This document shows, piece by piece, positions 1 through 57,339 of a stretch of 57,339 nt of DNA. The position numbers and the translations under genes were made by a program. A model generated the notes under the pieces. That model did not search any database. It worked only from the letters and a program-made list of their open reading frames with translations, and was not told the DNA's origin. This stretch comes from a virus. Where the stretch lies: IMG/VR virus record IMGVR_UViG_3300035659_000014, positions 1-57,339 of that record. One strand, 5' to 3'. How positions within the stretch are numbered: position 1 is the stretch's first letter; the number at the start of each line of letters is the position of its first letter.

Positions 1-963
1 CGGGACCTGTTCGGCCGGCGCCGGCGCGACCGTGCCGGCGCCGTCGCCCTTCCCTTCGGCGCGCCCCTCAAGGGACTCCGACAGGGGTTCCTCCGCCGCC
101 ATCGTCGGCAACTCTGTGCCGCAGCTCTTGCCGCGCTTGGCACCCTTCTTCGATTCGACCACCTCGCCGGTCCCCGTGTTGACCCGCTCGCCGCCGACGA
201 TCGCCACAGGCCCCGACGCCACGGACTTGCCGTTCTTCAGATCCGCCATCGCGAACACGCCGGGCCGAATCTGGTCGACGTCGATGATCTCCTCTTCTTC
301 TTCGCGCGTCCGCAGGCCCATCGTGAGTTCGGGCGCGTGCGTGCGACCGAACCACCCCGCGGCGCGGTACATCAGCATCAGCTCGGGAATCGTCCGCCAC
401 TTCGAGCAGTAGTTGCCGCTTCTATCCTTCCGGTCGTACCAGCCTTCCGCCTTCGCGATCGCCACGGAGGCCCAGGGGCCAATGACCCGGCTCCCCGTGT
501 TCACCTCGGTGGCCCACGCGCGGCAGGCCCAGCTGTCTTGTCCAGGCGTCCCGGCCCACTCGTACTGCAAGGCCGAGAAACGCCGGCAGTCGTTGATGCA
601 CGCGATGACGAACTGGCTGGACCATGCCGGACGACCGTAGACCACGTAGAGGTTCTGCATCACCATCAGGGCCGAGGCCCCGAGCCGCTGCGCCATCTCG
701 AGCGCGATCGCGCAGTTCGGCATGTTGCCCCGGTAGATGTCGGGGATGAGCGTCGATTCCGACAGCATCCGGGCGGCGCGTTGCAGGAGCACGAACGAAC
801 CCGCGTTGGTGAACCCGGCGATCTCTCCGCCGGTCAGCGCCGGTCCCTGGTCGCCCCGCAACCTGTCGAGCGTGGTACTCGCCGGGCCGTCTTTCGGCGG
901 CGCGGGTTCGGTGGCCGGCGGCGGCGCCGACGCGGCGGTGTCGACGGTTTCTGTTTCGGGCAC
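1..963 (-). CDS. recT: RecT-like single-strand annealing protein (N-terminal 321 codons)
   Basis: Probable phage recombinase that anneals complementary single strands in recombination or recombination-dependent replication. The GTG start at 963 has a strong ribosome site (ACAGGAGGTAACC). After a Pro/Ala-rich N-terminus the core reads CAIALEMAQRLGAS, LMVMQNLYVVYGRP, KAEGWYDRKDRSGNYCSKW and ELMLMYRAA, the pattern I know from RecT-family phage proteins. It lies just downstream of a RecB/Cas4-like nuclease on the same strand, the classical exonuclease/annealase pairing. The frame is still open at position 1; if the molecule is circular it continues at 57339 and ends at 57256, giving 348 aa. The low-complexity Pro/Ala/Glu tail spans the junction. 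Family assignment is by remembered motif only. Confidence 0.75.
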   Translation of the reverse strand, partial: MPETETVDTAASAPPPATEPAPPKDGPASTTLDRLRGDQGPALTGGEIAGFTNAGSFVLLQRAARMLSESTLIPDIYRGNMPNCAIALEMAQRLGASALMVMQNLYVVYGRPAWSSQFVIACINDCRRFSALQYEWAGTPGQDSWACRAWATEVNTGSRVIGPWASVAIAKAEGWYDRKDRSGNYCSKWRTIPELMLMYRAAGWFGRTHAPELTMGLRTREEEEEIIDVDQIRPGVFAMADLKNGKSVASGPVAIVGGERVNTGTGEVVESKKGAKRGKSCGTELPTMAAEEPLSESLEGRAEGKGDGAGTVAPAPAEQVP

Positions 964-975
964 GGTTACCTCCTG

Positions 976-1620
976 TTAGATGTGCGCCCAACGTTGCCGG
1001 GCGGCAATTCGCCAGGCCGTCGCTGGGTGAATTCCAAAACTCGCACCGAGCGAATACGTTGACTCTCCGAGGCGCGCTCGTTCGCGCAATTCGTGGACTT
1101 GGGCCTCGGTCAACTTGCAGGACCATGAACGTGTTCCGCGCGGAGGGTTCGATCTGAAAGGTCGGCGATTTTCCAGCTGTTCTTTCGGCGTCGCCCACCG
1201 GCAATTTCCGGGCTCGTAATTTCCGTTGCTGTCGATCCGATCGAGGCTCATCCCGCTGGGCCGCTCGCCCATGTCGACCAGGAACGTCTCGAATCGTTCC
1301 CACTGCTCACAAACGGAGATCCCTCGCCCGCCGTAGTACTTAAAGCCCGGCGCGCGTGGATTCTTGCAACGCGACAGCATTGACGCCCACGAGCGATTCG
1401 CCCCGGTGCCGTACTGGCCGTGTCGAGTACTGAGCACCCTCATGGATTCACGACGAAGACAGCCGCACGACCGAAGGTTCCTGAGATTCTTTGCTGAAAG
1501 TGTCTTTTCGATTCCGCAATCACAACGGCAGCGCCACGATGAATGGCCGCCCGCCGCACCGACGCACGCCAGCACGAGCAGCCGTCCAAACCGATGCCCA
1601 ACAAGGTCCAGGATCTTCAT
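976..1620 (-). CDS. HNH/AP2-like homing endonuclease-type protein
   Basis: Likely site-specific DNA-binding or nicking protein of the phage HNH/AP2-like family. The N-terminal part has RFGRLLVL and a zinc-ribbon-like CRCDCG...SCGCL. The core is KYYGGRGISVCEQW, DMGERP, LDRIDSNGNYEPGNCRWAT and NRR, followed by a C-terminal helix-turn-helix-like segment (EAQVHELRERARLGESTYSLG). The ATG at 1620 overlaps the upstream nuclease stop as ATGA, so translation is probably coupled; a GTG at 1635 is an alternative. The gene sits exactly between the nuclease and recT, as expected of a homing gene that settled in an operon without breaking it. A second copy of the family lies at 39939-40460 on the other strand. 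Confidence 0.8.
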   Translation of the reverse strand: MKILDLVGHRFGRLLVLACVGAAGGHSSWRCRCDCGIEKTLSAKNLRNLRSCGCLRRESMRVLSTRHGQYGTGANRSWASMLSRCKNPRAPGFKYYGGRGISVCEQWERFETFLVDMGERPSGMSLDRIDSNGNYEPGNCRWATPKEQLENRRPFRSNPPRGTRSWSCKLTEAQVHELRERARLGESTYSLGASFGIHPATAWRIAARQRWAHI

Positions 1621-2420
1621 TTGCGCCAGCGGCACACCTCGAAGACGGGACAGTACTTAGAATGGCAAGTCGTCGAGCGTGGGTTCCCGTAGAAGAGTCC
1701 CTCGTGAATGAGCTTTGAGGCGTATTCGAGGACGCCCGGCGAGTCGGGGGTGCCGACGAGCAGGTCGCGCGCCATCGCGACTTCCCCCGTGCCGACACGC
1801 TGGCCCCTGGCGGTCTTGGCGACCTGCAGGCCGACGATCCGCGCCGGTTCCGTGATGGCGATCCCGGTCGCGTTCTCGGCCAGCAGTTCGTAGACGCCGA
1901 GCTGGGCGGCGGCGCCGGCCGTCTCGACGGTCCCATCGGCCCTGACCGCAGTCTTGCCGCTCTTGAGATCCGCGATGCCGTGTCCGTCGCCGATCTTGCG
2001 GATGCGATCCGTCTTGCCGCTGAGGATCAGCCCCAGGTCGCTGATCTCCAGCCGCTCGCACTTCACCTCGACGGCGACGTAGCCCTGCGTCGGGGCGATC
2101 TCTGTGCAGTAGCGGCCGTGGAGAGCTCGGCCGATGGACTCGGCTTCCTGCTGCCCCATGTCCTCGTCCCAGATCACGTCTTCCTCGGGCTTGTAGATGG
2201 CATCGACGAGCGCGCCGGCGCAATCGTCGGACTTCAGCCCGTCGCCTTTGATGAGTGAGTTGTCGAACACGGCCGTGCTCGCGTGCAGCGCCGTGCCGAG
2301 CTGCGCGTTGCCGCGGCGCGGGCAGCGCAGGTGCTTGATCTGACGCGCTTCGAAGCGGGCCGGGCAGTCGAGGAGATCGCCGATCGACGAGGCCCAGACC
2401 TTGATCGGAGTCCTACTCAT
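1617..2420 (-). CDS. PD-(D/E)XK exonuclease, RecB/Cas4-like
   Basis: 267 aa. Predicted exonuclease producing single strands for the RecT-like protein downstream. The N-terminus has the usual entry helix (IKVWASSIGDLLDCPARFEAR). The catalytic core is visible as GTALHAS, VEVKCER, GKTDRIRK and IADLKSGK, the last being the D-x(n)-(D/E)-x-K motif. The C-terminus CHSKYCPVFEVCRW looks like the iron-sulfur cysteine cluster of Cas4/AddB-type nucleases. The start overlaps the preceding small gene by 8 bp and the end overlaps the next gene as ATGA, so it belongs to the early operon. Biochemical polarity cannot be told from sequence. Confidence 0.85.
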   Translation of the reverse strand: MSRTPIKVWASSIGDLLDCPARFEARQIKHLRCPRRGNAQLGTALHASTAVFDNSLIKGDGLKSDDCAGALVDAIYKPEEDVIWDEDMGQQEAESIGRALHGRYCTEIAPTQGYVAVEVKCERLEISDLGLILSGKTDRIRKIGDGHGIADLKSGKTAVRADGTVETAGAAAQLGVYELLAENATGIAITEPARIVGLQVAKTARGQRVGTGEVAMARDLLVGTPDSPGVLEYASKLIHEGLFYGNPRSTTCHSKYCPVFEVCRWRK

Positions 2421-2700
2421 GGGGCGGCTCCTCCTGCCCGTCGACGCCGGCGAGCAAACCGGTCACGTCCCCGACCGGCACGCTGTTGCCGGGTTCGATG
2501 AGTCGCCGCAGTAGGTCGTACATCTTCGGCGCCGCGATGATGAGGCGGGCGTTGGCCGGCGTCGTGCTCTCGCAGATCAGGTGCCCCCCGTAGTACGCGA
2601 CATCGTCCGAACCGCGAGGCCCGCCTTCGATCGGCACATCTGCGACAACGCCGCCGGCCTTGCCGAGGCGCCACGGGCCGGGAGTGAAACGGTCAGCCAT
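2413..2700 (-). CDS. Small TPGPW-family phage protein, copy 1
   Basis: 95 aa, MADRFTPGPWRLGK at the N-terminus and NARLIIAAPKMYDLLRRLI near the C-terminus. This is a widespread small phage protein of unknown role. I chose the ATG at 2700 because the family starts just before T-P-G-P-W, although the frame is open further upstream. It overlaps both neighbours by 8 bp. A paralogue sits at 5237-5554 and shares the C-terminal pattern PGxSVPVGxVTxLLAxxDG. Confidence 0.8.
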   Translation of the reverse strand: MADRFTPGPWRLGKAGGVVADVPIEGGPRGSDDVAYYGGHLICESTTPANARLIIAAPKMYDLLRRLIEPGNSVPVGDVTGLLAGVDGQEEPPHE

Positions 2701-3295
2701 GATCCGCCTCCTTCTGCCGCCCCGCGTGTGCCTCCTGTCCCGTATGCCCGCCAGGCGCCCGTCCGCGCACCGACGACGCCTCACGGAGCGGATACGTCGC
2801 GCGCTCGTCGCGCAGGCCGAGGTTGAGGTATTCGCCACCGTGGCCATCGGCCGCGCCATCCCAGACGACGGCAAGATTCATCACGCCCGGTGCGACTTCG
2901 ATCCGGTCGCGCACGCGCAGGACGCGCACGAGCAGGGATTCGTCGCCGTCCTCGACGGGCACACCCAGACGCCGCAGCATCGCGCGCGCGGTGAGCAGAT
3001 AGCCGAGAATATCGGCGTCGCCGGGCCGGCACTCCCGCAGATGATCAAGTACGGCGAGCACCATCAGCGCCCAGCGCCGGATCCGCCGATCGTCGTACTG
3101 CGCGAGCTGCGCCGGGAACGAGACGCGGCCGAGCGGCACCAGGATCACGTCGCCGTCGCCCGTGCACAGGCGCGGCAACGGTGCCGGGCCCTCGAACCCC
3201 AGGAACACACCGAGGTGCCCGAGGTCCGGCTGATCGAGGATCAGCACGAGCCGCGGCGGGTCGTCCTTGACAGGGGAAGTGGCCTGTTGGATCAT
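2693..3295 (-). CDS. Hypothetical early protein
   Basis: 200 aa from ATG 3295 (MIQQATSPVKDDPPRL). I do not recognise it. The first half is rich in hydrophobic residues and prolines (LVLILDQPDLGHLGVFLGFEG), the middle is helical (WALMVLAVLDHLREC), and the last 40 residues are charged and probably disordered. A GTG at 3331 lies inside a perfect hairpin, so I prefer 3295. The stop overlaps the next start by 8 bp, consistent with operon membership. Confidence 0.6.
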   Translation of the reverse strand: MIQQATSPVKDDPPRLVLILDQPDLGHLGVFLGFEGPAPLPRLCTGDGDVILVPLGRVSFPAQLAQYDDRRIRRWALMVLAVLDHLRECRPGDADILGYLLTARAMLRRLGVPVEDGDESLLVRVLRVRDRIEVAPGVMNLAVVWDGAADGHGGEYLNLGLRDERATYPLREASSVRGRAPGGHTGQEAHAGRQKEADHG

Positions 3296-3318
3296 GGGGT
3301 TGCTTCGACTCACTTTCT

Positions 3319-3341
3319 GGCCGGCGTTCACAGCGCCGGCC
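3319..3341 (-). terminator. Intergenic GC hairpin without U-tract
   Basis: Perfect 8-bp stem GGCCGGCG / CGCCGGCC with a 7-nt loop, between the stop at 3357 and the next start at 3295. On the minus strand it is followed by AGAAAGTGAG, not by Us, so it is at best a pause or mRNA-stability element rather than a proven intrinsic terminator. Confidence 0.4.
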
Positions 3342-3356
3342 GCTTTGTGTACGGCC

Positions 3357-3680
3357 CTACTTCGGCAGCAGTTCGTGTGTGACCTTCTTCTGGTACACGG
3401 TCACCAGCGCGTACTCGGCGACCAATTCCCCGCTGAACGCTTCGTCGGCGTCCTCCGCCGCCAGGAACACGTCCTCATCAGGACCGGCATTGCGGTCCCG
3501 CTGCACGTACATCTGCTCTGGAAAGTCCGGCTTTACCTTCCTCGTCCTTGGCATTCGTTCCTCCTTCTTCGGGGGCTTTGTTCCCATGCAAGTGCAGTCC
3601 TGCGAATCGAACAAGAAACCCGAGTAGCAGCCGCAGCAATGAACATCCAGCGCGACGCCGTACTTGCACACCGGGTCCAT
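3357..3680 (-). CDS. Small Cys-rich hypothetical protein
   Basis: 107 aa from ATG 3680, with a good GAGGG ribosome site 5 nt upstream. The first 35 residues are cysteine-rich (VHCCGCYSGFLF, DCTCMG) and could bind a metal. The remainder is charged (AEDADEAFSGELVAEYALV). An internal ATG at 3554 has an even better site (AGGAGG) and gives a 65-aa protein lacking the Cys module, so either two products are made or the upstream part is a separate fused module. Function unknown. Confidence 0.55.
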   Translation of the reverse strand: MDPVCKYGVALDVHCCGCYSGFLFDSQDCTCMGTKPPKKEERMPRTRKVKPDFPEQMYVQRDRNAGPDEDVFLAAEDADEAFSGELVAEYALVTVYQKKVTHELLPK

Positions 3681-3701
3681 GTTTCCCTCACCGAAACCGT
3701 T

Positions 3702-3911
3702 TCAGTCTCGCCGTCTCGTCTCTCGCCACAGCGCCTGCGCCCCGCACTGCGGGCAGATGTTCGGGCCGTAGAGTCGCCCGCCTACCACGGCCACCCGAAA
3801 GAAATCCGGATCGATGTCCGAGCTGAACCCGCAACCGCAGACCCACACGCGATAGGACAGTGCGCGGATCCGATGTTTGCCGGCGATGCGGACACGTTCG
3901 GATGGCAGCAT
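3702..3911 (-). CDS. Small zinc-ribbon protein with AQALWRETRRRD tail
   Basis: 69 aa. Two Cys pairs, VCGCGF and ICPQCG about 30 residues apart, suggest a zinc ribbon. The C-terminal 12 residues AQALWRETRRRD also end a tiny ORF at 54865-54975, encoded with different codons. The start overlaps the upstream stop (TGATG), so it is translationally coupled. Function unknown; nucleic-acid binding is a guess from the basic tail. Confidence 0.65.
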   Translation of the reverse strand: MLPSERVRIAGKHRIRALSYRVWVCGCGFSSDIDPDFFRVAVVGGRLYGPNICPQCGAQALWRETRRRD

Positions 3912-4168
3912 CAGATCCTCGCTGGTGGGTTCTGGAGTTCTTCCAGCGCCGCCTCCAACACCTTGACCGCGTTTGCCACAGCGGTATCTCGCGTCACGCC
4001 GTCACCGATGCAAAGGCCGTCGAAGGCATCGACCTCGGTGCTCAGCCAGACCTCGAACTCGCTGTCGGTGTAGTGGACGGTCAGCAGATGGCCCGTCTTG
4101 AGTTCGACGGTCTGCGCCCGGAGAGCCGCCACTTCGTTGCCGTCCACGATTTCTCGCAAGCCTTTCAT
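3911..4168 (-). CDS. Small hypothetical protein
   Basis: 85 aa, MKGLREIVDGNEVAAL... It has a short helix, then beta-like strands (GHLLTVHYTDSEFEVWLS) and a C-terminal helix (VANAVKVLEAALEEL). It begins one base after the upstream TAG and ends in a TGATG overlap with the next gene, as is typical of the chained small genes in this operon. No family recognised. Confidence 0.65.
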   Translation of the reverse strand: MKGLREIVDGNEVAALRAQTVELKTGHLLTVHYTDSEFEVWLSTEVDAFDGLCIGDGVTRDTAVANAVKVLEAALEELQNPPARI

Positions 4169-4366
4169 CTACTCCTCTGTCGCCACGATCGTGACCGGGC
4201 GAGCCACCGTTGACAGCTGCTCGGCCCGGCGCGAGATGACCCGCTGTTCGTGCAAACACCGGGCGTCCGACACCTCGCCGTAGAGTCGGGTGACGATCCG
4301 CACGGCACCGTGGGTGGCGGTGAGAATGCAGGTCGGCGGCATTAGAACGAAATCAGCGCTTGCCAT
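4169..4366 (-). CDS. Small hypothetical protein
   Basis: 65 aa, MASADFVLMPPTCILTATHG... No family recognised. It overlaps the upstream gene by 14 bp and abuts the next ATG, so it is probably expressed with its neighbours. Confidence 0.55.
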   Translation of the reverse strand: MASADFVLMPPTCILTATHGAVRIVTRLYGEVSDARCLHEQRVISRRAEQLSTVARPVTIVATEE

Positions 4367-4583
4367 CTATGCGGCTCTCCTGAAAGACCTCTGCGCCACG
4401 TTCGCCCCGCACGAGGCGCCCGACACGTCCCCCCTGCGTTGGGTCGAATTCCGCAGCCAGCGCGTGCATCTGTCGTGAGTTGATGAGCCCACGTTCGTAC
4501 GCGCGGCATAGTTCGGATGAGATCAGCGCGTTCCATTTGCGCGCTGTGAGACAAAAGAAAACGGTTCTCGATATTCGGCCCAT
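4353..4583 (-). CDS. Small hypothetical protein
   Basis: 76 aa, MGRISRTVFFCLTARKW... The region ALISSELCRAYERGLINSRQMHALAAEF is helical and could be a small DNA- or protein-binding module. The ribosome site GGGAGG lies inside the end of the upstream gene, whose TAA directly precedes this ATG. Confidence 0.6.
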   Translation of the reverse strand: MGRISRTVFFCLTARKWNALISSELCRAYERGLINSRQMHALAAEFDPTQGGRVGRLVRGERGAEVFQESRIDGKR

Positions 4584-4928
4584 TTACATCCTCCCTCTCA
4601 TCGGCAGCACGTGCGCCGATCGGTCCGACTCGATCTGCGGAACGCGCACTCGGCTCTTTCGCATCGGCGCCGACGACTCCGCGTCACCGTAGTGTTTGTG
4701 CAGGACATGCCGCACATGATCCACCGCGTACTCGTACGCCAGCCGTTGCTGCTGTCGTTCGGTGCGTTTCCGCGGCGCTGAAATGTGATGCCCGCGCACG
4801 ATGACCGGGGCCGGTGTCACCGGCAATCGCAGCAGCCGACCGATCCGCTGCCACCGCGTCTCTGGTTCCGGCGCCGCGAGGATCTGCTCGAAGGCGACGA
4901 CGTCGGCGAGGACGAAGGGCGGCCTCAT
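4584..4928 (-). CDS. Small basic hypothetical protein
   Basis: 114 aa from ATG 4928 (MRPPFVLADVVAFEQIL), chosen because it overlaps the upstream stop as ATGA. The second half is basic (APRKRTERQQQRLAYEYAV, MRKSRVRVPQIES). No recognised family. Confidence 0.6.
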   Translation of the reverse strand: MRPPFVLADVVAFEQILAAPEPETRWQRIGRLLRLPVTPAPVIVRGHHISAPRKRTERQQQRLAYEYAVDHVRHVLHKHYGDAESSAPMRKSRVRVPQIESDRSAHVLPMRGRM

Positions 4929-5137
4929 GCCTGCCCCCGATGCGCCGGCCGCGCGGCGACATCGCTCGCGGACCAGTAGAACGTCTCGGCCGCCAGCCAG
5001 CCGCGCCAAAAGGCTTGCTCCTGATCCGCGAGGCGTGCCATGCGTTGCGCCGCCGCTTCGTCCTGGCGCCCGCGGTCGTACTCGGCACGCAGGGCCTCGA
5101 GCGTGGGGCGCCGACGGAAGCGGAGCCGGAGGTTCAT
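4925..5137 (-). CDS. Small Arg/Ala-rich hypothetical protein
   Basis: 70 aa, MNLRLRFRRRPTLEALRAEY..., a helical charged protein with ADQEQAFWRGWLAAETFYW. ATGA overlaps on both sides place it inside a coupled chain. No family recognised. Confidence 0.6.
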   Translation of the reverse strand: MNLRLRFRRRPTLEALRAEYDRGRQDEAAAQRMARLADQEQAFWRGWLAAETFYWSASDVAARPAHRGQA

Positions 5138-5232
5138 GCGCCCTCGCCTCGCTCACCCTCATGAATGAACCGGCCCGCGAACACCGACACGAGTACGGAC
5201 GCGATGCCCCAGATGATGAGTAGGGTCCACAT
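5134..5232 (-). CDS. 32-aa single-span membrane peptide
   Basis: MWTLLIIWGIASVLVSVFAG followed by a short charged tail. It has one predicted transmembrane segment, the site GGAAGGAAT upstream, and an ATGA overlap with the next gene. Its small size and early position suggest a membrane-acting host-takeover peptide rather than a lysis protein; the role is unknown. Confidence 0.6.
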   Translation of the reverse strand: MWTLLIIWGIASVLVSVFAGRFIHEGERGEGA

Positions 5233-5236
5233 GGCG

Positions 5237-5554
5237 CTATTCCTTCCCGTCGATCCGCGCCAGTAGGGCGGTCACTTCCCCGACAGGGACCGAGGAACCG
5301 GGCACAATGAGCTTGTGCAGCAGGTCGCACATCTCCGGGGCGGCGGCAATCAGGCGGGCGTTGGCGTCAGCAAGATCAAAGGCCTCCTCGCTAAACCCTT
5401 TGCCGGCGGTGTCGTATTTGTTTGGGAGATGAACGGTTGCCAAGTTGCCGCCCAGTGGACCTCCATCGAAGGCATCAGCGAAAATCGCGCCCTTGCCTAT
5501 TCCGAGTCCATAATCCATGCGCCACGGTCCCGGTGTGTGTTGAGTTGTCATCAT
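5237..5554 (-). CDS. Small TPGPW-family phage protein, copy 2
   Basis: 105 aa, MMTTQHTPGPWRMDYG at the N-terminus and DLADANARLIAAAPEMCDLL near the C-terminus. Paralogue of the protein at 2413-2700. The site GAGGTGA precedes two consecutive ATGs (5554, 5551). A separate duplicated copy in one operon suggests dosage or divergence of a useful but uncharacterised function. Confidence 0.8.
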   Translation of the reverse strand: MMTTQHTPGPWRMDYGLGIGKGAIFADAFDGGPLGGNLATVHLPNKYDTAGKGFSEEAFDLADANARLIAAAPEMCDLLHKLIVPGSSVPVGEVTALLARIDGKE

Positions 5555-5563
5555 TCACCTCGC

Positions 5564-5818
5564 TTAGCAGGTACAGCCGATCATGTACGCCAACCACCAC
5601 GGGTAGACGCCAAGATCCACAGCCCAGCAGAGTCCGTAGCAGTCAACCGGCCCGCTCGCCACTCGCACCGCAACGGCACCGGCCACGATTGCCAGCGACA
5701 GCGCGTGGCCGAGGCGCCCGAGTGCCGCCACGCCCGTCCATCGCGTGACCAGCCGCGACAACAGCCCGATCAGCGCCGCCGCACCGATCCATAACGTCAG
5801 GATGCCCGCGTAGCACAT
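5564..5818 (-). CDS. Small multi-span membrane protein
   Basis: 84 aa from ATG 5818 (MCYAGILTLWIGAAALIGLL), with about three hydrophobic stretches including ALSLAIVAGAVAVRVA and YPWWLAYMIGC. It could be holin-like, but it sits in the early operon far from the lysis genes. It overlaps the upstream gene by 22 bp. Confidence 0.55.
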   Translation of the reverse strand: MCYAGILTLWIGAAALIGLLSRLVTRWTGVAALGRLGHALSLAIVAGAVAVRVASGPVDCYGLCWAVDLGVYPWWLAYMIGCTC

Positions 5819-6318
5819 GGTGCCTCCCGCATCGATACCGGTTCCGGTTTCGGCGCGAGCGCCGCCACGCGCAACGCCCGCGCAAGCGTCTCCGTCGTCA
5901 CGATGTCGATTTGGTGTGCGTCGGCTTCCTTCTCCAGCCATGCCCTGTGAAACCGCGCGGGTAGTCGCCGCATCCGTACCGCCGACACACCGCCGCCTTC
6001 GCCGGCCAGTTCGTGCCGCAATCGCCCGTGGTCTTCGCGGCCGTAGAGCCACACGGACGCTTTGCTGATGCTGATGTCCGCGATCCGCAGGGCTTCCTCG
6101 AACTGGCGCTGGAACGACTTGATCTCCTCGGCCGTGACCCCGACCATCGCGCAGCAGACGGGGAGCCCCCGCAGGATCAGCATGACCAGGCCACAGCACA
6201 CCAGGGCCGCGCCGTAGATCGGCCAACGCAAGATGCCGATCTCGGCGCGGGTCGCATGGGCGTACCACACGGCACCAACTCCGAGCGCGAAGATCAGCGA
6301 GGGATTCAAGTTGTGCAT
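5797..6318 (-). CDS. Membrane-anchored hypothetical protein
   Basis: 173 aa. Two N-terminal hydrophobic segments (SLIFALGVGAVWYAH and WPIYGAALVCCGLVMLIL) are followed by a soluble charged region beginning TAEEIKSFQRQFEEALRIAD. It may tether a cytoplasmic helical domain to the inner membrane. The two halves look compositionally distinct; an internal ATG at the boundary (MVGVTAEEI) could yield the soluble part alone. Unknown function. Confidence 0.55.
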   Translation of the reverse strand: MHNLNPSLIFALGVGAVWYAHATRAEIGILRWPIYGAALVCCGLVMLILRGLPVCCAMVGVTAEEIKSFQRQFEEALRIADISISKASVWLYGREDHGRLRHELAGEGGGVSAVRMRRLPARFHRAWLEKEADAHQIDIVTTETLARALRVAALAPKPEPVSMREAPCATRAS

Positions 6319-6324
6319 GACGCC

Positions 6325-6456
6325 TCATACACGATCCGTGTCTGGCAACTCGGTGACTGGCTCGTTACCCTTGGACATGCTCAATCGAGTGCCCACCTGC
6401 ACGCCGGCCTCGCAAGGGGTCGGCCCCGCCTCAGGCCAATTTCCGATCGTCGTCAC
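6325..6456 (-). CDS. Possible 43-aa peptide
   Basis: From GTG 6456 (VTTIGNWPEAGPTPCEAG) to a stop just before the next gene. It fills the gap between two genes but has no ribosome site and no family, and starts inside the upstream gene. Treat it as tentative. Confidence 0.3.
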   Translation of the reverse strand: MTTIGNWPEAGPTPCEAGVQVGTRLSMSKGNEPVTELPDTDRV

Positions 6457-6775
6457 TGTGCTTGCGCATCTCGGCGCAATACCCATCCCAACCGAGCCGT
6501 CGCACCGCGAAGACGTGGCCGATCGTCGCCTGGTGCATCGCGCCCGTCGCATCACCATTCGCTGCCGCGATCACCGCCTCGGTCAGACTCTTGGCGTCGT
6601 CGTTGTCCTCGATACAGATCCCGTAGACGTTCTTGAATCGCTTGAACTTCGGATCGGCGTTCGGGTGCGCGTCAAACCACTCGCAACCCGCCTTCACCAT
6701 CCGGCGGCAACAATCCTCGTACCCGCCGCCCAAGCCACTGATCTCGCCCATGTCCGCCGTGAAGTCATATGCCAC
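6431..6775 (-). CDS. Conserved-looking hypothetical phage protein
   Basis: 114 aa, with EISGLGGGYEDCCRRMVKAG, VYGICIEDNDDAKSL and GAMHQATIGHVFAVRRLGWD. It resembles a small protein I have seen in other phages but whose function I do not know. The balanced composition and defined motifs make it a secure gene. Confidence 0.7.
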   Translation of the reverse strand: MAYDFTADMGEISGLGGGYEDCCRRMVKAGCEWFDAHPNADPKFKRFKNVYGICIEDNDDAKSLTEAVIAAANGDATGAMHQATIGHVFAVRRLGWDGYCAEMRKHSDDDRKLA

Positions 6776-6793
6776 CTCAGTCCTCCGTTCCCC

Positions 6794-7174
6794 CTACGCC
6801 GCGCGCCGGCCCGTGAGGGCAAGCTGTTCAACGGTCAGGTTGCGGCCGTCCCACAATGGCAGGGCCGAGGGGTTGCCGTGGTGAAAGGCCACGTGGCCAG
6901 CATTCGACGAAAACACCGCGAGGTTGCGCGGGTCATTGTTGCGATCGTTCTTGTCGTGGTGATGGACGACGCTGCCGCGTTTCAACGTGAAGTACTGCCC
7001 GACGGCTTTGCGCGCGAGTCGCATTCCGTGACGCCATCGGATCGTGGCGGGGTCGTGGCGAAAGGCGTAGTAGCACTCGGGGGAACAGAAGGTGTGGAAC
7101 ATCGGCCTTCGACCGCCGGTGCATTTCGGCTGATGCCGCCCGCCGCAGTTCGCGCACGTGCGCCACGGTTTCAT
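6794..7174 (-). CDS. HNH endonuclease
   Basis: 126 aa. An N-terminal zinc finger (CANCGGRH and FCSPECYYAF) precedes the HNH core VVHHHDKNDRNNDPRNLAVF with a final GHVAFHHG. Metal-dependent DNA nicking is expected, either as a free-standing homing enzyme or in phage DNA metabolism. It lies third in the early operon, right after the Cro-like and excisionase-like genes. Confidence 0.85.
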   Translation of the reverse strand: MKPWRTCANCGGRHQPKCTGGRRPMFHTFCSPECYYAFRHDPATIRWRHGMRLARKAVGQYFTLKRGSVVHHHDKNDRNNDPRNLAVFSSNAGHVAFHHGNPSALPLWDGRNLTVEQLALTGRRAA

Positions 7175-7378
7175 CTACGCCACCTTCGACAACTTCGACT
7201 TCCCGCGCATCGCGCGATCGAGATCGCTCACCAGGAACCGCAGCGCCTTCCCGTACCGGCATCGGGGCACGCCGTGCTTCTTCGCCCACTGGCGGAAGCC
7301 GTGCACGGACCCGGCGCGGACGTAGAACGCGGCTTCGGGTGCGGTCAGGTAGATGCCGGCGAGATCGTCGTGGGTCAT
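7175..7378 (-). CDS. Excisionase-like helix-turn-helix protein
   Basis: 67 aa from ATG 7378, which overlaps the Cro-like stop as ATGA. LTAPEAAFYVRAGSVHGFRQWAKKHG followed by GKALRFLVSDLDRAM is the pattern of MerR/AlpA-type small DNA-binding proteins that also serve as excisionases. Its place directly behind the Cro-like gene fits a lytic-induction role, but a recruiting regulator is equally possible. Confidence 0.6.
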   Translation of the reverse strand: MTHDDLAGIYLTAPEAAFYVRAGSVHGFRQWAKKHGVPRCRYGKALRFLVSDLDRAMRGKSKLSKVA

Positions 7379-7590
7379 GCCGCGCTCCGTACGAAGAACG
7401 CTTCGAATGGGATGCCCGTCTCCGCGGCAATCCGGAAAGCGAGATCGGGTCGCGGCCGTCGCTGGCCGCTGATGATCATCGAGACCTCGGCCTTGCTGAT
7501 GCGAAGCTTGCGGGCGAAGTCCGCCTGCGCGATGTGGTTCGCGGTCAGGTACGCCCGGAGCGGATGCGATCGTTTCCTTTGGTTCACCAT
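7375..7590 (-). CDS. Cro-like XRE-family repressor
   Basis: 71 aa from ATG 7590. Helix-turn-helix: AQADFARKLRISKAEVSMIISGQRRP. It is divergent from the CI-like gene, so it is the first lytic gene. There is no ribosome site, and a promoter -10 ends 9 nt upstream, so the mRNA is probably leaderless. A GTG at 7608 would lie upstream of the predicted transcript start and is less likely. Confidence 0.8.
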   Translation of the reverse strand: MVNQRKRSHPLRAYLTANHIAQADFARKLRISKAEVSMIISGQRRPRPDLAFRIAAETGIPFEAFFVRSAA

Positions 7591-7592
7591 AC

Positions 7593-7707
7593 GCGAACGA
7601 GGATACACGGAGAGCGAACGATATGCAAGAGCTCATTGTAAATTCTTCGAAACACCGTTCGCTATTGGATAACCCGTGGCCGGCCAGTGGGTTACGCGAA
7701 TATTTCG
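7593..7707. promoter_or_regulatory. Divergent operator region of the lysogeny switch
   Basis: Holds GCGAACGA at 7593-7600 and 7614-7621 (21 bp apart, two helical turns), the inverse CGTTCGC at 7656-7662, the dyad TAACCC...GGGTTA around TGGCCGGCCA at 7670-7694, and the palindrome GCGAATATTTCGC at about 7695-7707. These are likely sites for the two XRE repressors; which protein binds which site is unknown. Confidence 0.5.
7600..7628 (-). promoter_or_regulatory. Early lytic promoter (for the Cro-like gene)
   Basis: Minus strand TTGCAT (7628-7623), 17-nt spacer, TATCCT (7605-7600). The predicted transcript start falls 1-3 nt before ATG 7590. Copies of GCGAACGA overlap the -10 end and sit in the spacer, well placed for repression. 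Confidence 0.55.
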
Positions 7708-7734
7708 CTCTTGCGGCGGGTTCACGACGGGTGA

Positions 7735-8181
7735 ATGATTGACGGAATGACGTTACGACAAGTGCTCGGCCGGGCGGTCAAGCGGCTGCTAGAGGACCGG
7801 CGGAAAACGCCAACCGCGCTCGCCCGCGCGATGAATCTGCCGAAGTCTCAGATGAGTGAATTTCTGGGCGACACGAAAAATGTCGCCATGCATCGTTTCG
7901 ACGTGAACGTGGTCGCCAGCTTCGTCGATCGATCGGCCGCAGACCTTTTTCTTGAGTGTGCAGCCGTCGCTGGACAACCGGATACGCGGCGCACATCCTA
8001 CATGCTGCCCTCAAGAGAGGATGCTGAGACGATGCGTGAGGTCTGGAGGCGGGTCGATCGTCGGGTGTTGTTTGCGGTAGCTGCTCTCACCCGTCAAGAG
8101 CAACGCACGCTACGATGCGAGGACGGACGGCCGCTACTTAAGGAGGAGCGGGCCCGCGAACCGCGCCGCAAAACAGGATAG
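7735..8181 (+). CDS. CI-like XRE-family lysogeny repressor
   Basis: 148 aa. The N-terminal helix-turn-helix (KTPTALARAMNLPKSQMSEFLGD, about residues 24-47) is followed by an uncharacterised C-terminal region without the Ser-Lys autocleavage peptidase of classical CI, so induction is probably not by RecA-stimulated self-cleavage. It is divergent from the Cro-like gene. Start at ATG 7735; a second ATG at 7747 is possible. It probably maintains lysogeny. Confidence 0.7.
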   Translation: MIDGMTLRQVLGRAVKRLLEDRRKTPTALARAMNLPKSQMSEFLGDTKNVAMHRFDVNVVASFVDRSAADLFLECAAVAGQPDTRRTSYMLPSREDAETMREVWRRVDRRVLFAVAALTRQEQRTLRCEDGRPLLKEERAREPRRKTG

Positions 8182-8338
8182 GGGACGTATTCTTCGGTTC
8201 GTGCCCCCCGCCACGAAACTGGTGATCGCGTTCGCACTTTTCGGATCGTAGGCAATTCGGTTTCGCCGGACTCCCCGCTCAGGAGGGTCGGCTTCGGGCG
8301 GCTCGGGGACGCCGGCGATTGGGAAAGGAAGTAGCATC

Positions 8339-8764
8339 ATGTTCTTCGCCTTCGTCGTCGCCGCGGTCCTGGTCGCGTCGCCGCAATCGAAACCGATGGA
8401 GTTCAAGGACGCCCAGATCCAGACACAGAGCGGGGACAAGACCAAGCGAGCCAGCTGCACGCTCCGCTACGAGGACGATCGACTCGTCATCGTGGTTGAC
8501 AAGAAAAAGCCGGAGAGGAACGTCACGCTCCGGTACGCAGACATCACTGCCGGAGAGTACGCCTTCGGCAAGTCGCCGCGCATCGCCGCCGCGTTGCTGC
8601 TCTCTCCGTTCTTCTTGTTTTCCAGTTCGAAAAGCCACTGGCTGACGGTGAAGACGAAGGACGACTTCGCCTTGCTGCGACTCGACAAGAGCAATTTCAA
8701 GCTGGCGATCGCCGAGCTCGAAAAACGCGCGCACATCACGGTCGCCATGCTCGGCGAACGGTGA
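8339..8764 (+). CDS. Secreted protein, putative moron
   Basis: 141 aa. Sec signal peptide (FFAFVVAAVLVASPQ), then a beta-rich domain (SCTLRYEDDRLVIVVD, NVTLRYADI), a hydrophobic patch (AALLLSPFFLFSS) and SHWLTVKTKDDFALLRLDKS, resembling bacterial PH-like/GRAM-like folds. The ribosome site is GGAAAGGAAG. It lies between the repressor and the integrase, a place where genes expressed from the prophage are common, so it may alter the lysogen's envelope. The stop overlaps the integrase GTG (GTGA). Confidence 0.65.
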   Translation: MFFAFVVAAVLVASPQSKPMEFKDAQIQTQSGDKTKRASCTLRYEDDRLVIVVDKKKPERNVTLRYADITAGEYAFGKSPRIAAALLLSPFFLFSSSKSHWLTVKTKDDFALLRLDKSNFKLAIAELEKRAHITVAMLGER

Positions 8765-9888
8765 GCGTGGGTCTGTACGCGAGAACCGATTCCCCGCACT
8801 GGTGGATGCTGCTCGAAGGCGCGCCGCCGCGTCAGAAGCGGCGCAGCACCGGCGTGCTCATCGACGCGCCAACGCCGGACCAGCGCAAGGATCAGCGCCA
8901 GCTCGCCGATCAGATCTACCACTCGGCCATGACGGATCTGGCGCGCGGCCGCGCGGGGTTCGTCCAACCGAGCGCCGGGCCGAAGTTCGCGGACTGCGCC
9001 GACTGGTACGCGAAGCACGTCATCCCGCAGCATCGCGGCGCCGAACGCGAGCGCGAACTACTGGCCACGCTGCGCGCCGGCTTCGGTCCCAGACACCTGC
9101 TCGAAATCACCGGGCAGGTTGTGGATGAATGGGCGACGACCCGGAGCGCCAAGGCCAGCTACCGCACGATCAACCGCGAGATCGATCTGCTCAAGGCCAT
9201 GCTGCGGAAGGCCGTTGAGAACGGAGAGATCACGGCCTCGCCGATCGCGGGCAGGCGGCGGTATCGCGTCCTGAAGCCGCGGCGCCGGCTGATGACCGCG
9301 CGCGAGGAAATGAAGCTGTTGGCGAAGCTAGCGCCCGACGACACGGCGATTTTCCTGCTCGCCCTCGACTCCCTGATCCGCTTCGGGGACATCCTCGATC
9401 TGCAATGGGCCGACTGGCAGGGATCGTCCGTCTACATCCGCGATCCGAAAGACCCAGTCCAGGGGGAGCCGTACGAGGTGCCGATTTCAAAGCGCGGCCA
9501 GGCGGCCCTCGAGGTCCTGCCGGTCAACGGGCCGTACCTCTTCCCGCGGCGCCGGAAGAACCGGACCGAGCATGATCGGCGGAAGGCGTACCGCCAGCGG
9601 CTCGCGCGCGCATGCAAGCAGGCCGGCATCCCGTACGGCCGGACCGCGGGCGGCCTCACGTTCCATTGGGCGACCAGGCGCACCGGTGCCACGCGGATGA
9701 TCCAGGCGGGCATCGACCCGGCCACCGTGCAGGCGGTCGGACACTGGCAGAGCCCGGCTGTCGTGCTCGGAATCTACGCGGAGGGCAACCGCCGGACAGC
9801 GCGCCGAGCGGTCGAAATCCCGGGCGGCCAATCACGCCGGAGAACACAGCCCAAAAAAGGCGTCAGAAATAGCCGAAAACGTCGATAG
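8761..9888 (+). CDS. int: Tyrosine recombinase (integrase)
   Basis: 375 aa. An N-terminal arm/core-binding region leads to a C-terminal catalytic domain with the set R207 (SLIRFGD), K244 (PISKRGQ), H302-x3-R306 (FHWATRR), H328 (VGHWQ) and nucleophile Y339 (GIYAEG). It catalyses integration and excision at attP/attB. GTG start overlaps the preceding stop. The stop lies only 3 bp before the tRNA-derived att sequence, the usual arrangement for tRNA-targeting phages. Confidence 0.95.
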   Translation: MSVGLYARTDSPHWWMLLEGAPPRQKRRSTGVLIDAPTPDQRKDQRQLADQIYHSAMTDLARGRAGFVQPSAGPKFADCADWYAKHVIPQHRGAERERELLATLRAGFGPRHLLEITGQVVDEWATTRSAKASYRTINREIDLLKAMLRKAVENGEITASPIAGRRRYRVLKPRRRLMTAREEMKLLAKLAPDDTAIFLLALDSLIRFGDILDLQWADWQGSSVYIRDPKDPVQGEPYEVPISKRGQAALEVLPVNGPYLFPRRRKNRTEHDRRKAYRQRLARACKQAGIPYGRTAGGLTFHWATRRTGATRMIQAGIDPATVQAVGHWQSPAVVLGIYAEGNRRTARRAVEIPGGQSRRRTQPKKGVRNSRKRR

Positions 9889-9891
9889 TAT

Positions 9892-9941
9892 CCGCGTTCG
9901 CAACGCGGAGGCCCGGGGTTCAAGTCCCCGGCCGTCCACCA
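9892..9941 (+). other. attP core: 3' half of a tRNA-Ala(CGC) gene
   Basis: Anticodon arm CCGCG-TTCGCAA-CGCGG (anticodon CGC), 5-nt variable loop, T arm CGGGG-TTCAAGT-CCCCG, then the acceptor 3' strand GCCGTCC, A73 and CCA. The U at position 70 and A73 are alanine identity elements (G3:U70). No 5' half is present upstream, so it is a fragment that rebuilds the host tRNA on integration. Crossover is probably in the anticodon loop. Confidence 0.85.
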
Positions 9942-10391
9942 CTCATTTTTGAGGATTTCACTCAGGAACCCGATCCGTGCACCGGCCGAGAGTACTCCGC
10001 CTGGCTCCCGCAAGCTCCGTCATTCTCACCGTTTCAATCACGCCACGGTCACGGCGCAGCGCCCTCTCCCAGATCCCCCGTCCTTGCCCCACAGCGCTGC
10101 CCTGGCTGGCCCCCAGGGACGCGATCCCCTGCTGCGCGGGTCATGGTGACGGGGCGGGAGGTCGGGGCTTGGGGAGGCGGCGCATCTAGCGTCAGTCGAT
10201 TGCCCCTAGCGGTCCTAGCCAGCGCAAGCCCTTAACACGCAATGATTTGCGTGCGGCGCCCAGCTTCCACGGGCTTGCCGTCCGCCCGGCCACCTGCATA
10301 TACATGCATAAATCCCCCGGTGTTTCGGCCCCGCAACTTGCGGATTCCCGGCGGTAGATTTTCAGCGATTTTCGTCCTGCCCCGTTTTTCC
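9942..10391. other. Non-coding attP flank and control region
   Basis: No convincing gene. It probably includes integrase arm-binding sites, but I could not define the repeats. A perfect 18-bp dyad CACGCAA-TGAT-TTGCGTG lies at 10236-10253 and looks like a repressor operator; TGCATA occurs twice near 10300. Confidence 0.5.
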
Positions 10392-10420
10392 TTGACCTAC
10401 GGCTATCTAGAGGCTATCAT
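10392..10420 (+). promoter_or_regulatory. sigma70-type promoter of the plus-strand accessory operon
   Basis: TTGACC (10392-10397), 17-nt spacer, TATCAT (10415-10420). It gives a leader of about 45 nt before the ribbon-helix-helix gene. This is the best consensus promoter I found in the window. Confidence 0.7.
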
Positions 10421-10473
10421 GTTGGGTATGGACATCAAAGACGAACCGCCAAAGCCGGAAGGAGAACGACGCA

Positions 10474-10629
10474 ATGCTCTACGCTCTCAGGAATGTGTCA
10501 GCGGAACTGTGGCGGATGGTGAAGGCGCGCGCAGCACGCGAGGGGCGGACGATTCGCGGGGTGATCCTGCTCCTCCTCCAGCACTACGTGGACCACGGCG
10601 TCCCGGGCGACCGCCGAAACAAGACATGA
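10474..10629 (+). CDS. Ribbon-helix-helix (Arc/CopG-like) protein
   Basis: 51 aa, LYALRNVSAELWRMVKARA, then AREGRTIRGVILLLLQHYV: one strand and two helices, the RHH DNA-binding pattern. Ribosome site GGAGAAC. First gene after the promoter, so it may autoregulate the operon. Its stop overlaps the HNH start as ATGA. Confidence 0.75.
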   Translation: MLYALRNVSAELWRMVKARAAREGRTIRGVILLLLQHYVDHGVPGDRRNKT

Positions 10630-10979
10630 CGAGAGTGCGGGTGCGAGTCCGAGATCTCAGATCGGGGCGCTGGGTCCGTCGGGCCCGCTTGCTGATGGAA
10701 GCGTACCTCGGCCGCCCGCTCCTTACGAACGAGGTCGTTCACCACATCAACCGCGACGTGGGCGACGACAGCCTGAGAAATCTTGTGGTGATGACAAAAT
10801 CCGGCCACAGTAGTCTCCACGCTGGGGACATGCGCTTCCACGTCCACAGCTCCATGGGCATCACGTATGGGAGAGGGATCTTGGCCTATCAGCTCTGCGC
10901 TTGTGGCGCTGGGCGGTACATCGGCGATGGCCAGATTTCCAGGTGGTGCAAATCGTCGAGTTCGTGGGGGCCCAAATAA
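10626..10979 (+). CDS. HNH endonuclease (HNH_3 type)
   Basis: 117 aa. RARLLMEAYLGRPLLTNEVV followed by HHINRDVGDDSLRNLVVMTKSGHSSLH is the HNH_3 signature. A short C-terminal zinc-like CACGAGRYIGDG follows. Coupled to the RHH gene by an ATGA overlap; the pair could travel as a mobile unit. Confidence 0.85.
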   Translation: MTRVRVRVRDLRSGRWVRRARLLMEAYLGRPLLTNEVVHHINRDVGDDSLRNLVVMTKSGHSSLHAGDMRFHVHSSMGITYGRGILAYQLCACGAGRYIGDGQISRWCKSSSSWGPK

Positions 10980-11014
10980 AAACGACGCATATGGATGGGG
11001 CAGAGGTGAGGACA

Positions 11015-11308
11015 ATGACCAGGGACCAAGCTTTCCAGACCGCCCAGATGTTCCGCGACCTCGGCGCGTCGGCTTACGCCGAGGAGAACCAGAGGGTGAT
11101 CGACCACCAGGTCGTCAGCTACTGGACGATCTCGGCCAGCCTCGTGGACGCGCGCCACGGGGTCAGCGGAGATAGCGGCCGGATCGAGGAGCCGCTCGAC
11201 GCCCAGGCCGCCCGCGCTCTCGTCGGCACGATGCGCGCCGAGATCAAGCGCCGCATCGCCAGCGTCCGCGCAAGCCGTCAGACGCAGCGCGAGCTGGACG
11301 CAGAGTGA
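11015..11308 (+). CDS. Hypothetical helical protein
   Basis: 97 aa from ATG 11015, chosen for the site GAGGTGAGGAC directly upstream. Charged, helical and alanine-rich (MTRDQAFQTAQMFRDLGASA; AARALVGTMRAEIKRRIASV). No family recognised. The leader GAGGTGAGGACnATGAC is repeated before the next gene. Confidence 0.6.
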   Translation: MTRDQAFQTAQMFRDLGASAYAEENQRVIDHQVVSYWTISASLVDARHGVSGDSGRIEEPLDAQAARALVGTMRAEIKRRIASVRASRQTQRELDAE

Positions 11309-11347
11309 CCGTAGATGGCCGCCGCGAGGCGGTCGGAGGTGAGGACG

Positions 11348-11614
11348 ATGACAACCACGACGACACGACAAATCTGGTGGGACCGCGGCGGCAATACCCC
11401 GGCGTGGCCCTGTGGCTGGTGCTGGGGCGAATGTGAGCGCGACGACGACGGCAAGATCATCGAGAGCAACAGCGGACCGCTGGCCGGCACGGACTCCGGC
11501 GACCCGACCGAACTCCACGCATACACGGACGAGGAACTCCGCGCGCTGGCGCAAGCGCAGTTCCCCAGCGAGACGTGGGCCGACGTCGAGATCGACCCCG
11601 ACCCGAAACAGTAG
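11348..11614 (+). CDS. Small acidic hypothetical protein
   Basis: 88 aa from ATG 11348 after GGAGGTGAGGAC. It contains PCGWCWGECERDDDG, a possible metal site, then acidic helices (YTDEELRALAQAQF) and an acidic end (VEIDPDPKQ). No recognised family. Confidence 0.6.
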   Translation: MTTTTTRQIWWDRGGNTPAWPCGWCWGECERDDDGKIIESNSGPLAGTDSGDPTELHAYTDEELRALAQAQFPSETWADVEIDPDPKQ

Positions 11615-11675
11615 CCCCTGCCTCGGTTGCTGGCCGCCTGGACCAGCGCGGAGATGGAGGTCGGAGGTAAGAGCG

Positions 11676-11882
11676 ATGCGGGTACACGCGCCGCGTCGTC
11701 GAATTGTAAAAATTCTGGGAGTGCAACCAGGGCGTTCTTTCGGATTGCACGGTCGAGGCGCGATCCGATGGTTTCGGCTGGAGTGTGGACACGAGATATA
11801 CGCTGACGCATCGCGTGGCGTCCCGAAACGTGGCGTGTTGGGTTGCTACCGCTGCTCCCTAATCACGACAATGGAGGACTGA
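11676..11882 (+). CDS. Small zinc-finger-like protein
   Basis: 68 aa from ATG 11676 after GGAGGTAAGAGC. It has a basic N-terminus, then ECGHEIYAD and CYRCSLITTME, giving a C-x2-H / C-x2-C arrangement. Possible nucleic-acid binding. Its AT content is slightly higher than that of the neighbours. Confidence 0.6.
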   Translation: MRVHAPRRRIVKILGVQPGRSFGLHGRGAIRWFRLECGHEIYADASRGVPKRGVLGCYRCSLITTMED

Positions 11883-11967
11883 CCCTGTATCGGCTGCTGG
11901 CCGCCCACGGGATAGCTCGCGGGCGACCGGGAGCCGGCAAAGCGCCGGACATACTGGAGAGGACCGC

Positions 11968-12411
11968 ATGACGACTCAGCCCCACACCCATTACTGCCCG
12001 CACTGCGAGCAGCAACGGCCGTGCACCGCCGCAGAGGATGGCGGATGCATCTTCCCGGCGACGTCACCCCTGACCTGCGAGCCATGCGCTGCACGTCCTA
12101 TTTCTCGGGCTGCTGCGGTCCTCGGTCGCAAGGGCGGCCGATCCACCAGTCCGGCGAAGCTCGTCGCAGCGAAGCGCAATGCTGCCTACAACGGCCGGGC
12201 CCCCCGCGTGCCGTACACGACCAGGCGCTACGGGACCCCGTTCGGGTGTGAGGGCGAGCGCAGTGAGGATGTGCCGACGCTGCGGGCGGCCGATCGCTAC
12301 GCCAGGTCCGCCCTACTCGCCGGCCAGTCACTCGACGTGCTGCGCGGGGATGAGATCATTGCGCGGTGGACGTGTGGACCGGATGGCGTTGTCGGGCGGG
12401 TGAACCTGTGA
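11968..12411 (+). CDS. Hypothetical protein with N-terminal zinc finger
   Basis: 147 aa. The N-terminus YCPHCEQQRPC...CEPC looks like a zinc-binding module. The middle AVLGRKGGRSTSPAKLVAAK is a motif common in small phage and plasmid proteins, and the C-terminus is beta-like. Ribosome site GGAGAGGACC. Unknown role. Confidence 0.65.
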   Translation: MTTQPHTHYCPHCEQQRPCTAAEDGGCIFPATSPLTCEPCAARPISRAAAVLGRKGGRSTSPAKLVAAKRNAAYNGRAPRVPYTTRRYGTPFGCEGERSEDVPTLRAADRYARSALLAGQSLDVLRGDEIIARWTCGPDGVVGRVNL

Positions 12412-12617
12412 CGCGCCGACCTTGCGCCTGGCCGGGCTGCACGAGCCGCACGTCGAGCACGAGCGTGACGCCGCGCTGCCAGCGGCACCACCGGGAATAC
12501 TGGCAGAGAGTGGTCGGCTGGATTGTCGAGACGGGGCCGCGGTGTATCCACCTGGACGCGCCGACGATGGCGGAGATGGTGGCGGCAGAACAGGAGGAAA
12601 CGGCATGCTCGCGCTGA
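12408..12617 (+). CDS. Small zinc-binding protein
   Basis: 69 aa, GTG start overlapping the previous stop as GTGA. CAWPGCTS...CQRHHREYWQ is a clear Cys/His metal-binding set near the N-terminus. It ends inside the start of the ASCH gene (13-bp overlap). Unknown function. Confidence 0.6.
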   Translation: MTRRPCAWPGCTSRTSSTSVTPRCQRHHREYWQRVVGWIVETGPRCIHLDAPTMAEMVAAEQEETACSR

Positions 12618-13006
12618 GCGTCCGTCAACCGTACGCCTGGCTGCTAGTCCACGGGATCAAGGACATCGAAAACCGAACTTGGGCCACGCGCTACCGTGGC
12701 CCGCTCCTGATCCACGCCAGCCTCTACCAGCCGAGTGAGGATGAGATTCGCAGCATCGAACGGGAATTCGGGATGCTGCTCCCCCACGTCTACGATCGCG
12801 GCGGCATCGTCGGCCAAGTCACGCTCGTCGAGTGCGCGCGAGCGAGCGACAGCCGCTGGTTCGAGGGGCCGGTCGGTTGGCGCATCACAAACGCGAGCGC
12901 GCTGCCCTTCCGCGCGTGTCGCGGGGCACTCTACCTTTTCGAACCGAACGATTCCGCCCATATCGTTCGCGCCTTGGCCACGTCCGGCCAGGTTTTCCCG
13001 ACGTAG
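12605..13006 (+). CDS. ASCH-domain protein
   Basis: 133 aa. LALSVRQPYAWLLVHGIKDIENRTW and GPLLIHAS are the ASCH (PUA-like) signature; RGGIVGQVTLVEC and FEGPVGWRITNA follow. ASCH proteins bind RNA or hydrolyse modified nucleosides such as N4-acetylcytidine, so this one could sanitise or read a modified base. Ribosome site CAGGAGGAAACGG. Its 3' end overlaps the convergent ABC-GNAT gene by 76 bp. Confidence 0.85.
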   Translation: MLALSVRQPYAWLLVHGIKDIENRTWATRYRGPLLIHASLYQPSEDEIRSIEREFGMLLPHVYDRGGIVGQVTLVECARASDSRWFEGPVGWRITNASALPFRACRGALYLFEPNDSAHIVRALATSGQVFPT

Positions 13007-14025
13007 CGGAATCCCGCCGTCAATCGCAGCGACCGCCGTTGCCTTGGCAAGCGACGCGCCCGGGTGTCCGTGCCTTTTCTCTGCGGATTGGCCAGCGAAG
13101 GCGCTCGCGTGCATGTCCAGTCGGGCGATCGCAGACGCGCCGCGATGAAGCTCGGGTGCGTCGTCGTGCTGTGGTAGGTGCCGGTCGTTGCTGCGATCAC
13201 CAGCGAGGCGACCGCGCTCGACATGGTCGCCCCAATCCCGACACCCTGAAAGTCCGGCAGACAGACCGTCCGGTGTTCGCGCCATCGCCCCCGGAACCCC
13301 ATCATGGGCAGAACCGCCGTGAACGCCACGGGCGTGTCGCGCCAGGTGGCGACGAAACAGCGCGCTCGCTCATTCAGCGCCGCGCTCAGATAGTGATGCT
13401 GACGAAAGAGTGCCCACGCCTCCACGGGACACCGCTCGACACGCAGGTCGATGGCCGGTCTCCGTTGAAGCTCCCTCCATTGAAACCGGGCCAGGTGCGG
13501 CTGGTAGATCCAGTCCGGTTGCAGCCAAGCCTCGACATCGTAGTGACAGGTCACGGCGATCAACCGCTTGCCTGCGCGCCGGACCGTCTTCGCCACGGCT
13601 GCACTCCCGATCTGAGCGACCGTTCGATCGACGACCGACGTGAATTCGTCAATCACCGCAAGGTCGGTCGTCTCTGCGAGTGTGCGAGCGATCGTCACGC
13701 GGAACTGCTCGCCGGTGCTGAGCACGACGAAGGGCCGCAACCAGGCGGGCGGCGACGAGAACCCGACCGAGGACAGTAGACTCGTGATCTCCTTGATCCC
13801 CATCGCGTCCGGGAAAGCATCGACGATGCTGCGGTCGGCGGGCCACTCGAAGTGCTCGCGCAGGTCCGCGCCAAACATCTCCCGGGCGATCGTCGATTTT
13901 CCGCAGCCCGATGGCCCGACGATCAGGCCGATGTTCCAGGGCCGCTCATCGAGCGGTAGATTCACGTCCCAGCGCTGTTCGCTTCGCTCGGCGGGCGGGA
14001 TGTCGAACAATCCTTCAAGTTGCAT
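12931..14025 (-). CDS. ABC-type ATPase fused to a GNAT/Mom-like acetyltransferase domain
   Basis: 364 aa from ATG 14025. The first half is an ABC ATPase: Walker A GPSGCGKST, signature LSTGEQFRVTIARTL, Walker B LAVIDEFTSVVD. The second half is GNAT-like: EAWALFRQHHYLSAALNE, then CLPDFQGVGIGATM (the acetyl-CoA loop) and HSTTTHPSFIAARLRS. The HHYLS segment recalls Mom-type DNA-modifying acyltransferases. No membrane partner is nearby, so it is not a transporter. It follows the ParB-like gene by 32 bp. DNA modification is an inference; no ribosome site is evident. Confidence 0.75.
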   Translation of the reverse strand: MQLEGLFDIPPAERSEQRWDVNLPLDERPWNIGLIVGPSGCGKSTIAREMFGADLREHFEWPADRSIVDAFPDAMGIKEITSLLSSVGFSSPPAWLRPFVVLSTGEQFRVTIARTLAETTDLAVIDEFTSVVDRTVAQIGSAAVAKTVRRAGKRLIAVTCHYDVEAWLQPDWIYQPHLARFQWRELQRRPAIDLRVERCPVEAWALFRQHHYLSAALNERARCFVATWRDTPVAFTAVLPMMGFRGRWREHRTVCLPDFQGVGIGATMSSAVASLVIAATTGTYHSTTTHPSFIAARLRSPDWTCTRAPSLANPQRKGTDTRARRLPRQRRSLRLTAGFRYVGKTWPDVAKARTIWAESFGSKR

Positions 14026-14057
14026 CGCGCGCGCCGTGCGGACGATCGGTGAGCTTC

Positions 14058-14636
14058 TCAGGAGACAAGCGCTCGGCACGTCAGGCCCTCCGCAAGAAAG
14101 CGATCGAGCAGAGCGTGTTGTTCGCGCTCGCCCTGGCACGTGACGACGATCAAAAACTGCTCGTGGACGTCCGCGTCCATGCTCGCGTCGGCAGGTTCCA
14201 CGCCGAGTTGTTTCAACATGCTCGCGTCGAATTCGAACGGCGTCAGGTCCAGCCCTTCGACGGCGAACTCTTTCAGAACGTCGAGATCCCACTCAGCCAA
14301 TTCTGCCGTACGGTTGTCGTACAACGCGAGCTTCGTTTTCTGTTCTGGCGTCAGACCGCGCCGCCGCACGGCGATGATCGTGTTGCCATCAGCCTCAACG
14401 ATCTTCAACTTCGTGATGCCGGCTTCTGCGGCCCCTTCGATCACGCCGTTGCCGGCCAGGATCTCGTCATTCTCATCGATGACGATCGACCGCGCCGCGC
14501 CCACCGCCCGCAGAGAATCGGAGATCATGCCGATGTTCTTCGACGTGTGCTTGCGGGCGTTGCGCGGATCGGGTTTCAGATCCTTGATGTGTGCCGGCTC
14601 GCGCCGATCCGCCGATTTCGCGGTCTTCTTCTGCAT
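14058..14636 (-). CDS. ParB/Srx-fold protein
   Basis: 192 aa. IKDLKPDPRNARKHTSKNIG, GAARSIVIDENDEILAGNGVIEGA and LYDNRTAELAEWD form the ParB/sulfiredoxin nuclease fold. No centromere-binding HTH or ParA is nearby, so plasmid-type partition is unlikely. Phage ParB-like proteins often accompany DNA-modification enzymes, and the next gene is an ABC-GNAT fusion. The C-terminus FLIVVTCQGEREQHALLDRF looks like a separate small domain. Confidence 0.85.
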   Translation of the reverse strand: MQKKTAKSADRREPAHIKDLKPDPRNARKHTSKNIGMISDSLRAVGAARSIVIDENDEILAGNGVIEGAAEAGITKLKIVEADGNTIIAVRRRGLTPEQKTKLALYDNRTAELAEWDLDVLKEFAVEGLDLTPFEFDASMLKQLGVEPADASMDADVHEQFLIVVTCQGEREQHALLDRFLAEGLTCRALVS

Positions 14637-14996
14637 CGTGGTATCCTGAACCCGCTAGCACGGCCCTCCCGCGGGGGAAGGGAAGAAGGACGGGGCACGT
14701 CCGGCCAGGACTCGACACCCCGTTCATCCCCCGCAGCTCCCCCCCACTGCCCGTCCACCTTCGGCCCGCGCCCACAGCGCCATGGTATACTCATACTCGC
14801 CTGCTGAGGGTCCGGCATACCGGGCACACTGACAGCTAAAGCGCGGTGCTCCACCGGTGCCGCCGAGTCCCCTGCCGATGGGCGGGAAACGGACAGGCGG
14901 AGAGAAGCCTAACGGCTTAGGGATGCGCTCGAATCCGCGCCGTCCGTGCAGAACGGCCAGTAGGCTCCATCCGCTCTACTGCCCGTCCGCCTCCGC
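14637..14996. other. Non-coding region, 360 bp
   Basis: No credible gene on either strand. It has a 15-bp imperfect direct repeat (ACTGCCCGTCCRCCT at 14746 and 14978), a small stem CCTAA-GCCG-TTAGG near 14912, and AGTATACC/TATACT around 14784-14791 that could be a -10 on either strand. It may hold the end of the late transcript and the promoter for the ParB unit; I could not identify a structured RNA family. Confidence 0.4.
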
Positions 14997-15371
14997 CTAC
15001 GTCTTTCCCTCAGTCTGCACGTCATCCTTCAGGCTGTTCAGGACATCCGCCATCCCCGAGGCGATCGAGGTGCAGCCCTGCTGGAACAGCCCGGGGTTCG
15101 CAATCTTGTGGTTCGCCAGGATCGAGGATGCCAGGATGATCTGCGCGACCATCGGCGTCGCCGCGATCAGTTTCTGCGCCCCGGCTTGGCCGAGCGCCTG
15201 GCCCATGGCTTCGGCCTGGACGATGATGTCCGCGATCTGCGCGAGATCCTTCGAGACGGTCGCCACGGTGGTGGCTGAGCCGGGCAACAGCTGCTGGACG
15301 ATCGGCGAAAAGCCCACCGCGATCTCCGTGACCTTGAGAAGGATGCTGCCGAGTTTCTTGAGGAACGTCAC
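14997..15371 (-). CDS. Lysis-region hypothetical protein
   Basis: 124 aa from GTG 15371. Hydrophobic and amphipathic helices (LKKLGSILLKVTEIAVGFSPIV, MVAQIILASSILANH). It is the last gene after holin and endolysin. It may be membrane-associated, perhaps a holin modulator, but no family is recognised. Ribosome site GAGGCAG. Confidence 0.6.
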   Translation of the reverse strand: MTFLKKLGSILLKVTEIAVGFSPIVQQLLPGSATTVATVSKDLAQIADIIVQAEAMGQALGQAGAQKLIAATPMVAQIILASSILANHKIANPGLFQQGCTSIASGMADVLNSLKDDVQTEGKT

Positions 15372-15408
15372 AACTGCCTCCGCGTTGAATCTGAGTTGAC
15401 GATGCCGC

Positions 15409-15801
15409 CTATGCCACGGGCTTGAGCGGCTTCTTGTTGATCCCCGCGAGAATCTTCGCCGCGTCGGTGATCAGCGCCTTCGGTGCCGCCGCCCCGTTCT
15501 GCGAATGAATCAGCAGCTCGTACGAGGCGTGCTGACTGATGAAGCTCACACCGAACGCGATCAGCGCGTTCAGGATTGCGGCTCCGGTCAGTCCGGTGAT
15601 GAGCAGTTCGCCGGCCGGGCCGTTCCATTGGGCCGCGATGCCCAGCGCCGACGCGGCCGCGATGGCGGCCGAGAGCAACACCTTCCAGATCTTCGCGCTC
15701 TGCTCACTGAGCAGGGGGAACCAAGTGGCTTTCTTGAGCCATTGGAGCAAGTAAGTCACGGCGACACCGACGACGACTTGAGTCGAAAGCGGATCGTACA
15801 C
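15409..15801 (-). CDS. Putative holin
   Basis: 130 aa from GTG 15801 (GAAGGAAGGTG upstream). Three predicted transmembrane segments: STQVVVGVAVTYLLQWL, VLLSAAIAAASALGIAA and LTGAAILNALIAFGVSF, with a short charged C-terminus. Position next to the endolysin supports a role in membrane permeabilisation, but the family is not one I can name. Confidence 0.65.
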   Translation of the reverse strand: MYDPLSTQVVVGVAVTYLLQWLKKATWFPLLSEQSAKIWKVLLSAAIAAASALGIAAQWNGPAGELLITGLTGAAILNALIAFGVSFISQHASYELLIHSQNGAAAPKALITDAAKILAGINKKPLKPVA

Positions 15802-15872
15802 GGCACACCTTCCTTCAGAATTACGAGGCCCGCCCCCTGAACGGGCCAACCGGCATTCAGGCCGGGGCGTGG

Positions 15873-16322
15873 CTAGGTCACGGGAGCGCCAAAGATCACC
15901 ACGTGCTCCACGTCGTGATCCAGATCGTAGAATCGGATCCGCCCGATCTGACCGACGAATGTTTCCGATGTCGCCCACTTCGGAGCCGGGATGGACACGT
16001 CGTGGTAACTGTCGCTGCCGGGCAGACTGGTCTTGAGCGTGCCGTTGATCACGTCGAAGGCCACCTGCAGACACTCGGCCCATGACGGGTCAGCCAGCAA
16101 CGGCCACTTCGCGAGTTGCGGATCGCGCGGATCCGTGAGCGATGAGTACTGCCACTTTTTGAAAACGACCGACGTGATGCTGTTCCCCCACCACGACGGT
16201 CGATCCACCCGGTTGAGGATGCTGAACGCCACAGCGATTCTGCACGACACGGGCGTGCCTCGAGCCTCGCGCCACACGGTCAAGGCCAAGAACACAACGT
16301 CCGAGCAGAAGTTCAGGTCCAC
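15873..16322 (-). CDS. SleB/CwlJ-type cell wall hydrolase (endolysin)
   Basis: 149 aa from GTG 16322, one base after the upstream stop. FLALTVWREARGTPVSCRIA with the catalytic-type Glu, SILNRVDRPSWWGNS, and DVINGTLKTSLPGSDSYHD match the Hydrolase_2 (SleB) domain, a lytic transglycosylase/amidase-like fold acting on peptidoglycan. No signal peptide is seen, so release depends on the holin. Confidence 0.85.
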   Translation of the reverse strand: MDLNFCSDVVFLALTVWREARGTPVSCRIAVAFSILNRVDRPSWWGNSITSVVFKKWQYSSLTDPRDPQLAKWPLLADPSWAECLQVAFDVINGTLKTSLPGSDSYHDVSIPAPKWATSETFVGQIGRIRFYDLDHDVEHVVIFGAPVT

Positions 16323-16323
16323 G

Positions 16324-16512
16324 TCACACCCCCGCGTGCCCGTTGATCGCTTCGTCGATCCGCCCGCGGATGTACCGCAGATCCTCCTGGATGGTGCAGA
16401 TGTTCGCTTCATGGACGTTGATCCGCCCTTCGAGGCGTAATAGCCAGATCACGAACGTCACGAGCGGCGCCGCGATCACCGCGGCCAATTCAACGGGCAC
16501 ATTGATCGTCAT
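16324..16512 (-). CDS. Small membrane protein with cytoplasmic/periplasmic coil
   Basis: 62 aa: one N-terminal transmembrane segment (LAAVIAAPLVTFVIWLL) then a short coiled-coil region (GRINVHEANICTIQEDLRYI). Directly upstream of the endolysin, with site GAGAGGACAGG. It could be a second holin, an antiholin or a spanin-like part. Confidence 0.6.
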   Translation of the reverse strand: MTINVPVELAAVIAAPLVTFVIWLLRLEGRINVHEANICTIQEDLRYIRGRIDEAINGHAGV

Positions 16513-16539
16513 CGTCCTGTCCTCTCGCCGCCGCCGGCC

Positions 16540-16704
16540 TTAGACCCGAGGCAGCACGTTGATTCGTTTCGCTCCGGCCTCGGTGTGATCCGAATGGCAC
16601 TTTGGGCATCGGCCAACGTCGCTCGGCTGAACCCATTCGTGATTGCAGTCGGCGCAGCGCATCGTCACCATCCGATTCAGCCAGGACGTGTCGTTCGCGT
16701 TCAT
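16540..16704 (-). CDS. 54-aa zinc-ribbon protein
   Basis: MNANDTSWLNRMVTMRCADC..., with CADC and CPKC separated by 15 residues, a classical zinc ribbon. The ATG overlaps the upstream stop (TGATG). Unknown role; one of many tiny zinc proteins in this genome. Confidence 0.65.
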   Translation of the reverse strand: MNANDTSWLNRMVTMRCADCNHEWVQPSDVGRCPKCHSDHTEAGAKRINVLPRV

Positions 16705-18212
16705 CACGTCTCCCAGCCGAAGTACTTCTCAACCCAGCCCTTTTTCGGCGCCGGCCTCGGGATCGGTGCGGGCGGTGGCTCCACAACCGGAGGCGGCACA
16801 ACAACCGGCGGGATCGGGTCCGGCTGCGGCTCCGGGATCGGTTCGGGTCCCGGCGCCGGCGGCAGATCAATCGCCGGTTCGCCTTCGACGGCGGCCGCGA
16901 TCGCCTCGTACCACGGGATCATCGCGGGGTGCTGCCCGGTCCCCCCGAGGCGATCGGGTCCCGAGAAAAACAGCAGCGCCACGATCTGCGGATGCGCCCG
17001 CGCGACCTCCGGGTAGACCGCGAGCAGCCCCACCAGCGGCGCCTCGCGTGTCCAGCCGTTGTTCTCCCGGTTCGTGCGCCGGTCGTACATCTGGCAGAGC
17101 AGGACCACGGGCGTCCCCTGTGGTACCTGCATTAACTTCTCTTCGCAGTAGACCTTCAGCGCCGCACGCGCCTCCGCGACGGTTGCGGGTCCGGGCGGTG
17201 GCAGGTACGCATAGATGCCCATCCACGTCTCGCCGATCGGCGTCATCCAGATAGTACTGTCAGCGCCAAGTTTGGCGATCGGCATCGCGTCACGCCGGCG
17301 TACAAGCCAGCCCGTCGGTCCAAACTCGCAGTTTCCCCCCAGCGTACGCCCTGCATCCTTGTAAGCGCCGATCCAGAGCGGGCGAAGCGGTGCGATCTCT
17401 CCAGGCTGCGGGACCGGAATCACCTCAGCCGGCGGCACGTAGACGGGATCGGCGACGTAGGGCGGCTGGCAGACCGCAAAGAGGATCGGGCCGAACTGCT
17501 CCCCCATCCGGGCGACGACCAGGCATTCCGCGCTGTCACCGCTGACGTGCGGCTCCATCGCGGGATCCCGGCGATCCAGCGTCGTCACGAGGCCATCGAC
17601 GGCGAGCAGCAGGCCCGGCTCAGCCGGTGCGCCCCTGCCCTGCCCGACAACCACATCATGCGATGCGCAGGGAAACCCGAACCAGCGCCCGTTGATCTCG
17701 CTGCCGTGCTCCGGGTAGACGACCGGCTGGCCGGCCGCATCGAAGTGCGAGGACCCCGAAGAAGTCATCACGTGCGAGCCGGTCGTACTCGAGACCGACA
17801 AGCCGTCCTCTGAGATCCGCCAGCGCGCGTGCTGCGTCCCGTTGAAGGGCACGGCGAGGTCGAAGGCGTCACCATCCCAGCGCACGATCGGCCGCGTGGC
17901 GCAGTGCCCCATGTTCGGCAGGAACCCGCGCGTCGAGAGCCAGACCACGGCATCATCGCTGCCCGACTGCGATTGCCCGGCGATGCAGATCACGTCACGT
18001 GGCGACATGGCGATCCGCTGCAACCCAAGACCATCCGGCGGGTGCAGGCGCGGGTGAAACAGTTTGCTGAAGGTATTCGCCGCGTCCTCGCGATCGATGA
18101 CAAGGTTCGGCTCCGTGCCCGGCGCGTCCGTCCACGCGCGTACGATGCGGCCCTGGCTGTCGAAGCAGCCGTCGCCGTACATGCCGAGCACTTCAGACGA
18201 GCGGACAATCAT
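16704..18212 (-). CDS. Large lysis/tail-region protein of unknown function
   Basis: 502 aa. The N-terminal about 260 residues are beta-rich with repeated WDGDAF, HARWRISEDGL and GRWFGFP patterns suggesting a propeller-like fold. Residues about 270-440 (RPLWIGAYKDAG, VVLLCQMYDRRTN, LVGLLAVYPEVAR) could be an enzyme-like alpha/beta barrel. A Pro-rich linker of about 45 residues leads to GWVEKYFGWE. Candidates are a receptor-binding or glycan-degrading virion protein. No catalytic motif can be named. Confidence 0.6.
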   Translation of the reverse strand: MIVRSSEVLGMYGDGCFDSQGRIVRAWTDAPGTEPNLVIDREDAANTFSKLFHPRLHPPDGLGLQRIAMSPRDVICIAGQSQSGSDDAVVWLSTRGFLPNMGHCATRPIVRWDGDAFDLAVPFNGTQHARWRISEDGLSVSSTTGSHVMTSSGSSHFDAAGQPVVYPEHGSEINGRWFGFPCASHDVVVGQGRGAPAEPGLLLAVDGLVTTLDRRDPAMEPHVSGDSAECLVVARMGEQFGPILFAVCQPPYVADPVYVPPAEVIPVPQPGEIAPLRPLWIGAYKDAGRTLGGNCEFGPTGWLVRRRDAMPIAKLGADSTIWMTPIGETWMGIYAYLPPPGPATVAEARAALKVYCEEKLMQVPQGTPVVLLCQMYDRRTNRENNGWTREAPLVGLLAVYPEVARAHPQIVALLFFSGPDRLGGTGQHPAMIPWYEAIAAAVEGEPAIDLPPAPGPEPIPEPQPDPIPPVVVPPPVVEPPPAPIPRPAPKKGWVEKYFGWET

Positions 18213-18616
18213 TTCTTCGGCTCCGGCGCGTATCCGAGTTTCCCGTCCGGCAATTGCATGATGACGTAGCCGGGTTTTTGCAGGCTGGCCAGCAGGGCCT
18301 GCAGGTCGGTCTTCAGCTTGTCAACGACCTGCTGCTGTTGCGCCAGGCGCAGAAACGCGTTCTCCAGCCGCAGCCCGTCAATCTCGGCGAGCACGGGTGC
18401 TGGCGCCGGCTTCGCCGCTTCGGTGACCGCCGGCTTCTCGGGCGGCTTCTGCGGCGCCTGCGAGAGCGTCCCTCCGGAGATTGCCCCAACATCATCGGCA
18501 TTGACGGTGCCAGTCACGCCAACCTTCACTGGCGCGGGCGGCTTCGGCTTCTCCTGCGCCCAGCCAGGGGCCGCCAGAGCCACGAAAACGACCATGCACG
18601 TGAGAATGTGCCTCAT
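18209..18616 (-). CDS. Secreted coiled-coil protein
   Basis: 135 aa from ATG 18616 (ACCAGGAGGTTAC upstream). Signal peptide LTCMVVFVALAAPGWAQ, Pro/Lys-rich linker, then a coil LRLENAFLRLAQQQQVVDKL and LQALLASLQKPGYVIMQL. The signal, Pro-rich linker and coil resemble periplasmic spanin subunits, though no lipobox Cys is seen. First gene of the lysis block, directly downstream of a strong terminator. Confidence 0.65.
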   Translation of the reverse strand: MRHILTCMVVFVALAAPGWAQEKPKPPAPVKVGVTGTVNADDVGAISGGTLSQAPQKPPEKPAVTEAAKPAPAPVLAEIDGLRLENAFLRLAQQQQVVDKLKTDLQALLASLQKPGYVIMQLPDGKLGYAPEPKK

Positions 18617-18670
18617 GTAACCTCCTGGTCGCAGAAACCCCTTGACTGAGCTGAACCGTGCGCGCACAAT

Positions 18671-18706
18671 AAAAAGGCCCGCCAGATCGGTGATTATCTG
18701 GCGAGC
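18671..18706 (-). terminator. Strong Rho-independent terminator (minus strand)
   Basis: 11-bp stem GCTCGCCAGAT / ATCTGGCGGGC with one G-U pair and an 8-nt loop, followed on the minus strand by CTTTTTATT. It would stop transcripts arriving from the tail genes and so separate them from the lysis block. Confidence 0.85.
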
Positions 18707-19111
18707 CAGCGACTCGGATCTGGACGGAACAGACCCGGCGCAGATCAAAGCGTAACCCGCTTCAATCCCGCCGTCAACCTCGCCCAGATCCACAACATCA
18801 CCCATCGTTGCGGACGGACCTAACGGTGGCGCAGCGATGCCGGCGCGGGCTACCACGGGAGTTGCACAGCCCGCAGCGTGAGAGCGTGATCGCCAAGAGC
18901 GCGCAACGAGGGTCGGGTGAGGCCCGGCCGACAGTCTAGGCGAAACACCAGCCGCCTTCACGGACTGGCGTCCCATTCCGACGGGGGGTCGTCCGGGGCC
19001 TGATCGTACGGTGGGCAAGCGCTCTTTCCTGTTTTCAGGAGAGAGAGCTTTGCCCAAATCCTCTGGAGGATCGAATCGAAGCCTGGTGGTACAAGAAAGA
19101 AGGGGATTGAG
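18707..19111. other. Non-coding region with a long hairpin
   Basis: No gene. It holds an imperfect stem of about 19 bp at 19013-19055 (GGGCAAGC...GCTTTGCCC outside, TTTCCTG-TTTT-CAGGAGA inside) 57 bp before the next plus-strand start. It is probably the leader and promoter region of the two plus genes, and the place where the tail transcript runs antisense before terminating. Confidence 0.45.
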
Positions 19112-19321
19112 ATGGGACGGTGGAAAACGCGCCAGTGGATTCCACGATCGGACGTCGCACTCGTGCCGTGCGGTGGCTGTCGCGCGAAAATTCCCGAAGG
19201 CGCGCCATGGTTCTACAATTCGAGTCGTGTCGCTATCCTGGTCGTGCTCTGCGCCGATTGCTACCGGGTGCGCATCGCAGAACCGGAATTGAAGCGGCAC
19301 GAACCGGAGTTCGGAAGGTAG
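19112..19321 (+). CDS. Small zinc-binding protein
   Basis: 69 aa with CGGCRAKIPEGAPWFYN and LCADCYRV, two C-x2-C pairs about 24 residues apart. Start supported by GGGGATTGAG. It is plus-stranded among minus late genes, suggesting a separately acquired unit with the following secreted protein. Confidence 0.65.
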   Translation: MGRWKTRQWIPRSDVALVPCGGCRAKIPEGAPWFYNSSRVAILVVLCADCYRVRIAEPELKRHEPEFGR

Positions 19322-19397
19322 GCCAATTCGTGGTCGATTCGCGCTCGGCTTCTCGATTCTTGCGTTCATCGTTTCACTCTCTCCCGGAGGTGCGCCG

Positions 19398-19901
19398 ATG
19401 CGGTCTCTCCTGCTCGCCGTGGTCGTGGTCCTGTTCGCCTCATCTGCCGTTGCTCAAGAGAAACCGTCGCTCTCGCGCAGCCTGACGGCAGCCCTGAAAG
19501 ATCCGACAACCTGGGCGCCTGCCGGGATCGGATTCGTCGCGAAGAAACTCGATTGGGACAGCTCGCAACGCTTGTTCGCCCTCGGTTCGACCGAGATGAA
19601 CCCCCGGTTCACAATCAACGGCCAATCCGATGCCCCGCCGATTTCCTTCGCTGCTGGCAACCGAATCATCCTGCGTCGGACCGCCGTGGTCGCCGCCGAA
19701 TCGTACACGCACAACGTCATTGCAGTGTCCATCGATCGCGCACTTCAGCGCAGATTCCCGGCTCACCGCCGATTGGTCTCCACTCTCGGATGGATCGAAC
19801 GCCTCGCCTTCGCCTCCGGTCGCGCCTATCTTGTCTCGGCCGCTAGCTGGCGTGCCTGGCGGACCAACCTCAAAATGCTTAACGGCTACTCTGGCCGCTG
19901 A
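19398..19901 (+). CDS. Secreted protein, putative moron
   Basis: 167 aa. Sec signal (LLLAVVVVLFASSAVAQE), then a domain with LKDPTTWAPAGIGFVAKKLDW, ISFAAGNRIILRRTAVV and HNVIAVSIDRALQRRF. Site GGAGGTGCG. It resembles hypothetical periplasmic proteins of environmental bacteria rather than phage virion genes. Convergent with the fibre gene, with a 23-bp 3' overlap. Possibly expressed in the lysogen. Confidence 0.65.
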   Translation: MRSLLLAVVVVLFASSAVAQEKPSLSRSLTAALKDPTTWAPAGIGFVAKKLDWDSSQRLFALGSTEMNPRFTINGQSDAPPISFAAGNRIILRRTAVVAAESYTHNVIAVSIDRALQRRFPAHRRLVSTLGWIERLAFASGRAYLVSAASWRAWRTNLKMLNGYSGR

Positions 19902-22900
19902 ATAACTGAAGTACGAGCGCCCGCAACACCGCCAATTCCTCGCGGAGGGCCACGACTTCTCTGCCGAACGGCGTATCGTAGGGCGAGATCAATGTGATGA
20001 CGATGCCCTTCTCAAGTGTGCCTACGAATGCTCCGGCAGCCACCGCACTTTCGCCGTTCGTCTTCTGAAAAACTTGAGCATCCGGTCCGACCACGAGAGC
20101 TTGATAGCTTCCCGTGGTCGTCGGCGCGTTGAAATAAAGATCTGACAGTTGATGGCTCGCCTCACCGATTTGGGTCGAACGGATCATCGCCGCGATGAGC
20201 GTACCCCAACCGCTCCCGGATTCGAAGATGAAATTGTCGCCCGAATTTCCGCCGGTCTGGAAGGTCATGGCGTGGTCGGACGATAGCCACGTTCCGGGCC
20301 GATAGCCACCGCTCGTTTGATACGCGAGACCGCTGATGCCGCCGCCAGTGAAACCATATGAATGCGGCGCATCGGCCGCCGTTGTCGGCGAAATCTGGAT
20401 CCCACTATTCTTGATCGTCACGGTCCCGCCCACGATTGTTCCCGTGCTCCCGACATCCAACCCGGTTGATGCGACCGTCACTCGATTCGATGAATCGCCG
20501 AAATAGCCAGAGGTGCCGTGGATCGCGCCGGTGACATCCGCGTCGGCCATTACCACATGGCCAGTCGGCAGAACGCGAAACGGCGCGGTCGCGCGATCGA
20601 CGTATTTCTTCCCGGCGTAGAACGGATAATCGCTCGGCGCCAACCCCGCCGAATCCGCGTCGGTCGCCCCGTCCTTCTTGAGATAGTCGGCGGCCCACGT
20701 CCAGCCGCCGACCACATCCATCTGTGAAGCCGTGATCGTGTTCGCGACAATGTCCGTCGCATAGATCGCCGCAAACCTCCGAATCGAGATCCCGTCCCAC
20801 CAGACACTCCCCGCCTGCACGTCGTCATACCCGAGGGTCGCATAGACCGTCAGCGAAGCGCTACTCGGCTTGAACCGCTGGTAGCACAACGTCCAATCGT
20901 GCGCGGCATTGTCGGCCGGCAATCCCAGGCCGGTGTAGGTGCCCGTGATCGCCGTGCACCCGCGCGTTTGAATCGTCGCCGCCGCCGGGTACAGCAGGAG
21001 CGCGGCGCCCCAGCCCGGTTTGCCCGTCGAGAGTGCAGAGGTCTTCAGCCAGAACGACACTTCGTAAGTCGCGCCGGACTCAACAGCAAACGTCTGGTAG
21101 GAGTAGCTCGTCATGTCGGCGGCGGAGGTGAACTTCAGGGACCGGGTCCCACCGTGCTTCGCGTCCTCAGCGACCAGCAAGCCGTCGCCCTGGTTGTAAA
21201 GCCAGGACGTGGCCTGCACACCGATCGTGCCGATCTCGCCGCCGCCGTTGAGCACCAGGGACCAGGGATCGAAGCCGAGGTCTTGATTCGTGATGCCACC
21301 GCCATCGCCGATGAAACTGCCGCTGGTCGCTATGATCGCACCGGTGATGGTGGCGTTGGTGAACTTCGCTACTCCTGCGGCGCTGATACTCGCCGGTGCA
21401 TCGGCGAAGGCCGTAGCCCCAGCCCAGAACCCGCCAGCCGCCTGCACCTCCACGCGCGTGGCACCGGAGCCGGCATACAGTTCAGTGGCGTTGACGATGA
21501 AGCCGGCCATCGTGACGACGCCTGCAGTCGTCCAGGCGATCCCGTTCGTGCCAAGGGTTCCGCTGCCGTCCGTCAGCACGCTGAACCGCAACGTCGGGCC
21601 AGCGTCGTAGCCCTTGATGCCCGTCGAATCGAAGACGACACGCGCCCCACTACCGGCCGTTTGAAACGTGCCGCTCGTCGCCGTGAAATTCCCGCTCGAA
21701 TCCAGTGTGGTGTTCGCCGCCTTCCACACCAGCTTCGTCCCGTCGTACTGCCAGTAGTTGTTCGCATCGGCGTAGTACGACACGCGGGCCTTTCCTGCTC
21801 CGTGGTTCCATTCCATGAAGATGCCGGCATTCGCGCCGTAGGCGCTTGGCGCAGGACTGCCGAGGCTCAGGTAGGGCGAGGTCGTGTTCCGCCGAACGGC
21901 GAAAACATTCGTCGCGCCGTCCCAGAGCGAGATGTCCACGCCGTGCAGCTCGATGAGCTGATCGCTGGCGACGATGTACTGGCCATCGGTGGCTCCGTAA
22001 GACTTGCCGGCATACAGACCATAGCCCCAGGTGCCGGGGCCGACGCCCGCGAGATTCCCCGCGCGCTCCCGCACGACCTGCCCCGTTTTCGGATGCGTGG
22101 TCCAGGTCACGACCTGCGAATACGGGGAGTTGACGCCCCAGAGTCCATCCACGGTCGTAATCTCATGGATGCCGTTGCCCGACACCCCGTAGTCGAGTGT
22201 GAGCTGGCCTTTCTTGATCGTCCCGCTTCCGGTGCCGCCGTCAGCCCCGGCAGAACGCGCGAAGGTCCAGGTCTGCGTCCCGTCGCCGTTGTGCGTGTGC
22301 GCCGTCGCGCTCACCGTGCCCCACGAATCAGCAATCGTCAGCGAGCCGGCTGTGCGTGTGAATTGGCGGAAACGCAGGAAGTCACTCGCCTCGAATACGT
22401 CGATGTTGGGCGCCTCTGCCAGATCTTCGACGATGAATGTCGTGCTGGCGCCGGCTGCCGGCAGGGTGAAATCCGCCGCGATGATGGCGACCGACTTGCT
22501 GACAATCTCCCCACCGGCCAAGGCCCGCTCGAAGTCGGCGACGAAGGCTTTCGCGTGCATCTCATCAACAAAGAGGTAACGCATATCCCACGCACCAGCC
22601 GCCGTGCCGCGCCAGCCCGTGAGTTGCGACACGTAGCCGGGGACGCCGACATAGCCGGCGATATTCGTGTTCCCAACGACAGACAAATTGTTATCGCCCG
22701 GGTCGGCGGTGTCGCCGACGTTCAGCCCGCCATTGATGGCGAGTTTGGCGAGTGGGGCGGTGAAGCCGATGCCGACGTTGCCGTTGATCGCCAGTACCAA
22801 CTGTCCAACACCCGGTCCTTGCGCCGACAGGTAGATCGGTCTCCAAGTCCCACTGCCGCCAACTTCATTGAAAATCTGGAATGTCGATCCCATTGCCCTG

Positions 22901-23523
22901 ATTCGTATGTCTTCATAATTTGCGGGCGTGGCAATGAAATCCGTGTTGTAGATGGTGATGTCCGCCTTGTTGTCGACCGAGAAACCCGTCCCTCTCGGGA
23001 TGACGACCAGACCGGGTTTCACGTTCGTGCCACTCGACGGATACACGGACAATTCGGCAACGTTGTTGTAAACCGATGATGCCTTGATGTACGCGTCACG
23101 ATTCGTCCCGGTGCCTCTCGTGATGATGAGCGAATACCCGTTCGAGATTTGCAGGTCGCCGCCGAAGATGAACGTCCCCGCAGGGAAGGTGCCCGGGGCG
23201 ATGTCGGCGGCCGTCAACGCCACCGCGCCTACGCGCTCGGCGACGGAGGTGACGTCCTGGACCCAGCCGGTGTTCCCGGTGCCGGTGGCTTTGTGATAGA
23301 GGATGCCGGTCGCGGAGTCGATGCAGAGATCGCCGACGGCGCCGACGACGTGAGTTTCGGGGGTGCCGGCGTAGTAACCGATCTTCGGCCCCAGCGTTGA
23401 GCCGTCCACGGTCAGTTGGATGTACGGTGTCCACACCGGTTGCCACTGCGCCGCAGCCGGCGTAGCGAGCAGAAGCAGGCTACCGAGTAAGACCCAGATA
23501 CGCCGTCGCCCAGATCGGTTCAT
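19879..23523 (-). CDS. Tail fibre / tip protein with N-terminal signal-like sequence
   Basis: 1214 aa. Glycine- and threonine-rich beta repeats typical of fibres (GGDLQISNGYSLIITRGTG; repeated ATSGTF / TNATITGAIIATSGSF; IVANTITASQMDVVGGWTW). It ends in a coil EVVALREELAVLRALVLQL rather than an S74 peptidase. The N-terminus IWVLLGSLLLLATPAAAQ is a textbook Sec signal with AxA, odd for a virion protein. It starts 44 bp inside the hub gene. It likely mediates receptor binding. Confidence 0.8.
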   Translation of the reverse strand: MNRSGRRRIWVLLGSLLLLATPAAAQWQPVWTPYIQLTVDGSTLGPKIGYYAGTPETHVVGAVGDLCIDSATGILYHKATGTGNTGWVQDVTSVAERVGAVALTAADIAPGTFPAGTFIFGGDLQISNGYSLIITRGTGTNRDAYIKASSVYNNVAELSVYPSSGTNVKPGLVVIPRGTGFSVDNKADITIYNTDFIATPANYEDIRIRAMGSTFQIFNEVGGSGTWRPIYLSAQGPGVGQLVLAINGNVGIGFTAPLAKLAINGGLNVGDTADPGDNNLSVVGNTNIAGYVGVPGYVSQLTGWRGTAAGAWDMRYLFVDEMHAKAFVADFERALAGGEIVSKSVAIIAADFTLPAAGASTTFIVEDLAEAPNIDVFEASDFLRFRQFTRTAGSLTIADSWGTVSATAHTHNGDGTQTWTFARSAGADGGTGSGTIKKGQLTLDYGVSGNGIHEITTVDGLWGVNSPYSQVVTWTTHPKTGQVVRERAGNLAGVGPGTWGYGLYAGKSYGATDGQYIVASDQLIELHGVDISLWDGATNVFAVRRNTTSPYLSLGSPAPSAYGANAGIFMEWNHGAGKARVSYYADANNYWQYDGTKLVWKAANTTLDSSGNFTATSGTFQTAGSGARVVFDSTGIKGYDAGPTLRFSVLTDGSGTLGTNGIAWTTAGVVTMAGFIVNATELYAGSGATRVEVQAAGGFWAGATAFADAPASISAAGVAKFTNATITGAIIATSGSFIGDGGGITNQDLGFDPWSLVLNGGGEIGTIGVQATSWLYNQGDGLLVAEDAKHGGTRSLKFTSAADMTSYSYQTFAVESGATYEVSFWLKTSALSTGKPGWGAALLLYPAAATIQTRGCTAITGTYTGLGLPADNAAHDWTLCYQRFKPSSASLTVYATLGYDDVQAGSVWWDGISIRRFAAIYATDIVANTITASQMDVVGGWTWAADYLKKDGATDADSAGLAPSDYPFYAGKKYVDRATAPFRVLPTGHVVMADADVTGAIHGTSGYFGDSSNRVTVASTGLDVGSTGTIVGGTVTIKNSGIQISPTTAADAPHSYGFTGGGISGLAYQTSGGYRPGTWLSSDHAMTFQTGGNSGDNFIFESGSGWGTLIAAMIRSTQIGEASHQLSDLYFNAPTTTGSYQALVVGPDAQVFQKTNGESAVAAGAFVGTLEKGIVITLISPYDTPFGREVVALREELAVLRALVLQLFSGQSSR

Positions 23524-25156
23524 TGGTCACTCCTGGAGTCACTTTGCAAACGCACCACGTCGCAGAGGCCGGCGCCGAGACGGTCAATTCGACGGCCGTG
23601 TCCACTGTCTCGCTCACCGGCGTCGTCGTCGTGCCCGAAATCAAGGCGCCCGTGAGTAGGTTGTAGATCCCGAGCGTCACCGAGACGGCGCTGTGTAGCG
23701 ACCGTACGATACCGAGCAGGGTGAAGAGGTGCCCGGCGTGCGCCGTGCCGCCCCAGCGGAAGGGCCGCGCCTGCTGCAGCTCGTAGTAGGTTGCCGCCGT
23801 CCCGATGATCGGATCGCGCCGTGACCCGCCCAGATCGATCGTCGCGAACCCGACGCCACCGGAAGTCGGCACCGCGCCGCCACCGATCACCGTCGTCACC
23901 CCGCTGCCGCCGCCCAGAGACTTCGCCAAATCGCGCCATGAACCTTGGTAGATGGTCCCGAGGATCCCGGAGCCTTCGTAGCGCAGACGTTCGATATTGG
24001 CTTCCTGGAACGTCTGGACTTCGGTGAGTAGATAGGTGCCGTTCACGCCACGACGCGCGCAAACGATCGCTTGGCTCTTGCCCGGCGCCAGCCCCGCGGT
24101 CTTTGTTCCATAGAAGAATTCGTCCGTGTCGATCTGCCGCTGCGCGCGGTACGCATCGGCGAGGGCCTGCGCGCGGACGCGCTCGAACACGGTTGGTTCC
24201 TCGAGCGGGATCTCGACGGCGGCGCCGCTGCCGACCGAGACGACCGTGCCAGGGAAGGCGCCGGTGTAATTCGTGTAGATGCTCTCGGCGCCGCCGATGA
24301 GCGTCTGATCGCTACGTTGGTACAACGAATTGTCCGACGCCCGGTAGGCCCAGGCCGTGCTCGTATCCGGATAGATGCAGACCGGGTGATAGACCGGCCC
24401 CGGGACCGTCACGATGTTCGGCACGGTCGCCGCTGGTACATCTAGGGCAAAGATGCGCGTGACCCCATTGCCCGCGTGGGCCTCATTGTCGATCCAGCGC
24501 TGTCCCTGGCCGAATCGGAGGATGACGGTGTTCGCGTAGTTCGTGCGACTCTTTCGGCGCCGCGGCTCGCCCTGAATGTGGCCGTCCCCCTCCGCGATTG
24601 ACCAGGCTGGCGCGCCGGTGCCCGGCTTGAAGACTTGCAGCTCATCAGTCGGCGCGATGCGCCAGACCAGGTTTCCGAGCAGCGCGCAGAGTTCATTTAA
24701 CACTTCGGTGAGCTGCCGGTAGTCGTACGGGAGCGCGGGGAGTGTGCCGGTCGCCCCAATGACCGCCGTGAACCAGATCCCGTCTGCTGCGAGGTAGGTC
24801 GTCACCAGATCGGTGACGACCGTGTCAGGATCGGCAGCCGCGGCGTACGTCTTCAACACGAACCGCTCGTCGCACCGTCGCGCCATGCCGCGCGCGTCGA
24901 TCTGGATTGAGAGGATGTTCTTTCGGCCGCTTTCTTCTGGCGAGACCACGGCGCCATGGAAGATCGGGGTGCCGATGGGGTTCTCGACGAGCACGTCGTC
25001 ATCGATCGCGGGCCGGTAGCCGCCGATCGCGTGCATGTCGCGGAAAGTCAAGGAGAGGGTCGAAGCGCTACAAAGCGGATCCCGGATGCGCAGGGAGCCC
25101 TTCCGCGCCCAGTGGGTCTTGTCGAGCGACGTGGCCATCGTGATGACGAGGGCCAT
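23480..25156 (-). CDS. Tail hub / tip attachment protein
   Basis: 558 aa. It begins with a Dit-like strand region (LRIRDPLCSASTLSLTFRD), then a hub/Tal-like domain (AVVSPEESGRKNILSIQIDA, VLNELCALLGNLVWRIA) and a C-terminal carbohydrate-binding-like domain (VSVTLGIYNLLTGALISGT). It follows the tape measure gene directly, the canonical position of distal tail and baseplate hub proteins in siphophages. Confidence 0.75.
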   Translation of the reverse strand: MALVITMATSLDKTHWARKGSLRIRDPLCSASTLSLTFRDMHAIGGYRPAIDDDVLVENPIGTPIFHGAVVSPEESGRKNILSIQIDARGMARRCDERFVLKTYAAAADPDTVVTDLVTTYLAADGIWFTAVIGATGTLPALPYDYRQLTEVLNELCALLGNLVWRIAPTDELQVFKPGTGAPAWSIAEGDGHIQGEPRRRKSRTNYANTVILRFGQGQRWIDNEAHAGNGVTRIFALDVPAATVPNIVTVPGPVYHPVCIYPDTSTAWAYRASDNSLYQRSDQTLIGGAESIYTNYTGAFPGTVVSVGSGAAVEIPLEEPTVFERVRAQALADAYRAQRQIDTDEFFYGTKTAGLAPGKSQAIVCARRGVNGTYLLTEVQTFQEANIERLRYEGSGILGTIYQGSWRDLAKSLGGGSGVTTVIGGGAVPTSGGVGFATIDLGGSRRDPIIGTAATYYELQQARPFRWGGTAHAGHLFTLLGIVRSLHSAVSVTLGIYNLLTGALISGTTTTPVSETVDTAVELTVSAPASATWCVCKVTPGVTNEPIWATAYLGLTR

Positions 25157-28100
25157 CAGCCCGACCTTCCCGCAATGGCCGTCTTAACCTCTTGCAGATT
25201 TTCGAGCAGGACTTCGACGAGGACACGTTCGTTGATGGTGACGATGCGCACCGGCAGGTTCACCGAGCCGCCGCCGAACGACCCGCCCGCGTTCAGGCGA
25301 TCGAGCCCCGCCCGCCCGAGCGTCCGCATCCCGCGATGGTTGACGACGCCTTCGTACGGCAGCGCCCAGATCGGGACTTGCCCGCCTGCGTGGAATTGCT
25401 GCGCACCGGCCCAGACGCCGGGGACATAGGCACCGCCGTGACGAGTGATCCAGGGTTCGACCACGCCGCCGGAGTGGTATTCGCGTTCCGCGCCTTCCTC
25501 GATCCAGGGTGGGGCCGCCGCGGTCCCGGTCGGCGCCCGGGTCGCGATCTGATAAAGCAGCTCGCCCATATACTCCGTGGCGGCAGCCGTCCGGTCCGTA
25601 GCGCTGGCCGTGCGATTGGCCGCGTCCATCTGGGCCTCTCCGATGATGCCGGCGGCCTCGGCTTCCGCGAGCAAACGCTTCGTGCCTTCATCGAGCGTGT
25701 ACTCGGGGTGCCGTTGCTGCAGCATCCAGAGGGTCTGCAACGTCGGCTGCATGACAGCCAACGCCTCTGCCTCCGAAAGCCCGGGCTTCCCTTCAAGTCC
25801 CACCATGCCCCTGAATTGGCCGGTAGCTGTCGCAGCCAGATCCTGGAACGTGGCTTGTGTCATCAGGCCGTAGTTGGCAGTCCCGACCGCGAGATTGTTC
25901 AGGGCCGTGACGGCGCCGGCCTGTTCCGGATTCGCCCTTGCCCAGTCGGAGATATGAACGAGCGACCCGAAGGCACCTTCGGCCGTCCAGTGGAACTGCT
26001 CGGCCGCCTTGGCAAGATCGTCGAAGCCCGGAGCGAGGTCCGTCAGGGCTTCAAGCAGTGACTTGCCCGCTGCGCGTTCGAGGTTGAACGTGGCCACCAT
26101 CAGCCGACCGGCGCGCGCGTACGCCTCGGGGCCTTCGGCGCCCAACGCGGCAATTCTCGCCTCGGCCCGCGCCCGTTCTTCCCGTTTGGCCGCGAGATCC
26201 GCCGTCACCTTGGCCGCGTCTTTCTCAGCCTGCATGCGCCGATCAACAGCAATGGCGTACGATTGCTCGGCGCTCTCGGCAGCTTCGGCCGTCCCCGTCC
26301 GGTAGTCGCGCTCGGACCGGGCCTTCTCGGCGGCAATCTTGGCCTTCTCCTCTGCCTGCCGCAGTCCATCGACGCCGATGGCCCCCAGGTCCGTCTGCAC
26401 GACGTAACCTTCCAGCGTCCGGGCCCCGCTGGCCTGGGCGTCGGTCAGATCGCGAATGGCGTCGGCGGCCGCCTTCGCCAGGTCGATCTCCTTCGCGAGC
26501 GCTGCGATCGGCACCACGGCGGCAGCCAGTGCGTTCGCCCCACTGACGGCGAGACCTCGCTGTTTTTCGAGGAAGTCCGTCACCGCCTTCACTTCGAGGC
26601 CGGCGTCCTTCGTACCCCGAATGAAATTGAGCAGATCCTGCGTGACGAGTCCGCCCTTGTCCGTCGCCGCCATCAGGCGGTCGGTGAAGGCGGCCAATGT
26701 CTCCGCGAACAACTTCGCCGTGTCCTGGAGGCCCTTCAGGCCCGCCGTACCCGGGCCACCCGTGCCACCCAGAGTGAACGCCGCCGGCAGATCCACGCCG
26801 AGAATTTTCGCCCAGCGATCGATTTCGGCCAGCGATCCGTACGTGCTGACCAGACTCGCCTTGAGCTGGTCGAACGACGTGTTCGCGTCGAGTTCCTTGA
26901 GCTTCCATTGGGCGTAGGTGACCGTCGTGTCGAGCCGCTTCTTGAGCTCTTCCGCGTACGGATCGACGTGCTTGAAGAGACCATAGAGGAAGCCGACGCC
27001 CGCGCCAATGATCGTGCCGTAGGGCACATTCACCTCGGATCCGATGGCGGCACCAGTCGCCGCCCCGCTCAGGGCGTTCTTCCAGCGCGACGTCGAAGAC
27101 GTGGCCTGTTCCATCGCCGCTGCCATCTGCAAGACCGAAACGGTCAGTGTCGCAATCCCCTGTGCGGTCCCGATCGCCCCGTCTTCCATGCCGTAGAGCG
27201 TCTCGCCGAAGGTCCTCGTGGCCTTGGCGCCCAGAACCATCGACGAGATCGTCATCCCGAGCCATCGCGCCATGTCGGACATCGATCCACCCGAAACCTG
27301 CGCCAACTGCTGGAAGGCCGCAGCGATCCCGTCGAGGTCCGCGAGGAAACCTTTCACCCACATGCCACGCGCGGACTGCTCGGCGTCGTACCACTGCTGC
27401 CAAGCCGCGCGCAGTTGTTCCGCGGTGTACGTGCCCTTTGCGCGCATCGCTTCGAAATCTTGTCGGGCGATCTGCGCAGTCTTGTCGAGTTCGGTTTGCG
27501 TGAAGATGCCCTGCGCGCGCAGCCGTTCTTCGACGGTGTCGGCCGTGCTGTTGGCCAGATCGATCTGGTGTTGGTAATAGGCCGTGAGCTCGGCCGTCGT
27601 CATCCGGGCGAGTTCGGAATCGGCCCCGAACCGGCGCTTGGCGGCATCGATGTCCGCGTCCCGTGCGCGGGTGATCTGCGCGACTTGGAGGTCCGCGCCG
27701 TGTAGGGCTAGGTCTGCGTTCTTATCGTGGAATTCCTTGTAGGTCGTCAGTTGTTCGAGAACCTGCGCGTTTGTCGCCGCCTGCTGTTTCTTCGCGATTT
27801 CTTCCCAGAGCGCGGTCGTCTTCACGTGCAGATCGGCGACGGACTTCGCCCAGAGGTCGTCAACCGCGTTACGTTCTGCCGCCGCCGTGCTGTAACTGCG
27901 GATCGCGCCTTCGCCGATGTGAAGCAGGAGGGCGATTTGCCCCTCTGCCAGGCCGCGCTTCTGGTAGTACTGAATGTCGATTTCCTGCTGCGCACTGAGC
28001 GGGATCTGGGCTGCGGTCGCCGCCTTGACCGCCTCCGCGTACTGCTTCTGTTTCTGGGCGGCTTCGTCGAGGATCTTGAGGTAGGCCACGACTGAAGCGA

Positions 28101-29304
28101 GCGCCAACTTGCGGTCGTTGGCGATCTGCTGGTCGGCCAACCCCTGCTCGTGCGCGAGCCGCACGTACAACTGTTGGTCGGCAGTCAACGGCACCAGGGC
28201 AGCGTGTCCCTGCTGCCATGTCGTGATCTGGTTCCGCCAACCCTGGGCATCAGTCGTGAGCGTCTGCGCCACCTCGGTGTTGGCTACCGCGAGATTCTTC
28301 TGGCCGGAGATAAGGGCGACCGTTTCCCGCGTCCGGGCTTGCAACCCGGCAATCTCCCCGGCCAGCACTTTTGCCCGCATCTCGTCTGTGGCCGTTGACG
28401 CCGCCGGAACCGGCTCGGTAGCGGGTCGTCGAAACCCCCAGCCAACCCGACCAGTGAGTAAGTCTGCCGCTGGCAGGACCGTGTCGGGGTGCAGCACGCG
28501 CAGCCAGAAGCCTGCTCCCTCGACAGCGCCAGTCTTAAGCCAGCCGACCAGGATGCTGAATTGCTCGCCCACTTCGTGGACACGGGCGATCGAGTCCTCC
28601 GAAGCGATCAACCCTGTCTCTCGGGCAAACTCACGCGCCTCCGGCACACCGCGATTGATGAGGGCCATGAGTTGCTGGACGCCGCGGCCGTAGAGATCGG
28701 TGCCGAGACGTGCCTTCGTCCCCTCGGAGTCAACATGCCTGAGTGCTTCAGCGGTCTGCTCGAAGACCTGGTCAGGGCTCAGCCCGCGCAGTCGTTCGGT
28801 GCTCAACCCGAGGAAGTCCAAGGCGGCCCTGGTCGCGACGTCCCCTTCTGCGATTCGGCGCGAGAGTTGGAACACGCCCTGCGCCATCGTCTCCATGTCG
28901 ATGCCGACACTTTTGCCCGCGACGCCGAGCTCCTGCACGGCCGTGGTCGACATGCCACTGGCGAGCGCAATGTCGTGGACCCGTTCCGCGTAATCGATCA
29001 GATGCTTGATGGCCTGGACAACCCCGGCGAGCGACAGCGCCACGCCGAACGCCCCCGCCAGCCGCGTCACGACACTCATGGTGCCGCCGAGCTTCTGCGC
29101 CGTGGCGTCGAGATTCGTGGTGTGCTTGCCCGCTTGCTGCGCCGCTTGGCCGCTGGTCTGAATCGCACGGCCGTACTGGTCAACGAGCCCGCTGGCGCGG
29201 GTCGCGGTCTGGCCGGTCTTGTCGATCTCTTTGTCGAGCGTACGGAAGGCGGTGGTCGCCTTGCCCGTATCGACATCGACGACGATCGTGAGTTGTCGGG
29301 CCAT
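25156..29304 (-). CDS. Tail tape measure protein
   Basis: 1382 aa from ATG 29304 (MARQLTIVVDVDTGKATTAF); an ATG at 29316 is too close to the GAGGG site. Long helical N-terminal part, hydrophobic mid-segments (VVTRLAGAFGVALSLAGVV; ATGAAIGSEVNVPYGTIIGAG), Ala/Glu/Lys coils and a Gly-rich C-terminus. At about 0.15 nm per residue this predicts a tail near 200 nm. Largest gene of the genome, between chaperones and hub. Confidence 0.9.
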   Translation of the reverse strand: MARQLTIVVDVDTGKATTAFRTLDKEIDKTGQTATRASGLVDQYGRAIQTSGQAAQQAGKHTTNLDATAQKLGGTMSVVTRLAGAFGVALSLAGVVQAIKHLIDYAERVHDIALASGMSTTAVQELGVAGKSVGIDMETMAQGVFQLSRRIAEGDVATRAALDFLGLSTERLRGLSPDQVFEQTAEALRHVDSEGTKARLGTDLYGRGVQQLMALINRGVPEAREFARETGLIASEDSIARVHEVGEQFSILVGWLKTGAVEGAGFWLRVLHPDTVLPAADLLTGRVGWGFRRPATEPVPAASTATDEMRAKVLAGEIAGLQARTRETVALISGQKNLAVANTEVAQTLTTDAQGWRNQITTWQQGHAALVPLTADQQLYVRLAHEQGLADQQIANDRKLALASVVAYLKILDEAAQKQKQYAEAVKAATAAQIPLSAQQEIDIQYYQKRGLAEGQIALLLHIGEGAIRSYSTAAAERNAVDDLWAKSVADLHVKTTALWEEIAKKQQAATNAQVLEQLTTYKEFHDKNADLALHGADLQVAQITRARDADIDAAKRRFGADSELARMTTAELTAYYQHQIDLANSTADTVEERLRAQGIFTQTELDKTAQIARQDFEAMRAKGTYTAEQLRAAWQQWYDAEQSARGMWVKGFLADLDGIAAAFQQLAQVSGGSMSDMARWLGMTISSMVLGAKATRTFGETLYGMEDGAIGTAQGIATLTVSVLQMAAAMEQATSSTSRWKNALSGAATGAAIGSEVNVPYGTIIGAGVGFLYGLFKHVDPYAEELKKRLDTTVTYAQWKLKELDANTSFDQLKASLVSTYGSLAEIDRWAKILGVDLPAAFTLGGTGGPGTAGLKGLQDTAKLFAETLAAFTDRLMAATDKGGLVTQDLLNFIRGTKDAGLEVKAVTDFLEKQRGLAVSGANALAAAVVPIAALAKEIDLAKAAADAIRDLTDAQASGARTLEGYVVQTDLGAIGVDGLRQAEEKAKIAAEKARSERDYRTGTAEAAESAEQSYAIAVDRRMQAEKDAAKVTADLAAKREERARAEARIAALGAEGPEAYARAGRLMVATFNLERAAGKSLLEALTDLAPGFDDLAKAAEQFHWTAEGAFGSLVHISDWARANPEQAGAVTALNNLAVGTANYGLMTQATFQDLAATATGQFRGMVGLEGKPGLSEAEALAVMQPTLQTLWMLQQRHPEYTLDEGTKRLLAEAEAAGIIGEAQMDAANRTASATDRTAAATEYMGELLYQIATRAPTGTAAAPPWIEEGAEREYHSGGVVEPWITRHGGAYVPGVWAGAQQFHAGGQVPIWALPYEGVVNHRGMRTLGRAGLDRLNAGGSFGGGSVNLPVRIVTINERVLVEVLLENLQEVKTAIAGRSG

Positions 29305-29319
29305 CGGCGGTTCCATCCC

Positions 29320-29694
29320 TCACGTCGTCGCCGGCATGGGCGGCGGCGGATAGAGCAGCTCGTAGATGAGCGAGAGGCGATCGAGGAGATCGCCCAAATC
29401 CTCCGCGTCCACCACCTCCGCAGTCAGCCGGCGAAAGACCTCGCCGCCCAAGTGCAGGTCAGCGGTGAAGCGCGTCGCCATCTGATTGAAGAGCCGCCAC
29501 GCCTCGGCGTTCTCCGACCAGAGATCCTCGAGCGCGTCGGCCACCGGGCACGTATCGCAGTCGAACTGTCCCGGCTCGCTGGCGATTTCCTCATCGGTCG
29601 ACGACAGGCAGCACGTGTGCTGGTTCCTGGCATCGACCCAGAATTCGAGGAAGCTACGCAGATTGGCGAAACGACGCCTCGCGATCCTCGGCAT
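29320..29694 (-). CDS. Second tail-assembly-chaperone frame or downstream protein
   Basis: 124 aa, MPRIARRRFANLRSFLEFW..., with CDTCPVADALEDLW and a helical C-terminus. It lies just before the tape measure gene and overlaps the upstream chaperone gene by 41 bp in the +1 frame, the arrangement of G/GT-type chaperones made by frameshifting. It also has its own ATG, so independent translation is possible. Confidence 0.65.
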   Translation of the reverse strand: MPRIARRRFANLRSFLEFWVDARNQHTCCLSSTDEEIASEPGQFDCDTCPVADALEDLWSENAEAWRLFNQMATRFTADLHLGGEVFRRLTAEVVDAEDLGDLLDRLSLIYELLYPPPPMPATT

Positions 29695-30055
29695 CGCGCG
29701 GCTTGACGATCTCGTTCAGGCCCGCCCGCTCGAGCAGCGCATCCTTGGTCGGCGCGTCGAGACGCATCTTGTTCTCTCGCGTGCACGCCGCCGGCTCGGC
29801 GCCGTCGAGAATCCCGATCCAGGACGCAACGACGTAGTCGACCAGGTCGTCGGTGACGGCCGCCCAATCGGTGACATCTTGCATCGCGCGGGTGCGCCGG
29901 TCCGGTTCCTTGCGTGTATGCAGCCGGACGATCTCGCGGTGCTTCTCGGTCGTCAGCGGGCGCAACGTGTACGTCGTGTCGGGGTCGCCACCCGACAGCA
30001 ACTCGGAATCCTTCGCCGTGATCGTGATTGTCGGATCGATGAGTCGCTTCGCCAT
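29654..30055 (-). CDS. Tail assembly chaperone
   Basis: 133 aa from ATG 30055 (TGGGAGGTAACG upstream). MAKRLIDPTITITAKDSELL and YTLRPLTTEKHREIVRLHT, then helices (DDLVDYVVASWIGIL). It is located between the tail tube and the tape measure. In the overlap with the next frame, the codons TCG TTT CGC offer a TTT-C slip for a +1 shift. Confidence 0.65.
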   Translation of the reverse strand: MAKRLIDPTITITAKDSELLSGGDPDTTYTLRPLTTEKHREIVRLHTRKEPDRRTRAMQDVTDWAAVTDDLVDYVVASWIGILDGAEPAACTRENKMRLDAPTKDALLERAGLNEIVKPRDAEDREASFRQSA

Positions 30056-30115
30056 CGTTACCTCCCATGCGGCGCGGGCCGATCTCACTCGGCACCGCGC
30101 CTCCCTCCGTCGTAG

Positions 30116-30191
30116 TGGTAGCGGGCGCAGGAATTGAACCTGCCGTAAGACGGGTATGAGCCGTCCATGTCCACCAGTTCATCTGCCCGCG
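30116..30191 (-). tRNA. tRNA-Met (anticodon CAT)
   Basis: 76 nt including encoded CCA. Anticodon arm GACGG-CTCATAC-CCGTC, variable loop TTACG, T arm GCAGG-TTCAATT-CCTGC, acceptor CGCGGGC with GCCCGCT: six pairs plus a C1-U72 mismatch, A73. A 1:72 mismatch is a hallmark of initiator tRNA, but the anticodon stem lacks three consecutive G-C pairs and position 8 is not U. It lies between tail tube and chaperone on the late strand. It could also be a CAU-Ile tRNA after lysidine modification. Confidence 0.8.
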
Positions 30192-30197
30192 GTTGCC

Positions 30198-31256
30198 CTA
30201 GAACGCGATCAGCGAGTTCGTCATGATGCGCGTCAGGCGCATCGGCCGCAGGAACGTCATGTTCGTCGGCGTCGTCGCGGCGAGGTACGCCTTGAAGGTC
30301 GCCTTCGGCTTGACCTGGGCCGCGCCCGCCTGTGCCGCATCGAAGGCCGTCAGGATCAAGCACGGGAACTCGTACAGCTTCATGTACTGATCCGCGCTGT
30401 TGATGTTGGCGCCCTTGAACGTGAGGTCGCCCTTCCATGCTTGACTTGCCTGCAGCCCGATATACAGGCTGTTCGCTGTGACGGTGTTCATGCGCGGGTA
30501 GGTGACATCGACGCTGATGCCCAGGAACCCGTTGTCGGCCGGTTCATCGATGACCTCCTGGCCGCTCACGCTCGGCTTGTCCATGACCCGAGCGAGGGCC
30601 AGCTTCAGCGTCTCGTACTTCACCCCCGAGGCCGGGACCAGCGAGGTGCCCACCTGCGGGTTCATGCGAAACGTGGCGTGCTTCCGGAAGATGCGATTGG
30701 TCTGCGCGAGGAACACGGCGCCGCCAATCGTCGAGTTGATGTTGACGCTCGAGGTCACGGTCGGGCGCGTGCCGAGCACCTTGTAACTCGTCAGGATCCG
30801 CCCGCCGTCGCCGTCACCTTCCTCGAATCCGTAGACCTTCGCGGAGGTGAGCTCCTCGACGAAGTAGAGCTTGTCCTGCGCGAGCGTGATGCCGAGGCCA
30901 TCGATCACGTCGGCCAGGTCGATCACGTGCTTCCACGAGGTTACCTGCGATCCGACGCTTGACGAGATCGTGACAGCGTTCGGCGAACCCATCGCAAGCG
31001 CGTCGAAGATGAACAGGTTGTCGTCGTACCGCGCCTGCGCCGACAGCACGAGATCCGGCGGCTCGTAGTCGCCGACTTCCGGCTGGCCCAGGAACGACTG
31101 CCCGAAGGCGTCGTCTTCGACCATCTTGGGCTGGAGCTTCAACCCGCCGTCGGAGGAAAAGAACACCCCCATGGTGACGCTGGCGGGCACGTTCCAGGAG
31201 TTCGTGGCGTACTTCGCAAACGCCATCTTCACGCTTTTCCCGGTGAGTCCAATCAT
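30198..31256 (-). CDS. Major tail tube protein
   Basis: 352 aa. Beta-rich (SWNVPASVTMGVFFSSDGG; PTVTSSVNINSTIGGAVFLA; GFLGISVDVTYPRMNTVTA) with PEVGDYEPPDLVLSAQARYD. Size, position before the chaperones and tape measure, and composition fit a tail tube subunit; I cannot name a family. Confidence 0.7.
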   Translation of the reverse strand: MIGLTGKSVKMAFAKYATNSWNVPASVTMGVFFSSDGGLKLQPKMVEDDAFGQSFLGQPEVGDYEPPDLVLSAQARYDDNLFIFDALAMGSPNAVTISSSVGSQVTSWKHVIDLADVIDGLGITLAQDKLYFVEELTSAKVYGFEEGDGDGGRILTSYKVLGTRPTVTSSVNINSTIGGAVFLAQTNRIFRKHATFRMNPQVGTSLVPASGVKYETLKLALARVMDKPSVSGQEVIDEPADNGFLGISVDVTYPRMNTVTANSLYIGLQASQAWKGDLTFKGANINSADQYMKLYEFPCLILTAFDAAQAGAAQVKPKATFKAYLAATTPTNMTFLRPMRLTRIMTNSLIAF

Positions 31257-31268
31257 GAGCGGCCCCCT

Positions 31269-31685
31269 TCAGGCCTGCGCCTCATAGTCGACCGGCAGGG
31301 TGAGGCGCAAGACCGAGAACGCCCTGCCCGGCTCATGGTTGAGGGTGAAGCCGCGCCCTTCGTCGGGCACGTCGTAGTCCCCGACCACCCCGTCCCGAAT
31401 GACGGCCGCGCTGATCGAGGCACAGTCGGTGAGCAACTTCTGATAGCAGACCTCCGGGTCGCCCTGCTGCAAACGCGCCACCTCGACGTGCAAGAGATCC
31501 ACGTGCGTTTCTGAGTAGTTGCTGCCGCCGCTGACGTGGCCCGCTTCGGCCCCGATATGGAATAAACCATCGATGATCGTGAGCGGGTCGCGGTCGAAGT
31601 CGATCGGGTTGGCCGAGCGCGTCAGCGAGTACGGTGACGCGGCCAGAATCGACGTCACGCGAGTGCGAATCGTGTCGAGCACCAT
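31269..31685 (-). CDS. Tail terminator/completion protein
   Basis: 138 aa from ATG 31685, which overlaps the upstream stop (TGATG). MVLDTIRTRVTSILAASPY, then HVDLLHVEVARLQQ and a beta-strand end (FSVLRLTLPVDYEA). Placed between the head-tail connector and the tail tube, where tail terminators normally lie. No motif-level identification. Confidence 0.6.
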   Translation of the reverse strand: MVLDTIRTRVTSILAASPYSLTRSANPIDFDRDPLTIIDGLFHIGAEAGHVSGGSNYSETHVDLLHVEVARLQQGDPEVCYQKLLTDCASISAAVIRDGVVGDYDVPDEGRGFTLNHEPGRAFSVLRLTLPVDYEAQA

Positions 31686-32545
31686 CAGGCACGCTCCAAT
31701 CGCCACCCACCGCCGACCTGTTCGCTCGTCTGGTCAGCCTCGGCGGAGGAAATCTGCTCGGATTCGTCGGTATCGAACTCGCCGCCGATCAACGGCAGCA
31801 CGCGCTCCAGGGCGAGCCCCGCTTCCTTGCCGTAGTAGTCGGCCTTGTCCTGCCAGGGCCCATCCGCGCCGGTCGGGGCCTCGGCCATGATGAGGTGTAG
31901 GGTCCGCAGGGCGGCCGCCGCCCGCAACAGGGAGGCCCGCAGCACGGCCATCTGGCCGGCCTTGGCGCCCGCAGGCGAGGCGTTCGCGGTGACCTTGACC
32001 CAGTACCGGCCTACCGAGCCGTTGACCGCCCGGGGGCTCCAGTCGGCCGGCAGGGCCCATGTCACGGCGCCCCCACCGGAGAGGGTCTTCCCCGTCGCCA
32101 CGATCGTCCCGTCCATGATTGTCAGGGCCTTCCACGCACCGCTCCAGTACGCCACGGCGAGCGTGGCGGTCGAGGTCGAAACGGCATCGGCCAGCCGGCA
32201 GAACAGCCCGCGGAAGGGTTCCTGCGAGCCGACGTAGAGCGCGTCGGTCGCCGGTGTCGTGATGATGGTCGCAAGATCGAGGTCGTCCTCGGTCTGGCTG
32301 GAGGCCGCCGCGGTGTAATCGCCGTACACGCCAGCGGTGCAACCGAACACCTGGTCGGCTTCGAACCGGGTCCGGAGGCGTTGAGGCGCGAAGCCGTTCG
32401 CCCGCAGGACCGGGTAGAGCCAGTCTTCGAGCGCCTTGGTGCGCTTGGCAAGCCAGGTCGTCTGGCCGAACTTCGTCAGGATGGTGGACTCGTAATCGAC
32501 GAGATCCTGATCGGAGACGAGGTCGTTCGGGTGCCAGCTACTCAT
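31685..32545 (-). CDS. Head-tail connector (adaptor) protein
   Basis: 286 aa. The N-terminus (PNDLVSDQDLVDYESTIL; KALEDWLYPVLRANG) and C-terminus (LLRAAAALRTLHLIMAEA) look like a gp6/gp15-type helical connector, split by a beta-rich insertion (TLAVAYWSGAWKALTIMDG, VNGSVGRYWVKVTANA) that could be a virion-surface Ig-like or carbohydrate-binding domain. Site TGAGGA 11 nt before ATG. Confidence 0.6.
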   Translation of the reverse strand: MSSWHPNDLVSDQDLVDYESTILTKFGQTTWLAKRTKALEDWLYPVLRANGFAPQRLRTRFEADQVFGCTAGVYGDYTAAASSQTEDDLDLATIITTPATDALYVGSQEPFRGLFCRLADAVSTSTATLAVAYWSGAWKALTIMDGTIVATGKTLSGGGAVTWALPADWSPRAVNGSVGRYWVKVTANASPAGAKAGQMAVLRASLLRAAAALRTLHLIMAEAPTGADGPWQDKADYYGKEAGLALERVLPLIGGEFDTDESEQISSAEADQTSEQVGGGWRLERA

Positions 32546-32563
32546 TGAGTTATAATCCTCACG

Positions 32564-32773
32564 GTGATGACCGACGAAGACCGCGTCCTGCCGTTTCTAC
32601 CGCGGCCGCCAAGATCACGCGACATCATCGTTGTCGAACAACCGCACTCACCGACGCATCCCGTAATCGTGCGCGCGATCATCCCCTCCCCAAGTGAAAT
32701 ACCCGCCGACATCGTACCGTTCCCGCCTCGGGATCACGGCACGCCTCCGGACTCCTCGAACGGATCAACATGA
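32564..32773 (+). CDS. Orphan Pro-rich ORF, possibly leaderless
   Basis: 69 aa (GTG 32564 or ATG 32567), MTDEDRVLPFLPRPP, then IIVVEQPHSPTHPVIVRAII. It occupies the only gap between two minus-strand head genes. A perfect TATAAT at 32551-32556 ends exactly 7 nt before the GTG, so a leaderless transcript is possible; no good -35. It overlaps the convergent glycosyltransferase by 40 bp. Tentative. Confidence 0.4.
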   Translation: MMTDEDRVLPFLPRPPRSRDIIVVEQPHSPTHPVIVRAIIPSPSEIPADIVPFPPRDHGTPPDSSNGST

Positions 32774-35748
32774 ATCGACTCGCCCTCGATCTGCTTGCAG
32801 ACCTGGGCGACCTCATGATCGACGAATCGCTTCAGTTCGACCCCATCCCGCACCCAGATCCGTTTCGGTTTCGCGTGCCCGCCGTCCATGCCGCCATGCT
32901 TGCCACCGAGGGCGAGTTCGATCTCCAAGCCGCCGAGTTCCTTCACCGCTCGCTCGTACCAGGGCCGCGCGATGCCGTGATACTTGTCGGCCGGGTCCGC
33001 GAAGTGCCGCTCGAAGAGTTGAATCGCCGTGTGGTAGTACGCCTGCGCCGTCGCCGTCATGGCGCCGTTGACCGACTCGCGGTCATAGTCGGCCAGGTTG
33101 ATCAGGTCGCGCAGCACCAGCACGCCGCCCAGCCGGCGTTCGGGGAACGCCTTCCGGTCCTTCTGGAGGAGCGGCAGGTTGCGCTTCAGCATCTTCTCGC
33201 GGCGGATGCCTTCGTGCAGATACCCGAGGTGCGCGATCGCCACGTCGTGGATTTCGAGGCCCGGATGAATGTCCGTGTTCGCGTCCTGCCAGCCGGGTTG
33301 CTCGTGCACGCAGCCGAAGAACCGGATCTCGGGGACGCGCCGGAAGATCCGGATCGGGGTATCGGCGTGCATCGGTGCATCGAGCATCAGGTGGTTCTGC
33401 CGCACCGCATAACCCTTGAAGATCCCGCCTTCGAGGTACTTGCCGAGCGCGCCCGATCCCGCGAGGAATTCATCCGTGTCGATCCAGAAGAACCACTCGC
33501 CCGTACACGTCGCGAGCACCCGGTTGCGCGCACCGGCAAAGCCTTCGTCCTGATCCGCGATTGACCCGAGGCGCAGGATCCGCGCCCCGTAGCGTTCGGC
33601 AATTGCGATCGTGTCATCGGTCGAGCCGGTATCGCCCAGGACGATCTCATCGGCGATCGCCCAGATACTATCGAGACAGCGCGCCAGATCGAGCCCGGCG
33701 TTGCGCGCGATAAGGCCCACCGAGAGACGGGGCATCGGGCGGGTCGTCAGGATGCGCTGCTCGACGTCGCGCGGGCGAGCCGGACGGCCTTCCGCCTTGC
33801 GGTAGCGGATCATCCAGTGCCCGGACGCATTCCCCCGGTTCGTCGGGCCGACGTGCAGATAATCAACTGACACGTCCCGTTTCGCCCCGAAGACCTCGTG
33901 CAAATCGCCCCAGCCGAAATGATGCACGTGCCCGCGGAGGAGTGGGATCGTGCGGGGCAGGAGTTCGACGAACGGGCCGTGTGGAACGGTGTAGAGGATG
34001 ACGGCGCCATCAGCGACGAACTGTTCGAGATGGTCGATCGCCTTGTCGCAGGCCGCGACGTGTTCGAGGAACTCGCCGACGAACATCCCGTCGACCAATT
34101 CGATTCCGGCCGCGTCGGGACCGAGCGGCAGCGCCCAGCCGAGGTGACTGTCTGTCGGCGGGGCCTGGCGCTCGAAGTCCCAGACCGACAACTGTTCGAA
34201 GCGGACGCGGTCCGCGAGTCCGAGTTTCTCCGCCATCGCCCGAGCGCGCACCACGTTCGCCTCGCTGTAATCGACGCCGACGACTCGAATCTCGGGATAC
34301 TTCTGCGCGAGCAACAGCGCGAACGACCCATTCCCGCACGCCACATCGAGGACATCCTTGCAGCCAGCGAAGTGCGGCAGGACGATCCCCATGCGCCCGC
34401 GTGTGCCCTCGTTCTCCATCTCGACTTCGACGTCCTTGACTGCTCGCTCGCCGTAGTCCTCGGGGCCCTGCTCCTCGCCGGCAATCACGCGGCGGCAGAG
34501 TTCGTCTGCGAAGTAGGCTTCGCCAACTTGGTCAGGCGTCGCGCACTGCAATCCCTGCGCAAGGATGCCTCCGGCGAGCTGCTTCGCCGCAACACAATCG
34601 TCCTCGTGCAGCAGTTGTCGCAACACGCCGATTTTGTTCGCCTTGAACCGCGCCCGGAACGTCTCTTGGAGCCAGCCGTCCCATTCAGTGGCCAGAACCT
34701 CGAATGTGTAGGCTCGCGCATGCTCGCGGCCTTCCCGTTGCGCATCGCGGTAATCCCGTGACTGACGCGCGCACCCATCCAGCGCCTCGCAGACCGCGTC
34801 GAGCGACTGCGCTTGGTAATCGGGAGATTCGGCATCGCCATGAATGAGCGCCCCGCTCGGGACCGTCTCGGGCAGCGCGCCTTTGAAGGAGCCGACGAAC
34901 GGCGTCCCGCACCCCTGCGATTCCGCCGCCGCAATGCAACCCGTCTCCGCGAAATCCTTGACGCCCGGATACCACATCACGGCGGATTCGGCGATCGCCC
35001 GATAGAGATCGGGCTTGTTCAATTCGCCGAGATAGGCGATGCCGCCGACCTGGTCGTTGACACGCTGCACCTCCGCGTCGAATTGCGCGCAAATCTGGCC
35101 CCAGCCCTGCATGTCGTACATCGAGCTGTAGCGGCAAATCTGGAGCGTTGTCGCCGGATGCCGCGCACGCAGGCGCGGCCACATCGCAAGCAATGGGCCC
35201 AGGCCCCGCTCGGGCCGGCTGATATGGATGATCCGGTTCGGATCTTTCGTGACGTTCGTCGGGACCAGCGACGGATCGAACCCGTTGCGCGTCACGTAAG
35301 CCAAGCCCTTGAGTTCCGGCAACCGCTCTTCGTACTGCTGCCGCTGATACTCGGACACATAGACCATGCGATCGACCGCCCACATGATCGACATGAGGGC
35401 GGGCGGCACCATGAGCAGATCCTGGTTCCACAGCAGGCGCAACTTCGCCGGGATCCGGTGCGCGCCGAAGATCGGGAACATCCGCAGCACGCAGAACACG
35501 TCCCAATCCGTGAAGTTCGAGATTTCGACGATGCCCTCGGCCGGTTGCCACCGTACGCCGGCCTGGTCGGGACCGTAGCAGTCGGGATCGAGCTTGGTCG
35601 CCAGGATCTGGACGTCGTGGCCCTTCGCCTTCAGCGCGCGCGCCAGGCCCAGACAGGCAGACTCCGACCCACCCAGCGAGCAGGCGCCACTGAGGACGTC
35701 CGGGGTGATCGGAACCGAATCGACGTAGAAACCGATCGTGAGTCGCAT
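32734..35748 (-). CDS. Three-domain glycosyltransferase-methyltransferase-glycosyltransferase
   Basis: 1004 aa from ATG 35748 (MRLTIGFYVDS). Residues about 1-375: GT-B fold glycosyltransferase (GGSESACLGLARALKAKGHD; HISRPERGLGPLLAMWP; ETGCIAAAESQGCGTPFVGS). About 420-650: SAM methyltransferase (KDVLDVACGNGSFALLLAQK, VVGVDYSEANVV). About 670-960: GT-A/GT2 domain (LSVGLIARNAG, GDTGSTDDT, FWIDTDEF with the DxD-like site) and helical tail. It probably builds or caps a methylated glycan on a virion protein or the host envelope. Located between connector and capsid genes. Confidence 0.85.
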   Translation of the reverse strand: MRLTIGFYVDSVPITPDVLSGACSLGGSESACLGLARALKAKGHDVQILATKLDPDCYGPDQAGVRWQPAEGIVEISNFTDWDVFCVLRMFPIFGAHRIPAKLRLLWNQDLLMVPPALMSIMWAVDRMVYVSEYQRQQYEERLPELKGLAYVTRNGFDPSLVPTNVTKDPNRIIHISRPERGLGPLLAMWPRLRARHPATTLQICRYSSMYDMQGWGQICAQFDAEVQRVNDQVGGIAYLGELNKPDLYRAIAESAVMWYPGVKDFAETGCIAAAESQGCGTPFVGSFKGALPETVPSGALIHGDAESPDYQAQSLDAVCEALDGCARQSRDYRDAQREGREHARAYTFEVLATEWDGWLQETFRARFKANKIGVLRQLLHEDDCVAAKQLAGGILAQGLQCATPDQVGEAYFADELCRRVIAGEEQGPEDYGERAVKDVEVEMENEGTRGRMGIVLPHFAGCKDVLDVACGNGSFALLLAQKYPEIRVVGVDYSEANVVRARAMAEKLGLADRVRFEQLSVWDFERQAPPTDSHLGWALPLGPDAAGIELVDGMFVGEFLEHVAACDKAIDHLEQFVADGAVILYTVPHGPFVELLPRTIPLLRGHVHHFGWGDLHEVFGAKRDVSVDYLHVGPTNRGNASGHWMIRYRKAEGRPARPRDVEQRILTTRPMPRLSVGLIARNAGLDLARCLDSIWAIADEIVLGDTGSTDDTIAIAERYGARILRLGSIADQDEGFAGARNRVLATCTGEWFFWIDTDEFLAGSGALGKYLEGGIFKGYAVRQNHLMLDAPMHADTPIRIFRRVPEIRFFGCVHEQPGWQDANTDIHPGLEIHDVAIAHLGYLHEGIRREKMLKRNLPLLQKDRKAFPERRLGGVLVLRDLINLADYDRESVNGAMTATAQAYYHTAIQLFERHFADPADKYHGIARPWYERAVKELGGLEIELALGGKHGGMDGGHAKPKRIWVRDGVELKRFVDHEVAQVCKQIEGESIHVDPFEESGGVP

Positions 35749-35835
35749 GAGGAAGATTCCCTGCCTGCCCTCCTGCCTCCATAGTGGGGCGCCGGGGGGA
35801 GGTGGCCCCAGCGCCCCCAACGTCGCACCCCACGG

Positions 35836-36123
35836 TTAGGCCGAGTGCGGCGTCTTCCCCTTCGCGGACGCCCGCGCCTCTTTCGCGTCGCTTCTCGCCT
35901 CGGCCAGTGCAGCCTCGAGTTCTTCGATCTGCGCCGTCAATCCCGCGATCTCCGCGGCGTACTGTTTTTTCGACTGCTCGCTTTCCGCAACCAGCCGATC
36001 CCGTTCGTCGAGTCGCGGGTTGATCTCATCGCGGAAGACGCGCTGCATCCGCCGGAACGTCTCCGGCCGGAAATTGCCCAACGAGTTGATCCGGCAGAAT
36101 TCATCGATCGCCGGGTGTCCCAT
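35836..36123 (-). CDS. Small coiled-coil head-region protein
   Basis: 95 aa, MGHPAIDEFCRINSLGNFRPE, then a coil (QIEELEAALAEARSDAKEA). Excellent site AGGAGGATCTT. Between capsid and glycosyltransferase; a head-decoration or neck accessory role is possible. Confidence 0.65.
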   Translation of the reverse strand: MGHPAIDEFCRINSLGNFRPETFRRMQRVFRDEINPRLDERDRLVAESEQSKKQYAAEIAGLTAQIEELEAALAEARSDAKEARASAKGKTPHSA

Positions 36124-36207
36124 AAGATCCTCCTCCCTCCTGCGTTGCCGTCAGTGAGCGCCGGTCGCACCTCCACGGCCAGCGCCCCCTGTCCTACCCC
36201 GTCAGAC

Positions 36208-37359
36208 TCACACGCGCAAACGCGCCACCGCATCGGCATGATGCAACTCGACCGTGTACTCGCCGACAACCATGCCCTTGCGGTTGTCGCCGCTCTTGCC
36301 CATTTCCTGATAGACGAAGTTGCGGCCCTGGAGCGGCAACACGCGAATCCGCTCCCGCGGCACGAGGATCAGTTCGGTCGCCGCGAGTGACCGGCTCAGG
36401 AAGACCGTGCTCTGTCCGAACGGCCCCTCGTAGACGCGCACGATGCGCTTGAAGAGTTCACTCGCATTCGTGTCCTGGACCTTCGTGTCGTTCATGTCCG
36501 AGATGTTCCGGAAGAATGTCCGGCCCGCAATGATCCCCCAGGTCTCCGACACCGAGGCGCCCGCCTGGTAGCACTGCTCCCAGATGTCCCCGAGGTAGAG
36601 ATGGGGATTCGCCGCGAACGACGACGCGGCGATCGCCGAGTTGATCGCCGTGACCTGCCCGCGCAGGCCCAGCATCGTCCGAGTTACCGTGGAGGTGCCG
36701 AGGCTGTTCGCCGCGTTCAGCACGCCCCGCACGACTTCGGCCTCGAGGATGCCGGGGATTTCGCGGAAGACTTTCGCGCGGGCTTCCTCATACCCGTCTC
36801 CGCCGAGCGCCGGGACCGCGATCGCCGTGCCGGACGCCGCGATTTCGATCGAGAAGTACCCGACCGTGTTCGCCTTGCGGTTGCCGAGCCGGGCGGTGTG
36901 CATGCCCGAGTGCTCGTGCCCTTCCTCGGCCGCCGGCCACCGCACGAAGAGCGATCCGCCCACGGCGAGTGAGCCGACCGCGCCGGCGGCGCCGTCGTAA
37001 TTTCGGGAGCAGAGAATCGAATTCGCGCCTGGAATGCTGGTGATCTGCATCACCTCCGGGCAGGCCGACTCGTTCTCGAGCAGCGTCCCGACCGTCAGGG
37101 CCAGACCGAGGCCGTTGATCGTGACTCCGGTAGCGGTGGCGACGCTGTTGACGGCCGTGCTCACGATGATGTAGCGCGGTCGCAGGAAATCCTCGATGTA
37201 CTCATGCTTGGGCGACGTGGCGACGTACCCGCTCGGATCGCCCAGCCAGTCGAGGAACGGCGCTTCGTACGGCGCCAGGGTGCTGATGATCCTCGAGATG
37301 TCTTCACCCTGCGTGTTCGCCGTGAATGCTTTGTTGGTGCTCAGTCCACTGAAAGCCAT
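36208..37359 (-). CDS. Major capsid protein, SU10/DUF5309-like
   Basis: 383 aa. GEDISRIISTLAPYEAPFLDW, HEYIEDFLRPRYIIVSTAV and FVYQEMGKSGDNRKGMVVGE are typical of SU10-type HK97-fold capsid proteins, which lack a long cleaved delta domain. Preceded by a scaffold gene. Site GGGAGCACACC. This gives the head lineage of the phage. Confidence 0.85.
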   Translation of the reverse strand: MAFSGLSTNKAFTANTQGEDISRIISTLAPYEAPFLDWLGDPSGYVATSPKHEYIEDFLRPRYIIVSTAVNSVATATGVTINGLGLALTVGTLLENESACPEVMQITSIPGANSILCSRNYDGAAGAVGSLAVGGSLFVRWPAAEEGHEHSGMHTARLGNRKANTVGYFSIEIAASGTAIAVPALGGDGYEEARAKVFREIPGILEAEVVRGVLNAANSLGTSTVTRTMLGLRGQVTAINSAIAASSFAANPHLYLGDIWEQCYQAGASVSETWGIIAGRTFFRNISDMNDTKVQDTNASELFKRIVRVYEGPFGQSTVFLSRSLAATELILVPRERIRVLPLQGRNFVYQEMGKSGDNRKGMVVGEYTVELHHADAVARLRV

Positions 37360-37389
37360 GGTGTGCTCCCGTTCAAACCCGCAACGCCA

Positions 37390-38154
37390 TTAGACGGGCG
37401 GGCGGGTCGCTTTGTACAGTTCGTCGATAGCCCCGGGCGAACGGTCGCCGCCTTGAATGCGTGCAGTGGCGGCGTCGGCGGTCGGCACTTGCCCGGCACT
37501 GCCGCTGAAACTCGCCCCGCCCCGGGCCCCACCACCCTGCCCGGACGCGGGCCGGCGGTGATGCGGATGGGTATCGAGGTACTCCTTGACGTGGGCCGCG
37601 ATCGTGATCGGCTTCCCGTGGGCCGTCGCCTGGCGACCATCGTCGCCCTTGACGAACGCCTTCATGTCGTCGTCGAAGCCGATGTGTGAGGCGAAAATCA
37701 CGTCGAGTTCGGCCAGCGATTCCTCACGCGCGCCCGCGGCGATCGCATCCGCGCGCATTGTTGACTTCACCAGATCGCGAATCTCGCCCTCGCGCTTCGT
37801 GAGCGCATCGCTGCGGTTCAGGATCTCGCGGGCGTGGCTTTCCTCGCGGGCCTTGAGCGCCCGGTCGGCCTGGCTGGAGGTTTCGAGAACCTGCTTCTTC
37901 AAGCTCGCGTTCTCTTCATCGATCCGCGCGTACTTCTCCTTCTCCAGCGGCACCAGGGCGTCGCGTTTGGCCAGTTCCGCCGCGACCGTATCGGCGATCT
38001 GCTTCTTCGCAGACTCGGCCGCCTCACTCATCCCCTTGCTGTAGCCGCGGCCGTGCGCCGCCGCGTCGGTACGCTTGAACAACGCTTCGAGTTCCGCCGG
38101 GCTCTGTCCGACGATTTCGCCCTTGTCGTCGATGTCAACTTCGATACGCGGCAT
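37390..38154 (-). CDS. Capsid scaffolding protein
   Basis: 254 aa from ATG 38154 (AAGGAGCACACC upstream). Acidic, helical middle (PLEKEKYARIDEENASLKKQ, LKAREESHAREILNRSDAL), a Gly-rich linker near the C-terminus (GQGGGARGGASFSG), and position directly before the capsid gene identify a scaffold by context. No protease is encoded nearby. Confidence 0.75.
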   Translation of the reverse strand: MPRIEVDIDDKGEIVGQSPAELEALFKRTDAAAHGRGYSKGMSEAAESAKKQIADTVAAELAKRDALVPLEKEKYARIDEENASLKKQVLETSSQADRALKAREESHAREILNRSDALTKREGEIRDLVKSTMRADAIAAGAREESLAELDVIFASHIGFDDDMKAFVKGDDGRQATAHGKPITIAAHVKEYLDTHPHHRRPASGQGGGARGGASFSGSAGQVPTADAATARIQGGDRSPGAIDELYKATRPPV

Positions 38155-38218
38155 GGTGTGCTCCTTCGTTGACGACACTTTGCGCCGACACTGTTGCGAT
38201 GCTGTTGCGACACATGGC

Positions 38219-38422
38219 CTACGCCGATTTCTTGAGACCCTCCTCGATGCCGCGATCGACTTGCTTCACGATCGCGTCCACATCCGCGTCCGACAGCTCG
38301 AAGAACCGGCGACGGATGCGCGACTTGCCCGCGCCCGTCACCTGGTGATAGGTGGCCTTCTCTTCGGCGCCCTTCGAACGCGAGCGCTGAATGAACGTCT
38401 GACGTCGGAGTCGCTTCGCCAT
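38219..38422 (-). CDS. Small basic head-region protein
   Basis: 67 aa, MAKRLRRQTFIQRSRSKGA..., ending FFELSDADVDAIVKQVDRGIEEG. Arg/Lys-rich N-terminus, acidic helical C-terminus. It starts directly after the stop of the 26-aa gene. Unknown; DNA or RNA contact plausible. Confidence 0.6.
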   Translation of the reverse strand: MAKRLRRQTFIQRSRSKGAEEKATYHQVTGAGKSRIRRRFFELSDADVDAIVKQVDRGIEEGLKKSA

Positions 38423-38503
38423 CTACCGCTTGCCACCCTTCTTCCCGCCGCCCTTCTTCCCGCCGCCGCAGCCCTTGTGCCACTGTCGAATTTCGGACTT
38501 CAT
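38423..38503 (-). CDS. 26-aa Gly/Lys-rich peptide
   Basis: MKSEIRQWHKGCGGGKKGG... from ATG 38503 with the strong site AAAGGAGCC. The Gly-Lys repeats are extremely basic. First gene after a bidirectional terminator; its TAG abuts the next ATG. It could bind DNA or an acidic partner; no homologue known to me. Confidence 0.5.
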   Translation of the reverse strand: MKSEIRQWHKGCGGGKKGGGKKGGKR

Positions 38504-38530
38504 CACGTGGCTCCTTTCAACTCCTGCCGC

Positions 38531-38580
38531 AAAAGAAAAAGCCGCCCCACTCCCGATCTCTCGGGTAGCGAGCGGCCTTT
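38531..38580. terminator. Bidirectional Rho-independent terminator
   Basis: Outer stem GCCGC/GCGGC and inner stem CCCGA/TCGGG. On the minus strand it is followed by TTTTTCTTTT (38540-38531), on the plus strand by CCTTTTCTC. It separates the packaging/neck genes from the scaffold/capsid unit, so a promoter for the latter is expected between 38504 and 38530. Confidence 0.8.
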
Positions 38581-38682
38581 TCTCGCGGCCTCTGTCGCAG
38601 CACCTGATGGGCCACATCAGTCGTCGCGCGGGTGATCGGCCCGCGCCGAGTGCTCCCTGGAGTCTTTGTCAGTACTTCATCG

Positions 38683-38982
38683 TCAGTCCTTGAACCCGAT
38701 CACGACTTGCTTCTCGGTGACTTCGACGGTAACGATCCCCTGCAGCATGCGACCACTCGCAAACAAGTTCACTGTGCCGATCCCGCCGGGCATCTCCCGT
38801 GCCTTTTGTTTCGCGTAACCGGTCGAGTAGCCCCGGAATGCCGCTTCGTCCACGTCACGGCCGCGCAGCGTACGTTTGATGATTCGGTCACGAACAGCAA
38901 ACCCGATCTCGCGCATCCGCTCACGATCTGTCAGTGGCATATTCGCCAGCGGGCCGAAGTTGCGACGGACGGTAATGCTCAT
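38683..38982 (-). CDS. Virion morphogenesis/tail completion-like protein
   Basis: 99 aa from ATG 38982, which overlaps the upstream stop as ATGA. RIIKRTLRGRDVDEAAFRGYS and VNLFASGRMLQGIVT resemble the gpS/HK97-gp10-type neck and tail completion proteins. Placed among head genes. Assignment moderate. Confidence 0.6.
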   Translation of the reverse strand: MSITVRRNFGPLANMPLTDRERMREIGFAVRDRIIKRTLRGRDVDEAAFRGYSTGYAKQKAREMPGGIGTVNLFASGRMLQGIVTVEVTEKQVVIGFKD

Positions 38983-39107
38983 CGCTTCACGCTCAGGCAC
39001 CCACACGGCCGAAGGACAACGCTGATCGGCCGCAACCCCGGCGGACGGCTGATCGCGATCGGGCGGTCTCGACCAACCAACGATTTTTCACACTTGTCGC
39101 ACTTCAC
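38979..39107 (-). CDS. 42-aa zinc-binding peptide
   Basis: GTG 39107 (VKCDKCEKSLVGRDRPIAI...CGCLSVKR) with site AGGGGGAG. CDKC and CGC could bind one zinc. It ends in an ATGA overlap with the next gene, supporting translation. Confidence 0.55.
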   Translation of the reverse strand: MKCDKCEKSLVGRDRPIAISRPPGLRPISVVLRPCGCLSVKR

Positions 39108-39120
39108 TTCGAACTCCCCC

Positions 39121-39450
39121 TCACAGGTGCGGCGCGTTCGGGTCGATCAGGACGCGCGTGGCCTCGGCGCCGATCGCGTCGAAGCGAACCCGCTGCCCGA
39201 CCTTCAGGCTCACCGCCGCCAGCGAGGGATACCGCCTCGCCTGGCTGGGATTCAGCAAGCGGATCGTCGCCCGCGTGAACACGATTATGGTGCCGGCGTC
39301 GCTGAGGATCGTGCTGACGCCGGGAGGTTCGTCCCACGTCGTGACGATCCCGCCGACGTTCACGGCCACGACCGGTGGCGGCGGCGCGATGTCAGGCTCC
39401 GGATGATCACTGACTGGCCCGTGTGTATCAGGTCGTTGGGGGTTGAACAT
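39121..39450 (-). CDS. Head-region hypothetical protein
   Basis: 109 aa from ATG 39450 (MFNPQRPDTHGP). Pro-rich start, then a beta-rich region (GTIIVFTRATIRLLNPSQAR, KVGQRVRFDAIG) reminiscent of small virion or neck proteins. Starts 23 bp inside the previous gene. Confidence 0.6.
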   Translation of the reverse strand: MFNPQRPDTHGPVSDHPEPDIAPPPPVVAVNVGGIVTTWDEPPGVSTILSDAGTIIVFTRATIRLLNPSQARRYPSLAAVSLKVGQRVRFDAIGAEATRVLIDPNAPHL

Positions 39451-39868
39451 CTTCTGGCCTCTGTTGCGCCAAGTATTCTCGGCGCCTTTCGCTCGCAATC
39501 TTCACGGCGTGGTCTTCGTCCCGTGCCCAGACGTCCATGTCGAGCACATCCAACGTCGTCCCGTGCAGCGGACCGATGGCGGTGGCAAAGGAAAGCGTGG
39601 ACATTTGCACGGACCCTCCGGGCGTGCTGAACCGATCGAAACTCGGTTGTCGCCACGCGGTCTGAACCGACCCGGTCACGAGCTCGATCATCACATGCCA
39701 CAACGCAAGACCTTGATTCAGTTCATCGGCCCCCGGGTTAATTTCATGCTCTTCGACCTCGCCGCATGCCATCCCCGCAGCTTTGTCCGCAAGGGCACAA
39801 TCATCATAGACACCGACGATGTGATAATCGCTGCACTGCCCACTGGTTACCACATAAATAGTTGGCAT
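39428..39868 (-). CDS. Small hypothetical phage protein
   Basis: 146 aa. TIYVVTSGQCSDYHIVGVYDD and ALADKAAGMACGEVEEHEIN match a widespread small phage protein of unknown function; the C-terminal half ends in a charged helix. Strong site AGCGAGGAGGTGCGC. Confidence 0.7.
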   Translation of the reverse strand: MPTIYVVTSGQCSDYHIVGVYDDCALADKAAGMACGEVEEHEINPGADELNQGLALWHVMIELVTGSVQTAWRQPSFDRFSTPGGSVQMSTLSFATAIGPLHGTTLDVLDMDVWARDEDHAVKIASERRREYLAQQRPEDVQPPTT

Positions 39869-39902
39869 TTGCGCACCTCCTCGCTTATGCCGCCTTTTCC
39901 GC

Positions 39903-39931
39903 TATGTCAATTCGAGCCGCCATGCTAAAAT
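39903..39931 (+). promoter_or_regulatory. Putative promoter of the lone HNH/AP2-like gene
   Basis: TAAAAT at 39926-39931, exactly 7 nt before ATG 39939; upstream ATGTCA/TATGTC is a weak -35. It implies a leaderless mRNA, as the gene has no ribosome site. Confidence 0.45.
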
Positions 39932-39938
39932 ACTGAGC

Positions 39939-40460
39939 ATGCCAGCACTGACGACCGTGAAAGACCTGACCGGACAAACCTTCGGGCGGCTCACGGTTCT
40001 GCGCCGCGAACCACGCCCATCGACCCGCGCCTTCTGGCTCTGCCACTGCGAGTGCGGGCGTACAACCGTCAAGATGGGCAAGTACCTGCTCTGCGGAGAT
40101 ACTCGCAGCTGCGGCTGCGCGCAGGTTGAGTGCCGCGCCGGCGGGAATCCGAAGCACGGCGGGGCAACAGGTGGCCACCTGACTGTCGAGTACATCTCCT
40201 GGCGCAGCGCGAAGGAGCGGTGTTACAACCCGCGCCAGCGCGTCTATCGTCACTACGGCGGACGCGGCATTCGGATGTGCGACCGATGGCTGCGCGACTT
40301 CGGCGCGTTCCTCGCGGACATGGGACCGCGACCAGCTAGGCACTCGCTTGACCGCTGGCCCGACATGAACGGCGACTACGAGCCCGGCAATTGCCGCTGG
40401 GCCACCCAGAAGCAGCAGGTAGCGAATCGCCGATGTTTGGTTAAGCCGCCTTCGCAGTAA
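39939..40460 (+). CDS. HNH/AP2-like homing endonuclease-type protein, copy 2
   Basis: 173 aa. FGRLTVLRRE, CHCECGRTT, SCGCAQVEC, then HYGGRGIRMCDRWLRDFGAF, DMGPRP, LDRWPDMNGDYEPGNCRWAT and NRR. Same family as 976-1620. It lies on the opposite strand to all surrounding head genes and overlaps the MuF 3' end by 20 bp, as expected of a mobile insertion. Confidence 0.8.
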   Translation: MPALTTVKDLTGQTFGRLTVLRREPRPSTRAFWLCHCECGRTTVKMGKYLLCGDTRSCGCAQVECRAGGNPKHGGATGGHLTVEYISWRSAKERCYNPRQRVYRHYGGRGIRMCDRWLRDFGAFLADMGPRPARHSLDRWPDMNGDYEPGNCRWATQKQQVANRRCLVKPPSQ

Positions 40461-41298
40461 CATTAATCCCCTTCAACATCTCCGCGATTTCCGGCATTCG
40501 TTCTCCGGTTCCAACCATCGCCTTGAGTTCGCCGAAGCGACTCACGGCGAGGAACGAGTGCCGGCATGCCCAGCCGCCGCCCGTGAGAAACGTATTCGGC
40601 AGCTGCCCGTTATCCAGGTTGTCGATCTCCTCGCGCGTGTAGACCTTCCCGACGTGCTTCGCGCAGAACGGCCGGATCTTGTTGTCCACCGGCCCGAGGT
40701 ACACGAACGCGCGCTCCACATCATCCACTGGCACCGTCAGCGCTTCCACTTGCCGCCCGTAAATCGAAATCGACGTGTCGTACAGCGTCCGAATGTGCGG
40801 CTCGGTGTCGTCGATGATCGCGCCCAGGTCCGTGAGGATCTGGTCGGTCGATCGCGCGCTGAAGACGCCCTGCGTGACGGCGCGCCAGAGGACGTTCGTC
40901 ACCTGGTCAGCCTGATCGAGTAGATCGGTCAGCGTGAGCGCCTTCAGCGCGGCGATTCTGGGCTCGATCGCGGACACGAAGGCGGCCGAGCGCTGTCCGA
41001 CCGTCGTCGAAAGCACCGATTTCGCCAGGGCATCGAGCGGATCGCCCGTCGCGGACGCGAGCAGGTCATCGAACCCAGCGTTCGCAATCGCCTCGCGCAT
41101 TTGCTTCCGCAAGGCCAAGGACCGGACCGCACGAATCACCTGCGTGCGCGTGAGATCCGAGGCGTCGGCCACCAATGGCCGCAACTCTCGCTCGAGGGCG
41201 CGCAGCACGCGGGCAAGCTCCGTTTCGAACGTGCCGACCGTCTCATCGGTCAGGCGCGCCGTGCGGAGTCGCCGTTGGAGCAGTTCGAGAGGCGTCAT
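40441..41298 (-). CDS. Mu F-like minor head protein
   Basis: 285 aa. Helical N-terminus (FETELARVLRALERELRPLV) and C-terminal MuF segment: AFVYLGPVDNKIRPFCAKHVGKVYTREEI-type core, seen as DNKIRPFCAKHVGK, and GGGWACRHSF. Minor capsid protein acting with the portal during head assembly. ATG overlaps the upstream stop (TGATG). Confidence 0.85.
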   Translation of the reverse strand: MTPLELLQRRLRTARLTDETVGTFETELARVLRALERELRPLVADASDLTRTQVIRAVRSLALRKQMREAIANAGFDDLLASATGDPLDALAKSVLSTTVGQRSAAFVSAIEPRIAALKALTLTDLLDQADQVTNVLWRAVTQGVFSARSTDQILTDLGAIIDDTEPHIRTLYDTSISIYGRQVEALTVPVDDVERAFVYLGPVDNKIRPFCAKHVGKVYTREEIDNLDNGQLPNTFLTGGGWACRHSFLAVSRFGELKAMVGTGERMPEIAEMLKGINVTAKAA

Positions 41299-42110
41299 CA
41301 GCGTCCCGCGTAGTAGAGGGTGACCGCAGGGGTTACCCCGTTGATGAGCAGCTGGGCACTCATCGCGGTGACCACGCCGGTCCCATTATCCCCGCCCGAA
41401 TTCGCGCAGGTCATCAAGGCGTGTGCGGCCGTGTTCCCATCGACGGCGGTCTTCACCTGAGCGGCGGTGGAGAGCACGGCGGACACCGAGCGCAGCGTGA
41501 CGATGACAGCCGTCCCACCGACGACGGTCACTGCCTCGGTCGCGAGTTCCTTGCCTGGGTCCAGGTATGCGATCGAGAGGCTGTTGCCGCCCGTACCCGC
41601 CGTCACCGCCGTGAACACCATGTCGTTGTGGGTGCCCGTCAGGACCGTGGTGTAAGCCGCCGCAGTCGGCGCCGTGAAGGTCAGACAATTCCCGCGCACG
41701 TAGCGCGCTGGCTTGTCCTGCTCGTAGGATTGAACCGCGGCCGTGCACGTGATGTCTCCCGCGGAAATGTCATACCAGGTACTCCCGTCGTTGCTGCCCT
41801 GCAACCGATATGTGCACGTCGAGGCGTCCGCCGGGACAAGCTGAATCGAGTGGTGCTGTGCCACGCCGGTATCGAGTACGTCCGTCTGCCCGACGGCGGT
41901 CTGCGTCGTGAACGTCTTCGAGACGGTCCCGCAGAACAACCCGCCATTCGTGGTCGCGCCGATCGGCACGGCAGCGCCATCGGGGCCTGAGCCGAACAGC
42001 CGCATGGGACTTTGACTGGCGAGCGGATGGGGCCAGAGCAGGATGGTGAGCAGGACGAGCACTACGGCGCTTGCCGCCAACACCGTCACTATGTTCAAGG
42101 TGCGTCGCAT
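41298..42110 (-). CDS. Membrane-anchored beta-rich protein between portal and MuF
   Basis: 270 aa from ATG 42110 (AAGGAGACGACG upstream). A hydrophobic N-terminal segment (LNIVTVLAASAVVLVLLTILL) looks like a signal anchor or signal peptide, followed by beta-rich domains (CTYRLQGSNDGSTWYDIS; DMVFTAVTAGTGGNSLSIAY; GTAVIVTLRSVSAVLSTA). A secreted or membrane protein inside the head operon is unusual; it may be a decoration protein whose N-terminus is not a true signal. Confidence 0.6.
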   Translation of the reverse strand: MRRTLNIVTVLAASAVVLVLLTILLWPHPLASQSPMRLFGSGPDGAAVPIGATTNGGLFCGTVSKTFTTQTAVGQTDVLDTGVAQHHSIQLVPADASTCTYRLQGSNDGSTWYDISAGDITCTAAVQSYEQDKPARYVRGNCLTFTAPTAAAYTTVLTGTHNDMVFTAVTAGTGGNSLSIAYLDPGKELATEAVTVVGGTAVIVTLRSVSAVLSTAAQVKTAVDGNTAAHALMTCANSGGDNGTGVVTAMSAQLLINGVTPAVTLYYAGR

Positions 42111-42121
42111 CGTCGTCTCCT

Positions 42122-43729
42122 TCACTGGCCGGCCACTGCCGGCGCCTGGTCACCCGGTACGGGCATCGCGCCCGCCTGTTTCATCCGATCCACGAGCGCC
42201 TGACGTGCCGCCGCCAGCGGGGAGGCTTCCTCGGCTTGCTGATCGATCGCCGCCAGAATCTTGTTCTTCAAGTCGTCCGGCAGATCGGGCAGGAACTTGT
42301 CCACAAGTCGTTTCCGCAATTCCTGCTTGAACTCGATCGGCATCCCAAGGTTGAGCGCGGCTTGCGCTTCTTCGAGCAGATCCGCGAACGGCGTCACGTC
42401 GAAGGTGTCGGGGAAGCGCGTTTGAATGGCGTCCTTCATGTAGGCTTGCTCACCCTGGTCCGCGCCCTTGGTCGCCAGATAGAACAGTTTCGCAATCGCG
42501 TAATCGGCGCGCTCGATCTCGTCGGCGTACTGGGAGAGCTGCGTGTTCAAGTCTTCACGTTTCACCAACAACGAGCCAGTCGCTTCCGCATCGCGCGAGT
42601 CGGCTTCCCAGCCAATCCCGGCCAAGCGGAAGATCGCCCGCAGAAGTTTATCCTCGGCCCGCTCGTAGGCGGCCGTGTTCTCGGCGCCTGGCGACAGCAT
42701 CTCCGCCGGCTTGTGACTGAACAGGACGTTGCCTGTTCCGATCTGCTGACCGAGCAGGGCTTTCTCGCTTTCCACGGACCCCTCGTCCCCGATCGGGATA
42801 TTGATGATCGAGAACGTCTGCTTCCGCAACAGCTCGCGATGCTCCGAGATCAGGTTGTAGTAATCAATGAACAACGATGGATCGCCGAGCAGCGATGCAC
42901 CGATGAGCGGAATCAATGGCCGACGGTCGCCGAAGACGATGACAACCGGCAGGCAGCCGAATTGGTGCGCGCCCTGGTCGAGTTGTTTTCCGGTCTGGTC
43001 GTAGAGCCGCCACTCGTTCTCATCCACGTAGCGTACGCGGTACTGCGCGGTCTCGAACGGTTGGTCGAGGGCGGCGCGCGGCGCGGGTTCGAGAAACTTC
43101 ACGGCCTTCAACACGCCGAGCTCATCGACCCAATCCGGCACATCGATCGGCGTATACGTACGCAGGAATGGTTGCGGGGCATCGGCGGCCGTGCGTGTCT
43201 CGCCTGACGTAGGGGCCGCCTGCTTGGGCCGGTCCATGTAGAGATACACATGCCCGAATGTCGCGATACCCGCCCAAATCTGCGGCCAGAAATCATCGAT
43301 GTCCAGGCCGGCGCCATCCACGTTTGTCCACCACTTTTCGATCGGCGTCTCGCCCGTCTTGCTCCGCTTCGTGCCCCCGCCCATGATCCGCGTCGGACCC
43401 TGGCGGAACAGCGAGCCGGAGAACGCCTTGACGATCTTGCGCGCCCAGTTCTCGTACCGGGCGAGCCGACGCCGTTCGAGCAGTTTTGCCGTCGGCATCC
43501 GCGGGTTGGGGTTCTCAATCCAGGTTGTCGTTTCGATCTGCGTGTCCGGATCTGTAGTCTTGACCTTGGCCGAATGGTCGCGCCACTCGCGCGGATGCGG
43601 AATCAGGTAGGTGCCGTCGGTGAACCCTCCGATCCCCTCGAAGGCATGCGCGAGCTTCTGCCAGATCGGGAGCCACGCCTGGTAGAGCGGGTGCTGATAC
43701 TGCGTGAAGCGCTTGCCCGTTAGAGCCAT
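42122..43729 (-). CDS. Portal protein
   Basis: 535 aa from ATG 43729. WARKIVKAFSGSLFRQGPTRI, then the long helical wing region (LISEHRELLRKQTFSIINIPI), TGNVLFSHKPAEMLSPG and DEIERADYAIAKLFYLATKG are typical of DUF4055-type portals. It forms the dodecameric gate for DNA packaging. Overlaps the terminase end by 10 bp. Confidence 0.85.
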   Translation of the reverse strand: MALTGKRFTQYQHPLYQAWLPIWQKLAHAFEGIGGFTDGTYLIPHPREWRDHSAKVKTTDPDTQIETTTWIENPNPRMPTAKLLERRRLARYENWARKIVKAFSGSLFRQGPTRIMGGGTKRSKTGETPIEKWWTNVDGAGLDIDDFWPQIWAGIATFGHVYLYMDRPKQAAPTSGETRTAADAPQPFLRTYTPIDVPDWVDELGVLKAVKFLEPAPRAALDQPFETAQYRVRYVDENEWRLYDQTGKQLDQGAHQFGCLPVVIVFGDRRPLIPLIGASLLGDPSLFIDYYNLISEHRELLRKQTFSIINIPIGDEGSVESEKALLGQQIGTGNVLFSHKPAEMLSPGAENTAAYERAEDKLLRAIFRLAGIGWEADSRDAEATGSLLVKREDLNTQLSQYADEIERADYAIAKLFYLATKGADQGEQAYMKDAIQTRFPDTFDVTPFADLLEEAQAALNLGMPIEFKQELRKRLVDKFLPDLPDDLKNKILAAIDQQAEEASPLAAARQALVDRMKQAGAMPVPGDQAPAVAGQ

Positions 43730-45162
43730 GACAGGTTCACCGGACCATCGGACCCGGACGTGCGCAACCGCCCGCCCGGGAACTCCACCGCGATCCAGTA
43801 GCCCAGGGCATCCGCCGGGTGCGTGTGCGTCTCGCCCTGTTTCTTCTCGAGCGCCTCGGTGCCGCTCTTGATCTTCGTCATCTGCAGCGAGCGCACGAGC
43901 GGGCGTGTCATGCAATCGCGCGCCGGCAGGGTCTTGCGAATGAAGAGCCGCATCTGTCCGAGCGCGTTCAGGAATGACGTGTTGACCGCGTTCAGGCGGG
44001 TCGCGACCGGCGGATTGCGCGTCGGGACCTTCGTCGTCAGCGGGCCGATCGTCGCCAAGCGCTCGCGGATGATCTCGTAATTGCTCTTTATGCTCGTGGT
44101 GGTGCGATTCTTCCCCGTCTCATCGCCGTAGATCACAATCCCCGGGGGCCACTTCGGGTAGCGCCGCACGATCTCATCGCAGGTTTCCATGACCGTGGAC
44201 CCGCCGTAGATCGTGATCCCATCGATGACACGCGCCTCGGGGCCGAAGGGCCCGGGCGACTGCTGCCCGATCACGCACGTCATGGGATCGACGTTGAAAT
44301 CGAACGTCAGGCGTAGCGGCAGTGCCGGCAGGATCAGTACGTCCGGGCGCCAGTGGACTTCCGCATCGAACATCGGGTAGGCGAGCGCGCCCGTCACATT
44401 CACGGCTCGTCCGCCCAGATAGACGAGTGCCTCGGCTTCCGTCAAGTGCGCGCGAATCTGGCGCACGAACTCCGGGTTCGCCCGCATCAGTTCGACGTTC
44501 TGCTGCGTCTCCATGACATACAGCCGATACTTCGCTTCCCGGTCGGCGCCGAAGTAATCCTGCAGGTACGTGATGCCCTCGGGCGTGCCGGCCGCCACCT
44601 TCTGCCGCAGCCGGGCCCGGACGTGGCGCACGCGCGCGCAGGTGTTGCGCCAGGCTTCATGGCTGATGGAATGGGGCTCGTCCGTCCCTGCAAACGCCAT
44701 GTTGGGACCGCGAATCCGCTCAGGCGCCTCGGCGGACACGAACTGAATTGGCCCGCCGCCGATCCATGACAGGACGTGCTTCGTCTGGTGATAGTGAAAT
44801 TGGTCGGCCGTGAGAAACCACGGCTCGCCGGTTGTCGGGTCCAGATCGATGAGCGTCGGCAGGATCGTCTCATCGACATGCCCGTACTCAGGGACGGTCC
44901 ACAGACCGGGCAGCGGCCGGTTGATCGCGGAGAGCCTGAGCATCTTCGCGAGCAACGTCATCGTCTTGCCGGCGCCCCATCCACCCTGTAGCAACAGGTT
45001 CCCGTCCGCCGTGTCGTCGTCGAAGAACAGCTCCTGCGGCGTGTCCGGAATGGGCGCCCAACGAAACGCGAGTCGGCCATTCGCGTTGATGACGGCCATC
45101 GTCAGGAGTCCCCAAGCCGCAATCGCCACGAGCAGCGCCAAGCGCACACGTCGCACACTCAT
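43720..45162 (-). CDS. terL: Terminase large subunit
   Basis: 480 aa. ATPase: Walker A QGGWGAGKTMTLL, Walker B region MAFAGTDEPH. Nuclease: RLTFDFNVDP, IVIYGDETGKNRTTT and THPADALGYWIAVE supply the acidic triad. Motor and headful or cos cutting enzyme. ATG 45162 overlaps the TerS stop as ATGA, but gives an N-terminal hydrophobic stretch (LALLVAIAAWGLLTMAVI); ATG at codon 22 would remove most of it and may be the real start. Confidence 0.9.
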   Translation of the reverse strand: MSVRRVRLALLVAIAAWGLLTMAVINANGRLAFRWAPIPDTPQELFFDDDTADGNLLLQGGWGAGKTMTLLAKMLRLSAINRPLPGLWTVPEYGHVDETILPTLIDLDPTTGEPWFLTADQFHYHQTKHVLSWIGGGPIQFVSAEAPERIRGPNMAFAGTDEPHSISHEAWRNTCARVRHVRARLRQKVAAGTPEGITYLQDYFGADREAKYRLYVMETQQNVELMRANPEFVRQIRAHLTEAEALVYLGGRAVNVTGALAYPMFDAEVHWRPDVLILPALPLRLTFDFNVDPMTCVIGQQSPGPFGPEARVIDGITIYGGSTVMETCDEIVRRYPKWPPGIVIYGDETGKNRTTTSIKSNYEIIRERLATIGPLTTKVPTRNPPVATRLNAVNTSFLNALGQMRLFIRKTLPARDCMTRPLVRSLQMTKIKSGTEALEKKQGETHTHPADALGYWIAVEFPGGRLRTSGSDGPVNLSWL

Positions 45163-45653
45163 TGCCCCTCCGGGGTTTTCAGCCCGCCATCCGGCAAGTA
45201 CCGGCCGCCGAAGACGACCGACGTGACGGCGATCGGGATCGAGCCGCCGCCCGGTCCGCCGATTTCAACGTGGTCGCGATACTTCTGCGGCTTCTCCGCT
45301 CTCAGTCGCGCCAGCAGAAGCATGTCCGAGTACTTTCTGACCGCTCCGCAGACCTTCCCCTGGTAGAACGCCGGCTCCAACCAGCCCTCAATCGCCCGTC
45401 GATCGGCTTCCCGCTCCAGCAGATCAGCCCGCTGCTCCCTGGCGTCCTCGAATGCCTTGACGTAGGCAGCATCCACCTCCAGCCAGTTGTAGTGCGTGCG
45501 CCGGCCGATTTTCGCTTTGAGACTCGCGTGGTAGACCGTGCCCTCCAGCATGTAGGCATCAAGGAATGCCCGCTGCAGATTTTCGGTGGTAGGTGGTTCG
45601 TGTGCCACGGAATGCGCCGTCACACGCCGAGCAGATTTCTTGCGCGTCGTCAC
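45159..45653 (-). CDS. terS: Terminase small subunit-like DNA-binding protein
   Basis: 164 aa from GTG 45653. Basic N-terminus, then a helix-turn-helix-like region (NLQRAFLDAYMLEGTVYHAS, IGRRTHYNWLEVDAAYVKA) and a helical oligomerisation part (ADLLEREADRRAIEGWL). Recognises phage DNA for packaging. No ribosome site; a -10 hexamer ends 7 nt before the GTG, suggesting a leaderless late transcript. Confidence 0.8.
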   Translation of the reverse strand: MTTRKKSARRVTAHSVAHEPPTTENLQRAFLDAYMLEGTVYHASLKAKIGRRTHYNWLEVDAAYVKAFEDAREQRADLLEREADRRAIEGWLEPAFYQGKVCGAVRKYSDMLLLARLRAEKPQKYRDHVEIGGPGGGSIPIAVTSVVFGGRYLPDGGLKTPEGQ

Positions 45654-45660
45654 GCCGATG

Positions 45661-45689
45661 ATCGTACACCCGAGTTGGAATAGTGTTTA
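45661..45689 (-). promoter_or_regulatory. Putative late promoter upstream of TerS
   Basis: Minus strand TAAACA (45689-45684), 17-nt spacer, TACGAT (45666-45661), then 7 nt to GTG 45653. Expected to drive the packaging/head operon from its first codon. Confidence 0.5.
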
Positions 45690-45711
45690 CGAAACCCCCG
45701 GCGGGACGGAT

Positions 45712-45933
45712 TCAGTTCGAGGAAACCGTTGGGGTATTGATGACCGAACGGGCGCGGAACGTGGTGCCCTCGCCGACTTCGGCGGTCGCATCGTTGACGG
45801 CTGCGCAGAAGAACTGCCCGACCGTGAGCGAGCACGCGGTAGCGGCACGTCGTACCAAGTCGTACTCAGACTGACTCAGACGAAACGCGATGACTCTCAC
45901 AAGCGGCTCACCGCGAAGAGGCGGACGTGACAT
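45712..45933 (-). CDS. Ribbon-helix-helix-like protein
   Basis: 73 aa. VRVIAFRLSQSEYDLVRRAATACSLT then VGQFFCAAVND, matching plasmid and phage RHH/CopG-like modules. Site GGAAGGATT. Sits right before the putative late promoter, so it may regulate it. Confidence 0.65.
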   Translation of the reverse strand: MSRPPLRGEPLVRVIAFRLSQSEYDLVRRAATACSLTVGQFFCAAVNDATAEVGEGTTFRARSVINTPTVSSN

Positions 45934-45998
45934 GTCGAATCCTTCCGATTCTATCGTGCGCCGAAGCGCCCTTTACCCGACCTTGCCATACCCCAGGT

Positions 45999-46502
45999 CT
46001 ACAGATTCCCCTTGACCGCATCCAGCATCTTCGCAAGCGGTAGTTTGTCGTTCGCTTCTCGGACCGCGCCTTCGAGCTTCAGCATCGTCTGCGACCGCGT
46101 GACGTGCCGCAAAATCCCGAACACGCTGAGGCCGGCGTTGTGCTGGACCTTCGTGTCATTCGGCAGTGCCGCGAAGTCCTGCACGGAGCTCATCTCACGC
46201 GCGCCCATCGTCGCGGTTCGGCGAATGTGTCTCAGCCGCTGGCCAGCGGTTCCCACGATCCCGTGATCGTCCAGTCGCTTCAGCCCAACGTCGGTCACGA
46301 CGCCGAAGACGATCCGATCCTGCGCGAGCAACCGCCGACGCGCCGAGTGCAGAATGTGTCGCGCGCCGTTCTGCACGTCACGACCGATGGCCTTCGAAAG
46401 TTCCTCGTACGACACGATGGTGCCGACGGCCGATGCTCTCAGGGTGCGTTCGAGCACCTGCGTATCGACGCTGAGTTCTGGGACCGCTCGCTTCTCTGCC
46501 AT
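45999..46502 (-). CDS. Prophage-type hypothetical protein
   Basis: 167 aa from ATG 46502 (CAAGGAGATTTTC upstream). VLERTLRASAVGTIVSYEELSKAIGRD, GIVGTAGQRLRHIRRTA and LPNDTKVQHNAGLSVFG resemble a protein family common in prophages, with a winged-helix-like N-terminus. Function unknown. Confidence 0.7.
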   Translation of the reverse strand: MAEKRAVPELSVDTQVLERTLRASAVGTIVSYEELSKAIGRDVQNGARHILHSARRRLLAQDRIVFGVVTDVGLKRLDDHGIVGTAGQRLRHIRRTATMGAREMSSVQDFAALPNDTKVQHNAGLSVFGILRHVTRSQTMLKLEGAVREANDKLPLAKMLDAVKGNL

Positions 46503-46781
46503 GATGAAAATCTCCTTGTCTTGCGTTACCAGGCCGTGCCAAGTCATGCCGGGCCACGTCGGAACGGGCCACGTCCTGTCATGTCCCATCGCGCCATGCC
46601 ATGTCCGCTTTTGGGCGCCGCCCCTGGCCGTCGGCCGACAGCCTGCCCGCCTTTCCGTACGGGTGTGGGACGGCGCCCAAACTGGATCCGCTGCTACCTC
46701 GGTGCTACTAACCGCTCGGGCTGTCCGCTCGGGGCCGCCGCCGTTGCACCTTTGAGCCCGGTCGGTTCGCCATCATGCCCT
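46503..46781. other. Non-coding region with nested inverted repeats
   Basis: An 11-bp perfect inverted repeat TTTGGGCGCCG (46610-46620) / CGGCGCCCAAA (46671-46681) encloses two smaller palindromes (GTCGGCCGAC and CCGTACGG). Downstream, 46535-46608 is a run of related ACGTGGCCC / CATGNC motifs. It could be a terminator, structured RNA or protein-binding site; no secure gene (a 22-aa ORF at about 46777 is too weak). Confidence 0.45.
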
Positions 46782-46994
46782 TTACCTGGCTCCTGTACGT
46801 TTCCCCTGGTCGACCCTCAGCTGCGCCAACGATCGCTCGGCTTTCACCGCTCGGTCCAGGCGGTCGACGTGCTCGTACCCGAGATCCCACCACATCCAGC
46901 CGGACGATGTTGGCGGGTACGGGTTCGTTCGAGGCTGGTTGTCTCCGCGCGCACGACAGCCTTCCCGGAAGTAGTCCTGGTTGAGCATCAGCAT
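46782..46994 (-). CDS. RMF/CrpP-like small protein
   Basis: 70 aa. DYFREGCRARGDNQPRTNPYP, then SSGWMWWDLGYEHVD, resembles the ribosome-modulation-factor-like fold (G..AR..G...NPYP...W..W..GY). Such proteins may bind ribosomes or, as with CrpP, be carried by mobile elements. Site GAGGCGAGAAC. Assignment by pattern only. Confidence 0.6.
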   Translation of the reverse strand: MLMLNQDYFREGCRARGDNQPRTNPYPPTSSGWMWWDLGYEHVDRLDRAVKAERSLAQLRVDQGKRTGAR

Positions 46995-47037
46995 GTTCTC
47001 GCCTCATTCGCTCTTGGCCCAAAAACCCTCGACCAGC

Positions 47038-47271
47038 TCACCACGCCGCGGGGACCGCATCGGCCTCGAAGAATGTGGCCGTCCGTCGTTGGATGACCGT
47101 CCCCCCGCAGCCGCAGCGCCAAGTCTCGACGAGCTGCCCCATCAATCCGGGATCGGTGCGCTCATCCGCATCCGGTCCGAGGGCCTCGTCAACGTCCGCC
47201 GCGATCCCATTGGCCATCTCGTCATCGACCAGGGGGAGGGGCGTCTGGTCGTCGTGCTGGTCGTTCGGCAT
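47038..47271 (-). CDS. Small acidic protein with zinc-ribbon-like segment
   Basis: 77 aa, acidic (VDDEMANGIAADVDEALGPD) then WRCGCGGTVIQRRTATFFEA. Clear site GGAGGAGCGC. No family. Confidence 0.6.
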   Translation of the reverse strand: MPNDQHDDQTPLPLVDDEMANGIAADVDEALGPDADERTDPGLMGQLVETWRCGCGGTVIQRRTATFFEADAVPAAW

Positions 47272-47357
47272 GCGCTCCTCCCTCGCTTGAGCTACTTAGT
47301 CCCTACTTGGATGCCGATCGCCCCGCCTGAGCCAACCTGAGCGGTTTTTCAGGCATC

Positions 47358-47663
47358 CTAGCTGCTGACCCCGATCACCGCCAGCGCTTCGTCCACGTTC
47401 CACACGAGATCCACGTCAGCGCCAGCCCTCGCAGCAGCCTCAACCCAATCGCACTCCGCATCAGTCAATCCGCGCTGGCTCAGTGGCTTTGAGCCATCCT
47501 TGACCTCCAGCACGCGCCAGCATCCGCGGTAGCCGACGAGCAAATCAGGGCAGCCTCGACCGACTCCGGCGAGTGACTGGACATGCGCCCCGCACTTCCT
47601 GAGTGCCTGGACGATCTCGGCTTGGTTCCGATCGACCCGCTGCCGCTGGCCTCGCTGAATCAT
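47358..47663 (-). CDS. VRR-NUC-like PD-(D/E)XK nuclease
   Basis: 101 aa from ATG 47663 (GAGGGGATTCG upstream). VDRNQAEIVQALRKCGAHVQ, GVGRGCPDLLVGYRGCWRVLEVKDG supplies the PD...ExK active site, then LTDAECDWVEAAARAGADVD. Phage VRR-NUC proteins are structure-specific nucleases, here probably resolving recombination or replication forks. ATGA overlap with the methylase upstream. Confidence 0.85.
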   Translation of the reverse strand: MIQRGQRQRVDRNQAEIVQALRKCGAHVQSLAGVGRGCPDLLVGYRGCWRVLEVKDGSKPLSQRGLTDAECDWVEAAARAGADVDLVWNVDEALAVIGVSS

Positions 47664-48247
47664 CGAATCCCCTCTGGTGCGACAGTGGGCTGTCCGAGGT
47701 CCTCGGTACCGAGCGGTAATCCAACATTTCCATTCAGCCATCGCCGATACTTTAGGGCGGGACCTCGCGTGAAGTCCAGCACCGGAACCGGCTTCTCTCG
47801 GGCGACGACGCGCCACTCGATCAGACAACGACACGCACAACTATCGCCGACCCGCACCAACCAGCTTCGCTCACGCCTCATCCCTGAATCGGGCGCTACC
47901 CACTGCGTGTGAAACCAGATCACGTGCTCACGCGCAACGAACGCGGCACCCCGAATCAGCATCTGTTTCATCTGCTGGTTGATACCGGCGTACGGCGGAT
48001 CCAGGATCACGACGTCAAAACTATCCCGGCGAAAGGGCGGCAGCCAAGCGTCGCCTCGGACGTCAGGTCTCGTCGTCGGGTCAATGTCGAGTTTCGTTCC
48101 CCACCTCGCTAACCCGCCGAACAGTTGGAGCGTCGTCCGCCCCTTCGTGATCTCGCGGAGCAGCTTCTCCACGACCGGCGGATACGACCAGCGATTCGAC
48201 GCGCCTGCCCGATTATTGGGACACCACAACGTCTCAGGGCGATTCAT
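47660..48247 (-). CDS. DNA methyltransferase-like protein (DPPY motif)
   Basis: 195 aa from ATG 48247. LQLFGGLARWGTKLDIDP (SAM-binding region), DSFDVVILDPPYAGINQQM (catalytic DPPY) and HVIWFHTQWVAP. It resembles small adenine-specific methylases carried by phages as orphan enzymes against host restriction or for regulation. Specificity cannot be predicted. Confidence 0.75.
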   Translation of the reverse strand: MNRPETLWCPNNRAGASNRWSYPPVVEKLLREITKGRTTLQLFGGLARWGTKLDIDPTTRPDVRGDAWLPPFRRDSFDVVILDPPYAGINQQMKQMLIRGAAFVAREHVIWFHTQWVAPDSGMRRERSWLVRVGDSCACRCLIEWRVVAREKPVPVLDFTRGPALKYRRWLNGNVGLPLGTEDLGQPTVAPEGIR

Positions 48248-48632
48248 GCGCTCCCCTCCGCCGCGAGACGTGATACCGGCAACGCCGGGGCGACTGGCAC
48301 ACGATCCGCTGGCCCCGGGCATTGACCCGACGTACCTGGCACGCATCCCGCTGGAATGTTCTGCCACACGCTGCGCACGTCACGGTGACGAGCACCGTCT
48401 CGGGCATCTTCCTCCGCTGGTACAACCGCGGTGCTGATCGCCCATCGCCGGTGCGCTGCTCGCCGATCATGGCGACCCCCCTGGGGTTGCTCGGCATCTC
48501 GGGCGTGCAAAGATCGCCGGCTGAGCACACGATGTCTACCTCGTGCAGATCCCGCAGGATGAGCGCCCGGCAGTATGGCTGGGCCTCGGATTCGGAGTAC
48601 AGGGCGGAGTAGTCGTAAGTCATGAGTGCCAT
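48234..48632 (-). CDS. Zinc-finger hypothetical protein
   Basis: 132 aa from ATG 48632. MALMTYDYSALYSESEAQPY, then VTCAACGRTFQRDACQVRRV...CQSPRRC, a Cys-rich DNA-binding-like C-terminus. Unknown; overlaps both neighbours slightly. Confidence 0.6.
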   Translation of the reverse strand: MALMTYDYSALYSESEAQPYCRALILRDLHEVDIVCSAGDLCTPEMPSNPRGVAMIGEQRTGDGRSAPRLYQRRKMPETVLVTVTCAACGRTFQRDACQVRRVNARGQRIVCQSPRRCRYHVSRRRGAHESP

Positions 48633-49489
48633 TCTCGTACCCTCAGATCCGCCGGCCATTCAGTCGGATCCGCCCCCTTGCCCGTAATCGTTCTGAAAAT
48701 TCTGTCGCGCTCGGCGATGCCATCACGGACGGGGTTTGCCCCAAGTTGTTTTACGTACACTGACACGCCCGCCGCTTGGCACTGCTGGATGATGCTGCGA
48801 ATCCAAGCCGTGTCGCAAGGCCGCGCCTTTGGGCCCGATTCACCTCCAACGATCACGCCGTCGAGATGTTCATTCGGAACTTGGACTGGCACGACGTCGC
48901 CGTGTCGATCGCGCTCGCCCTCGCAATGCCACCCCCGAAGCCAGCCAGAAGACGAATGAACATCGCCGTCAAGATCCACCGGTTCAAGTAGCGGCTCGAG
49001 ACTTGCGATGCGCTTCGCCGCCGGCGTCTCGAGTAGCAGCGGCACGAACAGGTTGGCATCCGCCTGCGTCGAACAGGACACGCCGAGCGTCAGATTTCTG
49101 GGCATCGGAAACGCCGAGGTCCATATCTCTGCAAACCCGCGCGCCCGTCCCGGCCGCTTCGTCAAAACGATGTATTCGTGTTGCGGCGCCGACGTGCTGA
49201 TGGTCACGAAGACATCGTTGACGAACGCGAACGGCACGTCCTCGTGAAACAAATCGCCCATACTGCACACCAAGACGCGCCGCGGCTTTCTCCAGCCGCA
49301 GGGCAGAGCGAGCCGATCCATGTGCAGCACGATCTCCGAAAAGTCGCGGCCCTTCCACGATCCCATGCCGCGACGCGCGAAGGCCCGGGCGTAGCAGTGC
49401 TTGCAGCCCTCGGCAACCGGCGTACACCCATTCACCGGGTTCCAACTCGCCCCACCGTCCAGCCATTCGATCGCGCTCTTGTCGCTCAT
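48620..49489 (-). CDS. DUF5131 / phage Gp37-Gp68 family protein
   Basis: 289 aa. SAIEWLDGGASWNPVNGCTPVAEGCKHCYA is the family signature with the C-x7-C-x2-C-like cluster; VLVCSMGDLFHEDVP, GVSCSTQADANLFVP and VIVGGESGPKARPCD follow. Probably a radical-SAM-like or iron-sulfur protein acting on nucleic acid; substrate unknown. Site GGGGAGGGGAC. Confidence 0.85.
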   Translation of the reverse strand: MSDKSAIEWLDGGASWNPVNGCTPVAEGCKHCYARAFARRGMGSWKGRDFSEIVLHMDRLALPCGWRKPRRVLVCSMGDLFHEDVPFAFVNDVFVTISTSAPQHEYIVLTKRPGRARGFAEIWTSAFPMPRNLTLGVSCSTQADANLFVPLLLETPAAKRIASLEPLLEPVDLDGDVHSSSGWLRGWHCEGERDRHGDVVPVQVPNEHLDGVIVGGESGPKARPCDTAWIRSIIQQCQAAGVSVYVKQLGANPVRDGIAERDRIFRTITGKGADPTEWPADLRVREWHS

Positions 49490-50469
49490 GTCCCCTCCCC
49501 GACGAATCGCACGCCGGCGCCGGGCTTCACGGCCTTGACCGCGGCGGCCAGTTGCAAGGCGTAGTGCTTCTGAATCCAGTCGGTCAATGGAGCTGGGCCG
49601 CGCACCGTAATCAGCCCGTCCTCTTCGGCTTCAAGGACACAGGGGCGGAAGTAGGTCTGGATCGTCAGCGTGTTCATGCCGTCCGATGCAGCGATTTTCT
49701 CGACGATACGAGACCAGGTGTCGTTCCTGGGAGCGGGCGGCTTGAACTTGGCCGCCATCGCTGCGATTGAATCCCAATCTTTCACGAAGACCTCCAACTT
49801 ATGCCCGCATTTCAACCAAAAGTCATGCTTGGCCGAGAAGAACACATCGATCCTCTCGCGGACCACATCGACCCCAAATTCCTTCACGAGTTGCTTGATA
49901 GCGCCAGAACGGTCCTTCGTGATTCTGGGATTCTGCCCGTATCTCGTCTTGAAGCACTCGCAGAATCGGGCAATGGCGGGTTGGGCACTGTCGGCGCCCG
50001 CCGAAGGCGGTACGTACGTCTTCCCTTCTCTTAAGTTCTCTTGAGTTCTCTTAAGGATGGTGTCCGGGAGTATCCCGGAGTTTCCCGGATTCTCCGGGAT
50101 AAGGTCTGCCGGCGGCGCAGCGAACCGAGATTGTTCGCCCCGGCGGTCCTTTCGTAGCCCTGGCTGGCCATCGTCGAATTTTAAAATCTGGATGACGATG
50201 CCTTCGCCAGCCGGATAGCGCAAAATGAGCCCAGCGAGACGCATGGCTTCGAGCGCCGCCTCGAACTCTTGTTCTGTTCGCCGCGCGGTCGGCCAGATCG
50301 CGTACTTCACGCCGTACGCGTCCCCAGCCAGCCGTCCGAACACATCGCTGTTGGTGATCAGCATCGGATAAAGCACCTGTGCGAACTCCCCGATCTTCGG
50401 CATCGCGCCAAGCGCTGCGAACTTGCGTGAACTGCCGAGCGTCCGCAGAACGATGCGACCTTGCGCCAT
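49486..50469 (-). CDS. Replication initiator with DnaA-N-like C-terminal domain
   Basis: 327 aa. N-terminal winged-helix-like part (KIGEFAQVLYPMLITNSDVF, EFEAALEAMRLAGLILRYP), a central linker, a helical middle (SGAIKQLVKEFGVDVVRERID) and a C-terminus DTWSRIVEKIAASDGM...TYFRPCVLEAEEDGLITVR...WIQKHYALQL resembling the DnaA domain I helicase-interaction module. The linker DNA carries ten-bp iterons, as in the lambda O gene. It likely binds the origin and recruits host helicase. Confidence 0.75.
   Translation of the reverse strand: MAQGRIVLRTLGSSRKFAALGAMPKIGEFAQVLYPMLITNSDVFGRLAGDAYGVKYAIWPTARRTEQEFEAALEAMRLAGLILRYPAGEGIVIQILKFDDGQPGLRKDRRGEQSRFAAPPADLIPENPGNSGILPDTILKRTQENLREGKTYVPPSAGADSAQPAIARFCECFKTRYGQNPRITKDRSGAIKQLVKEFGVDVVRERIDVFFSAKHDFWLKCGHKLEVFVKDWDSIAAMAAKFKPPAPRNDTWSRIVEKIAASDGMNTLTIQTYFRPCVLEAEEDGLITVRGPAPLTDWIQKHYALQLAAAVKAVKPGAGVRFVGEGT
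50026..50101. repeat. 10-bp iteron array, candidate replication origin
   Basis: Three tandem TTCTCTTRAG units (50026-50055), then, six bases on, four quasi-units TCCGGGAGTA, TCCCGGAGTT, TCCCGGATTC, TCCGGGATAA (50062-50101). All are spaced by 10 bp, about one helical turn, inside the initiator gene. The first group is AT-richer than the surroundings and could assist melting. Confidence 0.75.
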
Positions 50470-50485
50470 TTACGCCCACCCCCGC

Positions 50486-50932
50486 TCAGTCGTTCATGAC
50501 CTCGAGCGTTTCGCCAAACAGGTTGTGGTACGTGACGGAGAGAATATCGCCGTCGTGCCACAGTTTCGGATCGCTACGCCGACCGTACATCCGGTTATTG
50601 AACATGACAACGGGGGGCCACTCACAAGATTTCAGGCCGAGCACACTGGCGTCGATTCGGGCGTGACCTATCGACCGCGCTTGGGCGTCCGGAGTCTTCT
50701 CGGTCGGCATCCATGCGCCCTTTCCGACGTTGCAATCTTGGCAGAGCGTCTGCAGGTTGCCGATTTCCGTCTCTCCGCCCTCGGCCACGGGACGGACGTG
50801 GTCAACCTGTAAGCGCGCTTGGGCCGCCGTGAGTCCACACGAGCGGCAACGAAACCCGTCGCGCTCGAACACGAGATACCGAAGGCGAAGAGGCACAACT
50901 CGGGGCTGGCCGGGTAGAATGAAGCTAGGCAT
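50486..50932 (-). CDS. HNH endonuclease
   Basis: 148 aa from ATG 50932 (GGAGGTGGCGGCC). RYLVFERDGFRCRSCGLTAAQ, VDHVRPVAEGGETEIGN and LQTLCQDCNVGKG are the McrA-type HNH with zinc Cys pairs. The C-terminal half (GLKSCEWPPVVMFNNRMYGR) is uncharacterised. Upstream of the initiator gene. Confidence 0.9.
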   Translation of the reverse strand: MPSFILPGQPRVVPLRLRYLVFERDGFRCRSCGLTAAQARLQVDHVRPVAEGGETEIGNLQTLCQDCNVGKGAWMPTEKTPDAQARSIGHARIDASVLGLKSCEWPPVVMFNNRMYGRRSDPKLWHDGDILSVTYHNLFGETLEVMND

Positions 50933-51014
50933 GGCCGCCACCTCCGATGGCTGCTGTGTTTAGGGGGTCCGGGGCGGTCACACGCTCCGGGCTTCCGATA
51001 CTCAATTCTCGCAT
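50925..51014 (-). CDS. Possible 29-aa peptide
   Basis: MRELSIGSPERVTAPDPLN... from ATG 51014 with site AAGGCGAAGG; the frame extends upstream to a GTG at 51074 (49 aa) without a site. It overlaps the HNH start by 8 bp. Tentative. Confidence 0.35.
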   Translation of the reverse strand: MRELSIGSPERVTAPDPLNTAAIGGGGHA

Positions 51015-51182
51015 ACCTTCGCCTTGTTTTCCACAGAAAACCGAAGAGGTTTCGCCTGCCGACTCAAGATTCACGGGTTGACCGTATGAAGGCTACCGAC
51101 TACGAAAAACCACGCCCTCTCCTGCCGGGGCCTTGTCCTGCGCCATCTACGCCGCCCTTCCGCTACCCGTGTTGACCCGTTC

Positions 51183-51365
51183 CTATTCCAACGTCCGCCG
51201 AACCCTGCCAACCTTGACTTGCGTGAGAGCGTACACGGCGACTTTCTCGCCATCTGAAAAGCTCTCATGGTCATCGATGTCCCACGCCAACAGCCCTTCG
51301 TCATGCTCCGGGCGAGTTACCAAGATTCGAGCTGGGAACTTCTCGGTCTTTCGCTTTTTCCTCAT
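51183..51365 (-). CDS. Small hypothetical protein
   Basis: 60 aa from ATG 51365 (AAAGGAGAAAAGCG). Basic start (MRKKRKTEKFPARILVTRPE) then an acidic region (EGLLAWDIDDHESFSDGEK). ATGA overlap with the membrane peptide upstream. Nothing credible lies in 51015-51182. Confidence 0.6.
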   Translation of the reverse strand: MRKKRKTEKFPARILVTRPEHDEGLLAWDIDDHESFSDGEKVAVYALTQVKVGRVRRTLE

Positions 51366-51505
51366 TCGCTTTTCTCCTTTTTCCGCCACCGCCACCGTTC
51401 AACCTGCGCATCGACGATCTCGACGACGACGAGGGCCAGTACCCACGCGACGCAGAAGCAGGCCCAGAACTTCGCGCCGGCGACCAGGAGGGAACCGAGG
51501 GTCAT
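51362..51505 (-). CDS. 47-aa single-span membrane protein
   Basis: GSLLVAGAKFWACFCVAWVL...VVVEIVDAQ then a basic tail RWRWRKKEK. One transmembrane helix with positive C-terminus. ATGA overlaps on both sides. Confidence 0.6.
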   Translation of the reverse strand: MTLGSLLVAGAKFWACFCVAWVLALVVVEIVDAQVERWRWRKKEKSE

Positions 51506-51621
51506 GTTGATCTTGGCCCCCTGCGTGCCAGCCGCTTCGCTCGCGCGTCCAGCCACAGCGCGAGGGCGAATTCCGCGAGCACGATCAGGCTCAGCCCGCC
51601 GCAGATGATTAGGGTTCTCAT
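51502..51621 (-). CDS. 39-aa single-span membrane protein
   Basis: MRTLIICGGLSLIVLAEFAL, then basic DARAKRLARRGPR. ATGA-coupled to both neighbours, so translation is likely although no clear ribosome site is present. Confidence 0.55.
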   Translation of the reverse strand: MRTLIICGGLSLIVLAEFALALWLDARAKRLARRGPRST

Positions 51622-51815
51622 GCTGTGTCTCGCGTTTGTTCGCGTTCGCGGTTGACCGCCAGATCCAAGTCAATGCGGAGCTGCGCCACAAGTTCTTGGG
51701 CGTGGTACGGAGGTTCATGGTTGCAAAACCGATGTGGCGACTCTAAGACATTGGCATGACGGTCCAAATTGATTTCGATCGCTTCCACGCGCCGGAGAAT
51801 GTCTTCGAGGGTCAT
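51618..51815 (-). CDS. Small helical protein
   Basis: 65 aa, MTLEDILRRVEAIEINLDRH, EPPYHAQELVAQLRIDLDLA. Site GGGAGGGGAGTAG; the leader belongs to the 42-bp repeat. Unknown. Confidence 0.65.
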   Translation of the reverse strand: MTLEDILRRVEAIEINLDRHANVLESPHRFCNHEPPYHAQELVAQLRIDLDLAVNREREQTRDTA

Positions 51816-51854
51816 CTACTCCCCTCCCTTCGCCGTCGCCTGGACGGGCGGGGC
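51813..51854. repeat. 42-bp direct repeat, copy A
   Basis: 40 of 42 bases match 52802-52843 (copy B). The shared block encodes the C-terminal Q-A-T-A-K-G-G-E of the deoxyribosyltransferase-like gene in copy B and supplies the ribosome site and ATG of the next gene in both. In copy A the reading frame is a fossil after the PP-loop stop. Confidence 0.85.
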
Positions 51855-51860
51855 GGCAAA

Positions 51861-52604
51861 CTACACAAAGCAGTACCCGCTATCACACAACCCCGTGAAC
51901 AGGTCTGGTTCATCGTCGCCTGTCCAGTCCCGCAACGGGACGCGCCTTCTTGTCAGCCACAGATCGTCGTCTTGTTCGCGGATCGCATCTTCAAGTTGTG
52001 CAGCCCGCTTAAAGTCGGTTGGATAGTCGTGCTGAAGTGCTGTCCACTCTGCCACCGTATGGTTTGGACACATCCAACAGCTTGATCGTGGCGGGTCGGG
52101 CCAACCCATCGAGTTGACCAGCGTCACACAGTCACGGCGTGTCATTCGCTTTTCGATGAGTGGATACCAGTTCTGCCACTTTCCGTCTTCGGGCTTCACG
52201 CGGCGGGACTCGTCAAGGCTGATGCCGATCCAGATCCGAAACTGCGTCGCCGGGTACTGTTCATTTGCCCACCGCTGCAAGACGCGCCGTTTCCACTTAT
52301 CGGAACAGAACGTCGGCAACTTCCCCGTACCTGTGAACGCCGGGATAAGTAGATCGCCGTTGCCTGCGTAGAGATCCACCGTCGCATACTGACTTTTGGG
52401 TATCCGATGGAGTGTCACGCCGACAGACGCCAGCGCGGGGACGATAACCACGTTGTGGTACTCCCAGGTGGCTGACGCCTCCCGTTCGGTGTCCACGATG
52501 GCTGCCAAGTCTGACTTGGGTAGATCGCCGCGCACGATTAGGGCGGCAATCGCCGCGCTCTGCGTACCGCCCCCCGAGGACCAGACTTGAACACGCTCAC
52601 TCAT
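51861..52604 (-). CDS. PAPS reductase-like PP-loop protein
   Basis: 247 aa. VQVWSSGGGTQSAAIAALIV (PP-loop SGGxxS), then TFCSDKWKRRVLQRW, IGISLDESRRVKP and SSCWMCPNHTVAEW. Phage members of the adenine nucleotide alpha-hydrolase superfamily are thought to act in sulfur or nucleotide metabolism or nucleic-acid modification; the exact reaction is unknown. ATGA-coupled to the acidic peptide upstream. Confidence 0.85.
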   Translation of the reverse strand: MSERVQVWSSGGGTQSAAIAALIVRGDLPKSDLAAIVDTEREASATWEYHNVVIVPALASVGVTLHRIPKSQYATVDLYAGNGDLLIPAFTGTGKLPTFCSDKWKRRVLQRWANEQYPATQFRIWIGISLDESRRVKPEDGKWQNWYPLIEKRMTRRDCVTLVNSMGWPDPPRSSCWMCPNHTVAEWTALQHDYPTDFKRAAQLEDAIREQDDDLWLTRRRVPLRDWTGDDEPDLFTGLCDSGYCFV

Positions 52605-52738
52605 TCGGCCACCTCCGCCCCCTTTTCTAGCGCGTCTCCCGCGTCGTCGTCAAACGGATCGGCATCTGACTGGTTATCGTCATTGCTAACGACCTCCCCA
52701 CACGGCTCGTAACTGTGGGGATCGTGCCGATCGCGCAT
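52601..52738 (-). CDS. 45-aa acidic peptide
   Basis: MRDRHDPHSYEPCGEVVSND...DADPFDDDAGDALEKG, strongly acidic. Stop overlaps the PP-loop ATG (ATGA) and it follows the 20-aa gene by 3 bp. Possibly a DNA mimic or disordered adaptor. Confidence 0.6.
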   Translation of the reverse strand: MRDRHDPHSYEPCGEVVSNDDNQSDADPFDDDAGDALEKGAEVAE

Positions 52739-52741
52739 CCG

Positions 52742-52804
52742 CTAGTGTTCGCCTTGATAGACCGGGTAGGGGTCGCGTTGACCGCATCCACTGCACTTAG
52801 GCAT
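52742..52804 (-). CDS. 20-aa zinc-knuckle peptide
   Basis: MPKCSGCGQRDPYPVYQGEH with the strong site GGGAGGAGAGTAG. One CxxC pair. Among the smallest plausible genes here; supported by the ribosome site and exact fit between neighbours. Confidence 0.5.
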   Translation of the reverse strand: MPKCSGCGQRDPYPVYQGEH

Positions 52805-52843
52805 CTACTCTCCTCCCTTCGCCGTCGCCTGGACGGACGGGGC
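52802..52843. repeat. 42-bp direct repeat, copy B
   Basis: Partner of 51813-51854. It covers the 3' end of the deoxyribosyltransferase-like gene plus the ATG of the 20-aa gene. Recombination between copies would delete the 20-aa, 45-aa and PP-loop genes. Confidence 0.85.
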
Positions 52844-53656
52844 TTCTAAGTAGCGCACCGACTTCCCGCGCTCAGCCGCGTAGACGATCTCATTGCGCGT
52901 TGATTCGCCAACATAGCCGCCGACGTTGAGAACTAACACCTCGTCGGCGAGATCAATCTTTCGCAAGTGCAGTTCGTCACACTGGACCTTGGTGCCCGTC
53001 TTCTCTCCGAAGTGGTCGGTACACTCGCAGTACCACATCGGCAGGAGCGTGCAGCCAAGTACGATGTTGCCCTGTCGCTCCAGTTCCCAGGTCTGAATGG
53101 CGAATTGTTCGATGAACCGCGTTGACCCGCACAAACAGATGATTTTCGGACGACCCGCCGGTCCTCCTGGCGCAGCCACGGCGCGGGCCGGCTCCGACTG
53201 GGCGGCGTAGGCGTCGAGGGCGGTCTCTACTGCATTTCGTGTCTCGTCAACCTGCCGCGTGAGCGTCACATAGCGACAACCCGTCTCGTGCCCGTCCCGC
53301 AAATTGCGATGGCACCAGCGACAGACCAGATCGCCCTGCGGTGGATAACGGAGGGCAGGACGCGCCATCTCCAACGCTTCCACCAGGCCCTTGGCCGTAC
53401 GCTCCGAGGCGGCCAGTTCGCGCTTGTACTGGTCCACGCACCCAACCATCGCATCTTCGGTGTGCTTGGCCTTGTCACGCTCGTCCTGGCGGGCAGTGCC
53501 AACAGCCACGGCAATCTTCTCGTCAAGCGACTTCTGTGCGAATGCCCGCAGGCGTTCGATGTCACCCGCCAGTACCGGGTTCACGGGTTCGGGCTGATTC
53601 CCGCACTCGATGCAATTCGCTAAGAGTTCATGACGACAAGCATGGTAATCTGTCAT
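52805..53656 (-). CDS. Zinc/coil module fused to nucleoside 2-deoxyribosyltransferase-like domain
   Basis: 283 aa. N-terminal Cys/His-rich and coiled region (NCIECGN, then VCRWCHRNLRDGHETGC), C-terminal PKIICLCGSTRFIEQFAIQT, LGCTLLPMWYCECTDHFGE and VLVLNVGGYVGESTRNEIVY, a DUF4406/nucleoside deoxyribosyltransferase-like Rossmann fold. May salvage or sense nucleotides. The zinc motif is shared with the next protein upstream. Confidence 0.7.
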   Translation of the reverse strand: MTDYHACRHELLANCIECGNQPEPVNPVLAGDIERLRAFAQKSLDEKIAVAVGTARQDERDKAKHTEDAMVGCVDQYKRELAASERTAKGLVEALEMARPALRYPPQGDLVCRWCHRNLRDGHETGCRYVTLTRQVDETRNAVETALDAYAAQSEPARAVAAPGGPAGRPKIICLCGSTRFIEQFAIQTWELERQGNIVLGCTLLPMWYCECTDHFGEKTGTKVQCDELHLRKIDLADEVLVLNVGGYVGESTRNEIVYAAERGKSVRYLEAPSVQATAKGGE

Positions 53657-53964
53657 CCTTCGCTGCCTTTCTCAGCTGCGGCACGGGCCAGGACCGCAGA
53701 GATGCAACCGGCTTTGTGCCCCCATTCACGCAAGTTGCGGCACTCCAAGCACCGCGCGCGGATGTCGTTCTGCAGCCACACCCATTCATGGCGCACCAGC
53801 GCCGCGCGGAGCGCCGTCACCTCGCCCTCCAGCGCCTCGCCATGGGCGGCGGCCGCGCGCAATCCGTCTCCGCCACGAGATATGCAGTAGGCATCGGGTT
53901 CAGGGGACTCGGCGTCACGATGAGATGCCTCCTTCCGCAGTCGCGTCCAGATCGTCTCGTTCAC
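53653..53964 (-). CDS. Small zinc-motif protein
   Basis: 103 aa from GTG 53964 (GTGA overlap). RCLECRNLREWGHKAGC matches the motif CRWCHRNLRDGHETGC of the neighbour, so the two are partial paralogues. Helical alanine-rich flanks. Confidence 0.6.
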   Translation of the reverse strand: MNETIWTRLRKEASHRDAESPEPDAYCISRGGDGLRAAAAHGEALEGEVTALRAALVRHEWVWLQNDIRARCLECRNLREWGHKAGCISAVLARAAAEKGSEG

Positions 53965-54185
53965 GGTTCCTCCGTGTATCGGATCGGCGGGGCCGGACGT
54001 GGGTCGGCCAGACCACCACGAGGTTCAGCTCTTATCCGGTGGTTCTCTGCCTGGAGCGCCTGCACCTCAGCATGAAGTGCAAGCCAATCGGCGGCTAGGA
54101 GCTTGACCGCTTCAGCACTCAGACCGCGACGATCGAACGTGGCGAGCCCGTCTACCACTTCTTTCGTGAAGTACAGTTTCGTCAT
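53961..54185 (-). CDS. Small coiled-coil protein
   Basis: 74 aa, MTKLYFTKEVVDGLATFDRR, then LLAADWLALHAEVQALQAEN. ATGA overlap with the upstream gene. Unknown. Confidence 0.6.
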   Translation of the reverse strand: MTKLYFTKEVVDGLATFDRRGLSAEAVKLLAADWLALHAEVQALQAENHRIRAEPRGGLADPRPAPPIRYTEEP

Positions 54186-54781
54186 GGCTCCTCCACGGGC
54201 AGGGCGCGGATATTGGCCGCGATTCGTTCAGCCGCGGCTTGTCCCTGCCGGTTGGATGTCATCTCGCAATGGTCACCTTGACGGTCTGCTTCGACCACGC
54301 ACCGCTCCCGCATCCGTTCGGCGGCCTGCAGCGCTTTGGCCTCCGCCTCCCGCGCCAGGTCGCACTGCTGCGCGAGCATGTGGGCGTTGACGGCCAAGTC
54401 CGCAGTGAGGTCATCACACCGCTGCCGTGTGGCGCTGTAGTCGGTCTGGAGCCGGGCCAAGTCGTCGCGGAGCTGTGTCACCTTGGCCTCGGTCTGTTTC
54501 AGATCCGCAATCCGCGTCAGACGCCACGCTTGCAATTCTTCGTCGGACAACTCTCTCCCTAGTGTGCTGTCGGACCATCCGGGGGTTTGCAGCGCCTCGT
54601 CGATCTGGGCGTACTCGTCGGCCATCGACTTGAAGGCTTCGATATTGCCCCGCGCATCCCGTTCCGCAATGAGCCGCGTCACCTCAGCCCGCAGCCCCTT
54701 GGCCCCATCGAGCAAGGCGCGCAGATCGGTTCTGTCCACCACACATTCTTCCTTGTCGATCAAGCAACGACTACGATTCAC
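54182..54781 (-). CDS. Coiled-coil hypothetical protein
   Basis: 199 aa from GTG 54781 (GGAGG 8 nt upstream). CLIDKEECVVDRTDLRALLD, then long coils (TEAKVTQLRDDLARLQTDYS; REAEAKALQAAERMRERC). The frame is open upstream to 54892, but that part overlaps the AQALWRETRRRD ORF. Unknown. Confidence 0.6.
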   Translation of the reverse strand: MNRSRCLIDKEECVVDRTDLRALLDGAKGLRAEVTRLIAERDARGNIEAFKSMADEYAQIDEALQTPGWSDSTLGRELSDEELQAWRLTRIADLKQTEAKVTQLRDDLARLQTDYSATRQRCDDLTADLAVNAHMLAQQCDLAREAEAKALQAAERMRERCVVEADRQGDHCEMTSNRQGQAAAERIAANIRALPVEEP

Positions 54782-54864
54782 CAATGCCACCTCCAACCTC
54801 GCGTCGAAGTCGGTCGCCAAGTGCCGGTCACGGTCACTCTCCTTTGGGGGCCTACCGAAACCGT

Positions 54865-54975
54865 TCAATCCCTCCGCCGCGTCTCCCGCCACAGCGCCTG
54901 CGCCACCTCACGATCGACCAACCAAGAACTGGCCCGGCTCCTGGCCCACACCAGGAGCGCCCGGCCCCGTTGCAC
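54865..54975 (-). CDS. 36-aa peptide ending AQALWRETRRRD
   Basis: From GTG 54975 (GGAGAGG upstream): VQRGRALLVWARSRASSWLV...AQALWRETRRRD. Same last 12 residues as 3702-3911 but with five synonymous codon differences, which argues the peptide is translated and selected. Confidence 0.5.
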   Translation of the reverse strand: MQRGRALLVWARSRASSWLVDREVAQALWRETRRRD

Positions 54976-54998
54976 ACCCTCTCCAGTGAAGGTGCTTG

Positions 54999-55397
54999 CT
55001 AGATCGCCGGGCTCGGACGGGCCACCAGTCCTTTCCACGCCTGCCACCGCGCCAGCAGCACTTCCTTCGCCCGGGCGGTCTGTAATCGATCGAGGCAGCC
55101 CGGGGTCATGTCCGGGAAGACCATCTCCCGAATCGAGTCCCACAGGAAACCGCTCGGCCATCCGCCGCCGCAGGACATCGCAAGCCCAATCTCGGTACAG
55201 ATAGCGCAGGTCCGATCGCGCCAAAACCGACCCTCGAACTTGTAGGTGAGAAGTTCATGTTTAGTCCCGATCGGGATCGTCTCGTTGCAATCGCAGCACT
55301 TGTGCGGCTTGCGTGCGATGACCATCCGTCTCACGCTGAACTGGACGGGCTCACCGTCGAAGTCCCCGATACAGACGCCGCAGTCACCCGTCTTCAC
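54999..55397 (-). CDS. Zinc-ribbon phage protein
   Basis: 132 aa from GTG 55397, one base after the ATPase TAA. GVCIGDFDGEPVQFSVRRMV, KPHKCCDCNETIPIGTKHEL and DRTCAICTEIGL give a four-Cys ribbon typical of a small phage family with CxxC...CxxC. Possibly a transcription or replication accessory factor. Confidence 0.7.
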   Translation of the reverse strand: MKTGDCGVCIGDFDGEPVQFSVRRMVIARKPHKCCDCNETIPIGTKHELLTYKFEGRFWRDRTCAICTEIGLAMSCGGGWPSGFLWDSIREMVFPDMTPGCLDRLQTARAKEVLLARWQAWKGLVARPSPAI

Positions 55398-55398
55398 G

Positions 55399-57255
55399 TT
55401 AAACCGCCACCGCGGCCCCGCACCGCTCGACTGTCGTTGGCCCGAAATTCTTGACATCGCGCCGCAGGCGATAGAACGTCACGCCCTCGACGGGGTCCGC
55501 GCGCAGTTCGCGCTCGAGCTTGTCCATGTCCTTCTCGCTCTTGGTCGCCATCGCGATGACCTGCCCCGTCCAGGCGCTCACGAGCTGCTGGAAGACCTCG
55601 CGACTCGCCTCGTCGAAATGGTCGACGCGATCGATGACGACCCACCCGAGGCCGGTCACGTCGGCCAGGGCCATCTGTAGCGCGATGCCGACGCGGATCT
55701 GTTCGGTCTCGGAGAGCAGCGTCGCCGGGAACCCGTTGACCAGCACGGCCCACGGATCCAACGCGAAGTGCAGCTCGTACCCGAACATCACGAGCGCTTC
55801 GTTGATGCTGCCCTCGAACGCCCCGAGCGCCGTTTCCAGCGCCTTCAGGCGGGCACCGGACGGACCGAGCAGGTCACAGAGCCGCTCGAGCTCGTCGACG
55901 CGCCTGGCGGCGGCCTGGCGCTCCTGGGTCCGCTTCTGGCGCTCGGCCAGCTGTGCCTTGATGCGGTGGGCCTCGATCAACATCTGGTCGCCGGCGGCAA
56001 TCCGCTCCTCCAGGGTGGCGATGGCCTCTAACTCGACGGCCGAGCCGTCCGGCTGGCTGTCGCACGTGGTGAGGTCCTGTTCGAGCTTCGTGACGGCCGC
56101 CTGCGCCTCGGTGAGCATCTTCCCGTCACGCACCTGCTGCTCGCGCATCACCTTCAGGTCCGCGAGCTGGGCGGCCTGCTTCAGCCGCAACTCGTCCGCC
56201 GTGGCGAGCTCCGCGAGCGCCCCCTTCGCTTTGTCCTGCTGTTCGAGGAGTCCGGCAATCTGCGCGAGGATCTTGCGCGTGTGCGCGGCAAACGCCGCCC
56301 CGGGCGTCTTGCACGGGATCGCGGGATCGAGCAGGCACCCACGTTGCGGCTCGTGTCCCTGGATCGCTTTCGCGGCCGTGTCGAGCGGTTTCAACTTGCC
56401 TGCCACCTCCGCGATGAACGCCCGTTGCACGTCGAGCGCCTTCGCATCGACCGGCGACGCCTCGATCGCCTTGGCCAGCGCGGCGATCTGATTCGCGAGG
56501 TCCTTCGGATAGTCCCGGGCCCCGATCCCCGTCTGCACCTTGACGACCTTCTCGCGCGCGAGCGCCAGCTGCCGCGAAAGTTCGGCCGCCCGGCCGCGGT
56601 CCCGGGCTGTGGTCGCCTGCTGCTGCGCGTAGAGCTCGCGCTCTGCCTTCCGCAGCACCTCGATCTGCTCGGCGAGGTCGTCGGGCGGGAGTTCGCCCTC
56701 GGGCAGTGCCGGGATAACGATCGCGTTGAGCAACCGCTTGGCGATCGTCCGCTCCTCGTAGGCGTGCTGGTAGCGCAGGTCGATCTGGGCCAGCGTCAGC
56801 AGGTCGCCGTCGATCGGCACCTTGACGTCGAGCACGTCGAGCAGGATCTTCTGGCCCTCGGCCTCGCTCGTCACCTTGGGGTCGAGGAAACTGGTGCCGT
56901 TGCACAAGATGCGCACGACGCCCGGATTCATCGGCGGCAGCGGGCCTGACAGTTGGCCGTTGCCGTTCGCGGACACGCTGCGCGTGTACTCCTTGCCATC
57001 GAGGGTGAGCCCGACGGCGAGTCGCGCGGCGCACGTTGGCTTGCCGAAATCGCGAACGAGCGTTTTCGCATTCTTTCCGCCCGCGTCAGTTCCTCGGACA
57101 CAGCGACCGGACAGCGCGAACTCCAGACCATCTCCACAGCTACTTTTCCCGGTTCGGTTGGCGCCAATCAAGAACGTGATCGGCTGGTCGAAGATGAGTT
57201 CCGCGTCCTGAAAGCATCGAAAGTCTTTCAGGACCAGCCTATTGATTCGCATCAT
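55399..57255 (-). CDS. SMC/Rad50-like ATPase
   Basis: 618 aa. Walker A FLIGANRTGKSSCGDGLEFA, long coiled coils (EQIEVLRKAERELYAQQQ; LTEAQAAVTKLEQDLTTC) around a Cys-bearing turn (GCLLDPAIPCKTPG) that could be a hook, signature LSETEQIRVGIALQMAL, Walker B GWVVIDRVDHFD. The usual catalytic Glu after Asp is Arg here, as in some phage members. It probably works with RecT and the nuclease in recombination or DNA end processing. Starts ATG-ATG right after the recT stop (across the circle). Confidence 0.85.
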   Translation of the reverse strand: MMRINRLVLKDFRCFQDAELIFDQPITFLIGANRTGKSSCGDGLEFALSGRCVRGTDAGGKNAKTLVRDFGKPTCAARLAVGLTLDGKEYTRSVSANGNGQLSGPLPPMNPGVVRILCNGTSFLDPKVTSEAEGQKILLDVLDVKVPIDGDLLTLAQIDLRYQHAYEERTIAKRLLNAIVIPALPEGELPPDDLAEQIEVLRKAERELYAQQQATTARDRGRAAELSRQLALAREKVVKVQTGIGARDYPKDLANQIAALAKAIEASPVDAKALDVQRAFIAEVAGKLKPLDTAAKAIQGHEPQRGCLLDPAIPCKTPGAAFAAHTRKILAQIAGLLEQQDKAKGALAELATADELRLKQAAQLADLKVMREQQVRDGKMLTEAQAAVTKLEQDLTTCDSQPDGSAVELEAIATLEERIAAGDQMLIEAHRIKAQLAERQKRTQERQAAARRVDELERLCDLLGPSGARLKALETALGAFEGSINEALVMFGYELHFALDPWAVLVNGFPATLLSETEQIRVGIALQMALADVTGLGWVVIDRVDHFDEASREVFQQLVSAWTGQVIAMATKSEKDMDKLERELRADPVEGVTFYRLRRDVKNFGPTTVERCGAAVAV

Positions 57256-57339
57256 CTACCCCCTCAGACCTTCCAGCGTGACGACTTCGCGCCCGGACTC
57301 GGGGTCTGCTGCGTGTTCGTCGGGGCCTGCTGCTGCGGG
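57256..57339 (-). CDS. recT: RecT-like protein, C-terminal 27 codons (across circular junction)
   Basis: In frame with 963-1 if 1 joins 57339: PAAAGPDEHAADPESGREVV...LRG then TAG at 57258-57256, immediately followed by the ATPase ATG. Same Pro/Ala/Glu-rich composition as the tail at positions 1-200. Confidence 0.75.
   Translation of the reverse strand, partial: PAAAGPDEHAADPESGREVVTLEGLRG

Follow-up and report, generated by a model that had tools for sequence, protein, structure and literature searches.

A glycosyltransferase-methyltransferase-glycosyltransferase fusion inherited with the capsid module of uncultivated phages and its proposed role in virion glycosylation

A three-domain fusion gene next to the capsid gene

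The stretch of DNA analyzed here (the window) is a virus record of 57,339 bases. Its open reading frame at 32734-35748, on the minus strand, encodes 1004 amino acids followed by a stop codon, exactly at the coordinates proposed in the earlier note. The supported start is the ATG at 35748, a position shared by the homologues, where the start often overlaps the stop codon of a small upstream gene. A longer version beginning at a TTG (35820) is unlikely because the homologues start where this ATG lies, and a chance fusion or an assembly artefact was ruled out by the full-length homologues found in independent contigs. The genes around the fusion and its predicted domains and motifs are listed below.

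36208..37359, minus strand: SU10-type major capsid protein, candidate acceptor (PF17236, SU10_MCP, 130 bits vs. 24.1)
35836..36123, minus strand: small helical/coiled-coil protein of 95 aa, just upstream of the fusion, which it precedes in most loci
32734..35748, minus strand: GT-B/methyltransferase/GT-A fusion protein (open reading frame, domain matches, homologous start positions)
34639..35748, minus strand: GT4-type GT-B domain, aa 1-370, with a GGSE loop at aa 26-29 and SRPERG at aa 177-182 (profiles, conservation)
34921..34947, minus strand: EX7E motif of the GT-B domain, E268...E276 (invariant, 47/47)
34384..34638, minus strand: variable linker between GT-B and methyltransferase, aa 371-455 (median pairwise identity 0.36, length 44-97 aa)
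33784..34383, minus strand: class I SAM methyltransferase domain, aa 456-655 (profile matches)
34327..34347, minus strand: SAM-binding motif I, D468-V-A-C-G-N-G474 (conservation, alignment of 47)
33139..33747, minus strand: GT2-type GT-A domain, GmaR/SunS-like, aa 668-870 (profile matches)
33469..33480, minus strand: DxDE motif, D757-T-D759-E760, predicted to bind metal and nucleotide sugar (conserved, 47/47)
33295..33306, minus strand: HEQP motif of the GT-A domain, H815-E816-Q817-P818 (aligned with GmaR and SunS)
32737..33138, minus strand: C-terminal region, aa 871-1004, the least conserved part of the fusion
31685..32545, minus strand: protein in head-tail connector position (position and conservation only)
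31269..31706, minus strand: conserved protein in tail-terminator position (position only)
30198..31256, minus strand: conserved 352-aa protein in tail-tube position, alternative acceptor (position only)
25156..29316, minus strand: long protein in tape-measure position of a siphophage-like tail (position and length)

The folds of the three domains were assigned from sequence profiles. With hmmscan, the fusion matched Methyltransf_31 (aa 465-584, E 4e-13, 49.7 bits vs. a cut-off of 27) and Glycos_transf_2 (aa 676-763, E 2e-13, 51 bits vs. a cut-off of 23.3). The GT4-type matches of the fusion alone, at aa 26-68 and 174-303, were weak (23.8 and 21.3 bits) and fell below the Pfam curated cut-offs. 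In its relatives, Glycos_transf_1 scored 50.5, 48.2, and 59.0 bits vs. a cut-off of 26.4, which was exceeded in L151, L152, L154, and L155, and a PDB profile search with the GT4 domain retrieved solved GT4 enzymes (6tvp, E 6e-9; 3okc, E 5e-5). The GT-B call is secured by the scores of these relatives, the PDB profile matches, and the invariant EX7E motif. The two glycosyltransferase folds and the SAM methyltransferase that the earlier note had read in one protein are confirmed at the level of sequence profiles, the predicted order being GT-B (GT4-type), SAM methyltransferase (class I), and GT-A (GT2-type). The C-terminal region would be helical and might consist of degenerate TPRs, a reading based on its sequence pattern, on the GT2-TPR layout of GmaR (PMC9638930), and on a TPR-like stretch in L241 (a locus of MW202524, see below).

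The gene had been described as lying between capsid and connector genes. The capsid neighbor was verified, its product carrying an SU10_MCP domain that places it in the SU10-type phage capsid group, with scaffold-position, portal, and terminase genes further upstream; the connector is named by its position, the protein at 31685-32545 having no family match in the domain scan. Identification of the 30198-31256 protein as a tail tube likewise comes from its position; comparisons by sequence, by profile, and with the PDB linked it to no known tube. A few bases after that gene, within the late structural operon, lies a tRNA-Met gene (CAT; 30116-30191, minus strand); none was found in 19 related loci.

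The glycosyltransferase active sites are invariant

Residue conservation was counted in an alignment of 47 fusion proteins. Both glutamates of the GT4 EX7E motif (E268 and E276) and each of the GT2 residues D757, D759, and E760 are present in 47/47, and an RN pair is likewise invariant. H815 and E816 of the GT-A domain are each kept in 46/47. In the methyltransferase, D468 and G472 of motif I are found in 46/47 and 43/47, respectively, and D493, the acidic residue after beta 2, in 46/47.

The methyltransferase site is kept in most of the 47 proteins and is clearly decayed in L152 and L154. In the latter (genome G010), a methyltransferase-domain gene, a glycosyltransferase, a GT9, and a further methyltransferase adjoin the fusion that has lost its SAM motif (L154:7741-14000, minus strand), as if methylation had moved to neighboring genes. 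It looks as if the family could replace the fused methyltransferase but could not do without the glycosyltransferase domains, as would fit methylation being a finishing step.

One family member (L212:7935-11816) carries an intein-like insertion of ~290 aa inside the GT-B EX7E motif, at about aa 290-578 of the protein; the insertion contains an HNH-type stretch (HVHHKDKNPKNNNPDNLEIMC) and ends with VVHN-C.

The fusion is widespread in uncultivated phages

IMG/VR searches with the fusion and the capsid protein returned relatives at 35-61% identity and beyond, and a deep-alignment search (A10) found that at least 388 stretches encode relatives of the fusion, all counts from this collection being lower bounds. 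The best 80 of the 388 stretches were analyzed, and the rest may include single-domain matches. All three domains were present in 58/58 non-redundant loci newly drawn from these 80.

A SU10-type capsid gene lies within 3 kb upstream of the fusion in 13 of the 58 loci, so that the search for the same fusion beside SU10-like capsid genes, suggested in the earlier note, was strongly positive. In 23 others, a cap_E-like capsid gene occupies the same ≤3 kb interval; the capsid assignment in this group is drawn from 31-33% similarity to annotated major capsid proteins and from a weak match to the protein of genome G009 that Pfam places in Phage_cap_E. Of the remaining loci, 4 have a capsid gene elsewhere in the stretch, 12 have none recognized, and 6 are too short; as contigs may be fragments, absences count for little as evidence. 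Since SU10-type and cap_E-like genes never share a locus (0/58), the fusion accompanies at least two distinct capsid families.

Among 50,697 deposited phage records, none (0/50,697) covers most of the fusion; in the deposited phage records, the window capsid protein has one weak match only, and the window portal has matches at only 21-26%. The sole genome match in the collection scan was a 38-kb contig of a Xanthobacteraceae metagenome-assembled genome (MAG). The fusion was not found in 390 other genomes of that family, and one distant match occurred among 385 genomes of the same class. The gene had been called unusual: this holds for the deposited phage records, from which the architecture is missing, but not for uncultivated phage lineages, of which it is a widespread, conserved core gene. 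What is new here is the architecture of the fusion, its conservation, and its spread, phage-encoded virion glycosylation being already known.

The fusion is inherited with the head module

Mapping the window genes onto the IMG/VR relatives gave a conserved order: TerL, portal, scaffold, capsid, small protein, fusion, connector, terminator, tube-position protein, and tape measure. In every contig that extends far enough downstream of a closely related capsid gene, the fusion directly follows that gene. The median gap is 215 bases between capsid gene and fusion (38 loci) and 1291 bases between fusion and tube candidate (30 loci).

Pairwise identities of the fusion correlate with those of the capsid protein (Spearman 0.84, 32 contigs) and also with those of the portal (0.77), the connector (0.73), and the tube candidate (0.73); the correlation with the tape measure is much lower (0.35). 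In the same contigs, the fusion is more conserved (median identity 0.46) than the portal (0.41). It is thus inherited with the head module and is a core gene of the group. That it is a moron or cargo gene was ruled out, because its identities track those of the head-module genes and its place is conserved.

In most loci, the gene before the fusion encodes a small helical protein of 60-100 aa whose tail is coiled-coil or basic, and its stop codon usually overlaps the fusion start. In one locus (L025:8845-9319), this gene is present in two tandem copies.

A re-wired version follows a SU10-like capsid gene in other phages

MW202524, MW202718, and MW202743 are near-identical complete genomes from the Manatee Spring metagenome, deposited in part as Podoviridae. 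In these genomes, a SU10-like capsid gene is followed by a 165-aa open reading frame, a GT2-TPR-GT4 protein, further glycosyltransferase genes, and two methyltransferase genes. The GT2-TPR-GT4 protein (761 aa; locus L241 in MW202524) matches the GT2 profile at its N-terminus and the GT4 profile at its C-terminus, with a TPR-like stretch between them. As in the window, the GT2 and GT4 domains of the family are fused and encoded after a SU10-like capsid gene, with methyltransferase genes nearby; unlike in the window, the domain order is reversed, the methyltransferases are separate, and further glycosyltransferases are present. The occurrence of the same activities either as a fusion or as neighbors argues for one pathway.

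Inside this glycosyltransferase/methyltransferase cluster lies a gene for a 598-aa repeat-rich protein of the GNNITLSQ type (L241:8340-10136). It is perhaps a fibre, and it could be a glycan acceptor in MW202524.

Comparison with known enzymes

The GT2 profile was searched against the PDB and matched GmaR (E 4e-31), SunS (4e-22), and the ThuS-like 7msk (1e-19), while the next enzyme, chondroitin synthase, followed at E 3e-8. The closest solved relatives of the predicted GT2 domain therefore appear to be protein glycosyltransferases, although relatives that have not been solved and are closer than GmaR or SunS could use other acceptors. GmaR puts GlcNAc on flagellin (PMC9638930), SunS glycosylates Cys of peptides directly, and ThuS does so on Cys and Ser (PMC6405829). 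The GT2 domain of the fusion shares with these best solved relatives the DxD and HE motifs, and GmaR also carries TPRs after its GT domain (PMC9638930). However, GmaR, SunS, and ThuS have a single GT domain with neither a GT-B nor a methyltransferase domain, and the fusion scores 45.7 bits against the SunS equivalog TIGR04195, far below the cut-off of 350; it is related to that family and not a member of it.

Proteins combining two glycosyltransferases and a methyltransferase have precedents. A064R of the chlorovirus PBCV-1 is a rhamnosyltransferase-rhamnosyltransferase-methyltransferase of 638 aa (PMC9614988). Like the fusion, it joins two GT domains and a SAM methyltransferase in one viral chain, and it builds and methylates the end of a glycan on a major capsid protein (PMC9614988). 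It also differs, as it belongs to an algal virus, acts on a pre-formed N-glycan, and follows the order GT-GT-MT, whereas the window fusion is GT-MT-GT (PMC9614988). The solved domain 1 of A064R was absent from the PDB sequence matches of the fusion, which may work like A064R with no detected sequence relation and does not belong to the A064R family. WsaE of Geobacillus stearothermophilus comprises a methyltransferase and two rhamnosyltransferases (PMC2943079). It is likewise trifunctional (GT/GT/MT), and its methyltransferase step caps a glycan that is destined for a protein; however, it serves a bacterial S-layer pathway on a lipid carrier, has its methyltransferase at the N-terminus, and is not from a phage (PMC2943079).

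Among phages, capsid and tail-tube glycans of Mycobacterium phages (Che8 and relatives; Freeman 2023) are attributed to phage-encoded glycosyltransferases (as cited in PMC12619734 and PMC11256854), and the glycans sit on the C-termini of capsid and tail-tube proteins (Freeman 2023, as cited in PMC12619734). In Mycobacterium phage Maravista, by contrast with the window, the glycosyltransferase genes lie near the 3′ end of the genome (PMC11256854). The fusion has no sequence match to Mycobacterium phage records at E 1e-5.

Proposed function and its alternatives

We propose that the fusion is, with reasonable probability, a soluble cytoplasmic enzyme with three activities that glycosylates a virion protein during assembly by priming, extending, and methyl-capping a short glycan. 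The GT-A domain (GT2, GmaR/SunS-like, DxD) would put a first sugar unit from a host nucleotide sugar on a Ser, Thr, or Cys of a virion protein; the GT-B domain (GT4, EX7E, expected to be retaining) would add a further sugar; and the methyltransferase would cap the glycan with a methyl group (O-methyl) from SAM. This order of GT2 priming, GT4 extension, and methyl capping is suggested by the likeness of the GT2 domain to direct protein glycosyltransferases. As enzymes of the GmaR/SunS/ThuS type need no lipid carrier, such a mechanism would suit a phage protein expressed with the capsid. The earlier suggestion that the virion could carry a methylated glycan holds up in this form, with putative sugars and a candidate acceptor, and the glycan might shield or tune the virion surface.

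The most likely acceptor would be the capsid protein or another protein of the head or head-tail module, the main alternative being the tail tube. No Ser/Thr-rich acceptor tail was seen on the window capsid protein, nor any convincing candidate among the window proteins, and linkage to structural genes speaks for timing and selection, not for the identity of the acceptor. We regard as unlikely, but deserving serious consideration, that the same chemistry acts on the tail tube (candidate 30198-31256) or a head-tail connector protein. In G008, G009, G010, and G011, the fusion lies near tail genes, with the next long open reading frame 1.3-2.3 kb downstream: it is 7.6 (G008) and about 23 kb (G011) from the capsid gene and about 2 kb before a long tape-measure open reading frame in two of them, it is followed at about 250 bases by a Phage_tube_2 gene in G009, and it precedes the tail genes in G010, where the capsid is of a different family. 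Tail-tube subunits are also glycosylated in Mycobacterium phages (PMC12619734). Against this, the fusion is near the capsid gene in nearly all loci, with a shorter median distance to that gene (215 bases) than to the tube candidate (1291 bases); in G005, it lies 2 kb from the capsid gene but 8.6 kb from the tube; and homologous domains directly follow the capsid gene in MW202524, a deposited podovirus in which a tail tube is not expected. If phages of this type have no long tail, as their deposited class implies, the tail tube would not be the general acceptor. With evidence pointing both ways, the capsid or another head protein is modestly favored over the tail. A dedicated role of the small helical protein (35836-36123), as the acceptor or as an adaptor bringing the substrate to the fusion, appears improbable. 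In favor of such a role, most loci have its gene directly upstream, as a rule with its stop codon overlapping the fusion start, and SunS recognizes a helical segment of its small substrate (PMC6405829); yet the sequence of the small protein is weakly conserved, the Cys is not always present, and the protein was not recognized in some members. It may simply be a head gene in its usual place.

Targets other than the virion were also weighed. The window carries an integrase gene (8761-9888, plus strand; phrog_1, E 9e-37), which suggests that the phage is temperate, and in some temperate phages glycosyltransferase and methyltransferase genes serve host-surface modification. A role in serotype conversion or superinfection exclusion through host surface glycans, which the earlier note had offered as an alternative, is nevertheless less supported and, in our view, has little chance of being correct: the fusion has been passed on vertically with the late structural genes among which it lies, protein-modifying enzymes are the nearest relatives of its GT2 domain, and no membrane-anchored partner enzyme was recognized among the window proteins scanned. 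Glycosylation of hypermodified bases in phage DNA is very improbable; phage glycosyltransferases are known to act on DNA (discussed in PMC12619734), but no thymidylate-synthase-like or hydroxymethylase gene that could make an acceptor base was recognized among the ~37 window proteins scanned, and the late structural position and the protein-modifying GT2 relatives again argue against it.

Possible virion glycosylation outside culture collections

Apart from a few documented cases, phage virions are generally regarded as lacking glycans. The conservation of a three-domain enzyme beside the capsid gene across many environmental phages suggests that virions bearing methylated sugars could be frequent among phages that are not in culture, in which case virion glycans would bear on phage adsorption, stability, and recognition. 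More tentatively, and with somewhat less than even confidence, a single-chain glycan line for protein priming, extension, and capping might be indispensable for virions in large uncultivated lineages with unrelated capsids, so that methylated virion glycosylation would be a common, unrecognized trait of environmental phages. The fusion family also provides ready single-polypeptide enzymes for assays, possibly usable for glycosylating proteins in bacteria.

Other genes of the window

Elsewhere in the window, the product of the gene at 48623-49489 (minus strand) is a DUF5131 protein that strongly matches phrog_2045. PAPS-reductase-like genes (phrog_424) are found at 51864-52604 (minus strand) of the window and at L161:963-3158 (minus strand), and the G010 copy has an additional match to a LAGLIDADG domain.

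Follow-up and report, generated by a model that had tools for sequence, protein, structure and literature searches.

Phage lambda produces a leaderless cI mRNA from its PRM promoter, and 70S ribosomes are able to read mRNAs of this kind. Lambda is named as the first leaderless case in a study of bacterial TA-led (leaderless) genes, which carry a TANNNT hexamer about 12 bp upstream of the start codon; the same study reports that an average of 13% of genes are leaderless in Acidobacteria (PMC3160421). In Deinococcus-Thermus, experiments on -10 motifs adjacent to ORFs have described a TANNNT hexamer placed a few base pairs before the ORF at a strict spacing, and an added -35 element raises output from these promoters (PMC12340547). 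Our literature search found no paper on leaderless genes in Acidobacteria phages.

The DNA examined here, called the window throughout, is the entire 57,339 bp (GC 64%) of IMG/VR virus record IMGVR_UViG_3300035659_000014, from an uncultured soil phage. Because it carries genes for an integrase, a divergent Cro-like and CI-like pair, and a morphogenesis operon on the minus strand whose first genes are TerS, TerL, and portal, its gene content identifies it as a temperate tailed phage. Two other features of the structural region were observed. A tRNA-Met gene (30116-30191, minus strand) lies within the structural operon, and a protein of about 1000 amino acids that by eye combines a glycosyltransferase, a methyltransferase, and a second glycosyltransferase is encoded at 32734-35748 (minus strand), close to the MCP gene within the morphogenesis operon; it is 45-63% conserved in most relatives.

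Certain genes of this phage group appear to be preceded by a sigma70-type promoter that is fused to the start codon and that would yield a leaderless mRNA, an arrangement that concerns regulators and HNH genes and that is also common in Acidobacteria, the probable hosts. We place the probability of this reading at about three in four. As with lambda cI, a temperate-phage regulator gene would be served by a leaderless promoter, although the lambda gene encodes a repressor whereas here Cro-like and free-standing HNH genes are involved as well. TA-led genes likewise carry TANNNT, the first T of which lies 12-13 nt upstream of the start codon, have little if any ribosome site, and belong to GC-rich genomes, but they are cellular, whereas the layout described here belongs to phages, is restricted to regulators and nucleases, and often includes a good -35 element (PMC3160421). 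The Deinococcus-Thermus promoters have the same hexamer at a similarly short and strict distance, but they belong to a different host phylum and were tested by experiment, whereas those described here are predicted from sequence (PMC12340547). This kind of promoter is already known from other bacteria; the new details are that this phage group has it and that it is confined here to regulators and HNH genes.

In the proposed mechanism, a -35 element (TTGACA-like, N16-18) or an extended -10 (TGN) would act together with a TANNNT hexamer that ends 6-8 nt, and mostly 7 nt, before an ATG or GTG. Because RNA polymerase normally initiates 7-8 nt past the -10 element, a transcript from such a site would begin on or beside the start codon, its first base being the first base of that codon or lying 1-2 bases upstream. 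Ribosomes would then translate the mRNA by the leaderless route, with no need for Shine-Dalgarno pairing. Motif and spacing are read directly from the DNA, and the transcription start and translation route are predicted from them. The layout would serve self-contained genes that head their own short unit, including small HTH regulators, Cro/CI-type ones among them, and free-standing HNH nucleases, and structural and operon-internal genes would rely on ribosome sites or overlaps.

The initial annotation had proposed leaderless promoters for four starts in the window: TerS (TACGAT-N7-GTG), an HNH/AP2 gene (TAAAAT-N7-ATG), ORF 32564 (TATAAT-N7-GTG), and a Cro-like gene (TATCCT-N9-ATG). All four hexamers and distances are exact, and no Shine-Dalgarno sequence was found before the starts of TerS, HNH 39939, and Cro. 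A gene-blind scan with an E. coli-like sigma70 matrix ranked 114,538 positions in the window, among which the HNH 39939 site is 4th, Cro 7th, TerS 28th, and ORF 32564 61st. The top-ranked site, at 10415, had gone unlisted; it ends 7 nt before an HNH_3 gene that starts at 10428. A -35-like element 16-18 nt before the -10, or an extended -10, is present at HNH_3 10428, Cro, TerS (where the -35 is weak), and HNH 39939. The hexamer lies 7 nt from the start, within the 6-8 nt range, for all of these except Cro, where the distance is 9 nt.

The HNH_3 endonuclease gene (10428..10979, plus strand; PF13392, E 4e-6, above cut-off) is read from an ATG within a longer frame, and its promoter is TTGACC-N17-TATCAT-N7-ATG (10392..10430, plus strand; TATCAT from 10415). 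The sole sequence resembling a ribosome site, GAGG, sits upstream of the -10 element and therefore outside the predicted transcript. Promoter rank and N7 spacing support a leaderless layout for this gene. The stretch that follows the integrase (9900-12900), in which this gene and the window's best promoter are found, has low coding signal.

The Cro-like HTH regulator (7375..7590, minus strand; PF01381, E 9e-11) diverges from the CI-like gene (7735-8181, plus strand) and is preceded by TTGCAT-N17-TATCCT-CGTTCGCGT-ATG (7588..7628, minus strand), in which N9 separates the hexamer from the ATG at 7590. This promoter is strong, and we consider the gene near-leaderless because its predicted leader is 2-3 nt. 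TerS, the terminase small subunit and first gene of the morphogenesis operon (45159..45653, minus strand; phrog_4044, E 2e-35), has a GTG start at 45653 that is supported because the alignment begins at residue 9 (residues 9-144 against profile positions 11-147). Its candidate promoter, TAAACA-N17-TACGAT-CATCGGC-GTG (45651..45689, minus strand), has a weak -35 element. In L002, the nearest relative, no such layout was found ahead of TerS, and TerS is usually not a unit head in relatives. For TerS, the start is correct and the promoter is plausible, though not conserved, and a leaderless layout is possible.

The Cro gene bears on the alternative that survives best, namely that these are real promoters whose transcripts carry short leaders, or whose true start codons lie downstream, such that the mRNAs are not strictly leaderless. 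Its 9-nt spacing would suit such leaders, as would the cases at a distance of 8 nt, given that the choice of transcription start varies by 1-2 nt. Against this, the spacing peaks at 6-8 nt, as it does in bacteria well known to have leaderless genes (PMC3160421), and homology backs the HNH and TerS starts. We regard short leaders as rather unlikely.

Relatives of the phage were needed to judge how often the layout occurs. Scans of IMG/VR with the single proteins TerL, portal, and a large structural-region protein returned no relatives. An MCP scan of IMG/VR gave four matches, and an alignment built from MCP then reached 18 loci, opening the family; an MCP search in genomes found none. Alignments of two further phage genes, encoding the portal and a conserved protein of 352 aa, added many more relatives. 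A glycosyltransferase alignment was also searched, and contigs matching by it alone were left out of the statistics. With duplicates removed and the window excluded, the set comprises 55 contigs totaling 1.1 Mb; W denotes the window, and G- and L-numbers denote relative contigs. As a separate observation, parS-like palindromes (GTTYCAYRTGRAAC) occur in six relatives (G003 7642, L169 23, L215 1141, L171 4891, G136 3831, and G133 11899) versus none in shuffled sequence, and the window has a gene for a ParB-like protein (14058-14636).

A second alternative is that the layout arises by chance, since a few TANNNT hexamers at one spacing are expected from the hexamer frequency of the genome when starts are searched. 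The window itself favors this view. TANNNT-N7-RTG occurs 12 times; dinucleotide shuffles give 9.1±3.2, and 22 of 100 equal or exceed the observed count. TANNNT-N9-ATG occurs twice against 4.0 expected. The initial annotation had proposed this very count, taking a frequency that matches chance as evidence against its claim, and on the window alone that outcome would lead to the claim being rejected. An excess appears only after promoter quality or relatives are added.

Here, a strong promoter is a sigma70-like TANNNT site scoring 11 or more, and a start is an ATG or GTG that opens an ORF of at least 50 codons. Among the relatives, a start lies at exactly 7 nt in 12 cases versus 1.7 per other distance (P about 3e-7), whereas shuffled sequences give 0-3. 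Because one pair among the 12 is a terminal duplicate in G134, 11 cases are independent. At 6-8 nt there are 21 cases versus 5.2 expected (P 1.7e-7); with scores of 13 or more, the peak is sharper, with 15 among 61 sites versus 1.8 expected. A simpler -35 consensus count peaks again at 7 nt. The G134 copies (95-134 and 41734-41773), one at each end of the contig, are near-identical and each consist of an HTH gene with its leaderless-type promoter, a pattern that suggests a terminally repeated or circular genome.

ORF 32564 is the one site of the initial annotation for which chance is the better account. Its TATAAT-CCTCACG-GTG (32551..32566, plus strand) was judged coincidental: there is no extended -10 before it, and the best -35, TCGGGT, scores negative. 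The ORF matches no family and is not called as coding. Relatives lack it: in five of the six examined, 0-50 nt separate the two neighboring genes. The TATAAT lies opposite the GAGG-to-ATG spacer of a minus-strand gene at 32545. Lacking a -35 element, a family, and conservation, ORF 32564 was dropped and is not a gene on present evidence. Start codons in our site list are predicted, and some sites are antisense or in-frame internal; for example, W 47741 (a VRR-NUC-like frame) and W 48010 have N7 spacing yet were judged internal or coincidental. For the phage family, chance is already refuted by the sharp 7-nt peak in independent relatives and by conservation before HNH and HTH homologues, although it could still account for TerS alone. 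As an explanation of the whole pattern, it is very unlikely.

The layout is concentrated in particular gene types. The genes with this layout are mainly small HTH regulators (a divergent pair in G001 at 17361+ and 17237-, N7 each, and cases in G134, G139, G003, and G135) and HNH-like nucleases (G138, G133, G005, W 10428, and W 39939); one gene resembles an IS1-type transposase. Pfam supports the HTH and HNH_3 identities among the cases tested, and the list contains no structural genes except doubtful calls. A small DNA-binding family in G130, G131, and G136 keeps spacings of N6, N7, and N7 despite diverged promoters.

The gene caller used in the analysis misses small regulators and HNH genes, which makes gene-based phage histograms insensitive, and gene-blind promoter scans were therefore used. 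Called head genes of the relatives (n=241) have the hexamer at 6-8 nt in 11 cases versus 6.6 expected (P 0.07), and internal genes have no excess (5 versus 7.4 expected). Thus, the proposal that leaderless promoters mark unit heads was too broad. Because the list is dominated by HTH and HNH genes and internal genes lack an excess, the layout characterizes regulatory and mobile genes that stand alone. The initial annotation recognized a real phenomenon from too little data: HNH 39939 stands, as do the HTH and HNH genes of the relatives, Cro is near-leaderless, and one case was false, the best case was missed, and the pattern was over-generalized to unit heads.

Among the HNH nucleases is the free-standing AP2-like/HNH endonuclease gene (39939..40460, plus strand; phrog_374, E 4e-53), which is oriented opposite to the morphogenesis operon. 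Its leaderless-type promoter (39909..39941, plus strand), indicated by sequence, scan rank, and conservation, has an extended -10, (TGC)TAAAAT, at 39926-39931, followed by the spacer ACTGAGC and the ATG at 39939; the -35 is weak. Homologues occur in 1008 phage records, and alignments that begin at residues 1-8 support the start codon. Within the phage group, TANNNT lies 5-8 nt before the start in six of eight homologues (W, G133, G005, L127, L146, and L018, the last counted through an upstream domain copy). Homologues from phages of other hosts have the layout in 0 of 12 cases, most having a ribosome site instead (Fisher P 7e-4), and we therefore rejected the layout as a property of this gene family across all phages. 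A second AP2/HNH gene in the window (976-1635, minus strand; 44% identical to the 39939 protein), which overlaps an upstream gene in the early operon, has no TANNNT before its start near 1626.

A 36-bp block that begins near 39907, in the -35 region, and ends shortly after the ATG is 92% identical between W and G133, whose two promoters are not independent cases; in the coding DNA, which is less conserved than this block, only one further segment is alignable. Such a block could move with the gene, being kept as an operator or as part of a homing cassette and not for promoter activity, but this is highly improbable given that the element matches -10/extended -10 spacing, that the remaining homologues keep only TANNNT and its distance without the block, and that unrelated HTH genes have the layout too. 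A leaderless layout for HNH 39939 is well supported by these sequence comparisons.

Regarding the host, alignment of TerL against 84,980 genomes gave a single match, 57% identical, on an Acidobacteria MAG contig that carries phage genes. A search for the portal restricted to Acidobacteriota found it in 3 of 396 genomes, and one complete Acidobacteriota genome holds a portal (56% identical to that of G134) and an integrase (52% to L195) between ordinary chromosomal genes. We infer that the phage group most likely infects Acidobacteriota; we consider this good for the group as a whole but tentative for the window, whose own host link is only the TerL relative at 57%.

In that complete genome, 24 of 134 heads (18%) have TANNNT at a distance of 6-8 nt, versus 5.1 (4%) expected (P 1e-9), as do 9 of 94 internal genes, for which 1.1 are expected. 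Two further genomes of the same class have a weaker signal. Across 60 Acidobacteriota genomes, TTGACN-N17-TANNNT is followed by ATG after N7 rather than N12 at a ratio of 183:109. Sites with a strong -35 plus TANNNT are rare in the host samples, and so the strong-promoter test says little there. Because Acidobacteriota genes often have the same layout, the phage would be following host practice, and the hint that the host uses leaderless mRNAs widely is likewise supported by inference from the relatives in Acidobacteriota genomes. Leaderless layouts have been reported for mycobacterial toxin-antitoxin genes, and small ribbon-helix-helix antitoxin-like proteins follow two host leaderless-type promoters that are among the strongest in the G065 sample (L081-L100).

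It is tempting to speculate, though we consider it doubtful, that this Acidobacteriota phage lineage splits its genes by translation route, with leaderless expression for switch regulators and mobile nucleases and ribosome sites otherwise, such that switch genes could use 70S ribosomes when canonical initiation is limiting. More broadly, the findings predict, in testable form, where transcription and translation begin in an uncultured group of soil phages, correct gene starts that are overlooked by callers based on ribosome sites, and extend the record of leaderless expression to phages of a poorly studied phylum. They also point to a host-specific expression habit that could aid host assignment.

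Follow-up and report, generated by a model that had tools for sequence, protein, structure and literature searches.

Phased 10-bp and 5-nt repeats in the linker codons of an initiator-like phage gene as a probable replication origin

The stretch of DNA analysed here (the window) is an IMG/VR virus record of 57,339 bp. Its minus strand carries an initiator-like gene of 327 aa (49486..50469), as derived from the ORF list, PHROG matches and an AlphaFold model. The gene product consists of an N-terminal winged-helix domain, a linker whose codons bear the repeats and a C-terminal domain. Downstream follow DUF5131, nuclease-like and methyltransferase-like genes and then terminase and portal. A recognisable DnaB or IstB/DnaC-type gene is not found in the window, and the contig may be a fragment. 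Upstream of the initiator lies a phosphoadenosine phosphosulfate reductase-like gene (51861-52604, minus strand, PHROG E 2e-30). An SbcC-like ATPase gene is located near one contig end (55399-57255, minus strand), an exonuclease-like gene near the opposite one (1617-2420, minus strand).

The N-terminal domain comprises residues about 10-100 (50170..50442, minus strand). It is modelled by AlphaFold with pLDDT >90 and shows the secondary-structure order H-H-E-H-H-E-E. Foldseek matches are winged helices of the ArsR/HlyU/CodY type, mostly transcription regulators. Pfam and NCBIfam offer no good model for this domain, and an AAA+ domain was not found in the window initiator. PHROG families termed 'replication initiation protein' are matched by 15/15 members of the protein profile A1, which represents the relatives of the N-terminal domain. 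The domain is the putative binder of the 10-bp units described below as part A.

The C-terminal domain (residues 249-325, 49495..49725, minus strand) is a putative helicase contact. The earlier note had described it as a DnaA domain I-like module, a claim that survives in weakened form. DnaA domain I (4tps) is among the top Foldseek matches, with weak E values of 0.03-0.13 and a TM score of about 0.45-0.52, and Pfam DnaA_N scores 16.4-19.2 bits, which is under the cut-off of 24.6. These two weak, partly independent hints suggest a faint resemblance to DnaA domain I. A BLAST comparison with residues 1-85 of E. coli DnaA (an approximate query) gives only 17% identity over 52 residues. The C-terminal domain has no relatives in the viral contigs and the phage collection and is therefore an orphan. 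Likewise, the full-length protein finds no relatives in the genome contigs, and the plasmid collection contains no relative of the N-terminal domain.

The repeat array spans 50,021-50,100 and falls into linker codons of the initiator-like gene (residues about 123-150). On the plus strand TTCTCTTAAG is located at 50026-50035 and 50046-50055 with TTCTCTTGAG in between (50036-50045). These are followed by TCCGGGA at 50063-50069, TCCCGGA at 50073-50079 and 50083-50089 and again TCCGGGA at 50093-50099. Each set proceeds in exact steps of 10 bp, and the offset between the sets is 17 bp. The three TTCTCTTRAG and four TCCSGGA repeats reported before, with their exact spacing and their position in linker codons, are thus borne out by the coordinates and by the shuffling test given below.

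Read on the gene strand from 50,100 down to 50,021, the array starts with ATCCCGGAGA ATCCGGGAAA CTCCGGGATA CTCCCGGACA, continues with the spacer CCATC and ends in a second tract. The four 10-bp units form part A (50061..50100, minus strand; family consensus TTCCSGGAAW) and are putative double-strand iterons, with TTCC and GGAA taking turns at 5-bp intervals. Part B (50021..50055, minus strand) consists of seven 5-nt steps, CTTAA GAGAA CTCAA GAGAA CTTAA GAGAA GGGAA. This purine-rich tract is a putative unwinding element, judged from its A+T content and from the GAA spacing in the family. Its A+T content is 65% vs 41% for the gene, and an equally AT-rich composition is seen in only 1% of the gene's 31-nt windows. 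By composition, part B hence provides an adjoining AT-rich region beside the repeats. The earlier proposal of two kinds of iterons holds for the TCCSGGA set; the TTCTCTTRAG set is better read as a strand-biased, AT-richer tract with a 5-nt step. The units at 50073-50099 alternate in their central C/G, such that part A as a single strand could fold into two perfect hairpins of 7 bp, each with a loop of 3 nt.

The self-match at lag 10 amounts to 45/66 at the array, which is the best value throughout the window among lags 5-30. The coding sequence was shuffled 20,000 times keeping protein sequence and codon usage. None of the synonymous shuffles reaches the observed value (mean 27.3, sd 3.1, maximum 41), hence the 10-bp phasing in the window is no by-product of the protein. 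Neither the 10-bp nor the 5-nt spacing is divisible by three; the 10-bp step is out of frame, so that the codon frame changes from one unit to the next. Three phased TTCCNGR units, a related pattern, occur 4 times in the window vs 0.26 expected, and each of these matches overlaps the array. The GC skew, suggested before as a check, falls steadily along the contig with no minimum at 50 kb and speaks neither for nor against an origin at this site. Owing to this monotonic fall it was discarded as an origin locator.

Searching with the whole protein yields one IMG/VR contig (41% over residues 1-150) and six Paenibacillus larvae phages (30%), whose proteins are annotated as DnaD-domain proteins. 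In the P. larvae phage Mock2, DnaC comes next after the DnaD-domain gene (29,908-30,690). Both the contig and the P. larvae phages exhibit the same two-part array at the equivalent place. The profile A1 retrieves 68 viral and 22 genome loci, the sources being Paenibacillus, Alicyclobacillus, Lihuaxuella, Melghirimyces, Acidobacteria, Gemmatimonadaceae, WOR-1, Methylovulum and an unclassified Pseudomonadota bin. In total, the protein-based search gave 79 non-redundant relatives, i.e. 80 loci with the window included. Most relatives share 28-48% identity with the N-terminal domain, the best one 58%.

The DNA pattern TCCSGGA(N3) x3 retrieves 38 stretches from IMG/VR, a raw count that may include chance matches over the collection. 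At least 19 of the 38 are located in replication-initiation genes, other initiator families included. These 19 comprise 14 of the window's family, the loci L014 and L020 (weaker phmmer matches) and L005, L015 and L024. Four of the latter five loci match PHROG replication-initiation families, while L015 corresponds to a PHROG of unknown function and was counted for its similar layout. All five belong to other initiator families sharing the 10-bp TCCSGGA part; the tracts following it are GGATT (5 nt), GGTCTT (6 nt), TAGATT (6 nt), GAAG-rich and pyrimidine. The pattern search has 14 viral contigs in common with the protein set, which is thus for the most part independent of the motif, but not entirely so. 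The viral contigs in the sample are fragments. As the sequences are related to one another, the family counts given here do not represent independent events.

The strongest lag-10 stretch of a locus falls within the linker in 59/80 loci with a strict boundary, where 2.5 are expected; with a slightly wider boundary the strongest 10-bp-periodic stretch lies in the linker in 65/80. The mean self-match of the relatives' linkers is 0.43 at lag 10 vs about 0.24-0.26 at neutral lags and is also raised at lags 5, 15, 20 and 30. In 49 of the 79 genes at most 2 out of 200 synonymous shuffles reach the best observed lag-10 stretch. Conservation in relatives had been named before as a point on which an array within the gene stands or falls. 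The array clearly withstands this check, and consensus scoring finds part A in 58/80 family genes (215 units, consensus TTCCSGGAAW). Conservation along the unit is, in percent, T84 T96 C95 C97 S92 G83 G86 A88 A75. Having been fitted to the consensus, this scoring describes the motif without testing it, whereas the lag-10 tests are free of any consensus. Across the family the units occur in all three codon frames.

Part B is found just downstream of part A in the relatives and is 70% purine. The spacing of GAA is exactly 5 nt in 398 of about 482 steps. Synonymous shuffles are exceeded at lag 10 in part A in 45/57 and at lag 5 in part B in 41/57. Thus, the expectation that the repeats go beyond codon needs applies to most family genes, and the spacing is under selection at the DNA level. 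One fixed phase between A and B is kept in 41/56; the phase in the window differs from that of the majority. Dozens of related viruses across several bacterial phyla share the two-part repeat code.

The array is not universal in the family, because L056, L058 and L059, with 53% identical N-terminal domains, show no array in the linker although DnaB follows the gene. A search of other regions in relatives that lack a linker array revealed a clear array outside the initiator only on the L058 contig (G002). Here a 10-bp-phased array of the TTCCGGGAAT type lies inside a small-terminase-like gene (L137, about 45,376-45,414), possibly a relocated origin or possibly chance. The linkers of L099 and L105 lack a TTCC array and carry 6-nt repeats of the GTTAAA/GAAGAA type at the equivalent position. 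The linker tracts of L134 (Streptomyces phage Austintatious gp39) and L132 (Moorella phage MCACPph1) are 7-nt GGGAACA and 6-nt TTCTCC. Regarding the gene neighbourhood, a DnaC-like or DnaB-like gene is located within 3.6 kb downstream, usually as the next ORF, in 39 of the 85 loci with enough sequence.

Several explanations other than an origin were considered. The linkers are rich in E, K, G and T, and the repeats might reflect nothing but the protein, namely low-complexity codons of a charged linker; simple tandem slippage might also come into play as some arrays (L115) are expanded by 30-bp units. However, neither the 10-bp nor the 5-nt step keeps the reading frame, and one DNA unit encodes different peptides (FPE, IPG, NSG). 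Moreover, synonymous shuffles fail to reproduce the periodicity, and the lags of 9, 12 or 18 bp expected from a protein repeat are weak. We consider this explanation very improbable, and the protein-repeat reading was discarded on account of the shuffles and the out-of-frame periods. A function as mRNA structure seems hardly credible. Part A of the window folds into its two 7-bp hairpins with z -3.1, and folding is strong for L042 (z -5.7), but the array-bearing L070 and L112 fold no better than shuffles (z +0.6 and +0.3), and there is no obvious reason why an RNA should require exact helical phasing. With the strong fold present in the window and L042 and absent in L070 and L112, this reading was discarded as well.

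The array could also be a recombination or packaging site, kept for the exchange of initiator modules. C-terminal halves vary among the relatives while N-terminal domain and array persist, and the array of the L058 contig resides in a small-terminase-like gene. Nevertheless, this terminase is a single instance, most loci have the array in a fixed place within initiator genes, and recombination by homology needs neither a 10-bp phase nor a fixed phase between A and B, which makes such a role highly unlikely. A winged-helix protein that binds repeats in its own gene could well autoregulate, and the Foldseek matches of the N-terminal domain are mostly transcription regulators. The arrays would then be an operator by which the protein represses its own operon, with no origin involved. 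Yet the array is located about 370 nt inside the gene, away from a promoter position. Replication is in keeping with the adjacent AT-richer 5-nt tract and with the DnaC/DnaB genes downstream in relatives, and the equivalent layout is an origin published for Tuc2009 (PMC8965321). An operator in place of an origin is therefore unlikely, but the two roles could coexist.

We conclude, from sequence evidence and by analogy, that the arrays of the window probably (roughly 85%) represent a phage replication origin embedded in the gene of its own initiator (replisome organiser), where it occupies the linker codons. The ori-lambda parallel drawn in the earlier note, an iteron array within the initiator gene, gains support from the conservation of the array and its similar position in the gene. 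Protein binding, strand opening and helicase recruitment are modelled on ori-lambda and Tuc2009. Part A would be the double-stranded platform onto which the N-terminal winged-helix domain loads, its units being presented once per helical turn. The domains would load one per turn; one per 5-bp half-site is also conceivable given the 5-bp alternation of TTCC and GGAA. Loading would strain the duplex such that the adjacent part B, being purine-rich, AT-richer and strand-biased, opens. The C-terminal part of the initiator would then bring in the helicase, in many relatives by way of a separate DnaC or DnaB. E. coli DnaA domain I binds DnaB (PMC6127211), and direct recruitment of the helicase by the C-terminal domain is thus possible in the window.

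A further-reaching view, that part B is the phage counterpart of the DnaA-trio and that the pair of A and B represents a general two-part origin code, is tentative and in our opinion rather doubtful. Initiator subunits nucleated on the 10-bp array would engage one strand of the opening duplex along the strand-specific 5-nt steps. As a general code it would extend to phage initiators that look unrelated, with the pentad varying (GAA, AGGW, GGATT) and the step of 5 to 6 nt being retained.

Most phage origins have yet to be mapped. A motif of phased TTCCSGGAAW with a 5-nt tract behind it can be searched for in sequences alone and would locate origins in many phages of Bacillota, Acidobacteriota, Gemmatimonadota and other groups. 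Because the putative origin consists of out-of-frame repeats inside a gene, synonymous recoding would cleanly separate it from the function of the protein. The motif also makes a mechanistic question testable with a small synthetic array, namely whether a winged-helix initiator that is not AAA+ opens DNA by stepping along short strand-specific repeats. The alternating nTTCn/nGAAn pentads of part A bear a possible resemblance to the heat-shock element, which is read by a winged-helix factor.

Lactococcal P335 phages are closest in layout. The GenBank note for Tuc2009 Rep states that it contains the origin, and according to a review of the field in PMC8965321 the proteins of Tuc2009 and TP901-1 bind direct repeats inside their own genes, which serve as ori. 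In Tuc2009 Rep (Rep2009/ORF16), four CAACCA are spaced exactly 11 bp apart and followed by AGGW in 5-nt steps; in r1t ORF11, GGAACC is repeated every 11 bp ahead of a 5-nt GATAA/GAATA/GATTA tract. Like the window family, both have linker codons that contain iterons at helical spacing and, behind them, a 5-nt tract. They differ in the iterons (CAACCA or GGAACC at 11 bp as opposed to TTCCSGGAAW at 10 bp) and in the tract (AGGW/GATWA as opposed to GAA). The N-terminal domain of Tuc2009 Rep aligns to the window family with an hhalign E of 1.4e-5 and a probability of 80%. TP901-1 ORF13 shows neither 10/11-bp nor 5-nt phasing and only a 15-bp repeat, thus the two-part layout is not universal among proven origins.

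Ori-lambda within gene O similarly combines linker iterons in the initiator gene with a following AT-rich, strand-biased stretch (PMC5043065). Its iterons start at nt 349 of O, the array of the window at about nt 370 of the gene. In contrast to the 10-bp units, lambda iterons are 18 bp long and spaced by 20-24 bp, and lambda O shows no 10-bp or 5-nt phasing beyond shuffles. The N-terminal origin-binding domain of lambda O has no detectable homology to the window family (hhalign probability 0.1, E 0.72). SPP1 oriL in gene 38 is alike by description, with direct repeats and an AT-rich unwinding element within the gene of the origin-binding protein (PMC6316719). Two separate stretches of TCCSGGA arrays (L028 and L037) are seen on one 58 kb contig (IMGVR_UViG_3300003690_000009), an arrangement that may be comparable to the pair of origins in SPP1.

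Origins of iteron plasmids and DnaA-trio unwinding modules, as described in PMC5043065 and PMC8287927, resemble the window in helically phased initiator sites beside an opening element made of short strand-specific repeats. They are located outside the initiator coding region, whereas the arrays of the window lie inside it. DnaA-trios proceed in 3-nt steps with an AAA+ reader, in contrast to 5-nt steps and an initiator in which no AAA+ domain was found. Literature on TTCCGGGAA in a phage-origin context was not found, and the conserved 10-bp/5-nt code appears to be a variant for which we found no description. An origin embedded in its initiator gene is of a known kind, as seen in ori-lambda, SPP1 oriL and Tuc2009.

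Follow-up and report, generated by a model that had tools for sequence, protein, structure and literature searches.

The Pseudomonas phages phi297 and AUS531phi carry genes for an exonuclease, RecT and an SbcC/Rad50-like ATPase on one strand, in an order like the one described here, and their RecT proteins are 43-44% identical to the RecT of the present record over about 70% of the query. Closed circular contigs in virus catalogues, which are marked by a direct terminal repeat, provide a second point of comparison, as they are likewise circular maps with an arbitrary cut. CheckV requires a direct end repeat of at least 20 bp for a closed genome (PMC8116208). A benchmark of long-read assemblers reports that sequence can be missing or duplicated where circular contigs end (PMC6966772).

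The stretch of DNA analyzed here, referred to as the window, is a virus entry of exactly 57,339 bases taken at its full length, and its ends are therefore the ends of the record. Its GC content is 64%. A sequence-only reading had proposed that it is a complete circular phage genome cut inside recT. Our analysis indicates that the window very probably represents the entire genome map of a temperate phage in the free state, opened within recT.

Results

The recT gene starts with GTG at position 963 on the minus strand and runs for 321 codons to base 1, where it is cut by the start of the record (positions 1-963; phrog_561, RecT-like, E 8.7e-62). The core of RecT is complete and the cut falls within its variable tail. 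As the sequence-only reading had it, joining base 1 to base 57,339 continues this frame for 27 codons to a TAG at 57256-57258, directly followed by the ATG of a 618-aa open reading frame (55399-57255). The stretch at 57256-57339 (minus strand) would thus be the 3' end of recT, an identity to which the gene order points. The open frame proves little, because random frames of 27 codons are open at 61-66% of positions in this sequence (for 81 nt, 5342 of 8135 positions sampled on the minus strand and 5000 of 8135 on the plus strand), and we rejected it as proof of closure. Reading across the join in the two alternative frames meets its first stop after 24 codons in one case and none within the stretch in the other.

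We found no direct repeat of 25 bp or more joining both ends in the window. The longest exact overlap between the ends is 4 bp, with CGGG at positions 1-4 and again at 57336-57339 (neither assigned to a strand), the right-hand copy probably being redundant. A closed contig usually shows itself by a direct terminal repeat of 20 bp or longer; none is present here, and this counts against closure. In this the record differs from the circular contigs of virus catalogues; since its ends share only 4 bp, the CheckV rule (PMC8116208) would not class it as closed. The tetranucleotide closeness of the two ends was unremarkable, and was counted against closure as a non-decisive point. In favor of closure, the 4-bp overlap leads into a better-coding recT frame, and in draws of random ends 4 shared bases occurred in 0.6% and any exact overlap of 4-20 bases in 0.9%. 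The record ends do not lie beside the terminase genes (43720-45653).

Across the join, the next gene after recT encodes an SbcC/Rad50-like ATPase (55399-57255, minus strand; phrog_77, E 2.3e-24; AAA_23, 36.4 bits against a cut-off of 27) and lies on the same strand as recT. Upstream of recT are a gene for an HNH endonuclease in the same operon (976-1635, minus strand; phrog_374, E 2.4e-61) and one for an exonuclease (1617-2420, minus strand; phrog_69, E 6.2e-19). At least four HNH-endonuclease-like genes are present in the genome (976-1635, 6794-7174, 10242-10979 and 50486-50941).

This gene order was compared with that at 163 RecT loci, consisting of the best 80 of 463 viral-contig relatives, the best 80 of 87 genome relatives and three regions of named phages; the window itself (L001) was left out of the counts of ATPase position and ATPase matching. 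Among these best RecT matches, 60 of the 126 loci with sufficient sequence had an ATPase-like open reading frame within 5 kb downstream of recT, as did 13 of 137 on the upstream side, and none lay on the opposite strand. When loci were grouped by RecT at 70% identity and ATPases of any subfamily were counted, this difference was gone (9 of 37 downstream versus 8 of 40 upstream), which weighs against closure. The best-match loci held 76 candidate ATPases near recT, 62 downstream and 14 upstream. At E 1e-3, 59 of the 76 matched the window ATPase; every one of these lies on the downstream side of recT, and the 14 upstream candidates gave no match. The window, too, has a gene of this ATPase subfamily after recT on one strand, and only across the join. 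In three loci the ATPase gene comes directly after recT, at 43, 70 and 95 nt (L012, L158 and L123, respectively). A different SbcC-like ATPase, of 633-676 aa, is encoded upstream of recT in L020, L021, L088, L103 and ten similar loci, and these upstream proteins are without a match to the window ATPase at E 1e-3. Judged from their sequences, two SbcC-like ATPase subfamilies seem to keep to opposite sides of recT. A comparison of the window ATPase with named phages gave no match at E 1e-5.

The exact join depends on whether CGGG is counted once or twice. Counted once, it places the reading in the +1 frame and gives a RecT of 344 aa that ends with TGA at 57264-57266. The ATG of the ATPase gene lies 8 nt further on and is preceded by GAGGGGG. 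Codon usage scored this frame at 6.8 bits over the whole end stretch, against 0.3 for the frame of the printed join, and, within the first 73 nt, at 14.5 bits compared with 1.4. The proposal that the 27-codon continuation is similar in composition to the rest of recT is thus unsupported at the codon level. In the tail, the third codon position is G or C in 21 of 23 codons with CGGG once and in 18 of 27 as printed, and the GC3 of the whole recT open reading frame, printed tail included, is 0.87. Calibration on the last 27 codons of 36 genes showed the true frame losing in 2, by at least 7 bits in 1; across all 81-nt windows it lost by at least 7 bits in 28 of 1285.

The last 16 residues of RecT carry a charge of +3 if CGGG is counted once and of -2 with the printed join, and the tail charge is positive in 28 of 38 relatives, among the best RecT matches, that have the ATPase downstream. 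These 38 are part of a set of 128 tails from the 163 loci, from which the window itself, repeated tails and frames open at the locus end had been dropped; one tail, L075, is a shortened frame and not a true tail. Similarity of the tail to those of relatives did not separate the two joins (z of 2.35 versus 2.32), and was set aside as a means of choosing between them. Given closure, it is fairly likely that CGGG is redundant at one end, which would make the genome about 57,335 bp long and RecT 344 aa. A gap of a few bases at the ends, instead of an overlap, is possible. A 4-bp redundancy would give RecT the wrong C-terminus in the printed join. The join put forward earlier, with its 27 codons and TAG, agrees with the letters of the record and is probably 4 bp too long.

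The genes expected of a complete tailed phage include terminase, portal, major head protein and lysis genes, and all were found, each on the minus strand: the small (45159-45653; phrog_4044, E 1.9e-35) and large (43720-45162; phrog_10250, E 1.6e-11) terminase subunits, the portal protein (42122-43915; phrog_145, E 3.3e-33), the major head protein (36208-37359; phrog_1328, E 3.5e-22) and an endolysin of the cell wall hydrolase type (15873-16412; phrog_938, E 7e-13; PF07486, 47.2 bits against a cut-off of 27). Neither PHROGs nor Pfam recognized a tail gene among the proteins scanned, and the sole sign of replication in these searches was a weak DnaA_N match on 49486-50469 (E 0.0077, below the cut-off). 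No family with a known function was matched by several of the large late genes, and the large proteins encoded at 16704-18212, 18209-19369, 19879-23523, 23480-25156 and 25156-29316 are late products without an assigned role. The earlier statement that nothing is missing therefore holds for terminase, portal, head, endolysin and integrase, and does not extend to the tail or to a clear replication gene; from the sequence, it is plausible that no essential module is missing.

Other genes were seen in passing. Among the late genes and adjoining the head protein gene, 32734-35820 (minus strand) encodes a protein of 1028 aa in which two regions are of glycosyltransferase type and one is of methyltransferase type. 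The early region holds a phosphoadenosine phosphosulfate reductase-like gene (51861-52604, minus strand; phrog_424, E 2.4e-30). A protein of 453 aa (12931-14292, minus strand) has an ATPase region, matches phrog_11143 (E 4.9e-106), a viral family of unknown function, and weakly resembles GNAT acetyltransferases, with a score slightly below the Pfam cut-off.

The lack of an end repeat, together with the absence of a recognized tail gene or clear replication gene, would also be expected if the window were a linear fragment of a larger phage genome, with recT running into unseen sequence, the last 84 bases forming the end of another gene, and genes missing in between. Moreover, in phi297 and AUS531phi the RecT and ATPase genes are separated by a small open reading frame and an FtsK-like gene, which are absent from the closed order of the window, and similar genes could be missing here. 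We consider such a fragment unlikely, as the cut spares the RecT core, the ATPase gene follows recT directly in some relatives, the frame entered through the 4-bp overlap codes well, and genes for terminase, portal, head, endolysin and integrase are all present.

The free temperate form is further suggested by the integrase (8761-9888, plus strand; phrog_1, E 8.6e-37) and a candidate attP site a few bases after it (about 9891-9941, plus strand). The candidate can be read as the 3' portion of a tRNA gene, with variable arm, T arm, acceptor end and encoded CCA, and its fold serves as further evidence for this reading; it scored 21.7 bits against the Rfam tRNA model, below the gathering score of 29. 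It occurs once in the window, with phage-family genes on both sides, and its att function is putative. Being internal and so flanked, it indicates that the ends of the record are not prophage borders, since an integrated phage would have its limits at this site and the record is cut elsewhere. A weak match to a possible repressor lies at 7735-8181 (plus strand; phrog_4583, E 2.5e-4). ARAGORN calls a tRNA-Met at 30116-30191 (minus strand), which is probably not a tRNA gene; at gathering scores, Rfam found no tRNA, nor anything else, in the whole window. The integrase and tRNA-derived att candidate could also belong to the record of an integrated prophage flanked on one side by host DNA. This is very improbable, as the att core is single-copy between phage-family genes and both record ends consist of phage recombination genes.

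The exact junction strings, as printed or with 0-30 bases between the ends, were absent from the viral contigs, and the exact junction strings were likewise absent from the RecT loci collected; no junction-spanning relative, provirus or integrated copy was found in the viral or genome contigs, a point against closure. The att core was not found in any genome of four sets numbering 27, 299, 80 and 79, of which the latter three were each centered on one of the 27, or in the viral contigs. No relatives were confirmed through the ATPase or, by scan, the large terminase in viral contigs, or through the portal in genome contigs.

Discussion

Our combined findings suggest that closure of the window into one map is the best explanation of the record, as the sequence-only reading had proposed, although the exact join and the statement that nothing is missing did not stand in full. 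This reading draws less on the open frame than on the gene order across the join, as seen in relatives, the shared strand and the single, internal attP candidate, all of which were observed directly. Physical closure of the ends is, we infer, highly probable. The DNA would have been free, either as a circle or as circularly permuted packaged DNA, and linearized inside recT. Crossing the join would restore one early minus-strand operon of exonuclease, HNH endonuclease, RecT and SbcC-like ATPase genes. The closure would be inexact, with CGGG probably to be counted once and RecT then ending at the TGA noted above. A closed map allows gene order, operons and absences to be read safely, and the knowledge that genes at the two ends of the record form one operon is useful to annotators. 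A whole phage genome opened at an arbitrary point is ordinary, and the case is otherwise routine.

With respect to known phages, the portal protein is similar over 70-86% of its length to those of the Pelagibacter phages HTVC026P and HTVC202P, the Nitratiruptor phages NrS-1 to NrS-3 and the Pseudomonas phage Nican01, with just 22-26% identity. Because of this low identity, the lack of a confirmed relative for the large terminase and the failure to find the att core in the sampled genomes, the sequence evidence on balance favors the view that the record is the full genome of a temperate phage from a deeply diverged lineage. Its recombination operon also differs from those of phi297 and AUS531phi in having an HNH gene between the exonuclease and RecT genes, where the two Pseudomonas phages have none.
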